This document shows, piece by piece, positions 1 through 64,000 of a stretch of 64,000 nt of DNA. Source of the DNA: Globisporangium splendens. Lineage: Eukaryota; Oomycota; Peronosporomycetes; Pythiales; Pythiaceae. Below the pieces are notes generated by a model. The model was given only the letters and a program-made list of their open reading frames with translations, searched no databases and was not told where the DNA came from. Numbering within the stretch: position 1 is the first letter of the stretch; each line of letters opens with the position of its first letter. Location of the stretch: NCBI GenBank assembly GCA_006386115.1, contig VFIW01000007.1, forward strand, positions 530,693 to 594,692. The letters are read 5' to 3'. The position numbers were made by a program, and so were the translations under genes.

Positions 1-31
1 TCGATCTCCTCCTCTTCCCCCCTGCTCAACC

Positions 32-1150
32 ATGGCTGCTGACCTGTGGTGGGTGGGCGTCGTCGTCGCCGGCGCCGTCGTCGGGCTCTCCGTGCTGGTA
101 TGTGCGTCTCTCTTGAACTGCTTTGCATGACCGTAAAATGTCGGTGCGCTCTTGTCCTCCCTTGTGCATGGTCACTGACGTCTTCTGCGTGTGTGCGTAT
201 ACGATAATGGATGCCAGTCGTTTGTGGTGACCAAGATCCGAGCGCCGGGCTTTAAGGTGGACGGCAAGCACGTGTTTATCACCGGCGGTAGTACGGGTCT
301 CGGTCTCTCGCTCAGCAAGAAGTACGCGCAAGCCGGCGCCAAGGTGTCGATCGTTGCGCGCAACGTCGCGAACCTGGAAGCTGCCAAGACGGAGATTGAG
401 GCCGTGAGCAAGAACAAGTCGCCGGTGTTCATCCAATCGTGTGACGTGACCAACTTTGAGGCTGTGCAGAGCGCTGTGAACGCCGCGAACAAGTTCCACG
501 GTCGCGCGACGGACCATGTGCTCTGCTCGGCGGGTCTCTCGCAGCCGGGCTACTTCTTGGACACCGACGTGAGCGTGTTCCACAAGATGATGGACCTCAA
601 CTACTTTGGCACGCTGCACGCGATTAAAGCCGCGCTGCCAGCGATGATCGAGCAGAACGAGGGCGGTCAGATCGTGCTCGTGAGCTCGGGACTGGCGCTC
701 ATCTCGTGGATCGGCTACGGACAGTACTCGGGCTCCAAGTACGCGACGCGTGGTCTCGCGGACGCGCTCCGCAACGAGCTCAAGCTGTACAACATCAACG
801 TGAGCATCTACTACCCGGGCAACATTGACTCGCCTGGCTTCGTTGAGGAAGAGAAGACCAAGCCTGAGGAGACCAAGACCATCGAGGGTATCACGGAGCT
901 CACGCACCCAGACTCGGTGGCGCAGTCGCTGATCAACGGCATCAGCGACGGTCAGTACAGCATCACGAACGAGGTCATGATCTTCTTCCTGCGCATGATC
1001 GCCAACGGCGTCGCGCCACGCAACAACAGCATGCTCGAGATGGTGCTGCTGCCGATCATCGTACCTGTGCAGATGGGCTTTGGGCTCTTCATGGACTTTA
1101 CGGTCTGGCAAGCCGCCAATAAGAGGGCCAACAAGAACAAGAAAGAGTAA
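32..1150 (+). CDS. KDSR: 3-ketodihydrosphingosine reductase (SDR family)
   Basis: Exons 32-97 and 218-1150, joined in phase 0 by a 120-nt intron (GTATGT...CCAG), give 332 residues. This short-chain dehydrogenase reduces 3-ketosphinganine to sphinganine with NADPH in the second step of sphingolipid synthesis at the ER. The Rossmann motif TGGSTGLG lies near residue 45 and the catalytic YSGSK near residue 195. The first exon encodes a hydrophobic membrane segment and the C-terminus has a second hydrophobic stretch before a basic tail (NKRANKNKKE), the usual KDSR topology. The start is the only ATG that supplies the N-terminal anchor; the open frame alone would begin inside the intron. The next gene is convergent. 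Family assignment is firm; the exact start is less certain. Confidence 0.88.
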
Positions 1151-1351
1151 ATAATACTCTGGACTCGATGGTGGACTTCACGAGCAGATGGACAATGTAG
1201 CTCTTGGCTAACTAGCGTTGACTTTGTTTAAGAATAATAATATGAAAAAAAGTATGCATTATATATTCATTCGTTTGCTTTTCTCTATGCTAAGTAGAAC
1301 AATATCCCCATCGCCTCCAGTCCTATGTTGGACATCTCGATGCGATTGTCA

Positions 1352-2075
1352 TCAGGTGCTTTTTCGCTTCTTGTTGTTGGACTTGGAGCGATTCTTCTTC
1401 TTCTTGTCGGACTGCGACGCCTCCTTCTTGGCTCCGCCGAACAGCGGCGCAAACACTTTGGCCACGTTCGTGTCTTCGTCCACCTTCACGGGCACGCCGT
1501 CTATTGCGACCTGCGGCGTTGGGAACGCTCGCAGGATCGTCTGGAGCGCAAAGGCTGCGTTGAAGCACTGCTCGGCCGCCAACGTGTTGTCGGACGCGTG
1601 ACCATTGACCTGCAGGAAGTGCGCAATCACTTGTGACGCCTGCCATTCGAAACGATGCATACATGTCAGTCAAGCAATGCAATCACTTTGCTCACAACAA
1701 CCGCACCAGCATAGTTCGTACCTCTTCGGGCTCATCCAGCTGGAGCTTTACGAACCGCGCAAACTCGTGGATCACGACGTCCGGCTGCTTCATCCACACC
1801 ACCTTCTCGACATTGAACACCTTCTTCTCCACGTCAAAGGCGCCAACGACCTGTGCTTCGAGCTCTGCGTCGTCGTCATTATCTGCTGCTGGCTTGGCGT
1901 CTTGGATCAGCGCGCGCAATTGCTGCTTTTGCGCGTCTGTCGCACAGAGTCCGAGCACGAGATCGATGCCGTAGGACGCGCCCTTCGGGAGGATCTGCGG
2001 GCGCAGCACGGGCGCCAGCGAGTGCACGACGTCCTGCAATTGCGCCACAGCAGCCAGCGGATTCACATGCGCCAT
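1352..2075 (-). CDS. unrecognised 213-aa protein with lysine-rich tail
   Basis: Exon 1 is 2075-1722 and exon 2 is 1639-1352, with a phase-0 intron (donor GTACGAAC, acceptor GGCAG). The predicted protein has 213 residues: a mostly helical body with an acidic patch (DNDDDAELEAQ near residue 65) and a very basic Lys/Ser-rich tail (DKKKKNRSKSNNKKRK) that could be a nuclear or nucleolar signal. I do not recognise the family. The gene is convergent with KDSR and divergent from GEMIN2, whose start lies 273 nt away, so the two probably share an upstream region. The clean frame across the splice and the absence of stops support a real gene. Confidence 0.7.
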
Positions 2076-2348
2076 CGTAACGTGTCGGCAAATTCAATTG
2101 GAGCAATAATGTTGGTGCCGATGGTCTTTCACCAATGAAGCTGCTGTGAAGACCCACGGGTCTAAACGGGTTTTACAGGTTACAAAAATGTTGAGCCCGT
2201 TTGTTAAAGCACGCTTTCCACTGTATAAATGAGTATGGATCGGCCCACCCGTATCGACAAATGCATTATTAAACCCGACCCAACCCGCTTATCTGGCAAA
2301 GAGTAACCAAGCGTAGCCAGCTGATCCGACAAAGCAGGGAAGGTGACG

Positions 2349-3179
2349 ATGATGGCCGCGGTGCTCCCCGTGGATGGCGCCGACAGCGTGGACATCCAAG
2401 CGATCGTGCGCCGCATGCAGCAGGGCGTCCCTCCGTCCGACGTGCAGGAGTATCTGTGGCGCGTGCGCATCGAGGCCGAGGGAATCCCCGACATCGTCGT
2501 CTCGGACGTCGACCCGCGGCAATTCGATGCCAACCAGACGGCCAACATGCCGTCGCTCCCGTCGTTTGCTGATACGTCCGTGGACGCCAAGCTACTACCA
2601 ACTGACGGATGGAAGCACGCGCTGCTCGCTGACTTTGCAGAGCTGCGCCAACTGATTGTACGGTGGCAGGAGCTGGGTCCGCCCGAAACAGAGCCGAGTG
2701 CAATGGATCCGATCGATGGCGATGGAGACAAAGGCGATGGCTTCGTGGAGCCGACGTTGCGCACAGCCGTGCCACGCATGAGCGACGAAGACGGGTGGAA
2801 GGCATTCTTCTTCGGCAAGCCAGATAGCGCGATAGATGGGACGCCGCCGCATCTGCGCTTGCTGCTGCAATTCGACCAAGTGCTCACGCGAAGGCTGCTG
2901 GCGTACCACACCGATTGGCTCGAAGAAGAAGGTGTCCTGCTGTCCCGAGCGCGCGCGGTATGGATCTACGCGCTTCTCGCGCGGCTCGACAAGCCCGTGC
3001 ATGCCGGTGTAGCTGCGACGATCCGGCAACTGTTGCGTCGGTGTTGGTTGTTGCGCAATGAGTTCAGCAGCAGTGACGACGACGATGATGATGATGTCTG
3101 GGCACTGAGGTTAAAGTCTTTGAACGTGCTGATCACCATCACAGGGGACTTTTTCGCCCAGCTGCACGAGCACGAGTGA
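2349..3179 (+). CDS. GEMIN2: Gemin2 / SIP1, SMN-complex subunit
   Basis: Single exon, 276 residues. Gemin2 holds the Sm-protein pentamer during spliceosomal snRNP assembly. Family hallmarks are visible in order: the N-terminal YLWRVRIEAEGIPDIVV segment, a DEDGWKAFFFG motif in the middle, and the helical C-terminal part with WIYALLARLDKP and IRQLLRRC. An unusual run of seven Asp residues interrupts the C-terminal helices near residue 245, encoded by an imperfect GAC/GAT repeat at about 3075-3098. The start is the first ATG of an ATG-ATG pair; a GTG two codons upstream is not needed. Length fits the family (about 280 residues). Confidence 0.88.
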   Translation: MMAAVLPVDGADSVDIQAIVRRMQQGVPPSDVQEYLWRVRIEAEGIPDIVVSDVDPRQFDANQTANMPSLPSFADTSVDAKLLPTDGWKHALLADFAELRQLIVRWQELGPPETEPSAMDPIDGDGDKGDGFVEPTLRTAVPRMSDEDGWKAFFFGKPDSAIDGTPPHLRLLLQFDQVLTRRLLAYHTDWLEEEGVLLSRARAVWIYALLARLDKPVHAGVAATIRQLLRRCWLLRNEFSSSDDDDDDDVWALRLKSLNVLITITGDFFAQLHEHE

Positions 3180-3525
3180 GATGCGAATAGTGAACTCAAT
3201 GTATAATATGTGCTGTTGTTAATATGGGTCTGAGGACACTTATGACATGGAGCGCGTTCCTGCATCATGCTGTACGCATATCCCATTGATGTCATGGGGC
3301 TACTATATGGGTCCCCTCAGTGACTCCCCCTCCCGATTTTTCTGCTACATTTTGTCCTTCCCCTGCTCCCATTGGCGATAACTCAAAATACAGCAATACT
3401 ATTGACTGAAAAGAGCGTGTGGTGGTGGTTGTGAAGATTTCCATACTTTAGAGAGAAGATCGAGGGGCAAAGCGACCAAACAGGCAGCAGCAGCGCAAGC
3501 AGGAAATAGGATCTGGATACCAACC
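3180..3525. other. intergenic, GEMIN2 to CCT8
   Basis: About 345 nt without a gene. It holds the GEMIN2 3' end and the CCT8 upstream region. A reversed CCAAT-like box (ATTGG) lies at about 3371 and a pyrimidine-rich stretch at 3325-3365. No RNA gene or repeat was seen. Confidence 0.5.
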
Positions 3526-5253
3526 ATGTCCAAGTCGATGGGATTGAACGTTGCCGGCGGGCTCTCGGCGCTGTTGAAGGAGGGCCACAAGCACTTTGAG
3601 GGCGTGGATGAGGCCGTCGCGAAGAACATCGACGCCGTCAAGCAGCTCGCGGCGATCACGCGCTCGTCGCTCGGTCCGAATGGCATGAACAAGCTCGTGA
3701 TCAACCACCTGGAGAAGATCTTCGTCACGAGCGACACGGCGACGATCGTGAAGGAGCTCGAGGTGATCCACCCGGCTGCGCGCATGGTCGTCATGGCGGC
3801 CAAGATGCAGGAGAACGACTTCGGCGACGGCACGTGTCTCGCCGTGTCGCTCGCGGGCGAGCTGCTCATGGAAGCCGCGAGTCTGCTGCGCATGGGGCTC
3901 CACGCGAGCGAGATCGTCACGGGGTACACCAAGGCGTACGAGAAGTGCGTCGAAGTGCTCGAGTCGCTGCAGTCCGTGCAGATCAACAACCTCCGCGACG
4001 CCGACGAGTTGCAAAAGGCCATCAAGACGTCGCTCGCGTCCAAGCAGTACGGCTACGAAGATCTGCTCTCGAAGTTGGTCGCTGATGCGTGTCTGAACGT
4101 CATGCCAGGCGCGCCAAAGAAGCCGAGCATCAACGTGGACAACATCCGCGTGTGCAAGATCCGCGGCGGCAACCTCCACGACTCGACGGTCATCAAGGGC
4201 ATGGTCATCCAGCGCGACACCGAAGGCAACGTGAAGAAGGCTTTGAACGCCAAGGTCGCGGTCTTTGGCTGCGGCATCGAAGTGTCATCGACCGAAGCCA
4301 AGAGCACGGTGCTCATCAAGGACGCGAGCGAGCTCATGAACTACAACAAGGGCGAAGAGCAGCGCTTGGAAGAAGCGATCCGCGGCATCGCCGAGAGCGG
4401 CGCGAACGTCGTCGTCTCGGGCGGTTCGATCTCGGAGATGGCGCTCCATTTTTTGGAAAAATACAAGCTGCTCGCGGTCAAGATCCAGTCGAAGTGGGAG
4501 TTGCGTCGTCTGTGCCGTGCCGTGAACGCGAACGCGCTGGTGCGTCTCGGTGCGCCAACGCCCGACGAGATGGGTTTCTGTGACAGCGTCACGGTCAAGG
4601 AAATCGGCGGTAAGAAGGTCACGGTGTTCAACCAGGAGGACGAAGACGCCAAGATCTCGACCATCATCCTGCGAGCGAGCACGGAGAACGTGCTGAACGA
4701 CATTGAGCGTGCCATTGACGACGGTGTGAACTGTGTCAAGGCTGCGTGCAAGGACCCTCGCTTTGTCGCGGGTGCCGGTGCCTCGGAGGTGGAGTTGTCG
4801 CGACAGGTCAAGAGCTTTGGTGAAGCCACGCCTGGTCTCGACCAGTACGCGATCAAGAAGTTTGGCGATGCGCTCGAGGTCGTGCCTCGCATTTTAGCAG
4901 AAAACTCGGGCAAGATGGCCACCGAAGTGATTTCGAGTCTGTACGCGGCCCACGCCGCGGGTAACGTCAACGCCGGTGTCGATGTTGATGTAAGTGATTG
5001 TGTTCTGGTCCATATTCGTATTTTTAAGAGTCCACAATGTCTGATCTTTGTGGTTTACTTGCATTTTGAGTTATAGGACGAAGAGAAGAACCACGTGGTT
5101 GCGGATGCGTTAAGTAAGGGCATCTGGGACCACTTACAGACAAAGCTCTCAGCGATCCGACTCGGCGCTGATGCGGCGATCACAGTGCTCCGTGTCGACC
5201 AGATCATTATGGCCAAGGCGGCCGGCGGTCCCAAGCCGCGCGGCATGCAGTAA
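3526..5253 (+). CDS. CCT8: T-complex protein 1 subunit theta (CCT8)
   Basis: Exons 3526-4989 and 5077-5253, phase-0 intron GTAAGT...TATAG, 546 residues. This is one of eight subunits of the cytosolic chaperonin TRiC/CCT, which folds actin, tubulin and WD40 proteins with ATP. Group II chaperonin motifs are clear: GPNGMNK near residue 50, the ATP-site GDGT near 102, and GAGASEVELSRQ near 420. Theta-specific stretches include KLVINHLEKIFVT and the C-terminal RVDQIIMAKAAGGPKP, which is supplied only by exon 2. Without splicing the frame runs on into intron sequence and loses the conserved end, so the intron is well supported. The upstream gene is co-directional; the downstream gene is convergent. 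Confidence 0.95.
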
Positions 5254-5662
5254 ACAACAAAAAGTAGCACGGAGGAGGAGTTTGACAGCGTCTGCAGCAT
5301 GAAGGACCTCAGAGTTCGAAATCGTCTTTTGTCTTTTGTTTCGCTCGGTTAGTTTATTGAATATGGAAATGAAAGGGAAAGAGAGAACAGAAATATATAC
5401 ACGCATGCAACCAGTAAACCAAGCACAATTGCAAGTTCCGACGTCACAAGTGCTTCAAATTTGCATCAATCCAGGCACATAATCAATCGTGTTCGAGAGA
5501 AGTAGAGAGAATGGCAAAAACAGGATTTCGCTTTATTTTGCTTTTGTTTTTTTCTTCTTAATAATGAAACACACACACAGCACAGCAAAAAAACAATAAA
5601 CAAAACCGACAATCGGTGCACATGAGGTGCATCCTTGGATAGAACTAGCAGTCACGAATGAC
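5254..5662. other. intergenic between convergent genes
   Basis: About 410 nt between the stops of CCT8 and the zinc-finger gene, AT-richer than the flanks. No coding, RNA or repeat signal recognised beyond a short CA run near 5570. Confidence 0.5.
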
Positions 5663-6905
5663 TCAGGACCGCTTGACGTGGGCTTTTTCGAGCTCCTGGA
5701 CCCTCCGCTTGAGCATCTCATTCTCGTCCATGAGGTTGCGGATCGTGGCTTCGAACTTGCGCGTTTTCTCCTTGTTCCGTGTCGCCATCTTAATAATACG
5801 CTCGCGTAGTTGTTGCTCCCTGTATGCATTTGAGGTGCATAGGCAGAAATCGAATTAGATTCACCATGAATGAAGGAAAACAAAACAACCAGAAAGCACT
5901 CAACGGGACATACATGGAAGTGCTTTTTCCTCCTGGGTTGTGCCATAACCGAATGTGTTTCTTCAGGCTCTTGGGACTGCAGAACGTCTTGGAGCATGTC
6001 GGGTGTTCGCACGCATAAGGATTCCCCTCGGCGTGGATCTTCAAGTGGAATTCTAAATTCCCATCATACAAAACAGGGTTAGTATCATAAACAACAATCG
6101 ATATTTCTGAAGATGACGCATACTACTCAACACGTCATCGAGACACAGGTACGCACCTAAATAATCTTTTCCTTTGAAACTCTTGGTACATCCCGCATAC
6201 GTGCACTTGAACGGCTTGTCACGGGAATGTGTTTGCAAATGACTTTTCACAGCAATCAACAAACAAAAGCAAAGGCATGTGAATATCAAGCGTCCCCTTC
6301 TTCATACTTGAGTGTGCCTTCCTCATACCGTGTCATTGCCGACTTTTCCGCAAACGATTTATCACAATCTGGAAAGGTGCACGGGAACGGCTTCTCGCCG
6401 GTATGCACACGAATGTGTCTACGCATACAAGCAGATAAACAAAGCCGATTAGAACGCATCGTCTGGCGTATGACTACTGCACACAATCAAGCTGAAACAA
6501 ACTCGCGGTATTGTACCTGATCAATGCCCATTTCGAGTCGAAGCTTTTACCGCAGTCGGGGATATCGCACACGTGGCGCTTGTGCCACTTCTCTTTGGAC
6601 GACTCGGAAGACCCCGTGGGTGACGACACCGCTCCTTCGTCCTGCATCCTCTGCTCTTCGCTCGTGCTCTGGTGTCCCATGTCGTCGGTGAACGCGAACG
6701 CCGACGGCGGCTGCATGGTTGCGGACGTGTCGTGGTCGAGGTCCCTTGACGACGCGCTCATTCGCATCATCATGGCGTCCGCCGCGCTCTGGAGGCTCAG
6801 CGGCAGCGCAAATGCGCTCAGCGGGGGCGGCGGCGGGTGCTTGGCCTGCTGCTGTTGTTGTTGTTGCTGCTGCTGCTGCTGTTGGAGCACCGAGCCGTCG
6901 TCCAT
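5663..6905 (-). CDS. four-finger C2H2 zinc-finger protein with coiled-coil tail
   Basis: Five exons: 6905-6517, 6418-6329, 6242-6157, 6052-5914 and 5819-5663, all GT-AG and in frame, giving 286 residues. The N-terminus has a run of about 14 Gln (CAG/CAA repeat at 6846-6885). Four C2H2 fingers follow: CDIPDC, CTFPDC, CTYAGC and CEHPTC, each completed by a His pair, with a TGEKP-type linker after finger 1. The C-terminus ([20 protein letters not shown] onward) is a heptad-like helix that could dimerise. It is probably a nuclear nucleic-acid-binding protein; the target is unknown. Three introns cut three successive fingers just before the first zinc-binding His. The start is the ATG at 6905, not the upstream GTG. 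Confidence 0.85.
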
Positions 6906-7366
6906 TTCTGCCTTCACTCTTATCAGTGGGACGACTTGCTTGTTACCCTTTCACCCGAAACCAAAATGAATTGCGCCAAGTTGCACATCAACACCAGAGG
7001 AAAGAAGAGGCAGACTCGAAAGAATTGCAGGACATGTTTGACTGGTTTTGGGTGGTCTACGTTAGTGTAGGGCGACTCCAGACATAAATCAGCCATATGT
7101 TGCGATGATAACGTGTGTCACTCTACTTTAGGGACTATTCTGATGTACTGTAAAACAGCGAATAGGGTTGCATTTTTCCACAGATAGCACGACTGCTTTC
7201 CTACAATGCGATGCAGAGATGTAGAGCGCCTCTTGGGTCATCACTCCAGATTCATCTGGAACTCTGTGTGAAACGCTTTGTAGGTCTTCGAGGTGTCTGT
7301 TGGTTCGCTCACAAAAGGCAAAGGAGGAAAGAGAGAGACGAGACGAGAGAGCAAGAGCAAGCCGCG
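6906..7366. promoter_or_regulatory. shared upstream region of zinc-finger gene and DHX8
   Basis: A 461-nt divergent gap between two start codons. A TTGCATTTTTCCACAG stretch near 7168-7183 loosely resembles the oomycete initiator-type element ahead of DHX8. This is a weak call from pattern only; no TATA box is obvious. Confidence 0.25.
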
Positions 7367-10300
7367 ATGGAGAAGCTACAGGAGCTGAGCCTGATCTCCA
7401 AGATCTGCATGGAGTTGGAGAACCACCTCGGCATGAGCGATAAGACGCTTGCCGAGTTCATCATCGACATGGTGCGCGAGTCCGCCACGAGCGCGCGGTT
7501 CCTCGCCGCGATCAAGGAGAACGACCTGCCACTGCAACCCTCGCTCGCCGAGAACCTGTACCGCATTGTGAACACCATGGCGCCGCGGAAGCCGAGTAGT
7601 GGCAAGGGGAAATCGGCGTCAGGTGGCGCAGGCGCACGCTCGCAGGGATCGAAAAAATACGATATCGGCGATGATGAGCAGCTCACAGCAAAGGATATCG
7701 CCGGCGCAGATATCGTCGACGACGAAGTCGACATGCCAAAGCAGAAACAAAGAGGCGGATATGCGAAAGAGGAGTATGGTTCGCGTAGCAGTAACACAAG
7801 ACAGCGCAGAAGCCGAACGCCAGAGCGAAGGGACCGAGACCGAAGCCGCGATGATCGAGATCGTGACAGAAGTCGCCGCTCGCGCTCCCGATCACAGGAT
7901 CGCGATCGCCGTGACAGTAGTCGTCGCCGTGGGGACGACCGTGATGTCGACCGGTACCATTCTCGGGATTCGCGACGCCGAGATGACCGCGACGAATTTG
8001 GACGTAGTCGCAGCAACAGAGACAGAGAGCATGATGATCGACGAGGACGAAGCGGCGGACCGCGCGAAGTCGAGTTGTACGGTATTTACAATGGTCGTGT
8101 GAGCAAAGTCATGGACTTTGGCGTGTTCGTCGAATTGGACGACTTCACGGCCGAGAAGAAGGAAGGACTCGTGCATGTGTCGAACCTCTCGACGCAGCGC
8201 ATCGCGAACGTGAAAGACCACTTTCGCCGTGGCCAGCGCGTGAAAGTCAAAGTGATCTCGAACTCCGGCGGCAAGCTCTCACTCTCGATCCGTGACGTAG
8301 ACCAACAGTCGGGCAAAGATTTGGTGCCAATGCGATCGAACGATGGTGCCCAGCGTGCTCGGCTTGAGAACAGTTCGACGGACCACCGCTCCTGGATCAA
8401 CCCGTCTGCCCCAGGGATGCACAGCTCGCACCAGCACGACGACGATGATGACAAACCACAGCGCGCCGCGAAGCGCATGTCGTCCCCAGAACGCTGGGAG
8501 GCGCGTCAGTTGATCAATTCCGGCGTTCTCTCCATTGAAGACTATCCGACGTTTGACGAAGACCATGGTCTGATGGACATTGAACCAACTGAAGAGAACT
8601 TCGAAGTCGAGTTGAACGAAGACGAACCGATTTTCCTGCGAGGTCAGACACTTTTGAATCGTGATGCATCGCCGGTGAAGATCGTGAAGAACCCGGATGG
8701 CTCCCTGCAGCGTGCTGCGATGACGCAGTCGAATCTTGCAAAGGAACGCCGCGAGTTGCGCCAAACGCAGGCGAATCAGCTGATTGACTCGATCCCCAAG
8801 GATCTGAATCGACCGTGGGAAGATCCAATGCCGGAAGCTGGCGAGCGTCACTTTGCGCAGGAATTGCGTGGTATCAACATGGGCTCGACGTTTGAGATGC
8901 CCGAATGGAAGCAGAAATCCGTGGGTAAGAATCTCTCGTACGGTATCGTCTCGAACAAGACGATCCGCGAGCAACGTGAGGGGTTGCCTGTGTACAAACT
9001 AAAGCGCCAATTGATGAAAGCTATCGCGGAAAACCAGGTGCTCGTCGTGATCGGTGAGACGGGGTCGGGAAAGACCACGCAGATGACGCAGTACATGGCA
9101 GAAATGGGGCTCACGTCCACAGGCATCATTGGATGCACGCAGCCTCGCCGTGTTGCGGCATCGTCGGTCGCGAAGCGTGTGGCGGAAGAATTTGGTTGTG
9201 AACTCGGCCAGGAAGTCGGGTACTCGATGCGTTTTGAAGACTGCACATCGCCTGAGACCGTGATCAAGTACATGACCGAAGGTATGTTGCTGCGCGAGTA
9301 CCTGGCCGACAGCACGCTGTCCAAATACAGTGCGTTGATGCTCGATGAAGCCCACGAACGCACAATTAACACGGACGTGCTCTTCGGTCTCTTGAAAGAC
9401 TTGGTGCGCAAGCGCAAGGATCTGAAGATCATCGTGACGTCAGCAACCTTGGATGCCGAGAAATTCTCGCGCTATTTCTTTGATTGCCCGATTTTCACGA
9501 TTCCAGGACGCACGTTCCCGGTTGAGATCCTGTACACGAAGGAACCCGAGCTGGACTACTTGGATGCGTCGTTGCTCTGTGTCATGCAGATCCACCTGTC
9601 GGAACCCGAAGGCGATATTCTACTGTTCTTAACCGGCCAAGAGGAGATCGATACTGCGTGTGAAGTGCTGTATCAGCGTATCAAGTCACTCCAGGAACGA
9701 GCACTGGCCCCAGAACTGATCATTCTCCCAGTGTATGGTGCCTTACCGTCGGAGATGCAATCGAGAATTTTCGAGCCTGCCCCCAAGGGGTCCCGGAAGT
9801 GCGTCGTCGCGACTAACATTGCCGAAGCCTCGCTCACTATCGACGGCATCTACTACGTCGTGGATCCAGGCTTCTGTAAGCAGAATGCGTTCAATTCCAA
9901 GATTGGCATGGACTCGCTCGTGGTCGTGCCGTGCTCGCAGGCTTCGGCTCGACAGCGTGCAGGTCGCGCCGGCCGAACGGGACCAGGAAAATGTTACCGT
10001 TTGTACACGGAAAATGCCTACAAGAATGAAATGCTTCCCACTACGGTTCCGGAAATCCAGCGTGCCAATTTAGGCTCCGTGGTGCTGCAGCTGAAGGCGA
10101 TGGGGATCAACGACCTCATGGGCTTTGACTTCATGGACCCGCCGCCGCAGCAAGCGCTCGTGATGGCGCTTGAGAACTTGTACGGACTCGGGGCTTTGGA
10201 CGACGAAGGGCTGTTGACGCGGCTGGGCAAGAAAATGGCCGAGTTCCCCGTCGAACCAAAGAATGCCAAGGTGCTGCTGACATCCGTTGTGCTCGGGTGT

Positions 10301-10954
10301 GCGGAAGAAGTGCTGACGATCGTCGCGATGCTGTCGGTCGAGACGGTGTTTTTCCGTCCGAAGGAGAAACAGGCGCAAGCCGATCAGAAGAAAGCCAAGT
10401 TCCATCAGCCCGAAGGCGACCATCTCACGCTCTTGGCCGTGTACGAAGCGTGGAAAAACTCCAAGTTTTCGAACCCGTGGTGCTTTGACAATTTCATCCA
10501 AGCGCGTGCGATTCGTCGTGCCCAGGATGTCCGGAAACAGCTTCTATCGATTCTCGATCGGTACAAGATGGACGTCGTGTCGTGCGGCAAGAATTTCAAC
10601 AAAGTGCGGCGCGCGATCGTCTCCGGGTACTTTGCGAACACGGCCAAGAAGGATCCGCAGGAAGGGTATCGCACGATGGTCGAGGGCCAGCCCGTGTACA
10701 TCCACCCGTCAAGTGCTCTGTTCAACAAGAGCCCCGAGTGGGTCTTGTACCACGAACTCGTGCTCACGACGAAGGAGTACATGCGTAACATCATGGCGAT
10801 CGATCCGAAGTGGCTCGTGGAGCTCGCGCCGGCGTTTTTTAAGAAGGGCGACCCGACGAAACTCACGAAGCGCAAGCGCAACGAGAAGATTGAGCCACTG
10901 TACGACCGATTCAATCCACCGGATGCGTGGCGATTGAGCAAGCGACGCGGATAG
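7367..10954 (+). CDS. DHX8: DEAH-box spliceosomal RNA helicase DHX8 / PRP22
   Basis: Single exon, 1195 residues. PRP22/DHX8 releases spliced mRNA from the post-catalytic spliceosome. Order of domains: a conserved N-terminal helical domain ([14 protein letters not shown]), an Arg/Asp/Ser-rich RS-like stretch at about 150-230, an S1 RNA-binding domain at about 236-310 ([19 protein letters not shown]), then the helicase core with Walker [11 protein letters not shown] near 563, DEAH near 659, SAT near 691 and motif [14 protein letters not shown] near 862, then the ratchet/OB C-terminal part ending in a basic tail. The ATG at 7367 begins where the family homology begins; the open frame extends 52 codons further upstream through purine-rich, non-conserved sequence. 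Length matches human DHX8 (about 1220). Confidence 0.95.
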
Positions 10955-11219
10955 ATAGCAGATACAGAGCATGATAGCGGTGCCATTGTCGTAAGGGCGA
11001 GATAAGCATTTTGGCTGGTGTGGGCATAGTATCTTTTCTTTCTCGAGTGCTTTTGATAAGTAAGAGAAACTCACATATGAACGTCTGGATATACCATCGA
11101 TAATGATAGTTGGACGCCACTTGTATACCCAAACATGTGAGCAGGAATATGCAATAGCCGATGGCATTCACGTGCTACACTGGAAATTGAGTCCCTTGAC
11201 GGTGCTCGCATGGTCATTT

Positions 11220-12733
11220 TCACACGCTGTGGGCTCGCAAATGCACCTGCAAGTGCAGCGCCACGTCATCCGGATGCGAGAGGAATGGGAAATCTCCAAC
11301 ATTCTTGAGCATCGCCTAGACAAATTGACAAAATAAGTGCATAAAGCAAACTCAGTTGAGCGTGTGAGATTATGACATGTAAAAAGAGAAAACTCGACCC
11401 TAAGAGACAATCCACTTACGCGCTTGGCATTCGGGTAGCGCGCCAGTAATTGGTCGCGCACTTGCCTTGGCTGGCTTGTTTCGTCGTGGCTCTACAACGG
11501 CACAAGCCAATAATAAACGTTGAGCATATGCACTCATTCAATGACACAACAGCAAGCGACGTTGTGTACATCGATGATGGTGATTTTCTCGTCAGGTAGG
11601 CTCAGCGTCCACGTATTTGGATTGCATGGCAGACAGTTGAGGGTGAGTCTCGACGCGGCCTCCTTTTGCGATAGCTTGTCCACCTGAAAGGGACGCAGCA
11701 TGACAAGCAGTAAGAGAGAGAAAAAGCAGTGCTACGTTTGCGATAGGTAGCAAAACTTCGATCATGCGCCGGGAGACAAACCTGGTCGACCATGTAGTCG
11801 ATGGCGTGGACACAGGCAAGCGATCGCTGGCTTTCTTTCGGGAAGCTCTCGAGAATATTTCTGCACAACGCAAGGCAATTCAGAATAAACCGCTCTAATG
11901 CATATGGTACATCCACATGCGCAGTCTTCCACATACTTTTTCAAGTAGAACTCGGGCATATACGGCAACCTGGACAAAAACGTCCAAAGAAAACAAAGTG
12001 ACCCTCACTCACTCATTCCGTAGAATAGATAACCATGACGTCGAAACAACACAGATCTTCCATATCAGCGTACATTTTTACTGAGGGAACGTTGGTGCCG
12101 CAGAAACTGGTGTCGCAAAAGCCTTGGGTCATCACCAGAGACACGATTCGGTGCGGATAATGCGCCGAGTATCGCTGCGCCATTCATATTCCCAGAGGTT
12201 ATGATCAAAGTAGACGATAGACAGCAGCTACAAAATCAAATGCGTACCTGAGCCAAGTACGCGCCGAGTGAGACTCCATACACGTGGATTTCTCGTAAAT
12301 GCAACGCATTCAGGAACCGATCAAAGCTGTGGATCCATTCGTCGTGGGTCCACACAGGCGGGTGTTGCACCTATGCAATCATCCAACCAACCAACGCGAG
12401 TACAGCCTCTCAATGGCTCACGACGTATCATCCAAGCGACCCTAACAATCGTACCGCGAGCACTCGGTACCCTTTCGCGGCCAGTGCCTGCATCTGCAAG
12501 TGGAAGCAGCGGGCGGAGCCGCTCGTGCCAGGCAAACAGACCAGTGGCGGCTGCACTGCGCTGCTCCCTCCGCCTGTGCTCTGCTTGCCGCAGTCGTAGT
12601 ACTCCCACGTGTTGCCGTCGTAGGTCGTGACGCGCTGGCGTGCGACCTGCTGCAGGAACTGCTTCTCGCTGTTGGCCAGCGGGTTGCTCGCGTTCATCGC
12701 CATGGACGGATTGCTGTTGGCGATGCGGCTCAT
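11220..12733 (-). CDS. SPG21: maspardin-like alpha/beta hydrolase-fold protein
   Basis: Eight exons rebuilt from splice signals: 12733-12455, 12370-12248, 12174-12074, 11969-11937, 11860-11782, 11683-11570, 11491-11420 and 11315-11220, giving 298 residues (human maspardin is 308). Conserved landmarks fall in order across the exons: PLVCLPGTSGSARCF, the nucleophile-elbow region VYGVSLGAYLAQ, MPEFYLKK, AIDYMVDQ, ASRLTLNCLP, YPNAKR and FPFLSHPDDVALHLQVHL. Exon 4 is only 33 nt. Maspardin is an endosomal/trans-Golgi protein thought to be non-enzymatic in animals; its role in oomycetes is unknown. The donor of exon 3 (GTACGCTG) is the least certain junction. The gene is divergent from DDX31. Confidence 0.88.
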
Positions 12734-13044
12734 TTTGCTCCGTCTGCCCTAAGGTTTCTTCAATTCTGAGGAGCTCAAGGCAAGACAAATCTTTAAAGGC
12801 TGCTTCCCAAAAACCTTGAATATTGCATACAATCTGGAATCGTGCTGTGTGATAGGTTTTGTGTTCAAGCAACCTTGTGAATGTGGCGCGAAGGTAGCGT
12901 GAGTCTTGAAACGCTGTTGGTTGGGAAGGATGGTGGCATTGCAGATGCCAAAGGCGGCACTCAGTCATTAGTGGTTCAAGCGTCCTGTGTGTGTGTGTGT
13001 GTGTGCCGCGCGCACTCGATTGTTCTACGTGGAAGCAGCGTACG
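12734..13044. promoter_or_regulatory. shared upstream region of SPG21 and DDX31
   Basis: A 311-nt gap between divergent start codons, so it must carry both promoters. It contains a TG dinucleotide repeat at about 12986-13005, close to the DDX31 start. No specific factor site recognised. Confidence 0.35.
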
Positions 13045-15489
13045 ATGGAAGACGGAGGCTTTGTGCTCAACATCGCGGCGTCGTCCAGCGGCGGTGCCGG
13101 CGGCGGCCGTCCAGCGAAGAAGAAGAACTCGTTCCGCGCCAAGCAGACCGCGAAGCGCGCCAAGCTGAAAGCCAAGGGCAACAAGACGCAGAGCGCCGCG
13201 GGTCGTGTCGGTGCGAACGGATTGTCCGAGAAGCCGCACGCCAAGCCAGAGCAGAAGAGTCAGCAGCAACAGCGTACGAAGAAGCCATCGGGTGTGACTG
13301 GTGCCAAGAAGACTGAAGCACAGAGCGTAGCTGCTGTCGCGAGTGCGGACGAGAAGGAGAGAGAAGATACAAACGATATGTCGCGTTTTGACTCGGGATC
13401 GGAGTCGGAGCAGGAAACAGCAGAGGACCCAGTTGACGACAACGATAATGACGACAATGACGACGATGACGCGGAGGACAGCGATGTGAAGGACGCACAG
13501 GAGCCAACGGCACCGGCCACTACAGCTGCGACGGAGGAGAAACAGGAAGTTGATGCCGCGACAAAGGGCTTTGGCACGCGTCGCAACCCGAACAAAGCGT
13601 TGTACGATCCAGAGACGTTCACCAAAGTGCGCACTAACATCATCGACACGAGCGACGTGTTGGATGAGCCACTGGCGTCGACGTCCAGTGAAAAGATTTT
13701 CGCGGAACAAACGTTCGAGTCGATGCAGTTACACTCGCGTATTACCCAAGTGCTGAAGAGAGATGCCGTCACGAGCAACGGCTTTGGTTTTGAGCGGCCG
13801 ACGACGGTGCAAGTCAAGTCGATCCCGGCTGTGCTCTCGGGCAAAGACATTCTCGTGAAAAGTGAGACCGGTTCGGGTAAAACGCTGTCGTACTTGCTTC
13901 CGATTGTTCAGAAACTGCAGTCCATCGAGCCGCGCGTGAAGCGAGAAGACGGGTGCCTGGCGCTGATCCTGGCGCCGACGCGTGAATTGTGCCTCCAGAT
14001 TCTCGAGACCGCCAACAAGCTGATCCAGCCGTTCGTGTACCTGGTTCCAGGTACAATCATCGGTGGTGAGAAGAAGAAAGCCGAGAAAGCGCGGCTGCGC
14101 AAGGGTATTCCCATCCTCATCGCGACTCCCGGTCGTCTCGCTGACCACCTGATCAACACGCAGTCGTTCAACTACGCCAAGCTCCAGTTCCTCGTGCTGG
14201 ACGAAGCCGATCGGCTCTTGGATATGGGCTTCGAGAAGCAAATCACACAGATCCTCAGTATTATTGATACGAAGACCACCGCTAGCAGCAATAGTATTCG
14301 ACGACAGAATATCCTCGTGTCCGCGACAATCAACAGCGGTGTCCAGGAGCTGGCCAAGATGAGTCTGAAGCAACCGCTGCTGATCGATGCGGACGCTGAG
14401 TTGGCGAAAAAGAACAAGGACAATGGTGCCGCCAGCAAGCAGTCGGAGCACGAGAACTTCTCGACGCCGCACCAGTTGATGCAGCACTTCATCCTCGTGC
14501 CGGCGAAGGTACGGCTCTGCGCCTTGACGTGCTTCCTTCGCCAGGAACTGAACCATAGTGCCAACAAGGTCAAGTCCAAGATCGTCGTGTTCATGTCGAC
14601 GTGCGATGCCGTCGACTTCCACTACGCGTTGTTTGGCAAAACCGCGTGGCCAGCGAATCGGAAGAAGCAGGATGTGAACAAAGATAAAGCGGTCGAAGGC
14701 AATGCGCCTGCGGGTGAGGACGTCTCGACGTCGTTGTTTGGAAGCCACGGGAAGTTGTTCCGCTTGCACGGCAACATCCCGCAGAAGGAGCGCATGACGA
14801 CGTTCAAGGATTTCTGTCTAGCGAGCAGCGGTGTGCTGCTGTGCACGGATGTCGCAGCACGTGGTCTCAACTTGCCGACAGTGCAGTGGATCGTGCAGTA
14901 TGATCCGCCGACCGAGACGCGAGACTACGTGCATCGAGTCGGCCGTACGGCTCGTAGCGGAAACCAGGGCAGCAGTCTGTTGTTCCTCATGCCGTCCGAG
15001 TCCGAGTACCTGGACCACTTGAAAAAGCACGGGCTGACGATGGCAGCACTGAGTCTCGAGAAGACGATCGCGCGCGTCGGCAAGTACGGTGGCTTCATGA
15101 AGTCGAACAAGAAACTGCCGCACGAAGTTGTGCAGAGTGATCTGCAATTCCTTTACGACCAGACCGTGCTCGCAGACAAGGAGCTCTTTGCGCTGGCGTG
15201 CCAGGCGTTCCACTCGTTTGTGCGCAGTTACGCGACCCACACGAACGACACGCGCGCGATCTTCCACGTGCGCAGCCTGCATTTCGGACACATCGCGAAA
15301 AGTTTCGCGCTCCGCGAACCGCCGGCGTCGAGCAAAGTGCGCGAGACGGGTCGCAATGCGAAGAAGGGCACGCTGCAGAAGCGCAAGGACCGTGAGGAGA
15401 AGGAGAAGATGTTGAATGCAAAGCGCATGAAGAAGCAGCGCGAGCAGCAGCGCCACCACGCGCAGCACGTGTCGGAGTTCGCCGACTAG
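13045..15489 (+). CDS. DDX31: DEAD-box RNA helicase DDX31 / DBP7
   Basis: Single exon, 814 residues. DBP7/DDX31 is a nucleolar helicase needed for 60S ribosomal subunit assembly. The N-terminal 190 residues are basic then acidic and low in complexity. The core shows Q-motif region RPTTVQVKSIPAVL, Walker A SETGSGKT near 273, APTRELCLQ, the family-typical GGEKKKAEKARLRKG insert, TPGRLADH, DEADRLLDMGFEKQI near 386, SAT and HRVGRTARSG near 628. A conserved C-terminal extension ends in a Lys/Arg/Gln-rich tail. The ATG at 13045 (MEDGGFVLN) resembles the family start; the frame is open further upstream only through a TG repeat. Confidence 0.94.
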   Translation: MEDGGFVLNIAASSSGGAGGGRPAKKKNSFRAKQTAKRAKLKAKGNKTQSAAGRVGANGLSEKPHAKPEQKSQQQQRTKKPSGVTGAKKTEAQSVAAVASADEKEREDTNDMSRFDSGSESEQETAEDPVDDNDNDDNDDDDAEDSDVKDAQEPTAPATTAATEEKQEVDAATKGFGTRRNPNKALYDPETFTKVRTNIIDTSDVLDEPLASTSSEKIFAEQTFESMQLHSRITQVLKRDAVTSNGFGFERPTTVQVKSIPAVLSGKDILVKSETGSGKTLSYLLPIVQKLQSIEPRVKREDGCLALILAPTRELCLQILETANKLIQPFVYLVPGTIIGGEKKKAEKARLRKGIPILIATPGRLADHLINTQSFNYAKLQFLVLDEADRLLDMGFEKQITQILSIIDTKTTASSNSIRRQNILVSATINSGVQELAKMSLKQPLLIDADAELAKKNKDNGAASKQSEHENFSTPHQLMQHFILVPAKVRLCALTCFLRQELNHSANKVKSKIVVFMSTCDAVDFHYALFGKTAWPANRKKQDVNKDKAVEGNAPAGEDVSTSLFGSHGKLFRLHGNIPQKERMTTFKDFCLASSGVLLCTDVAARGLNLPTVQWIVQYDPPTETRDYVHRVGRTARSGNQGSSLLFLMPSESEYLDHLKKHGLTMAALSLEKTIARVGKYGGFMKSNKKLPHEVVQSDLQFLYDQTVLADKELFALACQAFHSFVRSYATHTNDTRAIFHVRSLHFGHIAKSFALREPPASSKVRETGRNAKKGTLQKRKDREEKEKMLNAKRMKKQREQQRHHAQHVSEFAD

Positions 15490-15848
15490 TGATCAAAAGC
15501 GGTCTTTTTTCCATTTGATATAGAGTAATACAGCCTGTTAATCCTAGTTGATTGCATGTAGTTCGGTTTTGGTGGATGCAACCTTTGCTCTTGGAGCTGT
15601 TCGTTGACCCAGGAGCTGCACAAATGAAGTGTAGCCATTCCCAGCTGCAAGTAAAGACAATACAGGAGTTTTATCCGGATGGCATACAGTACTCAATGTC
15701 GCCGGATACAAGAGTACGGTTTTAAGAGAATGCACTTAACCGGTATTTTACGGTATCCACCCATATCTGAGACGTGTGTTGTTTCCATTTTATTCTGCAT
15801 CATCGTCGCTTCTGGTTGGTTATTATTGGTTTGGATCCCATTTTGCGA
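15490..15848. other. intergenic, DDX31 to OB/CCCH gene
   Basis: About 359 nt, AT-richer, with the DDX31 3' end and the next gene's upstream region. No gene or repeat recognised; a 63-codon minus-strand frame here has no coding character. Confidence 0.45.
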
Positions 15849-17545
15849 ATGACGGATACATCACATGCATACACGAGCTTCGCGGCGCTTCGTCACGATG
15901 CCGCCACATGGAGCGAGCAACAGACTAACGAGGTATGATTGCGGCGAAGAACCGCTTTCTACGCTGCAGTGGAAGACTCCGCGCCTTGCGTGTGTGTGCT
16001 GCAAACAGCTATCGTCATTGAGCTCTAACGACAACGTCGACTTCGCAACAGGACTTGATCGTCGAGGGTCAATTGATGCATCAGCGACGCATCTCGTAAG
16101 TTCCTGTGTGTGTATATATGTGTGCTACTAATCGCACATGCCCACTCTCTGTACATTAAAAGATCCATTCTCTTGTGTGCATGCGCTTTATAGGAGGAAA
16201 TGCTCGTTCTATGACCTGGCTGAGCGTCCCGAATCCGAAACTGGAAACCAGCATAAACAACCCGAGCGACTCGAGGTGATCCTCAAGGTCATCGACGACG
16301 AGCTGTCGATCGACCAAGTGGATGCGATCCGCCATGGCTTCAATGTGGGCGACATCGTGCGCATCCACGGCTTTATCGAGAAAACTGCGGCGACTGGCGA
16401 TGAGGGACGAGGCTCGATTCTCTTGCATGCGCGCAACATGACTGCCGTGCAACCGTGGAAAGAGCTGCATCCAGGTATCCCGTTTGTGCCCACGCCCACG
16501 ATCCTAACAACTACAAAAGAAGTTGCCATACATACCGAAAAGCAGTCTGACGACGTCCAAGTTGTCTCTGAGAATGGCGCCAATAGCAGTAATAGCATTC
16601 CGCAGCCTGCAGTACCAGCAAAAGTCGTGCATTGCAAGTTCTGGATCAACTCGCGGACGTGTCAGTACGGCGACAAGTGCGAGTTGTTCCACGTAGATGA
16701 CGCAAATCTGAAAGCCGAGCGCGCGAAATGGTTGCAGGAGCGATTGCACCTCAAGCGCGTGCGCGCGAAGCACGACGACGACCCGCTGGATGCCCACGGA
16801 AAGCAGGGCAAGCAGCAGCGCGCGCAGGTGTTCGTCGATTGGCTCGTGGAGAAATTTGGAACGGAGTTCCTATGCACAGGGACCGGAGTTGTCGACGTCG
16901 CGGGCGGACGAGGCAATGTTTCCTTTGAGCTCTGGAACAAACGCAAGATTCCGTGCACACTCATTGATCCGGTGAGCTCTATTATATGTGCGATTGCCAG
17001 AGGGAGGTCATGGAGTTTGCTCATGTTTTTTATCGTCTTCATGTGTATAGCGGCCGATGAAACTCTCCAAGATGCAGTTTAAATACATGAAGAAGCTGAA
17101 CAAAGAGAAGCACGAGATCAACGACGAGCTGGTTCCTCAAAAACGCGACCTCTTCAACGTCACGACGTTCTTAGAGAACTCAGAGAACGAGGCGCTGGTC
17201 AAGAATGCATCCATCCTCGTTGGCATGCACCCGGATGAAGCAACAGACGCGATCATCGACGTCGCGATCCTGTACGACAAACCGTTCGCGCTCGTGCCTT
17301 GCTGCGTGTTTGGCCACAAGTTTCCCGATCGCGTCATGCCGAGCACAGGCAACAAAGTGGTGTCCTACGAAGATCTGGTCGCGTACTTGGCGGCCAAGCA
17401 TCCAGACATTCAACAAGCTTTTCTGCCATTTGACGGCAAAAATTTGGTGCTCTATCGACAAAGTATTGCGACTGAAGAAGAGCAAAGTAAAACCACTGAA
17501 GATGAGACCGAAAAAGGCGCCATTGTTGCTGGCATTCTGTCGTAA
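15849..17545 (+). CDS. OB-fold + CCCH zinc finger + methyltransferase-like fusion
   Basis: Four exons, 15849-15932, 16052-16095, 16194-16971 and 17051-17545, give 466 residues. Residues about 28-130 resemble the OB-fold anticodon-binding domain of class II aminoacyl-tRNA synthetases: RKCSFYDL, GDIVRIHGFIEK and LLHARNMTAVQPWKE. A single CCCH finger follows near residue 190 (C-x8-C-x5-C-x3-H within CKFWINSRTCQYGDKC). The C-terminal half has a SAM-binding glycine motif VVDVAGGRGNVSFEL, then a DPRPMKLS segment created by the last splice, then LVPCCVFGHKFPDR. This suggests an RNA-targeting methyltransferase, but no substrate can be read from sequence. Exons 1 and 2 are less certain than 3 and 4. 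The downstream gene is convergent, 144 nt away. Confidence 0.8.
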
Positions 17546-17689
17546 CTGCCTCATAAAAAAACGGTGGCAGAGGAGGTGAGAAATGGACATGCCATTAAAC
17601 TGAAAAACGCCACGTACACACCACGGTAATGCGAGCTCTTGTCATCTATTTGTTTCCTTTATAGCTGCATGAGAACCTTCTTTTCTTCC

Positions 17690-19640
17690 TCACAGCGAAT
17701 CTGTTGGCAAAGTTGTCAGTGGGAAGAATCGTAATGTGTCGGGATAGGCAACGGCAAGAACGTGTTGATGCGCATCCTTGTTGTCCTCGGAGGTGATCAA
17801 AGCCATATCCAGAGGAAGATGGTTCGTCTCTGCTTTCTGGAAGCTGGAGGACGCAGAATTCCATTCTCGTACACACTCCTTGCCCGAAAGCAACGCGACT
17901 TGGCCGTTCATCCCCAAACAAGCCCACTGGAACGCATCACCAGTTCTTGATGACATGCCGACTGGCAGGATTCGCGCAATTGGGAATGCCACCTAGAGCA
18001 TATGCAGAAACAGAGGTGAATGAAAGAAAACACGTCAGTCCATCCATTTTTCTGATTGTAGCCATGGGTACATTTCGACGTACCTCAGTCCAGACATCGA
18101 GCACGAATTGGAACTTGGAAGCAGAGTCTCGGGATGTCGTGACGCGGTAGATAATGCTGCAAAACACAAAGACAACAAGATATTAGTGGATGCAACAGCA
18201 ACAGAAAAATTAACCAAAATTGTGGACAGCGTAGCTTTAAAGCAGAAAATTATGAAGAACTGGGGAATTTGCGCGTACCCTTCTTCTCCCGCCGCCAAGA
18301 TCACATCTTCCTCAGCTGGAGTGCGTCCAGAAAACTCCGGTGAAAAGCTCGCGATCGTCGTGATCGGCGCTCGCGTGCGGATCCACGCGCACACGTTTCC
18401 CTCGTGGGTCACGGCCAAATGGCGCTGCCCCATGCTCAGCAGCGTATACGACGCCAGGGTTTTCTCCGTGTCCAGCACTTTGATGCTCGCCATCGCTTTC
18501 ACTGTGTTCAGCATAAATACACGCACAGCTTAGTCAAATGAGTCAGGTAACGAAGGTTCCAGATTTATACCGCGTGTGATGGATGCACTCTCGTACCGAG
18601 TGGCTGCGCGCTTGGCGGATAGAAGAACGCTCCCATCTCGTGCGGATCCTTCGGCGTTTCACTGGCATCCAGCCGACGCTGTGCAATCACCACCCGCAGC
18701 CAAACATCCCCATTAAAAACAGTCAGCATCACAAAGTTGCCATGAAAAATTGGACATGAGGTCGCACCTTCCACAGGACCTCGTACTGGTTCACGCCATA
18801 GAGCGAACCCAGCAGGTCCGCTGCGACGAACTGAGCTTCGTCGCCATGGCGCGCACTCAGTTGAAGCACCGCGCTCTCCAACTGCAATCGCCGGACTTCC
18901 TAATGAATACATAATACATCAAACACCCAACGCCAGAACATGCAGGGAAGCAGCGCGTAAATGACAACGACACTTGTGCATACACATATACCCATATACG
19001 CAGAGATCACGGTACCGTTTCGTTGCGGAAGAGCACCAATTCACCCGATGCGACGCCCGCGGCGACGAGAAGCGGCAAATTTTCAGCGGCAGTTGCTCTC
19101 TCGTGCGACGCGCGGCCGTCAGGAACCACACAGAGACTCTGTTATGACAAGCCACACACACACACATGCACGCGCACACCCATTCGGAGCATTCGCCGAC
19201 CATTGCACAGTCAGCCAGTCCGTCCATGGATTTTACATTGCTCTTATGAGATAATTCCTTGAGAAATGAGGAAATATAAAACATCCTCCTTCCCCATGTC
19301 GCCGTCTTCTTCAATTCCCCTTTCGCCCTGCTGCCAGGTGTGAGAGCTTTCAGAGGCTCATGGGCCATATGCACATAGAGAAAGGACCAATATCGGGGAG
19401 AAGATGGAAAATGAAAATGGAGGATAGTGTCCGTACCAGAATGGGTTCTTGGGCCGCGCGTGTCTCCCATCGAGGCACGCCCGCGAGTCGCGCTTCCTGC
19501 ACACCAGCTGCGCCATTAGCAACGGCCACCGCCTCTCCTCCGTCCAGCGCATCGTAGCAACACAGGAAGCCCTGCGCGTCGCCCACGAACACGCGACTTC
19601 CAAGTCCGAAGACGCACGTAATTTCACCGCCGCGCTGCAT
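17690..19640 (-). CDS. beta-propeller-like protein, family uncertain
   Basis: Seven exons: 19640-19437, 19138-19016, 18899-18768, 18678-18597, 18495-18279, 18156-18084 and 17992-17690, giving 377 residues in one frame. Repeated short strands of the type RVFVGDAQGFLCCYD, LLVAAGVASGELVLF, AVTHEGNVCAWI and VILAAGEEGIIYRV spaced by 50-70 residues look like blades of a WD40 or FG-GAP propeller, though WD dipeptides are scarce. It may be related to ITFG2-type propellers, but I cannot confirm that. Several introns are flanked by TG/CA-rich sequence. A further 5' exon is possible because no strong promoter signal precedes the chosen ATG. Confidence 0.6.
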
Positions 19641-20155
19641 TTTGGATGTTGCTCTGCTCTTCCTCAAAGCAGCAGGTACATGCGCATCTGATTTAACAGT
19701 TGTATCGATTATTGCAAGTTGTGATTGCAAACCTGCTCTAGTTGGACGAGAATGAGATCGAAATCGAGTGTGCACATAACATGCATTTATAGAGGTTAGT
19801 GTAAAAACTGCACTGAAGTGCGATCTTGGAAAGCTCCTGGATCTTTGCCGTGACGACAAGACGGATAGACAAGGCGTAAACGAGATGAGATGAGTTGGGA
19901 TATGTCGCTTTCACTCTATTGTGTCGTGTGCGTTATTAAATATGCTACTGCTACTGCTGTTCTCCGCCATCATGGGAGAAAATAAAAAATACAAAGTAAA
20001 ACTACCTTCTGCTGCTTAGGAACTCTTCCGTGTGCGTCTGCTCTTGTGTGTTGGTTGGTTGGTTGGTTGGTTGGATGGGGGTCTCTATGTGCGTCTATCT
20101 TGGGTGAGGCTTCTCGTCCATCGATGGCAGTGTCGTCTGTTCATACTCGACGCGC
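19641..20155. other. upstream region of propeller gene and RasGAP 3' end
   Basis: About 515 nt. It includes a perfect (TTGG)6 repeat at 20051-20074 just beyond the RasGAP stop. An open frame upstream of the propeller ATG lacks any ATG and was not used. Confidence 0.45.
20051..20074. repeat. (TTGG)6 microsatellite
   Basis: Six perfect TTGG units in the 3' flank of the RasGAP gene. Confidence 0.9.
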
Positions 20156-20968
20156 CTATCTCCAGAAACGGAACGAGAACCTGCGTTTCTGCTTCACTGG
20201 CTCGCTCGGAGTGAGGGACATGTTGCGAAGCTTGCTCGAGTTCGGGGTCGGCGGCGCGCTCTCGATATCCCACGGCTTCACACAGAGCACTTCTGCAGAC
20301 TTGGGGGACTCTTGAGGAAGCGTCGCTCGAACCTGCGGGAACTGCACCAAGAAACTCGCGACGTGAGGCTGGAAGGTAGTGATAAATACGTTGCCTTCGG
20401 CAAACTCAGGATGATTCTCACTCAACAGACTGCCGTTTAATGTGTGTTGGAGCATCTTCGCGATCTGCACGCCGGCGGGTAACGACCGCGGGGTGTGCGG
20501 TTGGAAGCCTAGAAGTTCGGGTTTGATCAACGCGGGACACAGGATACGCAGGAACAGGACACCACCAATGACAATCTTCATATCTTGTGTGCTTTCTGGG
20601 AACGCCTTCTGGAACTCCTTCAGCGCCAGCTGACAGCACGTTCGCAACACCAACGGCGCAAAGTGAAGCGCCTTCTCCAACCGCTCGATGACGCTCCGCG
20701 CGTACTCGCGCACTTGTGACGGCGACGCCGGTTTGTGGTATAATGTGGATTTCTCGCCAAACACCTCGCGCAGCACGTATCGGAAGTATGGACGGCCATG
20801 TTCGTGGCCCAACACCTTGAAAAGCATACTGAGTCCCGAGCTGTTTCGCAGGAACGCGTCCTCGCGGCCGTTCGTGTTCGCGATCTCCATTTGCACGGCG
20901 CACTCAAACTCATGCAGCTTGGGCAGATCGCTCAACGAGCGGATCCGCTCCATCTGGAACCGTTGCAT
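20156..20968 (-). CDS. RasGAP-domain protein
   Basis: Single exon, 270 residues. Most of the protein is one Ras GTPase-activating domain: LFKVLGHEHGRPYF near the start, FGEKSTLYHKP, and the diagnostic helix VLFLRILCPALIKPE, which matches the FLR-x3-PA-I/L-x-P signature of RasGAPs. The C-terminus is Ser/Pro-rich and ends in basic-aromatic KQKRRFSFRFWR, which could bind membrane. I do not see a clear arginine finger, and the protein is short for a RasGAP (usually part of a larger protein), so it could be an exon of a larger gene or a compact stand-alone form. The ATG at 20968 is the first in frame. Confidence 0.8.
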   Translation of the reverse strand: MQRFQMERIRSLSDLPKLHEFECAVQMEIANTNGREDAFLRNSSGLSMLFKVLGHEHGRPYFRYVLREVFGEKSTLYHKPASPSQVREYARSVIERLEKALHFAPLVLRTCCQLALKEFQKAFPESTQDMKIVIGGVLFLRILCPALIKPELLGFQPHTPRSLPAGVQIAKMLQHTLNGSLLSENHPEFAEGNVFITTFQPHVASFLVQFPQVRATLPQESPKSAEVLCVKPWDIESAPPTPNSSKLRNMSLTPSEPVKQKRRFSFRFWR

Positions 20969-23900
20969 GGCAGTTCGTTCGCGGCGGCGTTCGTGCTCTG
21001 GCGACTGAAGCGCGAGCGAGCGAGAGAGCGAGAGAATCTCGTGAGTGGGGGGGAGTGAGTTGCACAATGGGATGGATTCGTCGGTCCTCGATCAGAACCC
21101 AAGCTAAGGGACCAGCTTTTCTTTTCTCCCACAATCACTCACGCTTGACGGGTGCGGCGCGTGTTCTTTTCTTCTTCTTTGAGCTTGAACAATACAAAAA
21201 AGAAGAGATGGGAGAACCGACGACAAGCGACTGTTTGCCTCGCGACTTTTCTTGTGCGGACGTGTCTGCCGAGCGAGTGAGTGCGTGGGTAGATGGATGG
21301 ATGGAGGAATGGAGAGATGCAAAGCAATGCTCAAGGCGTTCGTTGCAACGCAAGCAGCAGCAGCTTCTTCTTATCGGTTTGTCGTCGCTATGAATAGATG
21401 AAGACTGATGACGGAAGGAAAAGCCTGGGAACGCCAGCGCAAGCGCAGTTTGCAGCGCGTTGCAAACGGGGCGGCGCACCATTCGCGGAACAGGCGGAAC
21501 TGTGGCAGGTGGGAGGAGCGTCATGAAGGACGCACTCCCCAACCCTGCCCTACACCTGGCGCTTCCCTCTTGCAACACGTGTGAACAATTTTTGCTGCCT
21601 GCGATAATTGGTTGCTTTGTATGGTACTCAATCGATCTAATTATAGAGGGCTTTGGCTAAATGGACGCACATTGGCGAACCTGTGAAACAGCATGAGCAT
21701 ACACTTTTTTGCGGTTGTGGAGGATGTGATAGCAGAGGTGTAGGTTTGCTTTTTCTGGCTTTTCCGACAGAGCAGCTGGCTGATTGACACATTGACGGCT
21801 GGAATGGGAAAAGAAAGGTCGCGCTCAAACTACTGTTAGTCTCTTTGAACTGGTATTTGCTTTGTTGTTGGCTGGACACAAATTCAACGAACTCGCCGCT
21901 CTGTCGCCTTTAACAGGCGAGTGAGTGGAAAAATGGATGGATGCGGAAGAAAAAGTCGCCTTGAGCTGCAGGAAACTCACTCATTTTTTGCAAAAACGGG
22001 CGAATGGCTTGGAAAGTGAGAGCTTCCTTCTGTGGAAAAGCAACCGTTGGGCATGCATCGCTGCCTTCTGTGGTCCTTCAGAGAACCTTCGCGTCAATTT
22101 GCTGCTGTGCATTGGCGTCACATTGTTGACAAGATTCATTGTACGTGGCGGTCTTTGGGGTAGATGCCGCAAGGGCACAACGCATGTGTGTGCATGCTGC
22201 ATGCATCCGCAAAGGTCTAGTGACTCGTTTTTATCGTCACTTTCAGAATTGCGCAAGTCGCATGGCCTTACGTCACCCACGTCATGCAGGAGGGGGGATT
22301 TTAAAAAGATCGCGCTTTCTGTATCCTTCCCACTCACTGCCAGTGATGGCAGCGTATCAGAATGGCTGTGGATTTCTTCTGAGTGTGCAGCCTCGGACGA
22401 GCGTCTTCAACGTGGAAAGCCGTGAGAAGAACGAGCCGAGAAGCTTGCCAGGAGCATTTGTCTCAAAGCTCAGAAACCTCAGCAACACCTCGTGGGGATT
22501 ACGAGGCGGCAAGGAGCAGCAAACGATAAGAAGAATGTACACACGAAAGACATGGATGGTAAAAATACATGATTAGTTTATCTTTTGCAACCCTGTGCTT
22601 GCCTCAGGCAGCTTCCGATTGAAGCCAAAATCAAGAGCGAACTGTTTGAAGCCATGGATTGAAACAGTGGGCACTGCTGCGAGTCGACAATTTAAAAATT
22701 TGGGGATTGGCTGGCTGCTGGAACGTTTTCGGCAGGCGCGCCAACAAAAAAGAAGCACAAGCCACGCCAACGCACTTGCATGCGTCACTGCATGGACGCA
22801 ACTGAGTTGCACGTGCGCCGCGTGTTCTGCAAGGCTTCGGTTTTTACGAGATGTTAGTTGTCACAGCTGGATTGTGGATTTATCCGTTGCCCTACTTTGC
22901 TTATGCTTTCTTGTGTTTTCTCAACAGCAATCCATGGCTGCATTTTGCACTGTTGTCGCTGTAAACCAGTGGCGGGTTCCCAGAAGAACGTAAACTGCAA
23001 CTGCAGTGGCGATCTTCTGGCAGCATGCCTGCATGCTCTCTATGCAAACTGTTTTTGGAGATCATCGAGTTTGCTGAGGCGCGGGTGTATGTGTGCAATG
23101 GGGGCTAGTTGCCTGGTGGTGCTGCAGAAGCAGCAACTTGGAGCTCCAACGTCATTGCTGACAGCGCTCTATGATCCAACGGTTTGTACACACACAGGAA
23201 TGTACTTTGGTTGCTCTGACATCTGAGATGCTTGACTGCCATGTGGCCGAGTGGATTTCTCGAAATCCTCATGCTCGCAGCCCAAGAAGATGTTGTGTGC
23301 AGCAATCCCATACGGAGATTGCACATTCGTAACTCACAGAAGACTTGCTCCATGCAAATATTCAGCAGCAGGACACGTCACACATAATCTTTGAACCGAC
23401 ACACCCATCTCTTGCGAAAAACGGAGGCAAAATCCAGCATAGCAAACATGTGGAAGCGCTTCACGGACACGAGTTATCTCTGCGATCTCGACACGTCTGT
23501 TTGTTTGGCTCGACGAGTGTGATTATCTTCGTCGCATACACAAAGGATAGCCGACGACGTGTTCATAATGAACTCTGTTCAGGGCACAGTGGAGTCAAGT
23601 GGCATCTTCGTCAACTCAGTTTGTCATTGAGGATGAAAAAGGAAAGTCGCGCGTTTTTGGAGATGGAGAGGAGAGTACAGTACTTCGCTGTACAGATTGT
23701 ACAGTACCGTGACAAGCAAACTGACTGCCACGCATCAGTAACACGCACAACACTTCACTTTCCCTTCGTCATGGATCATTTCGCAACCCAAAGTCGCACG
23801 CATTCATGTGACGCTGCAAGAGTACGGAACAATAAACAGCCTTTGCATTAGGAGATACGGAGCGCGAAAGTGAGGGAAATGTGTGGATGCTAGCGTTGCA

Positions 23901-24262
23901 GTGCTGCGCAATTAACTGATGCGCATCTGACACAGTATCTCTCGTGACTCTGACTCCTCCAAAGTCGTGTCGCGCTCTCGGTTTGTATTGCGTGCGTGCT
24001 GCCTGCACGACTGCAACACCACCATATTGGCGTGAACTCATTATGGATTACACCAACTGGGGATGCGAAATGCCAACACTGACAAAAGACGACACGGTCG
24101 TTCTAATCGTGCAGTTGTGTCTGAACAGAACACCTGTTCTTTTGTTCAAGGGTTTTTTTTAAAACGAGGGTGTTCGGTACACTTCCTGCAAAGTACAGTG
24201 ATTGAAGCAAGCAAACTTGGGCAACGTTTTCAGCGTCAAGCCAACTGACGACGAACTGCAAA
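20969..24262. other. gene-poor stretch of about 3.3 kb
   Basis: No open frame here has coding character: frames are short, overlap at random and carry no motif. I looked for tRNA box-like sequences, rRNA, inverted repeats and retrotransposon domains and found none. Purine/pyrimidine tracts lie at 21130-21230, and a GTACAGT-like motif recurs at about 23675-23710. The last 100 nt (about 24165-24262) are the PIGX leader, which has degraded copies at 28.6 and 30.6 kb. Confidence 0.45.
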
Positions 24263-26764
24263 ATGCGGAGGATGCGGGTCGCGCACGCGCTGCTTGCTCT
24301 GCTGCTTCCTGCGTGCTGTGCGGCATTTCCCTCAGCGCCATCGTGTGAGGGATACCACAGAGAAACGGTTCCTGCGGACAGCACCGTCGTCGCATTCTGG
24401 CCGCGCGATGTGGACGACACGCTGTCGCACGCACGCGATCCAGGTAAGCAGACTCATGTGCAGCATCGCACGTGGCGTTGCCTCGTCGATGCGTGTACGA
24501 CAGTGTATGAGACGATGAGCCGTGTGTATGAGACCTGGTGCAGTACTTACTCTCTGTTTCCTGTACTGTGGTTTTACTGAATGGGAATGAGCGGCTACAG
24601 ATGGGACTGTGCGGCTCTCTTCTTCCTCTGGTCGTGGCTTTTTTGGCACGGTGACATCGAATTTCGACACTGCTGTCCAGGTACGTGGGTGTGTGAAACA
24701 GCGTTATACTGTCGATTGTGTGGTGCTAAACTTTTCCCTGCTTTGTGACCAAATAGTCGACTCTTCACCCGCTTATTCAACGCATCGATGCACGTTTAAC
24801 AGCGGCATATACGCCATCTCTTTTGCTTTCCTCTGCCATGGCTTGTTATAGTGTCCGAGCGAATGATACCTTCACTCTCTTGACTTTGATATACACAGAT
24901 TGCGTGGGTGCCTCCAGTGGAAGCTGAGAGTACGACATTTGACCAGTTCTTCTCCCAGTCACCCCATTTGGTTGCAGTGCATTCCGTGGGGATCCATATC
25001 CAAGTCACGCCTGTGTTCCCCATCGATGCAGCGACTTTCCTGAGCGAAACCAAGCGGCGTGAGATTGAAGCCAATGTGCAGAATGTGTTGCAGGAAGCGT
25101 TCCCGAAATCAGGAGTCCTGCCACAATTCCAAGCAGGTAGAAACCCTTGCTGCCACAATTGGAATCACGTTTTATTCACAATTCATTCTTCAATCGCAAA
25201 AGCTAATGACTGAGTTTGCTCGTGGGATTCGAATAATTCGTGTAGGTTTCTTGGTGAAATCGCTATGCAGCTATCAAAAGTGGGAAAGCAATCCCCCAAT
25301 GGCTAATGCTTCCGACTCATCGGCAGCATCAAGTGCATGGTGCTACACGTCGTCGTTTTCATCCCCAGCTACTGTGTCGACAGCACGGGGTCTTCTTGCG
25401 TTTAATAAAGCGGTTGATGCAACCGCTCTGACGGAAAAGTCGCCAGAACGAGAATCAGCGCTTGACATGTATCTCCGAAGCAAAGTCGCGGCGTTTGAGT
25501 ACGTCAGACGAGTGACTCAAGTCACCTTGGAGCAGTCGGTTTCCCAGCATGAACTTTCGACTCAGGTTTTTGAAGCCTGGACTGCTGACTCACCTCAAAT
25601 CCCAATCACATGGCAGTATGAGAAGAACGACGGCAGCAAAAGAGCAGCCCGCTCTCTGATCGTGTCGTCAGTTCGTCTCGAGGACGTGCCGTCCATCGAG
25701 TATCTTTCACTCGAGCAAAATGGCGAAGATGAGATGATCACCAAATTGTCGTTGGTGCTTACAAAGAATCAGTTTCCTGACTCTGTTGCACCTGCATCAG
25801 TGAATGTCTCCGTCGCAGGTGAAGGCTTTCATCGTCGATTTTCGATTGATGTCAATCTTCATGGCGCACAACAAAAGTGCTCAGAAAGCAAACAGAAGTT
25901 GTTACTGCGAGTACCGCTTTCCCACGACGTGTACGCAGACTTGGATGAGTTGCGGGTATGTGGTTGTGTTCTACGACACATTTAAAGTCTGCTGTGAATG
26001 TCTGCTCTTACGATCGATTTGCTTTGTCTGAACGTGGTTGACAGCGAATGGAGCGATTTGGTGAGTTGCGGCTACTTGCTTTCTCAAAGCACATTGAAAT
26101 CGAACGTCCATCTCCAGTTTCGCCTCAGCATACGATCGCACTCGAGTTCCCCATGTACGTTTCACTTTTCGAGGCGATGCATGCAGATTGTTTTTGGCAC
26201 ACTCAAATTGATTCCGCTTTGCTTTGCAGTCCCTCGTCCGATCTTGTTCACATTGAATTCCCGATCCACTTTCGGTATCAAGCGCCGTCAGAGAGTGATT
26301 TGTACCGCTTGGCGTCTATTGTCTCGCCAGAATTTTTCCTGTATTGCCCTTTGGATCGACAAAGTGAACCTCAAGTGGACCATCAATATGCTGAAGATTC
26401 ATCAGCCGATGGTTTGGATGCAGCCTACTTCCAGGTACTTATCTGGTCTTCCCTTCCCTTTGTCTTGGCTCCGTGACCTCTTGATCTAACGATATCCGCT
26501 GTCTGTTCCTTTCGAATATCAAATGTCTAGCATTGGGTTGTGTCATCCTCCCGTTCCGAGTGGCAGCGTCTGAGTGTGAAATCTCCAATTGATGTCCAAG
26601 ACATCGCCGTTCCTGTCGGATACCTTCCACATGGACCGTTTGTGAGTATCATGACGCTCTCAGTAGCGAGTCTTGGTGCATTGCTTCTCGTTTTCATCGC
26701 AACCACGACGAAAAAGCCGACGAGCGCTTCCTCGTCTTCACACTGGAAACTCAAGTCGGCATGA
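24263..26764 (+). CDS. PIGX: PIG-X / Pbn1, GPI mannosyltransferase I subunit
   Basis: Seven exons: 24263-24443, 24601-24680, 24899-25136, 25246-25955, 26045-26154, 26230-26434 and 26531-26764, giving 585 residues. PIG-X stabilises the catalytic PIG-M enzyme that adds the first mannose to GPI anchors in the ER lumen. A signal peptide (MRRMRVAHALLALLLPACCA) starts the protein, the lumenal domain includes the family-typical ELRLLAFSKHIEIERPSP and EFPIHFRYQAPS, and one C-terminal membrane helix (VSIMTLSVASLGALLLVFIA) is followed by a short Lys/Ser cytosolic tail. All exons join in frame with GT-AG borders. It is convergent with the first GH53 gene, 176 nt away. Confidence 0.85.
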
Positions 26765-26940
26765 GCGATCTTTTCAGAAGAAAAAGCAAAAACAAACGAG
26801 TTCATGAATGCATGTGCTATGAATGACGGAGTTGTCTTTGGTTTAAATTGCTTTCATTATACTGTTGTGGTTCAAAACGTTTTCACGATGCGTACTCGAC
26901 TGCACCATAAAGGTCGGGCAGACGAGTGGGCACTCACGCT

Positions 26941-28096
26941 TTACTTGTAAAGCGACACCGACGAGAGTGCCTTGGCCTTCGTCTTCGGCCAGCTCGACCA
27001 ATCGACTGAGAAGAGCAGCGCCGCTTCACATTGACTGCCAAGCCCTGGTGTCGAGGCGTACGCTGGTTCCCAGTAGTAAATACCGGCGCCGAGGTTCTTT
27101 GGAAGACCACGGAGCACATTGATCACTGCCTTGGTCCACTGGATCTGACCCGCGGCGCTCGTAGGATAGCTGGCACTGAGCTTGACTTTGGTGCACGAGG
27201 TCGGGTAGTTGGTCTCGGCCACGTAGATGGGCTTGCCGTACGCATTCGCCATATGCCAGAGCGAACTGGACAGCGCGCTGATCGTAGCGCGCGTGTCGTA
27301 GAACGGGTAGAACGAAAAGCCCAACACGTCCACATCGCTCTTCTTGACAGTGCCCGTCGCGAACAGGCTCTGGAAGAACCACGCGACCGTGTCTTTCTTC
27401 CATCCATTGTCCAAGTGGATCATGACCTTGGGGCGTGACGTGCCAGCCGCCACGGCGTCTTCGACACCCGCGCGAGCGGCAGCCCAGAGTCTCGCAAAGC
27501 CCTTGAAGTCGTTGTTTTGGATGCGGCCGAGAGGGTAGAGCATACCGCCCGTGATTTCATTTCCGAGCGCCAAGATCTCGAGTTTGATTCCAGCGGCAGT
27601 GAACGATCGGAGCGTCGACTTGACGTACGTGCGCAAGGTGCTGGCGAGCACCTCGATCGACGACGACTTCCAGGACGACGGGATCTTCTGCGCACCGGCG
27701 TCGGCCCACGTGTCCGAGAAGTGCATGTCGAGGTAGATGCTGTAGCCGGCCGCGGAGAACCGCTTGGCGAGCGCAAGGGTGTAGTCGAGACCGTATTCAC
27801 TCCCCGTCCACAAACTGTTCGTGCATGACGACAACAAACCAAGTAAGCTCACATCCCAAGCAAGCAAAGATGATACAATATGAGCATCCAACGCACCGGA
27901 GTCGAACGCTCTGCATGCCGCCGGCGCCGAGGATGGTTTCAAGCGGCGCGGCCTTGCCCGCCGCCGTGTACCAGGTCACGCCTTTGTCCTTCTCCATGTA
28001 ACCCGCGGACGACAGGTCATGGCCCGTGGTGAACGCCGCAGCCGTGTGCACGCCGAGCGCGACGCACGCGCTCAGCAACAGTGCCTTGAGTCCCAT
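26941..28096 (-). CDS. secreted GH53 endo-beta-1,4-galactanase, copy 1
   Basis: Exons 28096-27897 and 27814-26941, phase-2 intron (GTGCGT...ACAG), 357 residues. GH53 enzymes cut beta-1,4-galactan side chains of plant pectin. A signal peptide (MGLKALLLSACVALGVHTAA) predicts secretion. The TIM-barrel shows VRLRLWTG across the splice, DMHFSDTWADAG, the acid/base Glu in LALGNEITGG, HLDNGW, and the nucleophile Glu in YVAETNYP. It ends with the usual WEPAY and FSVDWSSWP segments. It is a close tandem paralogue of the gene at 29099-30264, with the same intron position. It is likely used for plant cell-wall breakdown. Confidence 0.93.
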
Positions 28097-28570
28097 CTCC
28101 CCTCCTTGTTGAAGGCAATCGACTTGCTTGAATGTGGGTCGATTTTAAAGTGAGCAGCAATTTGCATCAGCAGCGAATGCCCATCAAGCGAAGCAAACCG
28201 TATGGGAACCAGGAAGCCGCGCTGAAGTGTGTAGTTGGCAGCTTCAGTGTCCGCTGGATGACTTGATGAATGTATGGCGCAGTGAGAAGCTGCGGTGACG
28301 CAGTCTTAACGAGGATGTCCTGTGCAGCCTCCATCTGGGATTCAGGATGTCGACTGATTGAAGGTGGTGGCCTTTACATGTGACCATCCGAGCTCTGTGC
28401 AATCATATCCCCAGCATGCGCAATACACACATTGGGACAATCATCGTGTTGCGATTGTATTCGATTATAGCGTCCTTTCTGATCGTCACAATCGAAAGAT
28501 ATTTACCATAGAAGCTCTAATGTTCAATCGTTATAATCGAGTATAAACAAAAGTGGTATCTGAATAGAGC
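28097..28570. other. upstream of GH53 copy 1
   Basis: About 470 nt of non-coding sequence before the PIGX relic. AT-rich parts with ATTATAATCG-like words near 28500-28545. No gene recognised. Confidence 0.4.
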
Positions 28571-28810
28571 GACTCCCCAAGCTTGCTGCAAAGTACGAAA
28601 CTCGAAACAGGCGAACTTAACGGAGTGGCTCGATCCAATTGACGACACATCAAAATGCTCAAGATGCAGATCGCGCAGACTCAATGGCAATTTCTTCTGC
28701 TTCGACACGAGAAGAACCGCACAGCGAAGCGATTCGTGCGGACGACACCGTTGTCGCATTCTGGTCCGCGCGATGTGGACGAAATGCTGTCGCGTGCACG
28801 TAAAGGAGAC
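28571..28810 (+). pseudogene. relic of PIGX leader and exon 1
   Basis: This stretch matches the PIGX leader and first exon in order: GCAAAGTAC, then CCAATTGACGAC, then AAATGC and GATGC ahead of GTCGCG-like words, and a nearly continuous match from about 28735 (CGGACGACACCGTTGTCGCA) to the GTGCACG just before the old donor. The reading frame is broken by small indels and the donor is altered. No later PIGX exon is recognisable beside it. It lies upstream of, and convergent with, GH53 copy 2, exactly where a duplicated PIGX would sit. Confidence 0.75.
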
Positions 28811-29098
28811 AGTTTTGTGTCTCACAAGAAATGTGACAACCTGGACGACTTTGTGTGTAGCCATCTCTATGCTCGCTTTCAGTTCTTGTTAACTGTATGA
28901 GAGAAAAATGGTTGCTCTGAGCAGAGAGAGCGCCGACAACTGTGCAGCATCATGAACGTCCTGTCGATCCAACGAAAAGCTCAAGATGCTTTTTTTTTTT
29001 TTTTCTGTAGTGTAGTGGAAAATTCGCGTCGAGTTCATGAACACTCATATAGAGTGATGACAGCCTTGCCTCCTCGATTCCACGAGAGAGATCCTCCA
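28811..29098. other. intergenic between PIGX relic and GH53 copy 2
   Basis: No gene. A run of 16 T at about 28988-29004 is notable. This stretch may contain eroded PIGX sequence that I cannot align by eye. Confidence 0.4.
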
Positions 29099-30264
29099 TC
29101 ACTTGAAGAGATTGACGGAGGCAAGCGCAGAGGCCGTGGTGTTGGGCCAATGCGTCCAGTCGACCGAGAAGAGCAAGGCCGACGTACAGGCGCTACCCAG
29201 ACTCGCCACTTTGACGTACGCTGGCTCCCAGTAGTAAATGCCTGCACCGAGACCATATGGAAGGTCCTCGAGCACTTTGATGATCGCACGAGTCCACTCG
29301 ATCTGGCCTGCCGCGCTGACGGAGAAGTTGGTGCTAAGTTCGACTCCCGGACACTCATTGGGGTAGTCGGTCTCGGCCACATGGATGGGCTTCTTGTAGG
29401 TGTTTGCGATGGTCGTGAGCGAGGTCGTGAGCGCTTCAATGGTGGCCCCCGTGCCGTAGAACGGATAGAACGAGAAGCCCAAGACATCCACGTCGGACGT
29501 CTTGACGAGGCCTGTACCAAAGAGTCCCTTGAAGAAGTTTAGGATCGTCGGTAGCTTCCAGCCGTTGTCCAAGTGGATCATGATCTGGGGACGCTTCGTG
29601 CCGGTTGCCACAGCATCTCTCACGCCGTCTCGCGAGGCAGCCCAGAGCGTCGCCAATCCCGTGTAGTTCCCGTTCCTGGTTTCGCCCAGCGGGTAGAGCA
29701 TGCCGGCCGTGATTTCGTTGCCCAGCGATAGGATCTCGATGGGCACGCCTCCGTTCGTGAAAGCCTCGAGCGTCTCCTTGACATAGGTGCGCAAGTCCTT
29801 GGCGAGCTCCATGAGGTCGGTCGAGTTCCAGGCTGCCGGAATGATTTGGTGTTCGCCATCCGCCCACGTGTCCGAGAAGTGCATGTCGAGATAGATGCTG
29901 TAGCCTGCTGTGTAAAGCCGCTGGGCGAGCTTGAGCGTGTAGTCGAGACCATACGTGTCCAGCGTCCAGATTCTGTGTCAGCGGAGACAAATGGAGTTAT
30001 TATTGAGATGAAAAAACTCCAAGACAAAGAAACAGCGAAGCCAAATAGTACTCACCGAAGTCGGACGCTTTGCATGCCTCCCTCGCCGAGAATGGTCTCC
30101 AGCTTCTCTTGCTTCCCCGCGGTCGAGTACCACGTGACGCCTTCCAACGTCTCCATGTACGTCATGGACGACAAATCGTGGCCTTTGATGATCGCAGCGG
30201 TGGTAGCGTGCGCTGCGAGTGCGAAGCACGAGAGAAGCGCCGCGAATGCCTTGCAACCCGGCAT
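29099..30264 (-). CDS. secreted GH53 endo-beta-1,4-galactanase, copy 2
   Basis: Exons 30264-30056 and 29972-29099, phase-2 intron GTGAGT...CACAG at the same place as in copy 1, 360 residues. Signal peptide MPGCKAFAALLSCFALAAHA. Catalytic residues lie in LSLGNEITAG (acid/base) and HVAETDYP (nucleophile). Other conserved parts are DMHFSDTWAD, MIHLDNGW and IYYWEPAY. The two copies share most core residues but differ strongly in signal peptide and surface loops, so the duplication is not very recent. Additional NxT/S sites (NGNYTG, WPNTTA) suggest N-glycosylation. Confidence 0.93.
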
Positions 30265-30614
30265 CGTCGTCTGCTTGGTCTTCTGCTGGCAAATCTGAGA
30301 ATGGCACGCAAAAACTGGTGGCCGACACTTCAGCTAGTAGTGGATGGGCGAAGGTGCACGAGAGTAGGTTGAAATTGCGAGCTTCAACCTGATAACACAA
30401 GGATGCTGCACTTGATTTATCTTTGCCACAATGCCGACGAGGTATACTGAAGCATGGATGCACGGTGATTGTGAGCTGAGGTGGCGTGCATCCGCATCGT
30501 GCGCCAACGCATTCCTTTCTTCCGTTTTCCATGCATGGGTGTCCTGCATAACAGTGATGCCATCCAGCATGCGTCGAAGTGCTGGTCTCTTGCTACAACC
30601 TGCCATTATGTCTC
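30265..30614. other. upstream of GH53 copy 2
   Basis: About 350 nt with no recognisable gene, carrying the promoter of GH53 copy 2. Confidence 0.4.
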
Positions 30615-30860
30615 TTTTAAACGTGGAGGTTCGGTACAATGTGCACAGCTCGACAATGAAGTTGTCGAACTTAACGTATTGATTCCATCCAATTGAGCGA
30701 TGTGAAGACCACAAAGCAGCAAATGCATCCCATTTGTTGGCATCATGACGCTCTCAACAACCTCGTTTTCGCCGCCGTCACGACGGAAATGGCAGCGAGT
30801 TCTTTGCCATTCCCCCACTGGAGACTCAAACCTGCATGAACGATTCATCACGCAGCAAAA
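30615..30860 (+). pseudogene. relic of PIGX leader fused to PIGX last exon
   Basis: The left half (about 30615-30725) resembles the PIGX leader (GTTCGGTACA..., GAACTTAACG, CCAATTGAGCGA). The right half (about 30735-30845) resembles the end of the last exon: GCATCATGACGCTCTCA, CTCGTTTTCGC, CACGACG, and CCACTGGAGACTCAAACC before a TGAACGAT stop region. Everything between is missing, so this is an internally deleted, frameshifted copy. It is the second PIGX relic in this region. Confidence 0.7.
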
Positions 30861-31044
30861 TTCCTTGCAAATGCAATCAAATACACGAAAAACATGTGTC
30901 TGCTTGCGTGTCTCAATCAGCAAAACCTCATGATCGTCGAGCCTCACATTGTGGTAATATTAGTATTGTACTCGTTTTCCACGCGTTCAGGAAAACAGTT
31001 GCAGTCACAAAAACGATAAACACCGCCATGCACTTCACCATGTG
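30861..31044. other. intergenic
   Basis: Short non-coding stretch between the second PIGX relic and the stop of the 411-aa gene. Nothing recognised. Confidence 0.4.
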
Positions 31045-32280
31045 CTAGGAGACGTAGCTGGCCTCCAGCAGCCGAAGCGCCAGTGTCGCGTGGTCGAGCA
31101 CCGACACGGTGTAGCAATTCATCCGCTGCGTCTGCAGGTAGCGCGTGATCGGCGTCGGCGGAAACGACTCGGGCGAGATGGCGCCGACAAAGCCGCCTTC
31201 GCCCGCGTCGTCCGCCTGGTCCGAGTTGTACATGACCGTGACTCGAAACAAGTTCAATGGAATCGTCGAATGCATCATCTGGTGCATGCGTCGCGTGACT
31301 TCGTTCGGGACCATCGACTCCTGTTCCATGTACTCGACCGCCCACCCAGGCTCGAAAATGTCCTCCTTCTGACTTTCCTCGCCATCGCTCCATGTGTCGT
31401 GTCCTTCATCACTGCTGTCTGGACTCCAGTTGCTCTCCATGTCCTCGCTGTCTTCATAGTGTGCATGTGTGGGGTGCCTCCGTCGTTTCCGATGCGGTTG
31501 AAAGTGGCTCTCGTCACAGCGATCCATGGGGGACGTGTACGGAGTCTGTGTGTGGCCGCGGTCACTACCCGACGCAGCATTTCCCGCAGTGGAAAACAAA
31601 CTCTGGATGCGCAAGCAGACATGCTGGTACAGCCGTTTCACGAGTGTCTTCTCGCGCTGATGCCGTTCTTCGTCCGCTTGCATCTTCGTCGCATTATAGT
31701 TGTCCTCTTCGTAGCTTCGGATGTCGATGCGTGACTCCTTGACAGCGCTATTCGCGGTATTATCCGTCTCGTCATCGAGCTCTTTCTCTAGCAGCGACAG
31801 CCAGAACTTTGTGAACTTCGCATCCGCGAGTGCGATCACGGACTCAGCCACGCGCTCGAGCGAGTCGACAGCTGCGAGCGGCAACTGCGTCTGCAACTGG
31901 AAATACCATTGCAGGATCGAGCTCGCGCAGTACTTGGCTTGGTTGCGGTCCAGTTGATAGAAAATGAACGCCAGCGTGCGCAGCAGCGAGCGCTCGACGG
32001 CCGTCAGCACCATCATGGCGCACGACGAAGACGACGACGACAGCGACGTCGAGGATGAAGATGGAGAAGATGGGGAAAAGCTGCTATTCCTATCTCCCCT
32101 AGCTGTCGCCGTGGCTTTAGCGCCAATGATCCGCTCATGCGACGGAGCGCTGCCGCCACCATCGTCACCACCGCCACTGGGGATGCCGGTGCATGCGGAC
32201 GAGGTGACGAGCACGCGCGATGACAGCACGGCGTTGTCGGCGCATCGCTGCTGGAGCACAACCGTCGTGGAGCTGCCCAT
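31045..32280 (-). CDS. unrecognised 411-aa protein
   Basis: Single exon from the ATG at 32280. Residues 1-95 are low-complexity (Gly/Ser-rich, with long Ser runs). A helical segment follows (LRTLAFIFYQLDRNQAKYC, SILQWYFQLQTQLP). Then come an acidic/His-rich stretch with a basic patch PHRKRRRHPTHAH near 275 and a C-terminal conserved-looking domain (MMHSTIPLNLFRVTVMYNSD ... LEASYVS). The protein could be nuclear. I do not recognise a family. The frame remains open 93 codons further 5', but that part looks like non-coding leader with pyrimidine tracts. The consistent frame and codon use support a real gene. Confidence 0.65.
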   Translation of the reverse strand: MGSSTTVVLQQRCADNAVLSSRVLVTSSACTGIPSGGGDDGGGSAPSHERIIGAKATATARGDRNSSFSPSSPSSSSTSLSSSSSSCAMMVLTAVERSLLRTLAFIFYQLDRNQAKYCASSILQWYFQLQTQLPLAAVDSLERVAESVIALADAKFTKFWLSLLEKELDDETDNTANSAVKESRIDIRSYEEDNYNATKMQADEERHQREKTLVKRLYQHVCLRIQSLFSTAGNAASGSDRGHTQTPYTSPMDRCDESHFQPHRKRRRHPTHAHYEDSEDMESNWSPDSSDEGHDTWSDGEESQKEDIFEPGWAVEYMEQESMVPNEVTRRMHQMMHSTIPLNLFRVTVMYNSDQADDAGEGGFVGAISPESFPPTPITRYLQTQRMNCYTVSVLDHATLALRLLEASYVS

Positions 32281-33159
32281 TGCTTTGTGTATGTGTAAAT
32301 GTATGGAATGCGTTGTTCCGCCGCCTTCTCGCAGCGCCAGCTTCCCGCAAAGTGTCGTCTTGCGTTTCGCGTTGCCGTCTGTTTTTCTTCTTTTTTCCAT
32401 CTGGAGCAAACATTTCCGCTCTCTCTGCCACACACAGAGTGTGGGTGGGCAGTTGAGTCTCTTCAAAAGAGTAAGTGGCTGCGACGCGAGCCCGCAAACG
32501 GTTTTTGACTTAATTTTTGGCTGGTGGCTGGGGATCCAAGCACCAACGAATGCAGCCACTCAACGCCGATCTTTTGTGTTTTCAGAGCGAGGCGCCGAAT
32601 GATCCATACACACACAGAGAGACGAGTGCTGACCACACGCAGGTCCCACCCTCAAAGCACGCACGAGGTGCAACGCGAATTCGGCCGTGTTCCTTTTCCG
32701 TCTGCTTTTTTCCACGGATTTTTCCCTTCAGTGGCATCATTCTCTGCAATCGGCACTGTTATTATCTATAACCTTGTATGACTGATAAAGTGATGCAAAG
32801 CAGCTGCATGAGCTCAATGTCAGTCTGTCATCGAGAAATTGTACTTGTATGATATTGTATAATCCTGTGATAATTGATCAATGTGAAGCAGAACCATATA
32901 GTACTGTTAAGGTTGCCTAATTTGATAGTGGTACTGAAGAAAGTCCAGCATGTGTTGTTGAAGTTGGTACAAGTCACAGATGCACTTCAACAAGTAGTGG
33001 GCTCAATGTGGACAGCGCGTTAAACAATATGCGCATTGAGCCGCATCCACAGCGAAACGGAGCACTGTGGATGTGGTTGCCATTGCTGCTGCTGCATCGA
33101 CATGAGCACGAGCTCGAACCTCAGAGCCTTCACCTTCTCACTTGCGACATCCAAGACGC
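32281..33159. other. intergenic, about 880 nt
   Basis: Upstream region of the 411-aa gene on the left and the 3' flank of the EML pseudogene on the right. From about 32760 it is AT-rich with GTACTTGTA/ATAGTACTG-like words. No gene, RNA or repeat recognised. Confidence 0.4.
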
Positions 33160-36100
33160 CTAAGTGTGTTTGGTGCTGCTGGATCTGGGGGACAGGCTCG
33201 CTGGCTGCGTGAGCTTCCACTGGAAGATTGAGAGGTCGTTCCCGCCGAGCGAGATCAGGTACTTGTCGTCGCAGCTGAAGCGCACGTTCGTGACATGCGA
33301 CGAATGACCGCGTCCAGCAATGAACTTGGACTGAGACGCATACAGCAGCAACAACAATGAGGATATAAAGCATTAAACTGCAGGCGAAGAAATCGTGCGC
33401 ATGCATTGAAAACAAGCAACGTACCCCTTTCATGATGCACGGGTAGCGGAAGATCTTGACGAGACTCGAGTCGTCGCCCGTGGCGAGGATGGTGCGCGAG
33501 GACGACGCGCACACGGCGTTGATGTCGGTGCCGTCGGCGCACTCGGGACAGATCAGATGTCCTGCACGGGCCACCTCAGCGTGCACGTCCACGTTGCCCA
33601 AGCCACGTCCTTCAATGACGACGCCGAGCGCACTTGCTCGCTAGTCGAGGTGTCGAAAAAGAGGTACTCGTACGCGCCACCGTTCGACTGGATGTACTTG
33701 CTGTCCTCGGAGAAATCGAAATGCGTGATGTAGCTATTGTGTTTGGCAAACGGTTTGTGCTTCTTGGCATCGATTGCGCCGCTGTTCGTCCCACTCGAGA
33801 GTGAGTACAGATAGATCGCATTGTCATGGGACCCAAACGTGACGAGCCGACCACAGGGCGAAAACTTCACCTCGCTGATCCATTCCTTCGCCGGGGAGTC
33901 TTCAAAAAGCACTTTTGCGTCTGCTGTCTGCACATTCAAGAGCACGATCGCACCCTCTTTCGACTTGGCTTGGCCACTTTGCTTCCTAGGGGCTTTGCGC
34001 CGCACACCATTGTCGCCACCGAGACCAATCGCGAAGAGCACAGCATCGGGCGAGTACGCGCAGGCTCGGGATTTCGACGGAAGTCGAGTGAGCTGAGCCA
34101 GCTGTTTGGTCTACATATCCCACACGCGAAGTGTGCCGTCGTCACCTGTCGTCATGAACTCACGGCGGCTCGGATGTACAGCTAAACCCCATAATTCCGA
34201 GCTGTAATGTCCGGAGAACAGAGGTTTACCGCCATTCAGCAGCGTCCCTGAGGACACATCCACCTCGATGATGTCGCTGGATCGGGTCCCGATAAGTAGT
34301 TTTTGACCATTCGCGCTCAGGAACGCGCTGCAAATGGCTCTCTGAAGGCACCCGGTATCCATCGCGACTAAATCGAAGCATTTCAGTGACTGGAAATTTG
34401 CATTCCACATCACCACTTCGCCATCTTTGCCCCCACTGAGCAACACCCCTGTTGCTGACATTTTGCTTTCTGGAGTGCCGAGCTTGTCCGAGCTATGAGC
34501 GCACACGACTGTCGTCTCACCTTCATGCGCTTTGACGGTCCTGGAGACTTCGCCACCTCGCCACACGTACAACTCACCACTCGCTGTTCCTGCCACAAAT
34601 TCGTCTCCAAACACACATCCAGAGGGGAAACTCTGCAACGTTCCCTTCTTCCCGACTTTGCCTTTCTTGGAAGTCATAGATTTGCCCTCAATCGTCCAGA
34701 ACAAGACGTGCTTTGCCCCACCAGTGACGATGGCACTGCTGCTGCTGGTACTGGAAAACGATGTAAAATGGCTGACGCCTTTATCCCCTTTCGACGTTGC
34801 ACGAAGCTTCGCCAATATCCACGAGCCATTGCTGGCGTCTTCCCAGAGCGCGACCGAGTGGTCGTCATCGTCGCCAACACTCACGAGCACCTTCATGTCG
34901 GCGCTGAACGCCAACGACACCACGCCACGGATGTGAAACCCTTTCACTTCGCACCGCAATTCGCCAGTGTGAGCATCCCAGAGACGAATAACGGGCTTCT
35001 TGCCTCGTTCGCCCGTTGCGACAATGTCCCTCTTCAAATCGGAAATCGTAAAGCTCATGATGTCGTCGTTATGGCATAGATGATGGCGCTGCAAGTGAGT
35101 GACCGGGTCGTAGATGCTGCCGTGTGGTACACGATTTCATCACGATCATTGTAGATGAGGTTTTGGTGCGATAACTCGGTTTGATACCCATACACCCAGT
35201 CAAGCTCGAGCTGGAGATCAGGCTCGCGGGAGTTTAGCGTCGGCGCATTGCTTGGCGCAACGATGGCTCCGACTCACGGCTTGACGGCCATAAACTCATC
35301 GCCCGAAGGATCATCCATCAAGTTATTGTCTTCGTCGTCATCTCCATCATCGTCTTCGTCTTGATTGTTCATAGTACTAAACTTTCCATGAAGTGCCTCT
35401 TGCCGGTTTCCAGTAGCTCCCTCCTCGCCGTCGTTCATGACTTTCCACTCCATGATGCATCGATGGTTTCCTCCGACACTTATCACGTGAGTATCATCCA
35501 CACTCCATCGGACATTCGTGACGTGAGACGAATGACCACAATTTTCTGTGGAACTCGCATTTTTGGCGACGCACGGGAAGCGATACAATTTGACGAGTCC
35601 AAAGTCATCCGACGTCGCAAGTAGGTTGCCTTTTGAGTTGCGATCGACGGCATTCACGTCGGTGCCGTCGGAGCACGGGGACCAGGTGCCCTGAACTGGC
35701 CACCCGAGTACACATGTCCACGTCTGCCATTGCGTGTCCTTCGTGCTGCTAGCGGACATGATGTGTCTGCCGTTGGTCGCATCGCTGAAGTGAAGCTCGT
35801 AGGCGCCACAGTTGCTTTGAAGGATTTTGCTGTCGCGTGAAAAGTCGATATGGGTGATGTAGCTCTGATGTCTCGCAAACGTTGCAGTCTTGGTCACCTT
35901 TTTGCAGCTGGCATCGTGGATTTTGTGCAAGTAGATGTGGTGATCATGGGAACCAACGGCCAGGATAGAGCCATTCGGAGAGAATTTCATCTCGCTGATG
36001 GGCTGCTTCGAAGGTTTGTCTTCAAACAGTTTCACTAGGTCACCATAGTGGAGAAGCACAATGCTTCCTGTCTTGACTTGCAAGGCTTTCGATGGCGCTT

Positions 36101-36785
36101 GCTGGGCATTTCGACACCCGTAGCCTACTGCAACCGCATCCAAGCGGTCGTCAACAGCACATACGCGAGCCATACAGTCCAGCTTCTTGGTGCGTAGCTG
36201 AACTTTTGTGCGCAAGCACCAAACTCGAAGCGTTTGATCATCTCCAACCGTGCAGTATTCTGATTTCTTTGGGTGGCAAGCGAGTCCCCAGACCTCCATG
36301 TTGTAGTGGCCCTGTGTGATGATATTGAACGAGATACCAGATCTGCTTGCATCAACTTCAAGCAGGTCGCTTCCGCCTGTACCGACCAGAAACACTCTCG
36401 AAGAGCGGTTGCTTGTACACACTGATCGAATGGACGAATTGTAGAGCCACACTGCAGCTGCTTGCTGTTTCAGATCCACAGTGGCCAGTGGCTTCACGTC
36501 CGAGTCCCAGATCATGATCTTGGAGTCTTTCCTACCCGAGGCGAGTTCGTGTCCATCTTTCCCACTAGAGTGAAGGCATTGGACTCATGGCCAGTCACAA
36601 TCCTCAATAGATCATTCGACGCCTAGAAAACGTAGAGATCACCATTCGAGGCACCCGCCACGACCAATTTACCAAATGAGACAATGCATTCAAACGCCGT
36701 CGGTGCTTCCCCATCTTTATGTTTGGCTTTACCAAAAATCGCCTTCTTGGACGTGAGATTTTTCGCGCGGTACCAGGCTTCATAG
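33160..36785 (-). pseudogene. EML-type HELP/WD40 protein, two tandem modules, decayed and truncated
   Basis: Echinoderm-microtubule-associated-protein-like (EML) sequence runs through this span on the minus strand. Module 1 covers about 36785-35280 and module 2 about 35275-33160. Both contain WGLAVHPS-type and THFDFSEDSKYIQSN-type blades, and module 2 ends in GHSSHVTNVRFSCDDKYLIS. Module 2 begins with a HELP-like PDLQLELDWVYGYQ. Breaks: stop at 36623-36625; frameshift near 36575; a TGA at 35274-35276 where module-linker sequences normally have Trp; frameshift near 35125; TAG at 34111-34113; frameshift near 33566. One GT-AG intron remains near 33425-33330. The 5' end is missing and replaced by virus-like DNA. 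It could be misread as two genes, but the sequence crosses the internal stop without loss of homology. Confidence 0.82.
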
Positions 36786-37650
36786 GGCGAGACTTGCGGG
36801 CCTTCTTGTGGTAAATCATTTTGATCATCCCCATCATTTTGTCCTGCTTGAAGTCCCCGGTGACCATCACCGGCGTGCTGAACTTGATCAGCATCCCGGA
36901 ATAGCGTTCGGGGTTGAAGGTGATGCTATCGACGGGAAGTGGCGTTCGGTTCTGCGACCGATACGCAAGAATGCATCTCTCGAGCGCGGCAAGATCGAGA
37001 AAGGGAACCAATTGGAACCGCTTGCTGTTCTCGACGATGATGCGCGTCTCCACCATACAGTCACTCGCCATCAAAGTGGATGACTTGTAGTTCTGCAGAA
37101 TTGGAGAGAGATAGCTCACGTCGACAGGCTTCTCCGGGTTGAGCATTAGCGCTTTGGGGTAGCTGTTGATATAGGACACCATCACAGTAAGGATGTCCTC
37201 CAAGAGCTCGTCGTTGCGCTTCGACAGTTTGCCGATACCGGGAATCTGCAGGCGACCGTTCGTGAACAGCTTCACCTGATAGGAATGCTCCGTATCTTTG
37301 TCAGACACGATTGTGAACGTTATCTGCGAATTGAAGTGCCTGCCAAGTCCTTGCTTGCGCGAGACCGATTGTCCGCCGCGATCCTTCTTCTTGGACATGC
37401 GGTCTTTATAGCAGGGCCATAGCTTGTACTCCTCCAGAATCTTGTATCCGTAGTTGCATCCGATCTCCACAATGCGATTCGTTAGACCGATGTGGTTGAT
37501 GGCGTCGACCTTATCGAACTTGACGTTCGTGATTATCCCGTCCAAGGTCATGGTGGACAGAACGATGTCGCTCGAGGCGATGTTTTCATTGCGGTCACCC
37601 GGCAGAATTAGGTTGTCAAGAGCGCCAACGTGTTCGGTGATAGAAGCCAT
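36604..37650 (-). CDS. NCLDV-type TBP-like protein, 3' end fused to host EML
   Basis: Open from ATG 37650. Residues to about 285 look viral. They include LDGIITNVKFDKVDAINHIG and the motif KLFTNGRLQIPGIG, which resembles the half-repeat of TATA-binding proteins as found in giant-virus homologues. A TBP-like role in viral transcription initiation is an inference. From about 36785 the frame runs into EML sequence read in a different frame, so the last 50-60 residues are not original. An ATATATACTATTCG stretch lies just upstream of the start. This gene marks the left junction of the inserted block. Confidence 0.5.
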   Translation of the reverse strand: MASITEHVGALDNLILPGDRNENIASSDIVLSTMTLDGIITNVKFDKVDAINHIGLTNRIVEIGCNYGYKILEEYKLWPCYKDRMSKKKDRGGQSVSRKQGLGRHFNSQITFTIVSDKDTEHSYQVKLFTNGRLQIPGIGKLSKRNDELLEDILTVMVSYINSYPKALMLNPEKPVDVSYLSPILQNYKSSTLMASDCMVETRIIVENSKRFQLVPFLDLAALERCILAYRSQNRTPLPVDSITFNPERYSGMLIKFSTPVMVTGDFKQDKMMGMIKMIYHKKARKSRPMKPGTARKISRPRRRFLVKPNIKMGKHRRRLNALSHLVNWSWRVPRMVISTFSRRRMIY

Positions 37651-37764
37651 TGCCACAGAGTGCAAAATCGAATAGTATATATCTGGCGTGCTTACTCAAA
37701 TTTGCGCCACGGCGTGACCGACAGTTTACCAAAATTACCTCGAGCGCGCAGACGAACGGGAGCT

Positions 37765-38346
37765 ATGGAGAACATTGTGCGCAAGTACAACGCCTCCAAT
37801 GCGTCGAATCTCGAGTTGGAGATATCGTACACAGCCGAGCTTGCCCAGTTCCCGGAACTGTGTGAATCGTTCCGATCGCTAAGCGAACGGGTCGAGATCG
37901 TTCAAAACGTGGATGTCTACTACTCCGACAACTCTCGCCGAACCATCGCTTTTGTAGATGGAACGAATCAACACGCCGATGTGTATATCCGGAAGGAGCT
38001 CCTCGCAAAGCCTCTCTGGCTCGGCGACGCGATAAAGATGAAGCTGAACGTGGAGACGCCTGTACCCCCGTCTACTACATCGATCAAGTCTATTCGAGCC
38101 AAGCTTCGTGCTCGCTTCATCTTGGATGCCAAGTTTGGCATTGAACTAGATCTAATTAAGAAAATCGACAAGAACGCCGGCACCTTGAAACAAATCGTCG
38201 GCACCCTGTTCACGGATCGCCCCTTTATTGATACGGATATCTCACTGTTCGACGAGCTGAAGATCGAGACGGAGTTCAAGGCCAAACCGATCGACATACA
38301 AGATCTCAACCGCAGCATGGACCTCATCAGCGCCACGCTGGATTAA
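37765..38346 (+). CDS. capping-enzyme triphosphatase-like protein (viral)
   Basis: 193 residues from ATG 37765. An N-terminal strand with alternating acids (LELEISYTAEL), a middle RAKLRARFILDAKFGIELDL strand pair and a late ELKIETEFKAK strand fit the tunnel-fold RNA triphosphatase of viral mRNA capping enzymes, where paired Glu residues bind metal. Viral capping proteins usually continue into a guanylyltransferase domain, which is absent, so this is either a split domain or a remnant. The assignment is by pattern, not by a close match. It is divergent from the TBP-like gene, sharing 114 nt with an ATAGTAT word. Confidence 0.4.
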   Translation: MENIVRKYNASNASNLELEISYTAELAQFPELCESFRSLSERVEIVQNVDVYYSDNSRRTIAFVDGTNQHADVYIRKELLAKPLWLGDAIKMKLNVETPVPPSTTSIKSIRAKLRARFILDAKFGIELDLIKKIDKNAGTLKQIVGTLFTDRPFIDTDISLFDELKIETEFKAKPIDIQDLNRSMDLISATLD

Positions 38347-38506
38347 ATCATGGGCCTCTTATACATCTTCGTCGCCGACAAGAGCTGGGCAGGAACGACG
38401 TATTCCTCAAAGCAGTTCACTAGATACACAGCGCTCTGACTGGACGACGTAAAGCGAAGCAGTTTGGGATTTTTGTTTAATATAAAAAAGAAAGCCAGAC
38501 AACTAG

Positions 38507-39070
38507 ATGGCGCGGCCGAGCAGCCAAAGCGGAGCGAAATTGATTCTGACAGAAAAGAGTATACGCTCAACTGCAACCGACATGAGCATGGACGCGTTCA
38601 CTCTGGAGTCTTTGAAAGCGAAGCTGCGCGACCATCCCTATGAGATCATCTATCTCAATGATAGTGGCAGCTCCTGGATCATCCACGCGAAGCGCTTTGC
38701 TACTGTCGAGTCGTTCGACGCCTGCTGGGCGCTACACCCCGCTGCCAAGCGCAGCATCTTGATATGGGGCAGGCCCGTGGCGCTTCCGCGCTTCGTCGAG
38801 AACTACGGCGTCGACTACAAGTTTTCTGGATCGTTGTTCCGCGGGCAGGAGATGCCTGAAGTAATGCGCCCCGCCATTGAGCGGCTGCAGTCGCTGGTGG
38901 TTGACAAGGCTGGCGAGACGATGCTCAACAACTGTTCAACGAACTGGTACGAGACGGGTGAGAACTACATCGGGCCGCACTGCGACAATGAGAGGGAGCT
39001 CTATGCAACCTCCCCTGTGTTGACTCTATCGCTGGGCGCCACGCGCAGCGTTCTCGGGCAAACATGGTGA
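38507..39070 (+). pseudogene. AlkB-like 2OG-Fe(II) oxygenase, 3' truncated
   Basis: 187 codons. The C-terminal part has the AlkB core: FVENYGVDYKFSG, NNCSTNWYETGENYIGPHCDNE with the iron-binding H-x-D, then LTLSLGATRS. AlkB enzymes repair alkylated nucleic acids by oxidation. The frame stops just after GATRS, before the second iron-binding His and the 2OG-binding Arg region, so the enzyme cannot be complete. The break lies about 130 nt from the stop codon of the CRN effector gene, so an insertion or rearrangement there is likely. Confidence 0.7.
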
Positions 39071-39197
39071 CAACGAAAGCGCCCGTCAGTATTGCCTTTG
39101 CCGTTGAGTAACTGCCATAACACTGGTTCCCCTCGATCGCTCACATTTTTTTTACTTTCCTACGAACTAATTGATCTTCGTCATACTCGTGCTCCAA

Positions 39198-40379
39198 TCA
39201 GCACAGAATCGCGTAGATTCGGCTGGCGACACGCTTCAGCTCGTCACGAAGTCCCGACTCGGGATTGATCTTATCCTTGAACTCCTCGATACCGGACACC
39301 GTGCGCTTTAGGAAACGCCATTCTTCGTAGTTCGTTACGATCCCGTACATGACATCCTCATCGTTCTGTTCCACAGAGACTTCCATTCCCAGAACACTCT
39401 GCGCCTTGCCCTTGCGGAACTGCTCATCCTTCGCCTCAATCACGCAAATGCTCTTCTTCCCACGCGAGATCAGGAAGTCGACCACACCGTTCGCACGCAC
39501 GTAATCCCCCTCCATCTTCACCTGGATCCCCAGCTTCATACGATCTCGGAACAACTCGTCTTCTTTTCTGAACAGATACACCACGTTCTCGAAGAGAGTG
39601 CTCATCAACTGCACCCGCGTCGCCTCGTTGCCGGATATCTCTTCGTCGTACACGTATGACTTGATGGTGACGGCTTTTGTCATCTCATCCAGTACATCAT
39701 CGTTGATGGCAGGCAGATTGGTTGTCATCAATTTGTAGAACTCGCTAGTGCGCTCAGCTGGAGTCGGTATGAAGCGCTTAGGGAGCGATTCATAGGTGAC
39801 CGACGAAAATGGTTTGCTTGCCGTAACGTCTTGATCATTGAGCAGCGCAATATTTAGTTCGTCCCAGGCACGCTTCTGGTTCAGCGGGATTCGTGCGAGA
39901 CGTTCCAGTCTCTCTTGCTCTTCCCGTGCTAGAAGTTCCTGCCACTCTCGTTCCTTTTGTGTCTGATGTTGAAGCTGTTTTAATGCTAGTTGTTTCCGAA
40001 TAGCATCCACATTCTCGATTATGCGTTCTTTCTCGCCCTGAGGCAACCGCACCAGCACATAAATCACTTCTTCATCTGGAGCGTTAGCGAACACCTCGTC
40101 GATACTGAGCGTTGGTCTGAGCGGGTGTGCCTCAAGAAGATCTTGCACTTTGCTGGCATCTCCGTGCTCAAGCGCGTCAACGTCGTCGGACTCATCGGAA
40201 AGCCAGTTCTCCCCGCGCTTGGCAGCGAAGAGTGTGAGCCGGTTCGCATCTAGGTGGCCAAACGCGTGCGGCTTCTTGTGCTTGATTGCCTCCTTCAAAT
40301 CCCCCACCGTTGAGCTGGCCTCGATGTCAACGGGGAACGCGCTCTCGGCGACGCCGATCTGCATGCAGAAGAGCTTCAT
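39198..40379 (-). CDS. Crinkler (CRN)-type effector with PD-(D/E)XK-like nuclease domain
   Basis: 393 residues, single exon. The N-terminus is CRN-like: KLFCMQIGVAESAFPVDIEA, VGDLKEAIK, RLTLFAAKRGENWL (a variant of the LFLAK motif) and an HVLV-like YVLVRLPQG at the domain end near residue 115. A Glu/Arg-rich helix follows. The C-terminal domain has NGVVDFLI then ICVIEAKDEQ, which fits the D...ExK core of the restriction-endonuclease-like fold found in some CRN C-termini. CRN proteins are delivered into host cells or act between cells. It lies inside the virus-like block on the opposite strand from its neighbours, and appears intact. Confidence 0.85.
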   Translation of the reverse strand: MKLFCMQIGVAESAFPVDIEASSTVGDLKEAIKHKKPHAFGHLDANRLTLFAAKRGENWLSDESDDVDALEHGDASKVQDLLEAHPLRPTLSIDEVFANAPDEEVIYVLVRLPQGEKERIIENVDAIRKQLALKQLQHQTQKEREWQELLAREEQERLERLARIPLNQKRAWDELNIALLNDQDVTASKPFSSVTYESLPKRFIPTPAERTSEFYKLMTTNLPAINDDVLDEMTKAVTIKSYVYDEEISGNEATRVQLMSTLFENVVYLFRKEDELFRDRMKLGIQVKMEGDYVRANGVVDFLISRGKKSICVIEAKDEQFRKGKAQSVLGMEVSVEQNDEDVMYGIVTNYEEWRFLKRTVSGIEEFKDKINPESGLRDELKRVASRIYAILC

Positions 40380-40570
40380 CCTCGCGTCGAAGTGAAAATC
40401 AAACTGATGCTTTCTTTAGGCAGTTACCTAAATAATGGTGGACCACATTACTCAGGGTGAAATGTATCATTTTCCATTCTGTTTCTCAGTTCATAGTCAG
40501 TGTGACAGGTTTTCGAGGCGGAGGACATGCAACTGAATTCGTCTCAATGCTGATTGATAGAAGTATAACC

Positions 40571-41107
40571 ATGGACGCAAATGCGATCAACGCTCTGTGC
40601 GACACGCTGGTTGACCAAGCGATCGTAACCAGATGTAAGCAAACGTATATGCTTGAGTCGCTCGACGTCTACAAGCGAGCTACAATGCTCCTCGGGTACT
40701 TCTCCCAGCTCAAAGACTATCTTTCTGAATACAACAACCTCCACGCCAAAGTGCTAACGCGACGGAGAGACATAGTGGATCGGTATCAACACATACTAGT
40801 GCATGACTATCAGCATATCTACAAACAGCTATTGGTTCCGCCGACCGGGACGGACTGGTACGCGCAAGGCGTAGCCAAGTACAGAAAGGTGCGCCAATAT
40901 AGTATCAACTACTACGGACTCAAACTCCATGCCGAACTCGAGAACGATCCAGTTCGTGCCGCAGACATGAAGAAGCTGATCGAAACGATTGTTATGCTTG
41001 ATATGTACTACGAGATCTACGACGACACGATCAGTAACCTAATGGCCGCCAGTGTCAAGTTCGAGCAAATCATGGGCAAGCAGTTCACGGAGTTTGTTCA
41101 ACTGTAA
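40571..41107 (+). CDS. unrecognised viral-type protein, 178 aa
   Basis: From ATG 40571. An all-helical, charged protein with many Tyr residues (DIVDRYQHILVHDYQHIYKQ). It sits in the virus-like block, without introns, 25 nt from the stop of the convergent RNase H gene. No family recognised. The frame is open upstream to 40457, but the ATG at 40571 follows a better leader. Confidence 0.55.
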   Translation: MDANAINALCDTLVDQAIVTRCKQTYMLESLDVYKRATMLLGYFSQLKDYLSEYNNLHAKVLTRRRDIVDRYQHILVHDYQHIYKQLLVPPTGTDWYAQGVAKYRKVRQYSINYYGLKLHAELENDPVRAADMKKLIETIVMLDMYYEIYDDTISNLMAASVKFEQIMGKQFTEFVQL

Positions 41108-41132
41108 AAAAAGAGAACGAAGCCGTGCGCAG

Positions 41133-41771
41133 TCAGGAAACGATAGTGAAGTCGCTCGATGAGTTCTTGGCAGCGCTTGTGGCAAGCACATCAGCGACGT
41201 CATTGCCGTCGGCGTGCGCTGTTCGTTTCCCCTTCTGATGAGAGCGCACGTGCGTGAACTTGATCGTGATACCGTTTTGCTGGAGGCGCTCGGTGTAGTA
41301 GCGCATCATTAGCAAGATATCTGGGTTCTTTTTTTGGAGCAGAGTGTTTCTGCGGATCCACCCGGGCATCCACTGCTCAACTACGTTGATCCAAAACTCC
41401 GAATCGGTTACGATCTCGACGGTGATCGGATTGATCACCAGCGCCTCTTTCAACTCGTTTTGAGTGTGGTGGGTTATGAAGCCATCGATTGAGTAGGCGT
41501 TTGCCAAGCCCTTTATCACATCGGTAGTGGATTGGTTGACGAGCACTTCGTTGTATAGAGACAGCGTGGACACGATGGCGAGTCCCTCCATGCGGATGTT
41601 GGTCACGTAGAAGGTTTCTCCTTTGTATTCCATGCGCTCCCCTTTTCGATTGATTTTCGTTGGGGGATCCAAAATAGACGACTTCATGATGAAGATGCCG
41701 AAGCAGCCTCGAGCAGAAGCGGTTCCATTCTTTTTGCAAGCGCCGTCGGTGTAGATGAGCACCGTAGCCAT
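41133..41771 (-). CDS. RNase H1-like protein (viral type)
   Basis: 212 residues, intact. RNase H cleaves RNA in RNA-DNA hybrids. The four acidic active-site positions are visible: Asp in LIYTDGAC, Glu in RMEGLAIV, Asp in IVTDSEFW and Asp in GNDVADVLA, with a THVRSHQKG segment holding the active-site-loop His. The length and insertions are closer to large-DNA-virus RNase H proteins than to the RNase H domains of elements A, B and C in this window, with which it shares only the core motifs. A GGGTATATATTATCC word lies just upstream of the start. Confidence 0.8.
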   Translation of the reverse strand: MATVLIYTDGACKKNGTASARGCFGIFIMKSSILDPPTKINRKGERMEYKGETFYVTNIRMEGLAIVSTLSLYNEVLVNQSTTDVIKGLANAYSIDGFITHHTQNELKEALVINPITVEIVTDSEFWINVVEQWMPGWIRRNTLLQKKNPDILLMMRYYTERLQQNGITIKFTHVRSHQKGKRTAHADGNDVADVLATSAAKNSSSDFTIVS

Positions 41772-41841
41772 GATGGGTATATATTATCCTAGGCGAATCA
41801 ATACCAGATTTGAATTACTCGTGGCTTCTGACATAGTCCGT

Positions 41842-42000
41842 CTATCTTCGCATGAACTGATCGATCTCATCTAATAGATCGAATTGATCGCAGTTGTCTG
41901 GCTCTGGAAGTGAAGGGGGATCGGACAAAAGCGGGAGGTCTGGTTTCTTGTCGGACTTCTTCTTCTTGACCGATGTGCTAATCATCACAAGCAAGATCTT
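41842..42000 (-). pseudogene. C-terminal remnant of a small viral-type protein
   Basis: A Lys- then Asp/Pro-rich tail (KKKKSDKKPDLPLL ... DEIDQFMRR) ends at 41842. Its open frame starts inside the 76-bp inverted repeat at 42001-42076, so the original N-terminus has been cut off by that insertion. No function can be assigned. Confidence 0.5.
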
Positions 42001-42432
42001 TATAAGGTGAGGTATATTTAGGTTCATCGTCGTGACCTACAATATCCATTCTCCTACCTAATCTTCATTACGAATTGAGATGGTGGACTCAGCCGCCAAC
42101 CTAGCCATGGATACCAGAACCTCAACGCAGGTTCACTTCCCAACCCATCGAGCTGCTTTCAACAATCTCACCCAGGATCTTGACAACGACGTCATGCATT
42201 GGCTTATGCGAAGTTCGGAAGACCCACGGTCATTGGACAACACAAGGCAGCCTCACATAGGACCAAGAGAACATGCCATCCTGGTCAGAGATTATTTAGC
42301 ATTCAGAAGTGATCTAGTGCAATCCGCGCTTTAGACACATTTACACTCCTAGATGAAATTCGTAATGAAGATTAGGTAGGAGAATGGATATTGTAGGTCA
42401 CGACGATGAACCTAAATATACCTCACCTTATA
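42001..42432. mobile_element. 432-bp fold-back element made from a non-LTR 3' end
   Basis: Bases 42001-42076 and 42357-42432 are perfect inverted copies of each other (76 bp). The interior (42077-42356, plus strand) encodes the last 85 codons of the RNase H region of the element B/C family (shared words include NLAMDTRTSTQVHFPTHRAA) and its 3' UTR. The same 3' UTR ends element C at 58797. The right copy has a TAAA-repeat tail. The left copy is a reversed duplicate of the 3' UTR end. No target duplication is obvious. Confidence 0.85.
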
Positions 42433-42543
42433 AATAAATAAATGTTTGGATGTATGTCAATGATATTCTATATACGGGTCGATATACTAGACTACAAATA
42501 TAAAATAATTCACAGCCATGTTCCGCCGATCAGGTCGCCGTGC

Positions 42544-42861
42544 TCACTGTACTCGACTCCCATATCGCGCAAACTTCTCGTTTTTAGTTAGACACAGATA
42601 CTCCTGTTGTTCCGCGCTCCCCATGGATCGAAACAGCGCCAACTCCTTGTCGTAGTTCGGGAAGAAAATTTCCTTACGAGCGACCTGAAAATAGTCCGGT
42701 GGATACTGCGCTGCGTAGCTACCAGAAACCGCGGTACGCCACAGCAGGCAAACGAATAGAGCAACGAATGCAGCGACCAGTAGAATCGTGACGATTCGAC
42801 GGTCGCATTGACGACGGCACTCTGGGGACATTTTCGACGGTCTACAGCTCGTTGAGGTCAT
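42544..42861 (-). CDS. small single-pass membrane protein (viral type)
   Basis: 105 residues from ATG 42861. A basic N-terminus with Cys/Arg residues precedes a strong membrane helix (IVTILLVAAFVALFVCLL) at about residues 25-45, followed by a lumenal or external domain with PPDYFQVARKE and NEKFARYG. No family recognised. It is divergent from the RPB5-like gene, and the 61-nt gap contains TATACTATAGTA. Confidence 0.5.
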   Translation of the reverse strand: MTSTSCRPSKMSPECRRQCDRRIVTILLVAAFVALFVCLLWRTAVSGSYAAQYPPDYFQVARKEIFFPNYDKELALFRSMGSAEQQEYLCLTKNEKFARYGSRVQ

Positions 42862-42922
42862 GCACAACTGAAAATTCCTCGCTGTGTATAACCAGCCCCT
42901 ACTATAGTATAGCGGCCAAAAG

Positions 42923-43621
42923 ATGAACAACACGAATCAGCAACTCTACGCCATCTACAAGAACATCCAGAGCTTCTACAACTACCGAAAGCTCGTGTCG
43001 ATCGACGAAGAGCTATCTCAAGATCAGTGTATCAAGAGAATCCAGAAAGACAAGTGCGTCCTTCTGTCTGCCGTGGACCGACACGCGGTGGCCAACGACG
43101 CGCACGAAGTCGACTCCGGCAAGCTCAACTCAGCTAAGAAGAAGCTTAGCGATGCCTCCCAAGACCTGACTCCGACGTGCATCCTTTTGATCTATCCCGG
43201 CACTGAATGCGAGAACAAGCGCGGTAACATGACCAAGCTTATTAATCGCATTCGCTACCCGCGCGCCCGTATTCTAGTGATCACGCCGACAAGGATCTCG
43301 CCGGGCGTAATGAAGGGACTTCAAGCTCTAAGCAGCCTACACGACCACCGCCATCACGAGATCAAGGCGTTCACCTACATGCTACTGAACTCAGTTCTTC
43401 CCGAGTTTGAACTGGCTCCCAAGTACGAGATCCTTACGGTGGCCAAGCTCCAGCACCTCAGAGACTGGTTCGTGGATCCAGATACGCTCCCGAAGATCTT
43501 TGAACACGACCCGCAAATGGTGTGCATCGGAGCCATGGTCGGCGACGTGGTGAAGTTCACCTTTATGTCCGAGGTCACGATCGAAGGAATTGGTTACTGT
43601 AGGGTCATCTCGAATCCGTGA
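42923..43621 (+). CDS. RPB5-like RNA polymerase subunit (NCLDV type)
   Basis: 232 residues, intact. RPB5 is a shared eukaryotic polymerase subunit also encoded by many giant viruses. The C-terminal assembly domain is clear: NSVLPEFELAPKYEILT, a helix with DPDTLPKIFEHDPQ and a final strand set GAMVGDVVKFTFMSEVTIEG then YCRVI. The N-terminal half carries the jaw-type domain (CILLIYPGTECENK, ARILVITPTRISPG). The sequence is far from cellular RPB5 and the context is viral. A CTATAGTATAG word lies about 15 nt upstream. Confidence 0.78.
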   Translation: MNNTNQQLYAIYKNIQSFYNYRKLVSIDEELSQDQCIKRIQKDKCVLLSAVDRHAVANDAHEVDSGKLNSAKKKLSDASQDLTPTCILLIYPGTECENKRGNMTKLINRIRYPRARILVITPTRISPGVMKGLQALSSLHDHRHHEIKAFTYMLLNSVLPEFELAPKYEILTVAKLQHLRDWFVDPDTLPKIFEHDPQMVCIGAMVGDVVKFTFMSEVTIEGIGYCRVISNP

Positions 43622-43715
43622 AGATATCCTCGCGTACTTACTAGCCTCGGGCTCGTGTATTTTTTTACGATTTGCCAGATTTAGCTCCGCCTAATATAGT
43701 ATTATCGAGAGTACG

Positions 43716-44157
43716 ATGAGCGATCCGTCAATCACTTCCTCGTACATCGGGGAGGCACCCCATAAGCCTACCTGTACCGAAAAGGTTTGCAACAGCCAGC
43801 TGTTCGGTTTTGCGGTGGGCAAGTTCGTGTGCAAGACGCTCCCCAAAATCCTGTACGCGCTATTGATTGTGTTCGTCGTGTTCGTTGTGTTCTCGCTCTT
43901 TGTAACGCTGGTAGACGCGGAGGTTCGAGAAGCGGACGCATCGGTATTGACCGCCACGGCGATGTATGCGAACAAGCTCCGCCACTACAATTGTAAGCGG
44001 CGCGGAGGATGCTCGCGCAAATGCCCATATATTACGAACGACGATCCGCGAAAGGTTATGGGCGTCCAGATTGATGGGATGGACTCCCTATACAACGCCA
44101 CGGTCGACACTCTTCAAAAAGAGAAGGACAGCATGGACAACCTAATTATCTTTATCA
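43716..44157 (+). pseudogene. viral-type membrane protein interrupted by element A
   Basis: Starts at ATG 43716. A Cys-containing N-terminus precedes a membrane helix (ILYALLIVFVVFVVFSLFVTLV), then a Cys-rich stretch (RRGGCSRKCPYI) and a helical part reaching a second hydrophobic stretch where element A has inserted. Beyond 44157 the frame is retrotransposon sequence. The viral frame can be followed again after 53454 for a short distance. It is not functional as it stands. Confidence 0.6.
44141..44157. repeat. 17-bp target-site duplication, left copy
   Basis: CCTAATTATCTTTATCA occurs here and again at 53438-53454, flanking element A exactly. Confidence 0.85.
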
Positions 44158-44340
44158 CTTTCGATCTAGCCTTCTACAGGACAGACAGCCTTGGTACCAG
44201 CTGTTTGTATCGGGAGTACAAGTACCACGACGACAATCGACAGTCCACTGCCAAGATCATTGGAAAGGGGCGAATATACTGAACTGAGTATACGAGCCTT
44301 TATAAAGAGCGATAAGCGAATGCTCTCTCCTGAGGTCTCC

Positions 44341-47300
44341 ATGACGAATATGGAGCAACCAAAGGAGGGGGCCGCGCGGAAGGAAGCTCCAGAAGGTGTT
44401 TCCACAAAGACAGCCACCGCGCTGCGGAGTGTGCGTGCGCAAGTCGACACAGATGTGGCTATACGAGCGTCGCAGCACGAAGAAGGGGGAGCCCTAGATT
44501 CTGTGCACACGAACGATACGGCCCAATTAAAAGCAGGAGGACAAGAAAAGATAAGGACCATTGAAGAGGGCACGACTCCATCGCGTGCGGAAGGTTCTCG
44601 AAAAGAAGCGTCGACGGAGACTACACCAGTGGAGAGATACGAAGCCCTCGCCGCAAAGTTGCGTGTGTCACCAAACGCGGTCAACAAAATGGAGATTGAA
44701 TACGAAGTGCGGTTAATGTTCACGGCTCTTTACAACGGGATGCGAATTTTGGAGAAACCAAAAAAGGCGAACGACAATTACCCAACACTTAATGGAGAAG
44801 AAGCGGACGCACTGGTAGACCTTTTCCGTCTACTGGCAATTGAAAAGGGAAAATCCTTTCCGGAGTGGAAGCGGACGATCCAAGATTTATGCAAGGATAT
44901 GCACCGATCATCTTGGACAGTGGTAGCGCTTATCCAAAAGAGAATTGACCAGAACAAGCTGGCAGAAGAAACCAAGGCTTCGCCATGGGGCTCGCAAACC
45001 AGCACCAACAGTCAAACAAAAGCCAAAGAGCAAGGTACCCAACCCTTCACCTTCAAATCGGACAAATACTCGGAGGAGGAACAAAGCAACATGATCCGAC
45101 ACTGCAAGCAAAAGTTCGAGTACTCAGTAACCCTGCGCCAGCCGACAACGATGGAATGGGAAATCATGCTAGCGATCGTGGAAGGCGAACTCCTGATTCG
45201 ACACCTGCCTCAATTCCTACGGCGAGTGTGTGATGGGACACCCTTTTCCGCTTCCAGAACACCATCGCAGCTCAGGTGGAAGGAGAGCTGGTCGGCAAAT
45301 TATCGGATGCAACGCAAGTTTACAAAGATCACCAATCGACCGGACGAATCGTGGAAGCCATCTTGCAAGCAGCGAGATACCGAAATGACGGCAAAATGGA
45401 AGAGACAATGGCGATGCTGAAAGATCTCAAAGCTGCGGAATATAATGACAGTACTCATTCTCTCCACTTCTATTTCTATGACAGGAGCACAGCGGCGAAA
45501 TGGAACAAAATGACGATCCCCTTCCGACGCCAATTGGTGCAGCTCATATCCGCACACCAGACGGAGACAACCGGAGAGCGACAGGAGGCAAACAACGTTT
45601 GGAACAGGCAATTGGGAGCGGACGGGCTACAAAACGCAGAATCGAGATCCAGGTACAAAATTCAGCTTTTAAACACTGCTCGCTCAATGAATATGGCCTT
45701 GTTTTTAGAATACTTGAAGCAGACGACAGGCAAGCGATTCTACGCCTACCCACTTGATCAGTACGGCCCAAGATCCAACCAATCGCAGTGGTGGGAGGTG
45801 CTCTTTGAAGACGAATTGTGTCCAAAAGCGCTTATCGATGTCAGACGAATTATTTGGCGAGGGCGAACGCTCATCCTTCACCACGCATCCAAGTATCGAA
45901 TTGCTCCTTGTTTAATCTGCGGGGCAGCGGGACATTTCGCGCGAGCATGTAAGGCAACGGAAGAGGAACTAAAAACTAACAACTGTATTTACGCAGATGA
46001 CGAAATCGTGAGTAAACTTCCGAGAAAGCCAGCCACTTTCACAAGTGCAGCGGAAATAAAAGAGTCGGTCTCAGACAGTATCGACAAACAGAAACAGCCC
46101 CTTCAACCAGCAGCAGAGAGTCCTCAAGCCAGTGAGGAAAACAAGCCGAGCGAGAACGCGAATCCCGTGACGCCTGACGTGACCAACACGTCCAGCCCAC
46201 AACCGAACTCCAATCCAAGAAATCTAACAAAAAATGCATCGTTTACAGTGGGAACAGGAACTCCAGTACAACAAATCGGCAATCTTAAAGAACAGGCGAA
46301 GGCGAAACCAAACGGCGGAGTAGCGAATACAAAAGGACCCGTGTCAAAGGCAAGCCAGAAAAATGGACCAAGACAAATTTCCAAGGAGGACATCCGATGG
46401 GCAAAAGAACTGATGCGCTTTCGACGAGATATGGACGAGCTGATGAAGGTGCACGTGGAAAGACAAGCCGAGCTCAACCCGAATCGTAACGACATCATGG
46501 ACTGGGATGGGGAGTACACGCTTCAAGACGTGATGGAAGCCAACGGACTTGCAGAAGCAACAACACCACCAACCGGAAATTGCCAATTTTATGCAGTGGC
46601 GGAAGCGATGCTCCAAATCACGCATGACAACATGGCCAATGAGAAGCTGCTCGAGGCAACGGCGAGCAGAATCAAGCAAAGTATGAACGCGGCCGCACGT
46701 CTCAACTTCGATCTTGAACTCCCTGAAGGAACGCATCTGGGAATACTCGAAGCATTGGGGAGAGGGGATCGAAAAATGAGCCCAAAAGAAAGGAAAGCAG
46801 ATGTTCTCGACTATTTCAATGATATCGCAAGCAGCTCCTCCAGCCGATCGTCCACGCTACCAGGGTCCATGTGGGGTGGACCGGAGTCCTTGCGGATGGC
46901 TGCCAAGGCTTTGCAGAGAAAAGTCTTCGTGCTCATCGAGACAACGTACGGAAACCGAAAAGGGTTTGCAATTTACAAGCCACAATCCAGAGTCCAGGCA
47001 GGAGGCCAGTTTCTGTCAGCCAAAGAGCATGCGTGCACGGGGAAGCAATGGGAAGACGAGCTTCGTCAGGACAGAATCGAAGCAGAGGCTACGAGCAGTC
47101 CACTTCCAATCGTGATGAAATTCGCAAAAGAACACTACAACAGTCTGCATTTCAGAACCCTAAACGAACCATCGTCACCGGCGAATATGACGAGCTCCTC
47201 GTTAGCGAAGCATCTCCAAGGATCCGAAAGGAGCAAGACGGAGTTCAAGACTGACCGATCCGGCCAATTCGACTTCGAACCAGTTGCGGAGGATTCAATG

Positions 47301-48317
47301 GAGGAAAGCGACAATTCCAGTTTGGAAGATTTAGAGGTGACTCCATCGCTGGAGGAGCGAGAAAAGTTCGAGCCAAACCAGCTCAGCGGACATCACGGTT
47401 GGTCGTTCGCATCTCAGGAGAATCAGCTTGTGGTGTATCACTCGCCCACAACCGAGTTACCTCCACAACCCAGGAAGCGAGATAGAGACGAAACCCTGAT
47501 GCTCACAGCCGGAGATGGTGACGACGCGATGAACCTGAACAGCCCCAATGTCCCCCTCAAGAAAACCAGAACGCTCTCGAGACGTTTGGCGATCGAAGGA
47601 GACTCCATGCAGAAACGCAGAGACCTCGAGCGCACGCTGCAGGAGCATTGGGAAGGGTTCCAGGAGCAATGGAAACAAGAAACCAAATGCCCCTTTCCTC
47701 TGCTCTCGTCCAATCATGATGTATGGACGCAGGCAGCTCTCAATGAATGGGAGCGAATTCTAGCGATGTTGAAGACGTCGCCAGGGCCGCATCATGTGCT
47801 GAACCATCTCAGAGGGCCAACGCTAGTGGACTTGACACAAGTACTGCGCGAACAGGTGATTGAGGAAGGACTCAAACGTCTTTTATACCGCACCGATGAA
47901 GCAGAAACCAAGGTATGGATTACAGGTTGGTTTGACAGGATTGCAACGGCAACCACGAAGCAACAACGGGCGGCACTACTCAACTCCAAGGAAGACTGGT
48001 CGATGCTAGGAAGAATGAAGTACGGTGGTCTCGAAGTTCTGCGACTTTGTCACCCGACCCAGCAAGAGAAGCTCAGCCGCTACATCATCTGCACAGTGGT
48101 GTATGAGGAGGAGCTGCAGACGTTCAGGTCTAGCGACGCCGAAGACTCAGACAACCTGTACGAGGCGATTGAAGACTTCTGTGCGATGTTGAAGCAAACC
48201 AGAGAACTCAAAGCAGCCTTCAAGAGCGGAGAGGAGCTCAGCGAGTGGTCAGCTCTATCGGTGATTATGGCTCAAGTCACCATGGAAGTGGACTCGGTCG
48301 AGCCCTCAAGGTACTAA
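44341..48317 (+). pseudogene. element A ORF1: zinc knuckle + OTU-like protease, one frameshift
   Basis: ORF1 runs from about 44341 to 45240 in one frame and continues in the -1 frame to 48317. A single change near 45235 separates them, and no canonical slippery site is present. The first part is a charged, helical Gag-like region. A CX2CX4HX4C knuckle (CLICGAAGHFARAC) lies near 45910. An OTU-type cysteine protease domain follows, with the catalytic Cys in TGNCQFYAVAEAML near 46580 and His in KEHYNSLHF near 47140. The C-terminal third is helical. The OTU domain could remove ubiquitin from element proteins; this is an inference from family function. Confidence 0.75.
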
Positions 48318-48366
48318 AGGCACGACACCAACAGGTAACCAAGATGGCAGTAGCCCAGGTACAGAA

Positions 48367-51300
48367 ATGTACGCCGCGCTACATGCCCTCAAGAATGCAT
48401 TTTACAAAAACCAAAAAAAGGAAAAAAGATCATGTCCTAACACGCTACGGGTATTAACTCAGAACGTGTGCGGATTCAAAAAGAAAGAACGAACAAAATG
48501 GTTAGAGGATCTCAAGGGGGCACTAACCGCAGAAAAGTATGATATCATTTATTTGCAGGAAACGAGGATCACCACAGCCAAAGAAGAACGCAGACTCCGA
48601 CAATACTGGAACCGAATATGGGGGATTACAAACCTGGACGAAGCAACGTCCTTTTGGTCCATCCATCCAGACGCGACCGGCGGAGTTGCAATACTCACAA
48701 ATCCGAAGACAATTAGCGAAACAAAACTGATCGAGGAATCCAAGTGGACAAATCGCACAGTCGCTATCAAGTCCAAGGGAGTGGTGTGGATTAACGTGTA
48801 CGCACCCAACAAGAAATCAGAGCGAGAACACTTCTTCCGACGCCTAAACGAGGAGTTCGGGACTCATCGTGCAGCAGCAGTGCTCGGAGGTGACTTCAAT
48901 TGTGTGCTCGACAAGCAACGAGACCGGTACCAAAGAGGAGTTCTGCTACCGATGCAATGCGAAAGTGCAGAACTGAGAAGATTAGTGACGGAGTGGAACA
49001 TACACGACGCACGGGAGCTAGTGGAGGATCCGGAGTGGCCAGTGCAGCGAGAACCGACGGAGCATTTCACATACTGGAGAAAAAACTCAGCCAGTCGACT
49101 CGACCGATTCTATATAGCAGGAAATCTGGGTAGTGCCGTGCAATGGGAGGCCATAGAGCTACCCAAGCGCTACTCGGACCACCAAGCAGTGGTGCTGCAT
49201 ATGAAATGGACGAGCCAACCGCAGAGACCAAGGAAGGTGAACAAGTGCAGGTACCCGATACGTACTTCGCGTCCTGACTTGGTGCGGACTGGAGTGCAAC
49301 AGGCAATCAGTCGCGAGCTGGAGCTGATGCAGAGTGAAGGACCAATCGAGTGGAACCATCTGGAGAAGGGTATCATCCAAGCAATACTGAGAGTGAGTCG
49401 AGCAGAGAAGCGGCAAGTGCGAAGATATCAGCAAAAGTTGGAGGATCAGCAGCACAAACCGGCAAACCGCTCAAGGCGTCAGCTGATCGAAGAACAAGCA
49501 AACGCGGCAAGAGAGGCAGCAGAGTTTAAATTCGGTAAGTATATGCAAGCAACGCAGGGGGATGTTCGTCACTTCTTTCGGAGGATCGCCAACTGGCAGC
49601 GGGATCAAACAATTTCGCGATTGGAACCGACCCCCGGAAGGTACCACCCACCAAACGTGAGTCTAGCGGACATCATGGGGGCTGAGTGGCACCAAATCAC
49701 CGGCCAGAGCCATGCTACGGTCCCTCCGCACAAGGCTGAACTGCGATTCGATGCACTGGTGTACATTCCGGAAACTCGGAAAGTCACGGAAGCGCAAAAC
49801 CAAGACTTGATGGCACCCATTACTGAAAAAGAAGTACGAGAGGCAATCGCGGCTTTACATCGGCATAAGGCAGGTGGCGTGGACAGTCTGAACAATGACT
49901 TCTACAAGGATTGCGAGGACGCGATGGTCGACGTTTTGGTGCGGGAATTCAACAACATCCAACGCGGGGCACCCATGCCAAGATCATTCGGCCAAGGAAT
50001 CGTTATTCCGTTGCGCAAGAAAGGAGATTCGCCAAATCCCCTCGATTACAGACCAATCACTCTGCTTACGACCACCTACAAGTTGTTTGCAAAAGTCCTA
50101 GCAACAAGGCTGCAAGACATCCTTCTGTGGATCGTCGGAGAAGAACAACAAGGATTCGTACGCGACCGACTGATGGAGAACGCGATCCTCATCATGCAAG
50201 CCGCATTGGATAAAGCGTACCACAGCAGCACTGAAGGGTTCGATGACGCTCCGGGAATTGTGATGCTTGACTTCATGAAGGCTTACGACACATTGGACAG
50301 AGACTTTTTGTACCTTGTGCTGAGCAAGTTCGGCTTTGGGCGACAATTTGTGGATTTAGTACGTCGAATGCACTCGGACACTACGGCGCAGTACCTGGTG
50401 AACGGTGAACTGTCGAGAGAATGGGAGGTCAAGTCGGGTATTCGTCAAGGTTGCCCCCTGGCCCCTCTGCTGTTTATCGTTGCTGCGGAGATTCTCGCAC
50501 TGGCAGTACAACAAGACCCCTATCTGGAAGGGATTCGTGTGACCAGATCAGGAGCAGAACCCCATCTTATTTCGACCTTCGTTGACGACTCTGCTGTCTT
50601 TTTGAAACAAGGGAGACAGCTGCCTCGGCTGATGCAGCTGCTGACCGAGTTTGGCCAGCAATCAGGGCTGCACGTGCAACCAACGAAAAGCAGCTATATC
50701 AGTCTCAACACAGCAGTAGTCCAAGAACAAAGATGCGGCATTCCAATCCTGAAGCATGGAGAGACGGTGAGGTACCTTGGCATCCAAATAGGAACCGGGA
50801 ACATCACGCAGGCTAATTGGGAGGACCGCCTGCAAAAGCTCCGAACAAGATTGATTATCGCGACCAAAGTCTCCAACAGTGTGGTGGGGAGAGTGCTTAT
50901 ACTGAATTCGGTCTTGCTGCCGTCGATTCTATTCACTGCCGGCTACATCAAGCCCCCAGCGAAGGTCGTGGATCAGCTAGTGAACCTACAAAAGCAATTT
51001 TTGTGGAAATCGACACTCGGCACAGACGGCATGAGGCACAAGGTGAGTCCTTCCCTGCTCTACCTGCCGGTCAAGGAAGGAGGTATTGGTCTCTATTCAA
51101 TACCTCTGGCAATAAAGCGACAAGCGATGCGGCGGACAACTCGGTGGCTACAGCGAGCGCGAGACAGGTATACAGAAGCTTGGCATGAACAGGTTCATCA
51201 GGACAAAAGTCAGAACTGGGGATGCTGCGCGATTTCACCCAAGGAGCGAAGCCAGCACGCACAGACAAGGCTGTACCAGACGAACAATATCCACAGACTC

Positions 51301-53394
51301 GGGTGGGAGTATCTCGGTGAAGACCTGGTGGCTGCAGAGGGACGCAATCCCGCGTGGAAAGACGATCTAAAGCGGCAAATGGAATCCTTGCTACCGACCG
51401 TGGACCTCGAGTGGAGATCAGACGGACGGGTAGGCGTATATTTTGGGAGAAAACCTGAGCAGACGATTCATCAGCTATCGGAAGAGACTCGAGCGTTCTG
51501 GCCATCCTTTCAGTGGAACGACAACCCCTGGATAATCGACAGTCAAGGCGAGCAGTACACGGTCAAAACGGTTTCTTTCCTGAAGGAATGCAATTTGGCC
51601 AGCTTCAACGTGAGAAGGGAAGAAGAGCGAGTGTTCTCTGTGCGACTACCAACCATGACGGCGACTCTCACGTCCAAACGAAGGGCCGTCCTGCGAAAAC
51701 TCGTAACCAGCATCATTCTATGCTCACCGGAGATGGAAATCGATGCAGGCAACCAGCTAATCAGTCAGCAGGAGCCGTGGAGCAGGAAACACACAAAACG
51801 AGAGTACAAGTGGATCAGCAACGGCATGGGAACCATCACCGCGGTGCCAGTATCGGAGAGGAGCCACACGGACTACATTCAGATGCAACGGCAAGCAAAT
51901 GGAGTTCTCTGGACAGTGACCGACTGGACCGGGGATGCTACTTGCCAACAAGACGTTGCAATGATCGAAGAAGAAATAAAGACTGTAGGGTAGACATTCA
52001 AACCTCACCCGCTCACGACGCAGTGTCCGTGGCTGGTGCATGAACGTACTCCCCCAAACAGCATCCAGAAGACAATTGACCGAGCAAGAACACGGAGGCT
52101 GCACAGCAAGCTGTATCAAGGTCTCGGAGTACTCGTAGACAAGCTCAACGAAGTCGCGAAAACGGATCAGTGGTACAGTCATGTGCAGTATCGGCTACCA
52201 GCAGATCTATGGAAGCAACGAGGATGTCTTACACCGTATCAGATGTGGACGACATACCGGATTTCTGCGATGCAGCTCAACCTGTTCCATCCGGGAAGGA
52301 TCGAGTCTTCGGCATGTCCAAGCAATGCCGGATGTGGGGAAACAAAAGAAACTATCTCACACATAGTCTGGAGTTGCAAGCGAGCACAAGCCGCGTGGAT
52401 GGCCTTCCTCGGGCGATGGATTGGTCGAACATTGACGGAGCAAGCACTCAATCTCTTCCTGCCGCATATTGCTAGCCGCACAGCCCCGCCAGGTCAACGA
52501 TCTTTGCTCCGGGAATTGGAAAAGAGCTTCGGGTTCATTAATCCGGAACACTCGACAGCACTACAGAAACTCTGGTTTATCGTCACATCAAGCATCCCAG
52601 TATTGCTGTGGAGAACGAGAGTGGAAATAGTGCATGAACGGCAACACGTTGCTATCGAAGAAAGCACCAGGCGTGTGTGGACGGCGTGTGTGATGCAAGT
52701 GCGAGCTGTGGCTCATCGGATGAGAACGCTCAAAGGAGAAAAGATCAATGCAACTTGCCTGAGCCAACTGCTCAGCGTACTGGAGAGACAAGACATGTCA
52801 CGCCAACTTGAAGCGTGGGCGACAGCGCGTTTGTATTTCGATGGAGGTGCACGCGGCAACCCAGGTCCAGGAGGCAGTGGTTGGGCACTCATCTTCCTGA
52901 ATGAACGCAGCAATCGATGGGAACTCAAAGCATGCGGCTATGCGTACATGGGACCAGAAGTCACGAACAATTGGTGCGAATACAGCGCGCTGGAAGATGG
53001 TCTGGCATACAGTGCACACTACCTACAGCACTATGAAGTCAAGTTGGAAGTCTTCGGAGATAGCCAAATGATTATCGCAGCCCAGAACGGGTTCGCCTCA
53101 ATACGCCAGACCGAGTTGCAGCCACTAGCAGTTCGGGTAAACCAAATCATCGCCAACTTTGCGTGGATCTCCTGGAATCACACAAAACGAGAACAAACCA
53201 AAATGGCCGATCTTCTCGCCAACGTGGCAATGAACTCCAAGAGTGCGAAGATACTCACCGACGAATCGCGGGGGAACGATCAAATTCTTCTGTCCCAAGT
53301 CGCAGCTCTACTCGACAATGATATCGGTGCCACACCGTCAAAACTTCGAAACACCTCACTGTCAGCAGTGTTAATGAGACTCAGGAATTCTTAA
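48367..53394 (+). pseudogene. element A ORF2: endonuclease-RT-RNase H, one in-frame stop
   Basis: The endonuclease comes first (LTQNVCGF, YLQETRI, NVYAPNKK, LGGDFNCVLD, SRLDRFY, YSDHQAV). Reverse transcriptase follows, with [49 protein letters not shown] and the catalytic FVDD near 50580. After a TAG at 51991-51993 the same frame continues to 53394 with a CCHC-like stretch near 52315 and an RNase H domain (LYFDGGARGNPGPGGSGWAL; Glu in WCEYSALEDG; Asp in VFGDSQMI; MADLLANVAM). Apart from that stop the frame is intact, so inactivation is recent or the stop is read through. Confidence 0.85.
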
Positions 53395-53437
53395 ACTATA
53401 TGTAGATCATAAGTTAAATAGAATTACCTTCTCTCTC

Positions 53438-53454
53438 CCTAATTATCTTTATCA
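53438..53454. repeat. 17-bp target-site duplication, right copy
   Basis: Right copy of the duplication flanking element A (left copy 44141-44157). Confidence 0.85.
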
Positions 53455-53575
53455 TTGTGAAATTTGCGGTCTACCCCACAGATTACGCAATACCAAGCCC
53501 CAAGACTCAAGCAAGAACCAATCAAGAGCCAGCGTCCTATCCTTCAGTAACCAGCTGTTTTCGGAGTTTCGACCA
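53455..53575. other. junction between element A and element B
   Basis: About 120 nt that must include the rest of the interrupted viral frame and/or the 5' leader of element B. The viral frame stays open through it, so the boundary cannot be placed by eye. Confidence 0.4.
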
Positions 53576-56500
53576 ATGACGGAGCCTCCTCCTGAACAGC
53601 CTCCTGATGGTGGCGGTACAAATTCCGCATGTTCTGGTTGGGATCCCCATCGTGTTGAAGAAATAAAAAGAGGTATGATGGGCCAGACACCGCCTCAGCC
53701 TGATGCTGCTCACCCAGAGAACAACACTCGGACTCATGCCGCGGTGCGTGAAGCGCGTCATCGTGCATGGGTTCAGCGATTGACCAAGATCGCTACACGT
53801 CCATGGAAGACTAAACCCGATGATGACCTACGGAAGATGGTGCCGGCCGAAGAAGAAGCGTTGAATGCCTGGATAATGGGTGCTCTCGTCTTAGATGCGC
53901 CTCCTGCATTCCTCGCTTGTACCCACACTTTCCTCCAACGCATGGCCTATGTCAAATTCTTTGAAGACTGCCTCGAAGGCACAGTCGTTGCTGTGGTCCC
54001 TCCGCGCATCTTGATACCTGAACACATCGCGGAAAAGACAATTCTTATGCAATTACTTGCATCCGAGCCAGCCGGCTCAGCAGGTTATAAGAATCTGTGC
54101 GAGTGGATTCAGAATGTCAAGCGTTTGTACTACACTGCGGCGACTCGGCGACTGACGTTCATTGTCAAGGAGCAGTCCATCGCAACGAAGTGGCATCGAC
54201 GGGAAATCAAACTTCGTAATGAAAAACTCGTTCTCCTGAGCACCGCCAAGCTCGAGGAAGAAGATGATCGATGTGACATTGACAATGTTATTCCCCACCA
54301 AGCTGATGTGCTACAATACCAAGTCCGTGTTGTAGCTCCTGGCTTAGGCAATGACATTGTCGGCCAACTGATAGCATTGAGCACCGAATGTGAAGTCGTG
54401 TCCATTGCGCGCGCGCCGCGAGCACGGGATGGCGCATACGACTCTAATTTCTGGGTCGTTATCTTCAACTCCGAGGAATGTCCCCCTCAGCTCAAAGATG
54501 CCACCCACATCTCTGCTAAAGGGTTCTCGATCTTCGTTCATCATCATCAGCGGTACAGCCGAATCCCTTGCTTTCAGTGCTTCGACCCCTCGCATCCAAA
54601 AAGCAAGTGTACTCGAGCTCCTGGAGATTGTCAGATGCAATTTCATCGCGACTTCGAACCAGAAATCAAGCAAGCAAAGGAAATGTCGAAATTTGAGCTG
54701 CAGCACATGTCTCTTGAAGTCCGACAAAAGTATAATGGCAATCTCTCCAATAGTTTGGGCAAAGTCATGGCCAACCTGAAGACCAAGGCAACTGAGAAAG
54801 CGCTGCTCTCTGAGATGCTCCAGCCTGCTGACTCGAACAGCAGCACCGGCTCTGCAGCAGTGGCAGCAGCGGCCAATTCTGCAACAGACGCTCAATCGGT
54901 TACGCCGTCGGAGGCAGAATGGTTCGATCCAGCCAACATCAAGAAACAGAAGGGGGCGATGAAATCCACGATTTCAACCTCAGCGACCACACCAGTGAAG
55001 AATTCACCGGCGTCGAAAGGGCAACCCCATCCAGCTTCTGACGCGGCATCAGCTGGTAGACGAGCGCCAAAAGGCGGAATCTTAAAGGCTGCTCCGAAGC
55101 TGACTTCTGTTTTCGGCACATCTCCTGGATCAGTAGCCAGCTCTGGTAGCTTTGGGACCGGGTCTCCAGAGACAAGTATCAAGGCTTCTAACGGTCAGAG
55201 CAACCGCAAGGCTCTCCAGGCTCGAAAGAAGCGCGAACTTGAACTTGAGGCCATTCTGGCTGGGAAGCTTTCTTCAGCTGATTCTGTGCTTGATGGGGTA
55301 CAAGCAAACTCCACTCAAGCGAAGCAAAAGGTTGCTATCGACGCCCGCTTAAGCGCTGCTCAGGCAACATTAGACATTGCTAAGGAGCATCTGTCCAAAG
55401 CGTCTTCCGCGCACACCGCAGCTGTTGCAGCGGCTGCGACTGCAAAACGCAAATTCCATGACGTTTCAGCCAAGGCGCACAGTTTGGCTCTCGATCGAGA
55501 CGAACACAAGGAGGCAGACACCAGTGGTCGTGATGAGGAATCTTCATCTGCGAATCGTGAAGCTGGACATTTCCAACGCCAGATTGAATTGCTTGATTTG
55601 CAGCAACGTGTGACAGCAAAAGAAGCAGCAGCTGCATCTCTGATCCTTCAGGAGGCCAAGAACGCCAAAAATCGAGCGAAAAGGCAACTTGATTTACTCA
55701 AAAAGCGAGCCAAAGCTAAGAATTTGGGTCCCAAGGATGGCGATCAGCATGCTGGGAGCAAGGCTTCTACGACAGCTGCTTCAGGATCATCTCCCGCGGA
55801 GAATACCGAAAGCCAAGGAGATCGAGACCTTGCTTATACGAAACTCAGGGAGTTTGTCAAAGCTCATGTCGTCCACGAGCACAGTCCTACTGCGCAGACT
55901 CAAGACGAGGAGCAATCAAGAACGAGCCAGCCCAGCTCGAAGTCATTTCCCTCAGCGTCTAGAGATGATGGATCGGCAAACCAGCAACCATCATCGGAGC
56001 CATCAGCTGATACCACCTCTGGGTACTCTGAAGATCCCTCGCACTTCGATGTCACGATGTCCTTGGCAGATTCCACGTCGATGGATTCCACGATGCACCT
56101 GCAAGATCTGACGGGAGGTGCTGTGACCCCGCCAAATGGTCAAGCCACTCTCACTCTGCCAGCAGAGGTGACTAAAGCCTTTCACCAGGAAATGCGCAGT
56201 CAAAATGGTACCGAGGACGCAGGCAACGGTGCTCCCTCGATGAACCAGCCAACTCCAGGTAGCGCTGACCAAGATACTGGACACATTGACTCTGCTGAAT
56301 CTCGAGATGCAGACCCAACGAGTGTCTTTGGCTCCGGGCCAGAAATCAATGCGGCGATGGGCAGTGGACTAGGTACAGGGTCGACGGATGACGAACATCG
56401 ATTCCAGGAACCGGAGCGAGAACCAGATTCCCACTCTCATACGTTAAATCGGCCACGGGCACGAAAGATCCCAGAACTTGCGTCCTCAGTTTTAAAAGCA

Positions 56501-57379
56501 GCGGCTTCAACGACACCAGGCCAATCCGAGGCCAGTCAAGAGTCAACCTTTGCCAACGACAGTGAAAGCGGCGAATTTGAGACGCCTCCTTCCTCACCGT
56601 CTCACTCTGTCCAGGACGATGGGCAAGTACGCAAGTCTCTAGTTGGACGATTGGTTGGATCGAAAGAGGAGCTCGAACAATTGACGGCTGCTGAACAAGC
56701 CCTTCGAAGACAGCATTTTCGTGCAAACAACAAAGCCATGCACGACTGGACCACGGCGACTCGACAAAATCGAAGATTCAGCTTGCCTTCAGTTGATCCA
56801 AGCGACGTATCCAAATTGACTGGATGGATTCCCAGTCACGTGGATGCTCTAAGTGCGCTCATTTGTGCACTGCCTTTTCCACTGGAGGTCTTGCGCATGT
56901 TCCCAGCGAAAAAGCTTCTTGATTTTGGGCACAGCATAAACAGTCAAGCTCAACGCGCATTAATCCGGCATCACTCAGCTGACGATGCAGTTAGCGCGCA
57001 AGTGCGAGCCTTTTGTAAGAAATGGGCATCGGCTGTTGACGCCTGTCCGCAAGGCTCCGCTCGTTGGTCCATGACTGACAACATCAAGCAGTGGAACAGA
57101 CTTGAAAAGCTAGATGACAGCCTATTGACCGCGACCGTCTCGCGACCCATCGACCCAGACAAATGGGCAATTCTCAATGTGATAAGTCTTCTACTGCCCA
57201 GCATGTTCCCCAAGCACGAAGCCGTTGGTCACGTTATGCCTGAAACCCGAGCTGAAGAATATTGGCGTTCGTCTTCTCTTCAATCAGCAGTTGATGCGAT
57301 TGTGGGCACGACGGCGTCATGGTCGCTATTGGCGCACCAGCATGAGCTGGAGGTCCAACAACGGCACAATCAGAACTAA
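53576..57379 (+). CDS. element B ORF1: Gag-like with zinc knuckle, 1267 aa
   Basis: One long intact frame. The N-terminal third is Gag-like and contains one CX2CX4HX4C knuckle (CFQCFDPSHPKSKC) near residue 345. The middle is low-complexity Ser/Ala-rich sequence with a coiled coil (SAAQATLDIAKEHLSKASSA ... LLDLQQRVTAKEAA) near 600-720. An Asp/Ser/Pro-rich region follows. The C-terminal 200 residues form a more ordered helical domain (FSLPSVDPSDVSKLTGWIPS). There is no OTU-like domain here. ORF2 begins in another frame overlapping or adjoining the 3' end. Confidence 0.8.
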   Translation: MTEPPPEQPPDGGGTNSACSGWDPHRVEEIKRGMMGQTPPQPDAAHPENNTRTHAAVREARHRAWVQRLTKIATRPWKTKPDDDLRKMVPAEEEALNAWIMGALVLDAPPAFLACTHTFLQRMAYVKFFEDCLEGTVVAVVPPRILIPEHIAEKTILMQLLASEPAGSAGYKNLCEWIQNVKRLYYTAATRRLTFIVKEQSIATKWHRREIKLRNEKLVLLSTAKLEEEDDRCDIDNVIPHQADVLQYQVRVVAPGLGNDIVGQLIALSTECEVVSIARAPRARDGAYDSNFWVVIFNSEECPPQLKDATHISAKGFSIFVHHHQRYSRIPCFQCFDPSHPKSKCTRAPGDCQMQFHRDFEPEIKQAKEMSKFELQHMSLEVRQKYNGNLSNSLGKVMANLKTKATEKALLSEMLQPADSNSSTGSAAVAAAANSATDAQSVTPSEAEWFDPANIKKQKGAMKSTISTSATTPVKNSPASKGQPHPASDAASAGRRAPKGGILKAAPKLTSVFGTSPGSVASSGSFGTGSPETSIKASNGQSNRKALQARKKRELELEAILAGKLSSADSVLDGVQANSTQAKQKVAIDARLSAAQATLDIAKEHLSKASSAHTAAVAAAATAKRKFHDVSAKAHSLALDRDEHKEADTSGRDEESSSANREAGHFQRQIELLDLQQRVTAKEAAAASLILQEAKNAKNRAKRQLDLLKKRAKAKNLGPKDGDQHAGSKASTTAASGSSPAENTESQGDRDLAYTKLREFVKAHVVHEHSPTAQTQDEEQSRTSQPSSKSFPSASRDDGSANQQPSSEPSADTTSGYSEDPSHFDVTMSLADSTSMDSTMHLQDLTGGAVTPPNGQATLTLPAEVTKAFHQEMRSQNGTEDAGNGAPSMNQPTPGSADQDTGHIDSAESRDADPTSVFGSGPEINAAMGSGLGTGSTDDEHRFQEPEREPDSHSHTLNRPRARKIPELASSVLKAAASTTPGQSEASQESTFANDSESGEFETPPSSPSHSVQDDGQVRKSLVGRLVGSKEELEQLTAAEQALRRQHFRANNKAMHDWTTATRQNRRFSLPSVDPSDVSKLTGWIPSHVDALSALICALPFPLEVLRMFPAKKLLDFGHSINSQAQRALIRHHSADDAVSAQVRAFCKKWASAVDACPQGSARWSMTDNIKQWNRLEKLDDSLLTATVSRPIDPDKWAILNVISLLLPSMFPKHEAVGHVMPETRAEEYWRSSSLQSAVDAIVGTTASWSLLAHQHELEVQQRHNQN

Positions 57380-58796
57380 AGGCACCCATGGTGCCTCAAC
57401 TCGCACTGCACTTGGTGGCAGTTCAGTGCGAGCAGGGGGAGATGGCTCAACTGTCTCTCCGACGGAAGTACAGCGTGGAATACAAGGCATATCAACGTAT
57501 TCCGGCGATGGACTACCGTTGCGACCATATCAACCCACAACCCAAGCTCGTCGTGACAACCACCGACCCAGAAGGCGCAGTGCGACAGTCAATGCTCGCC
57601 ATGAGCTAACTGTTGGATTCCACACACAGAATGTGATGGGGTTCTCCAAATCCGATGCCAATCTGAACGCGTGGTTTTCACATTTTCGACAGACTGATGA
57701 TTCGGGATCATTGGACATTGTCTTTCTCCAAGAAACGCACGTCCTGGAGACCGAAGTGGCATCAATGCAATCCAGATTCCGTCGAAGTTGGGGTTTTCAG
57801 GAACCATCAGAAGAGTCGGATCCCAGACTCCCTCTTTGGTCAGCTTCCACCGAGCGCAAAGGAGGAGTGGCGATCTTGTTGAATCCCTATTCGTGCATAC
57901 CTACACTGGCTCCATATAAACAGGATCAGTGGAATGCGCACTGGATGGCAGCTACGGTGACGTTGCGTGGTGAAACGGTGTTACTTCTCAACATCTACGC
58001 TCCTTCTACCGTATTTGCAATGGAAGCTTTCTACAGAGCACTATCAGGTCTCCTCTCGTCACATGATGGACCCATTCTGTGCGGTGGAGACTTTAATTGC
58101 ACTCTCAACCAGATGGCAGACAGGTCTCACAACAGCCACAACAAAGTGCACGATTCCAGGGAATTGAAGAAACTGCTCCAGAAATTGAATCTTGTTGATA
58201 CCCTCGAGGATGATGCTCTTCGCGCCACGGACACACGAGACGTCAAAGCATTCCATCGGCAGCATCACACCTACTACTATACACTGCCTTCAGGCGACAG
58301 TGCCAGCAGTAGGCTCGACCGGTGGTACTGCAGCAATGACCATCTCGACTGGGTTCGCAGCGTCTACCAAAGCGTAGCTGGTCCATTCTTCGACCACAAT
58401 GGAGTCACGATCCGGGTAGCTGCTCCTGACAAGGTGATCCAAAGCAAGAAACCTCGAGTTGTCTATCCACTTCCGAAGAATGCAGCGGCGCATGCGGCGA
58501 GTATTGGAAAAGATTTCTTCGAAAAAGCCCATGATCAACTTGATGAATTACGTGGACGTTACTCTTCGCCTCGTGATTATGCTCTGGCCACAGCAAATTG
58601 GTGGGATGAAGCCAAGATCGCGCTCAGGATCAGGTACCTTGAAGCTAAAAAATCGTACTTCGCCAGATTGAATCAAGGATACAAGAAGAAAATCCAGAGG
58701 TTGCAGCGACGCCTCTCAGGATCAGAAGAGCAGATGCTCGATCACTCTGGTGGAGCGGTGAGTGATCATAACGTGGAGTTGTCGCAAGAGTTTCTT
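57380..58796 (+). pseudogene. element B ORF2, endonuclease part
   Basis: Apurinic-type endonuclease with HTQNVMGFS, IVFLQETHVLE, LLNIYAPSTV, CGGDFNCTLNQ, SSRLDRWYCS and FFDHNGV in order. The frame is open back to 57225, overlapping ORF1, with no clear ATG after the ORF1 stop, so re-initiation or frameshifting may start it. The frame is cut at 58796 by element C and resumes in the same frame at 61353. Confidence 0.8.
58782..58796. repeat. 15-bp target-site duplication, left copy
   Basis: TCGCAAGAGTTTCTT occurs here and at 61353-61367 and flanks element C. Confidence 0.85.
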
Positions 58797-61352
58797 TATC
58801 TTTATAAGGTGAGGTATATTTAGGTTCATCGCCGTGACCTACAATATCCATTCTCCTAACTAATCTTCATTACGAATTTCATCTAGGAGTGTAAATGTGT
58901 CTACAGCGCGGATTGCACTAGATCACTTCTGAATGTTAAATAATCTCTGACCAGGATGGCATGTTCTCTTGGTCCTATGTGAGGCTGCCTTGTGTTGTCC
59001 AATGACCTTGGGTCTTCCGAACTTCGCATAAGCCAATGCATGACGTCGTTGTCAAGATCCTGGGTGAGATTGTTGAAAGCAGCTCGATGGGTTGGGAAGT
59101 GAACCTGCGTTGAGGTTCTGGTGTCCATGGCTAGGTTGGCGACTGAGTCCGCCATCTTGTTGAAGGCACGGTAGTGATGGTACCATCCTCGGATGTCGAT
59201 GCAATCCGCGAGTCGTCGACTTGTCTGGTATAAACGTGCCAATCGGTGCTGTCGAGGGGACCGATGCATTCGCTGTTGGGAGATAATCAGTGCACTGTCT
59301 CCAATCACGTACAACGGTTCGAAGTGACGCGTTGGGCTTCTCGGAGTCCGTGTATGAGACCCCAGTACTCGGCAAAGTTGTTGGTCGTGTCCTTCCTGCT
59401 ATAAGCCATGCTCGCGGCCCAAATTAAACTGGCTGTGTGCGAGTCCTTGTGGACACGCACAATATGGATCCAGTCCCTCCTGGTCCTGGATTGCCGCGTG
59501 ATCCACCATCGAAACAACAACAGGTAAACGCCGCGAGTATCACTTGGAGTCAAGGGGATGGCGTCGGTTTGGCTGAGAAAGCAGTCGACATATGCCTTGA
59601 GAACTTGCTGCAACCGTGTGACCGTCCGAGTCTCCGCTTGCGCTTCAGCGAGTCGTGTGAGGTTTCGCATTCCTGCCTCTAATCTGGTCATCATGATCGC
59701 CATCTCAGCAGTCGATTCGATTGGATCCGAATCCATGCGTCGCAGATGCGCACACCAAATGGCTTGTATGAGCGACGCGCTATATATCGCCACAGCATGT
59801 GTGCGACGGAATAGAGGTGATCTTGGAGATGTTCATTGGAGAACTTGTGTCCGATAATGTGTCTCTTGATCGTGGTCCATGCATGCCTTGGAGTATCTGG
59901 TAGATTCCAGACTGAAGATCCAGATTGCGGGGGTCGTGACCAGGAGTGATTCCGATCTTCGTCCATAGCGCATAAAAGTAGTTCCACACGAGTTTGGCTT
60001 TCGGACACTCCCAGAATAGATGTTGAACAGAAGATTGGAACAACTTGGGAGCATTCGGGATTCGAGCAGGACAGATCAGCTTTCTCATATTCCACATGGA
60101 GAGTCGGTTGGCTTTCAGCCGGAGAAGAGTCTGAGCCGTATAACTGTAATCCCTGGGATGTTGTGTAATTCGCTCCATGGGATTAATTGCAGTCCTGCCA
60201 CAGAGATCCTGCTGTATGGACAGCTTTGTTGACTGCTGCATCTCGAGTATCTTTGCAAATTTGTGTCCTCGTTGCTGCAACTTGTTGCCGATAGAAAGAT
60301 CTGGTCGTATTGTATCGTCCGTTGCCACCCCATAGTTGCACGATTCTTGTGAAACGGGATGTGCATGGAACGACACCTTCTGCCCGTTCAAGTCTCTTGT
60401 TGCCATGATGTCACAGTCCATTGCGGAGTGAACTGTATGTGTAGCTTTGACTAGGTCGTCTCGACGTGGGTCAGAGTTGCTTCACTGGGTGTGAGATGCC
60501 ATTCGTGGTGTAATGACGTTGCCCGTTTGTACAGCCGAAGCACATTTGTTTGCTGTGGTCGATACAGAAGCTGTGGGGAAGTTGGATCCAACGTAGCACA
60601 TAACCGCTCGAGCGCTCGAATAGACGGCCGGGAGAATCCGAGATTCCACATGTTGGGATGAAGTGAGCACTCTGGGCTTATCACTCCCATCGAAGTATGT
60701 CACCCAGTTGTGCTGTTCCAACTGATAATGATGTGTGAGCAAGCTTGTAAGGGGAGCCGTTGGAATCAAGAAGCCACCCATCTGCAGTCGAGGTCATGTA
60801 TGGCAGCCATTCTGCACAGAATGTCCCAGTAGCTTTCGCCCTTCAGCGATGATACCTGGAAGCCTGTCAGACATTTTAGAGCTGAGGTCGATCTGGAACA
60901 CATCGCCGTCCCATTGAGTCTGCACAATTGTCGACTTGAAGTGCTCGTAACACCAACGTACATTGTCACGTTCTCTGTGCTCATACGGTCGAGAATGGAG
61001 CGACGCACATAATGCTGCGCCAGTTGTCCACATGTTATCACGAAGCTGGAGTGGCCGCCTTGGAATTGCATCGAGCGGCGTGATGTACGTCGAAGAAGCC
61101 CTTGTGTTGTGCAGCAAGATTTCCCCGATGACCTGATCGATGTGAGAGGTAGTGATTGCCCATTTGGAGACTGCTGTGGCACTCATCGTCATCAGCTCAG
61201 TTCTGATGTTGGGTACTGACAAGCCTCCATTCATTTTTTTGAGCTCAGCTTGTTCTTCCTTCATCCACGGTTTCGCAGGCTTGCCATTCCTTGAGCCCCA
61301 GACAAATTGTTTCACTAGGTCGTGTAGCTGATTGACAATAGCCGCAGAGGGC
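58797..61352 (-). mobile_element. element C: 5'-truncated reversed copy of the element B family
   Basis: Read on the minus strand it starts inside the RT C-terminal region ([20 protein letters not shown]), passes through the RNase H region and ends with the family 3' UTR (CACATTTACACTCC ... CACCTTATAAAG). Coding is broken into several frames (about 61352-60794, 60781-60482, 60421-59780, 59793-59305 and 59314-58901). It is flanked by a 15-bp duplication of element B sequence, so it jumped into a sister copy. It provides the only complete 3' end of this family in the window. Confidence 0.88.
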
Positions 61353-61367
61353 TCGCAAGAGTTTCTT
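61353..61367. repeat. 15-bp target-site duplication, right copy
   Basis: Right copy of the duplication flanking element C. Confidence 0.85.
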
Positions 61368-62849
61368 ACCACCGCCACGAGTATTCGTCGTGCCATTGCA
61401 GAATGCAAATCGAAGTGGCAGGCTTCGAAACGGGACCGCATTTTTCGGGAGCACATGCATCATGAACGAAAAACGAGCAAATCCTTCTACAAGCGTATCT
61501 CAACCAAGTTCCTTGACAACACTATCTTCACACTCGGTGGCACAGCGACTTACGGACCCATGCGTTCACGAGAACTTGCTGACGACATGGGAGAAGGATG
61601 GAAATCAATCATGCAACAGACACCCACTCTGCAAACTGACATCGATCAAATCCTTGATCCAGGAACAGCTATTCCTCCGTCGGACAGATTAGGCTTCCTG
61701 CTCAAACCGATCAATTCGAGTGAGATTAAACAGGCTGTGAAGAAATGCAAGAGAGGCAAAGCTCACGGTCCTGACGAACTCGGCAACGACTGGTACAGAG
61801 ACCACTGTGACGAGATTACCGGCCTATTCGAGCGACTTTTCAACTTGTGGATACCCGAATGCGTTCTACCAAGTTCGTTCAGTGAAGCTCATATTCACTG
61901 CATAAAAAAGTCCGTCTCTGCTGCATCGCCGCTGGACTACAGGCCAATTGCACTCCTCAACTCTGATTACAAAATATTCACACGGATATTTGCAACAAGA
62001 TTACGAACTGTGCTCCCTTGGCTTATCCATCACATGCAAGCTGGTTTCGTTCCAGGGCGAGCAATCCCGACTACGATCGATGTGCTATTGGCTGCACAAC
62101 AGCGGGCCACGAGCGACCCCGCCATGTCCAGAGCGATCGCGTTGCTCCTTGATTTTGCTAAAGCCTATGATTCAATCGATCGCAGCTTTCTGGCACAAGC
62201 GCTCCAGCATCTTGGGTTCCCATTGAAGTTTGTACACTTAGTGAAGGGTTACACTCTCAAACCACTTACAAGTTCATTGTCAACGGTTTCCTGTCGAGAA
62301 AGTACAACGTAACATCCGGGATTCGTCAAGGATGTCCGCTGGCCCCTCTTCTCTTCATCTTGGCGTTAGAGGTTCTTTATCGGAAAATCGAAGAGAGTGG
62401 CGAAATACACGGCGTTGAACTCCAGGCAGCAGGATGCGCAACTGAGGTCAGACTTGGAGGATACGCAGACGACACGACCATTTATCTTAGCGATCCCAAT
62501 GATATTAATGCCGTGTTTGCAATCCTGGACAAATATGGAGCAGCTTCTGGGCTTCGAGTCAATCGGCACAAATCTGCAGTATTACCGCTGAACAAGGAAT
62601 ACAGCTCTACCGAAGTGTCAGTCAGTGACATTCATGTGCTACAACGTGAGGAACATTGCCGCTACCTCGGCATCCAAGTCGGACAAACGTCTTCGAATGC
62701 AAGTAACTGGTCCAAGTGCATCCAAGCCTTACGTGTCAGACTTCGACTTGCGCGTCTCAAAACTCACTCTGTCGCCCAGCGCGCAGCAATTGCCAGTGCC
62801 GCCATCATACCCAAAGTGCTTTACGTGGCCAGGCACTCCTGGCCCTCTA

Positions 62850-64000
62850 CGGCTATTGTCAATCAGCTACACGACCTAGTGAAACAATTTGTCTGGGGCT
62901 CACGGAATGGTAAGCCTGCGAAACCGTGGATGAAGGAAGAACAAGCTGAACTCAAAAAATGAATGGAGGCTTGTCAGTACCCAACATCAGAACTGAGCTG
63001 ATGACGATGAGTGCCGCAGCAGTCTCCAAATGGGCAATCACTACCTCTCACATCGATCAGGTCATCGGGGAAATCTTGCTGCACAACACAAGGGCTTCTT
63101 CGACGTACATCACGCCGCTCGATGCAATTCCAAGGCGGCCACTCCAGCTTCGTGATAACATGTGGACAACTGGCGCAGCATTATGTGCGTCGCTCCATTC
63201 TCGACCCTACGAGCCCAGAGAACGTGACAATGTACGTTGGTGTTACGAGCACTTCAAGTCGACAATTGTGCAGACTCAATGGGACGGCGATGTGTTCCAG
63301 ATCGACCTCAGCTCTAAAATGTCTGACAGGCTTCCAGGTATCATCGCTGAAGGACGAAAGCTACGTGGGACATTCTGTGCAGAATGGCTGCCATACATGA
63401 CCTCGACTGCAGATGGGTGGCTTCTTGATTCCAACGGCTCCCCTTACAAGCTTGCTCACACATCATTATCAGTTGGAACAGCACAACTGGGCGACATACT
63501 TCGATGGGAGTGGATAAGACCAGGAGTGCTCAACTTCATCCCAACATGTGGAATCTCCGGATTCTCCCGGCCGTCTATTCGAGCGCTCGAGCGGTTATGT
63601 GCTATGTTGGTATCCAACTTCCCACAGCTTCTGTATCGACCACAGCAAGCAAATGTGCTTCGGCTGTACAACGGGCAACGTCATTATAACCACGAATGGC
63701 ATCTGCACACCAGCGAAGCAACTCTGACCCACGTCGACACGACCCTAGTCAAAGCTACGCATACAGTTCACTCCGCAATGGACTGTGACATCATGGCAAC
63801 AAGAGACTTGAACGGGCAGAAGGTGTCGTTCCATGCACATCCGTTCACAAGAATCGTGCAACTATGGGGTGGCAACGGACGATACAATACGACCAGATCT
63901 TTCTATCGGCAACAAGTTGCAGCAACGAGTAAGATACTCGAGAACTGCAGCGAGACCAGATCTTTCTATCGGCAACAAGTTGCAGCGAGGACACAAATTG
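62850..64000. repeat. right arm of a large inverted repeat with element C
   Basis: This part of element B is a near copy, in opposite orientation, of about 61350-60230 in element C. The arms are separated by about 1.5 kb and exceed 1.1 kb each. They arise from the self-insertion. Confidence 0.8.

What the first reader, a model, noticed from the sequence alone, without database searches (positions are those of the whole stretch)
36786..44157. Giant-virus-like gene cluster inserted into a host cytoskeleton gene
A compact, intronless, two-strand cluster with RPB5-like, RNase H, TBP-like, capping-like, AlkB-like and membrane-protein genes abruptly replaces the 5' part of an EML gene. This fits an endogenised NCLDV fragment. 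NCLDV-like insertions are known in some oomycete genomes; the specific virus group cannot be read here.
Basis: partly seen in the sequence, partly recalled or inferred. Interest (0 to 1): 0.9.

Follow-up and report, generated by a model that had tools for sequence, protein, structure and literature searches.

The report
Asfar-like viral island splitting host gene
A piece of DNA from a distant relative of African swine fever virus appears to have been inserted into a microtubule-protein gene of a probable water mould and later filled with jumping genes, and both halves of the broken host gene still flank it.

Summary
The cluster is real and is the left end of a larger island: about 70.4 kb (C173 ~567,462-637,889; window 36,770 to beyond the window), of which about 14.2 kb is not LINE retroelement. 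The host EML gene has not lost its 5' part; that part lies beyond the island's far end. The two EML flanks align, separately, to adjacent residues (6-151 and 152-192) of the neighbouring tandem unit, so one EML unit was split without detectable loss.

The best virus marker lies outside the window: a DNA ligase broken by one frameshift, 53% (residues 1-393) and 74% (396-434) identical to that of an IMG/VR contig whose RPB2 and capping enzyme match proteins that I recall as African swine fever virus's. The window's RPB5 is viral/archaeal-like rather than eukaryotic; its RNase H is not LINE-derived. AlkB and Crinkler genes are real family members of uncertain source. 'TBP-like' is weak; 'capping-like' is unsupported. 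Capsid and VLTF3 searches were empty, but had no positive control.

Asfarvirus-like insertions in Phytophthora and Globisporangium are published, so this is a new member of a known kind. Boldest open reading: a circular or permuted viral molecule integrated, cut inside its TBP-like gene.

The parts
33197..36769 (-). 3' side of the split multi-unit EML gene (rest of the first propeller of the split unit, its second propeller, then a further unit); in-frame stop and frameshift near the junction
36770..64000 (.). part of the 70.4-kb island that lies in the window (island goes on to C173 ~637,889)
36770..37650 (-). left-end ORF, cut at its 3' end by the junction (the open frame runs on by chance to 36,604); weakly TBP-like
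   Evidence: no Pfam or PDB match
37765..38346 (+).
38507..39070 (+). AlkB-type 2OG-Fe(II) oxygenase, truncated
39198..40379 (-). Crinkler (CRN)-type gene, intact ORF of 393 aa
40547..41107 (+). 186-aa ORF, no family
41133..41771 (-). RNase H, 212 aa
42078..42448 (+). LINE B 3'-end fragment
42544..42861 (-). 105-aa ORF with a hydrophobic stretch (by eye)
42923..43621 (+). RPB5-like RNA polymerase subunit, 232 aa
43716..44156 (+). ORF with a hydrophobic stretch (by eye), cut by the LINE at 44,157
44157..53440 (+). LINE A copy (endonuclease and reverse transcriptase ORF)
53454..64000 (.). LINE B copies and fragments in both orientations, running past the window end

Best explanation
This is an endogenous, decayed fragment of an asfarvirus-like giant virus. 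Viral DNA was inserted, probably by end joining at a chromosome break, into one unit of a tandem-repeat EML (microtubule-associated WD40) gene and cut it without detectable loss. LINE elements of two families then inserted repeatedly and swelled the locus to about 70 kb. The EML part 3' of the insertion and some island genes (ligase, AlkB) decayed. It most likely does nothing now beyond having broken the EML gene. Shown: the split unit, the LINE copies, the asfar-like ligase, the damaged genes. Inferred: end joining, the order of events, that all non-LINE stretches came with one virus, and the lack of function.
For: Split: the right flank piece aligns to residues 6-151 and the left piece to 152-192 of the neighbouring unit; HELP motif and positions 2-142 of 267 of the first EML propeller on the right, second propeller (E=1.5e-99) on the left. 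Virus: island ligase best PDB match 6imj (2.7e-23; next distinct protein 2.9e-9); 53% and 74% identity in two frames to the ligase of IMG/VR contig 3300046336_000110; that contig's RPB2 matches 8q3b_B at 720 bits against 399 for the best cellular one, its capping enzyme 7d8u at 1.5e-36, plus poly(A) polymerase PF19244. I recall 6imj, 8q3b and 7d8u as ASFV proteins; the outputs do not say so. A second island ORF (C173:637131-637559) has a weak match in that contig (E=5e-4). Window: RPB5 matches archaeal (1.3e-6) and 8q3b_E (8.2e-5) better than any eukaryotic RPB5 (best 0.029). LINEs: 32 of 33 repeat pairs of 150 bp or more are 95-99% identical, one is 93%.
Against: No capsid gene and no VLTF3 was found, though these three searches rang in no control genome. 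Four RPB2 matches in the genome were taken as cellular, not shown to be. The strongest viral gene is 65 kb from the window's cluster, beyond LINEs; that both came with one virus is inferred. No tree was made. tblastn of the island ORFs against that IMG/VR contig matched only the ligase and, weakly, one other. CRN genes are not known as viral genes.
Confidence: 0.82

Rival explanations
1. Refinement of the best explanation: the integrated viral DNA was circular, or a circularly permuted unit, and opened inside its TBP-like gene, so that the island's left end carries the 5' part and its right end the 3' part of one gene.
For: Both end ORFs are on the minus strand and cut in a complementary way (left loses its 3' end, right its 5' end, if it began before the junction). 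Left piece: 0 of 500 shuffles reach its score on a profile of 77 archaeal TBPs; third of 971 ORFs, after two exons of the host TBP, E=0.065. Right piece: TBP is its only Pfam family, E=0.13, second half of a lobe; 2 of 500 shuffles reach its profile score.
Against: Right piece is ninth of 971 ORFs with E=5.4; 249 of 2000 shuffles match its similarity to the left piece; hhalign probabilities are 7.8% and 4.6%; left piece has no Pfam TBP match; AlphaFold model pLDDT 31.9. The right ORF could be a small gene with its own ATG. Faustovirus genomes were re-judged linear (PMC7290515).
Confidence: 0.35
2. The genes are cellular: a host gene cluster or host gene fragments gathered by retroelements, not a virus.
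For: CRN and AlkB domains occur in cellular genomes (recalled); the CRN's N-terminal region has DNA relatives elsewhere in this genome (68-77%). No canonical host RPB5 was found, so the RPB5 here is the only one seen. G+C is like the flanks.
Against: Ligase and its viral relatives; RPB5 unlike eukaryotic RPB5; RNase H has no significant match to the LINE ones (best E=0.10).
Confidence: 0.1
3. Assembly artefact or contamination joined viral or foreign DNA to the EML gene.
For: Nearly identical and inverted LINE copies could mislead an assembler inside the island.
Against: The two EML halves fit each other across the island; no N in 133 kb; LINE copies lie inside the island; both end stretches run directly into EML.
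Confidence: 0.05

Closest known systems
Asfarvirus-like endogenous insertion of Phytophthora parasitica, with homologues in other Phytophthora, Globisporangium and Pythium (Hannat et al. 2021, PMC8204020; abstract, Results, and part 1 of 2 of the Discussion read)
   Same: Asfarvirus-like genes scattered among transposable elements, partial genes, CRN genes in the same region (the paper reports four on its 550-kb contig).
   Different: Genes listed there are RNA polymerase 1 and 2, capsid, helicase, T5orf172 and hypotheticals; here ligase, RPB5 and RNase H. Here mainly LINEs, there mainly Gypsy, Polinton and PiggyBac. The target gene and both junctions are visible here. Whether both descend from one insertion could not be tested.
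IMG/VR contig IMGVR_UViG_3300046336_000110 (35,148 bp, uncultivated)
   Same: Ligase 53-74% identical over 432 of 434 residues, in two frames on the island.
   Different: Of the island ORFs only the ligase, and weakly one other, matched it; it carries RPB2, capping enzyme and poly(A) polymerase, which the island lacks as far as seen.
African swine fever virus (Asfarviridae)
   Same: Proteins that I recall as ASFV's are the best PDB match of the ligase and of RPB2 and the capping enzyme of the related contig.
   Different: Distant; no ASFV genome or gene order was compared.

Membership tests
Endogenous viral element | Sits in a host chromosome with host sequence on both sides | tested here: met
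   EML on both sides, halves of one unit; assembly only, no reads
Endogenous viral element | Genes whose closest relatives are viral | tested here: met
   Ligase, by similarity and not by tree; RPB5 less clear
Endogenous viral element | Decay or invasion by transposable elements (usual, not required) | tested here: met
   Ligase frameshift, cut ORFs, LINE copies
Asfarviridae and kin | DNA ligase of the asfarvirus type (a core gene in PMC8005611, passages) | tested here: met
   similarity only
Asfarviridae and kin | Capsid protein and VLTF3 | tested here: inconclusive
   PF16903 best E=0.11, PF04451 and PF04947 none; no control genome rang for any of the three
Asfarviridae and kin | Viral RPB2 | tested here: inconclusive
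   Four long ORFs in the genome, none in the island; identity not resolved
Asfarviridae and kin | Family B DNA polymerase, A32 ATPase, D5 helicase | not tested
Oomycete insertion of Hannat et al. 2021 | Shared orthologous viral genes and descent from one insertion | not testable with these tools
   No oomycete sequence collection; protein database off
mRNA capping enzyme (193-aa ORF) | Recognisable capping-enzyme domain | tested here: not met
   no match to the capping enzyme of the related contig
TATA-binding protein (end ORFs) | TBP lobes | tested here: inconclusive
RPB5 | RPB5 C-terminal domain | tested here: met
   PF01191 E=4.9e-8, 33.1 bits, cut-off 23.5

The most novel reading that the evidence does not exclude
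A circular or circularly permuted asfar-like viral DNA molecule integrated through one break inside its own TBP-like gene into an EML unit, leaving both the host gene and the viral gene as complementary halves: a fossil of how giant-virus DNA enters an oomycete chromosome, possibly with CRN-type genes already aboard the virus.
Probability: 0.33. Interest if true: 0.7.

Novelty: new member of a known kind. Interest (0 to 1): 0.5.

Why it matters
Asfarvirus-like insertions in oomycetes are known, but the one studied in detail lies in a gap-rich short-read contig (PMC8204020). Here both junctions are in one contig, the target gene is identified and the pre-insertion site can be read from the flanks. 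Mode of entry, age, and presence or absence in related strains become directly testable. It also adds ligase, RPB5 and RNase H to the genes left behind and ties the insertion to an uncultivated viral contig.

Tried and rejected
Single-protein scans of IMG/VR with TBP-like, RPB5 and RNase H: no relatives. An RPB5 pattern scan gave 15 stretches, of which I judged 2 to encode RPB5; the A1 scan returned one of these two contigs again. Structure predictions of the TBP-like piece and the 193-aa ORF had pLDDT 31.9 and 30.6, so no fold search was run. PHROGs gave only RNase H (7.8e-21). NCBIfam gave nothing over a cut-off.

RNase H from a LINE: rejected (best E=0.10). RPB5 as the host's own: rejected on similarity, but no canonical host RPB5 was found: PF01191 gave only the island's copy, PF03871 one sub-threshold match (17.1 bits, cut-off 27), yeast RPB5 none. 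I leave that unexplained.

Against the clean split: one search compared 13 ORFs (several are the same DNA in overlapping loci). The adjacent unit (seen twice) gives exact adjacency, and a C125 unit (seen in L008 and L009) is compatible. Other rows place the short left piece elsewhere with low scores (for example L007 at 496-532).

TBP profile: 77 of 80 loci used, 3 dropped by length. Of 500 shuffles per piece, 354 (left) and 396 (right) got any score.

Full report
What is there. The window lies in a 53.3-Mb, 195-contig assembly (C173:530,693-594,692). At window 36,770-44,156 nine intronless ORFs lie on both strands with short gaps. Pfam supports RPB5, RNase H, an AlkB-type oxygenase (just under the cut-off) and a Crinkler N-terminal domain. 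The other five have no confident family. A LINE end interrupts the cluster at 42,078-42,448, and a LINE copy begins at 44,157.

The island is larger than reported. I fetched 60 kb to the right of the window (from 594,000) and 10 kb to its left. ORFs not of LINE type recur between LINE copies at C173 596,219-597,157, 617,255-617,863 and 632,837-637,559 (ORFs of 130 aa or more from ATG). From junction to junction the island is about 70,428 bp; 14,170 bp in five stretches lie outside the LINE repeats that one search shows. The division rests on repeats within this stretch, not on a repeat library.

The host gene is split, not replaced. EML-type matches lie on both sides. The right-flank ORF has the HELP motif and positions 2-142 of 267 of the first EML propeller profile; the ORF left of the junction has the second propeller (E=1.5e-99). 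Aligned separately to the neighbouring tandem unit, the right piece covers residues 6-151 and the left piece 152-192, so no coding loss is detectable. The junctions show at most a few bases of G+C microhomology and no long target-site duplication (sequence); end joining is my inference. The left half has an in-frame stop and a frameshift near the junction.

Which virus. The ligase at C173:632,837 onward is the best marker. Its closest PDB sequence is 6imj (E=2.7e-23; the next distinct protein 2.9e-9). A 35-kb IMG/VR contig has a ligase 53% identical over residues 1-393 and 74% over 396-434, the latter in a second frame: nearly complete on the island but broken near its 3' end. That contig's RPB2 matches 8q3b_B (720 bits; best cellular 399), its capping enzyme 7d8u (E=1.5e-36), and it has a viral-type poly(A) polymerase (PF19244, 1.7e-30). 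I recall these three PDB entries as African swine fever virus proteins; the outputs do not name the organism. DNA ligase is listed among the core genes of Asfarviridae (PMC8005611, passages). The donor was probably asfarvirus-like.

Inside the finding's own coordinates the evidence is weaker. RPB5 matches archaeal RPB5 (1.3e-6) and 8q3b_E (8.2e-5) better than any eukaryotic RPB5 (best 0.029). It matches an IMG/VR contig at 36% over residues 164-225 (E=3e-7); part of that contig's protein was in the query alignment, so this is a confirmation rather than an independent find. RNase H has no significant match to those of the neighbouring LINEs.

What is missing. Whole-genome searches found no capsid protein (PF16903 best E=0.11, below cut-off; PF04451 none) and no VLTF3; for all three no control genome rang, so absence is not shown. 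Four long RPB2 ORFs were found, which I take as cellular. Polymerase B, A32 and D5 were not tested. The TBP-like ORF has no second copy.

The ends. The left-end ORF is weakly TBP-like: 0 of 500 shuffles score as high on a profile of 77 archaeal TBPs; it is third of 971 ORFs, after two host TBP exons, with E=0.065. The right-end piece (94 aa, minus strand) has TBP as its only Pfam family, at E=0.13 and over the second half of a lobe; 2 of 500 shuffles reach its profile score, but it is only ninth of 971 ORFs (E=5.4), and its similarity to the left piece is reached by 249 of 2000 shuffles. If both belong to one gene, the integrated molecule was circular or permuted. I put that at about a third. 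Circularity in this group is disputed: Kaumoebavirus is described as circular (PMC5127008, passages); Faustovirus was re-judged linear (PMC7290515, passages).

How it works. I think the island is inert. The likely effect is loss of the EML part downstream of the insertion. In P. [quoted passage not shown] No expression data were available here.

Known or new. Asfarvirus-like insertions in Phytophthora, Globisporangium and Pythium are published (PMC8204020; PMC5294986, passages). The listings of my paper searches show no report of an insertion in an EML gene; they cover the held open-access library, and I read only the papers named. Hence a new member of a known kind.

Noticed in passing
window 39198-40379 (-) and C173:634127-636100 (-) (L031/L032): Two Crinkler-type genes sit as compactly as the other island genes (127 and 167 bp from their neighbours in the window); they match each other at 26% and, over the N-terminal part, 39%. 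The first has a Pfam match; the second was not scanned. CRN genes also lie in the viral region of P. parasitica (PMC8204020).
   Followed up: partly
whole genome G000: No canonical RPB5 was found by PF01191, PF03871 or yeast RPB5; only the island's divergent RPB5 rang.
   Followed up: partly
C173 574,849-594,621 and 597,249-616,424 (window 44157 onward): LINE A and LINE B copies lie in one order on the plus strand and mirrored on the minus strand about a 1.1-kb viral-like stretch, a large inverted pair.
   Followed up: no
window 45396-48317: A 973-aa ORF of LINE A with no Pfam match; by eye it may hold an OTU-type protease motif (untested).
   Followed up: no
L058:12735-17570: RPB2 of the IMG/VR contig carries a LAGLIDADG-type insertion, probably an intein.
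   Followed up: no
G000:C83:27657-28820 and C110:122937-124100: Two RPB2 matches with the same score (462.9 bits), perhaps a duplicated stretch of the assembly.
   Followed up: no
C173:637131-637559 (-): ORF with short repeats, weak match (E=5e-4) to the repeat protein at the start of the IMG/VR contig (L055:209-1267).
   Followed up: partly
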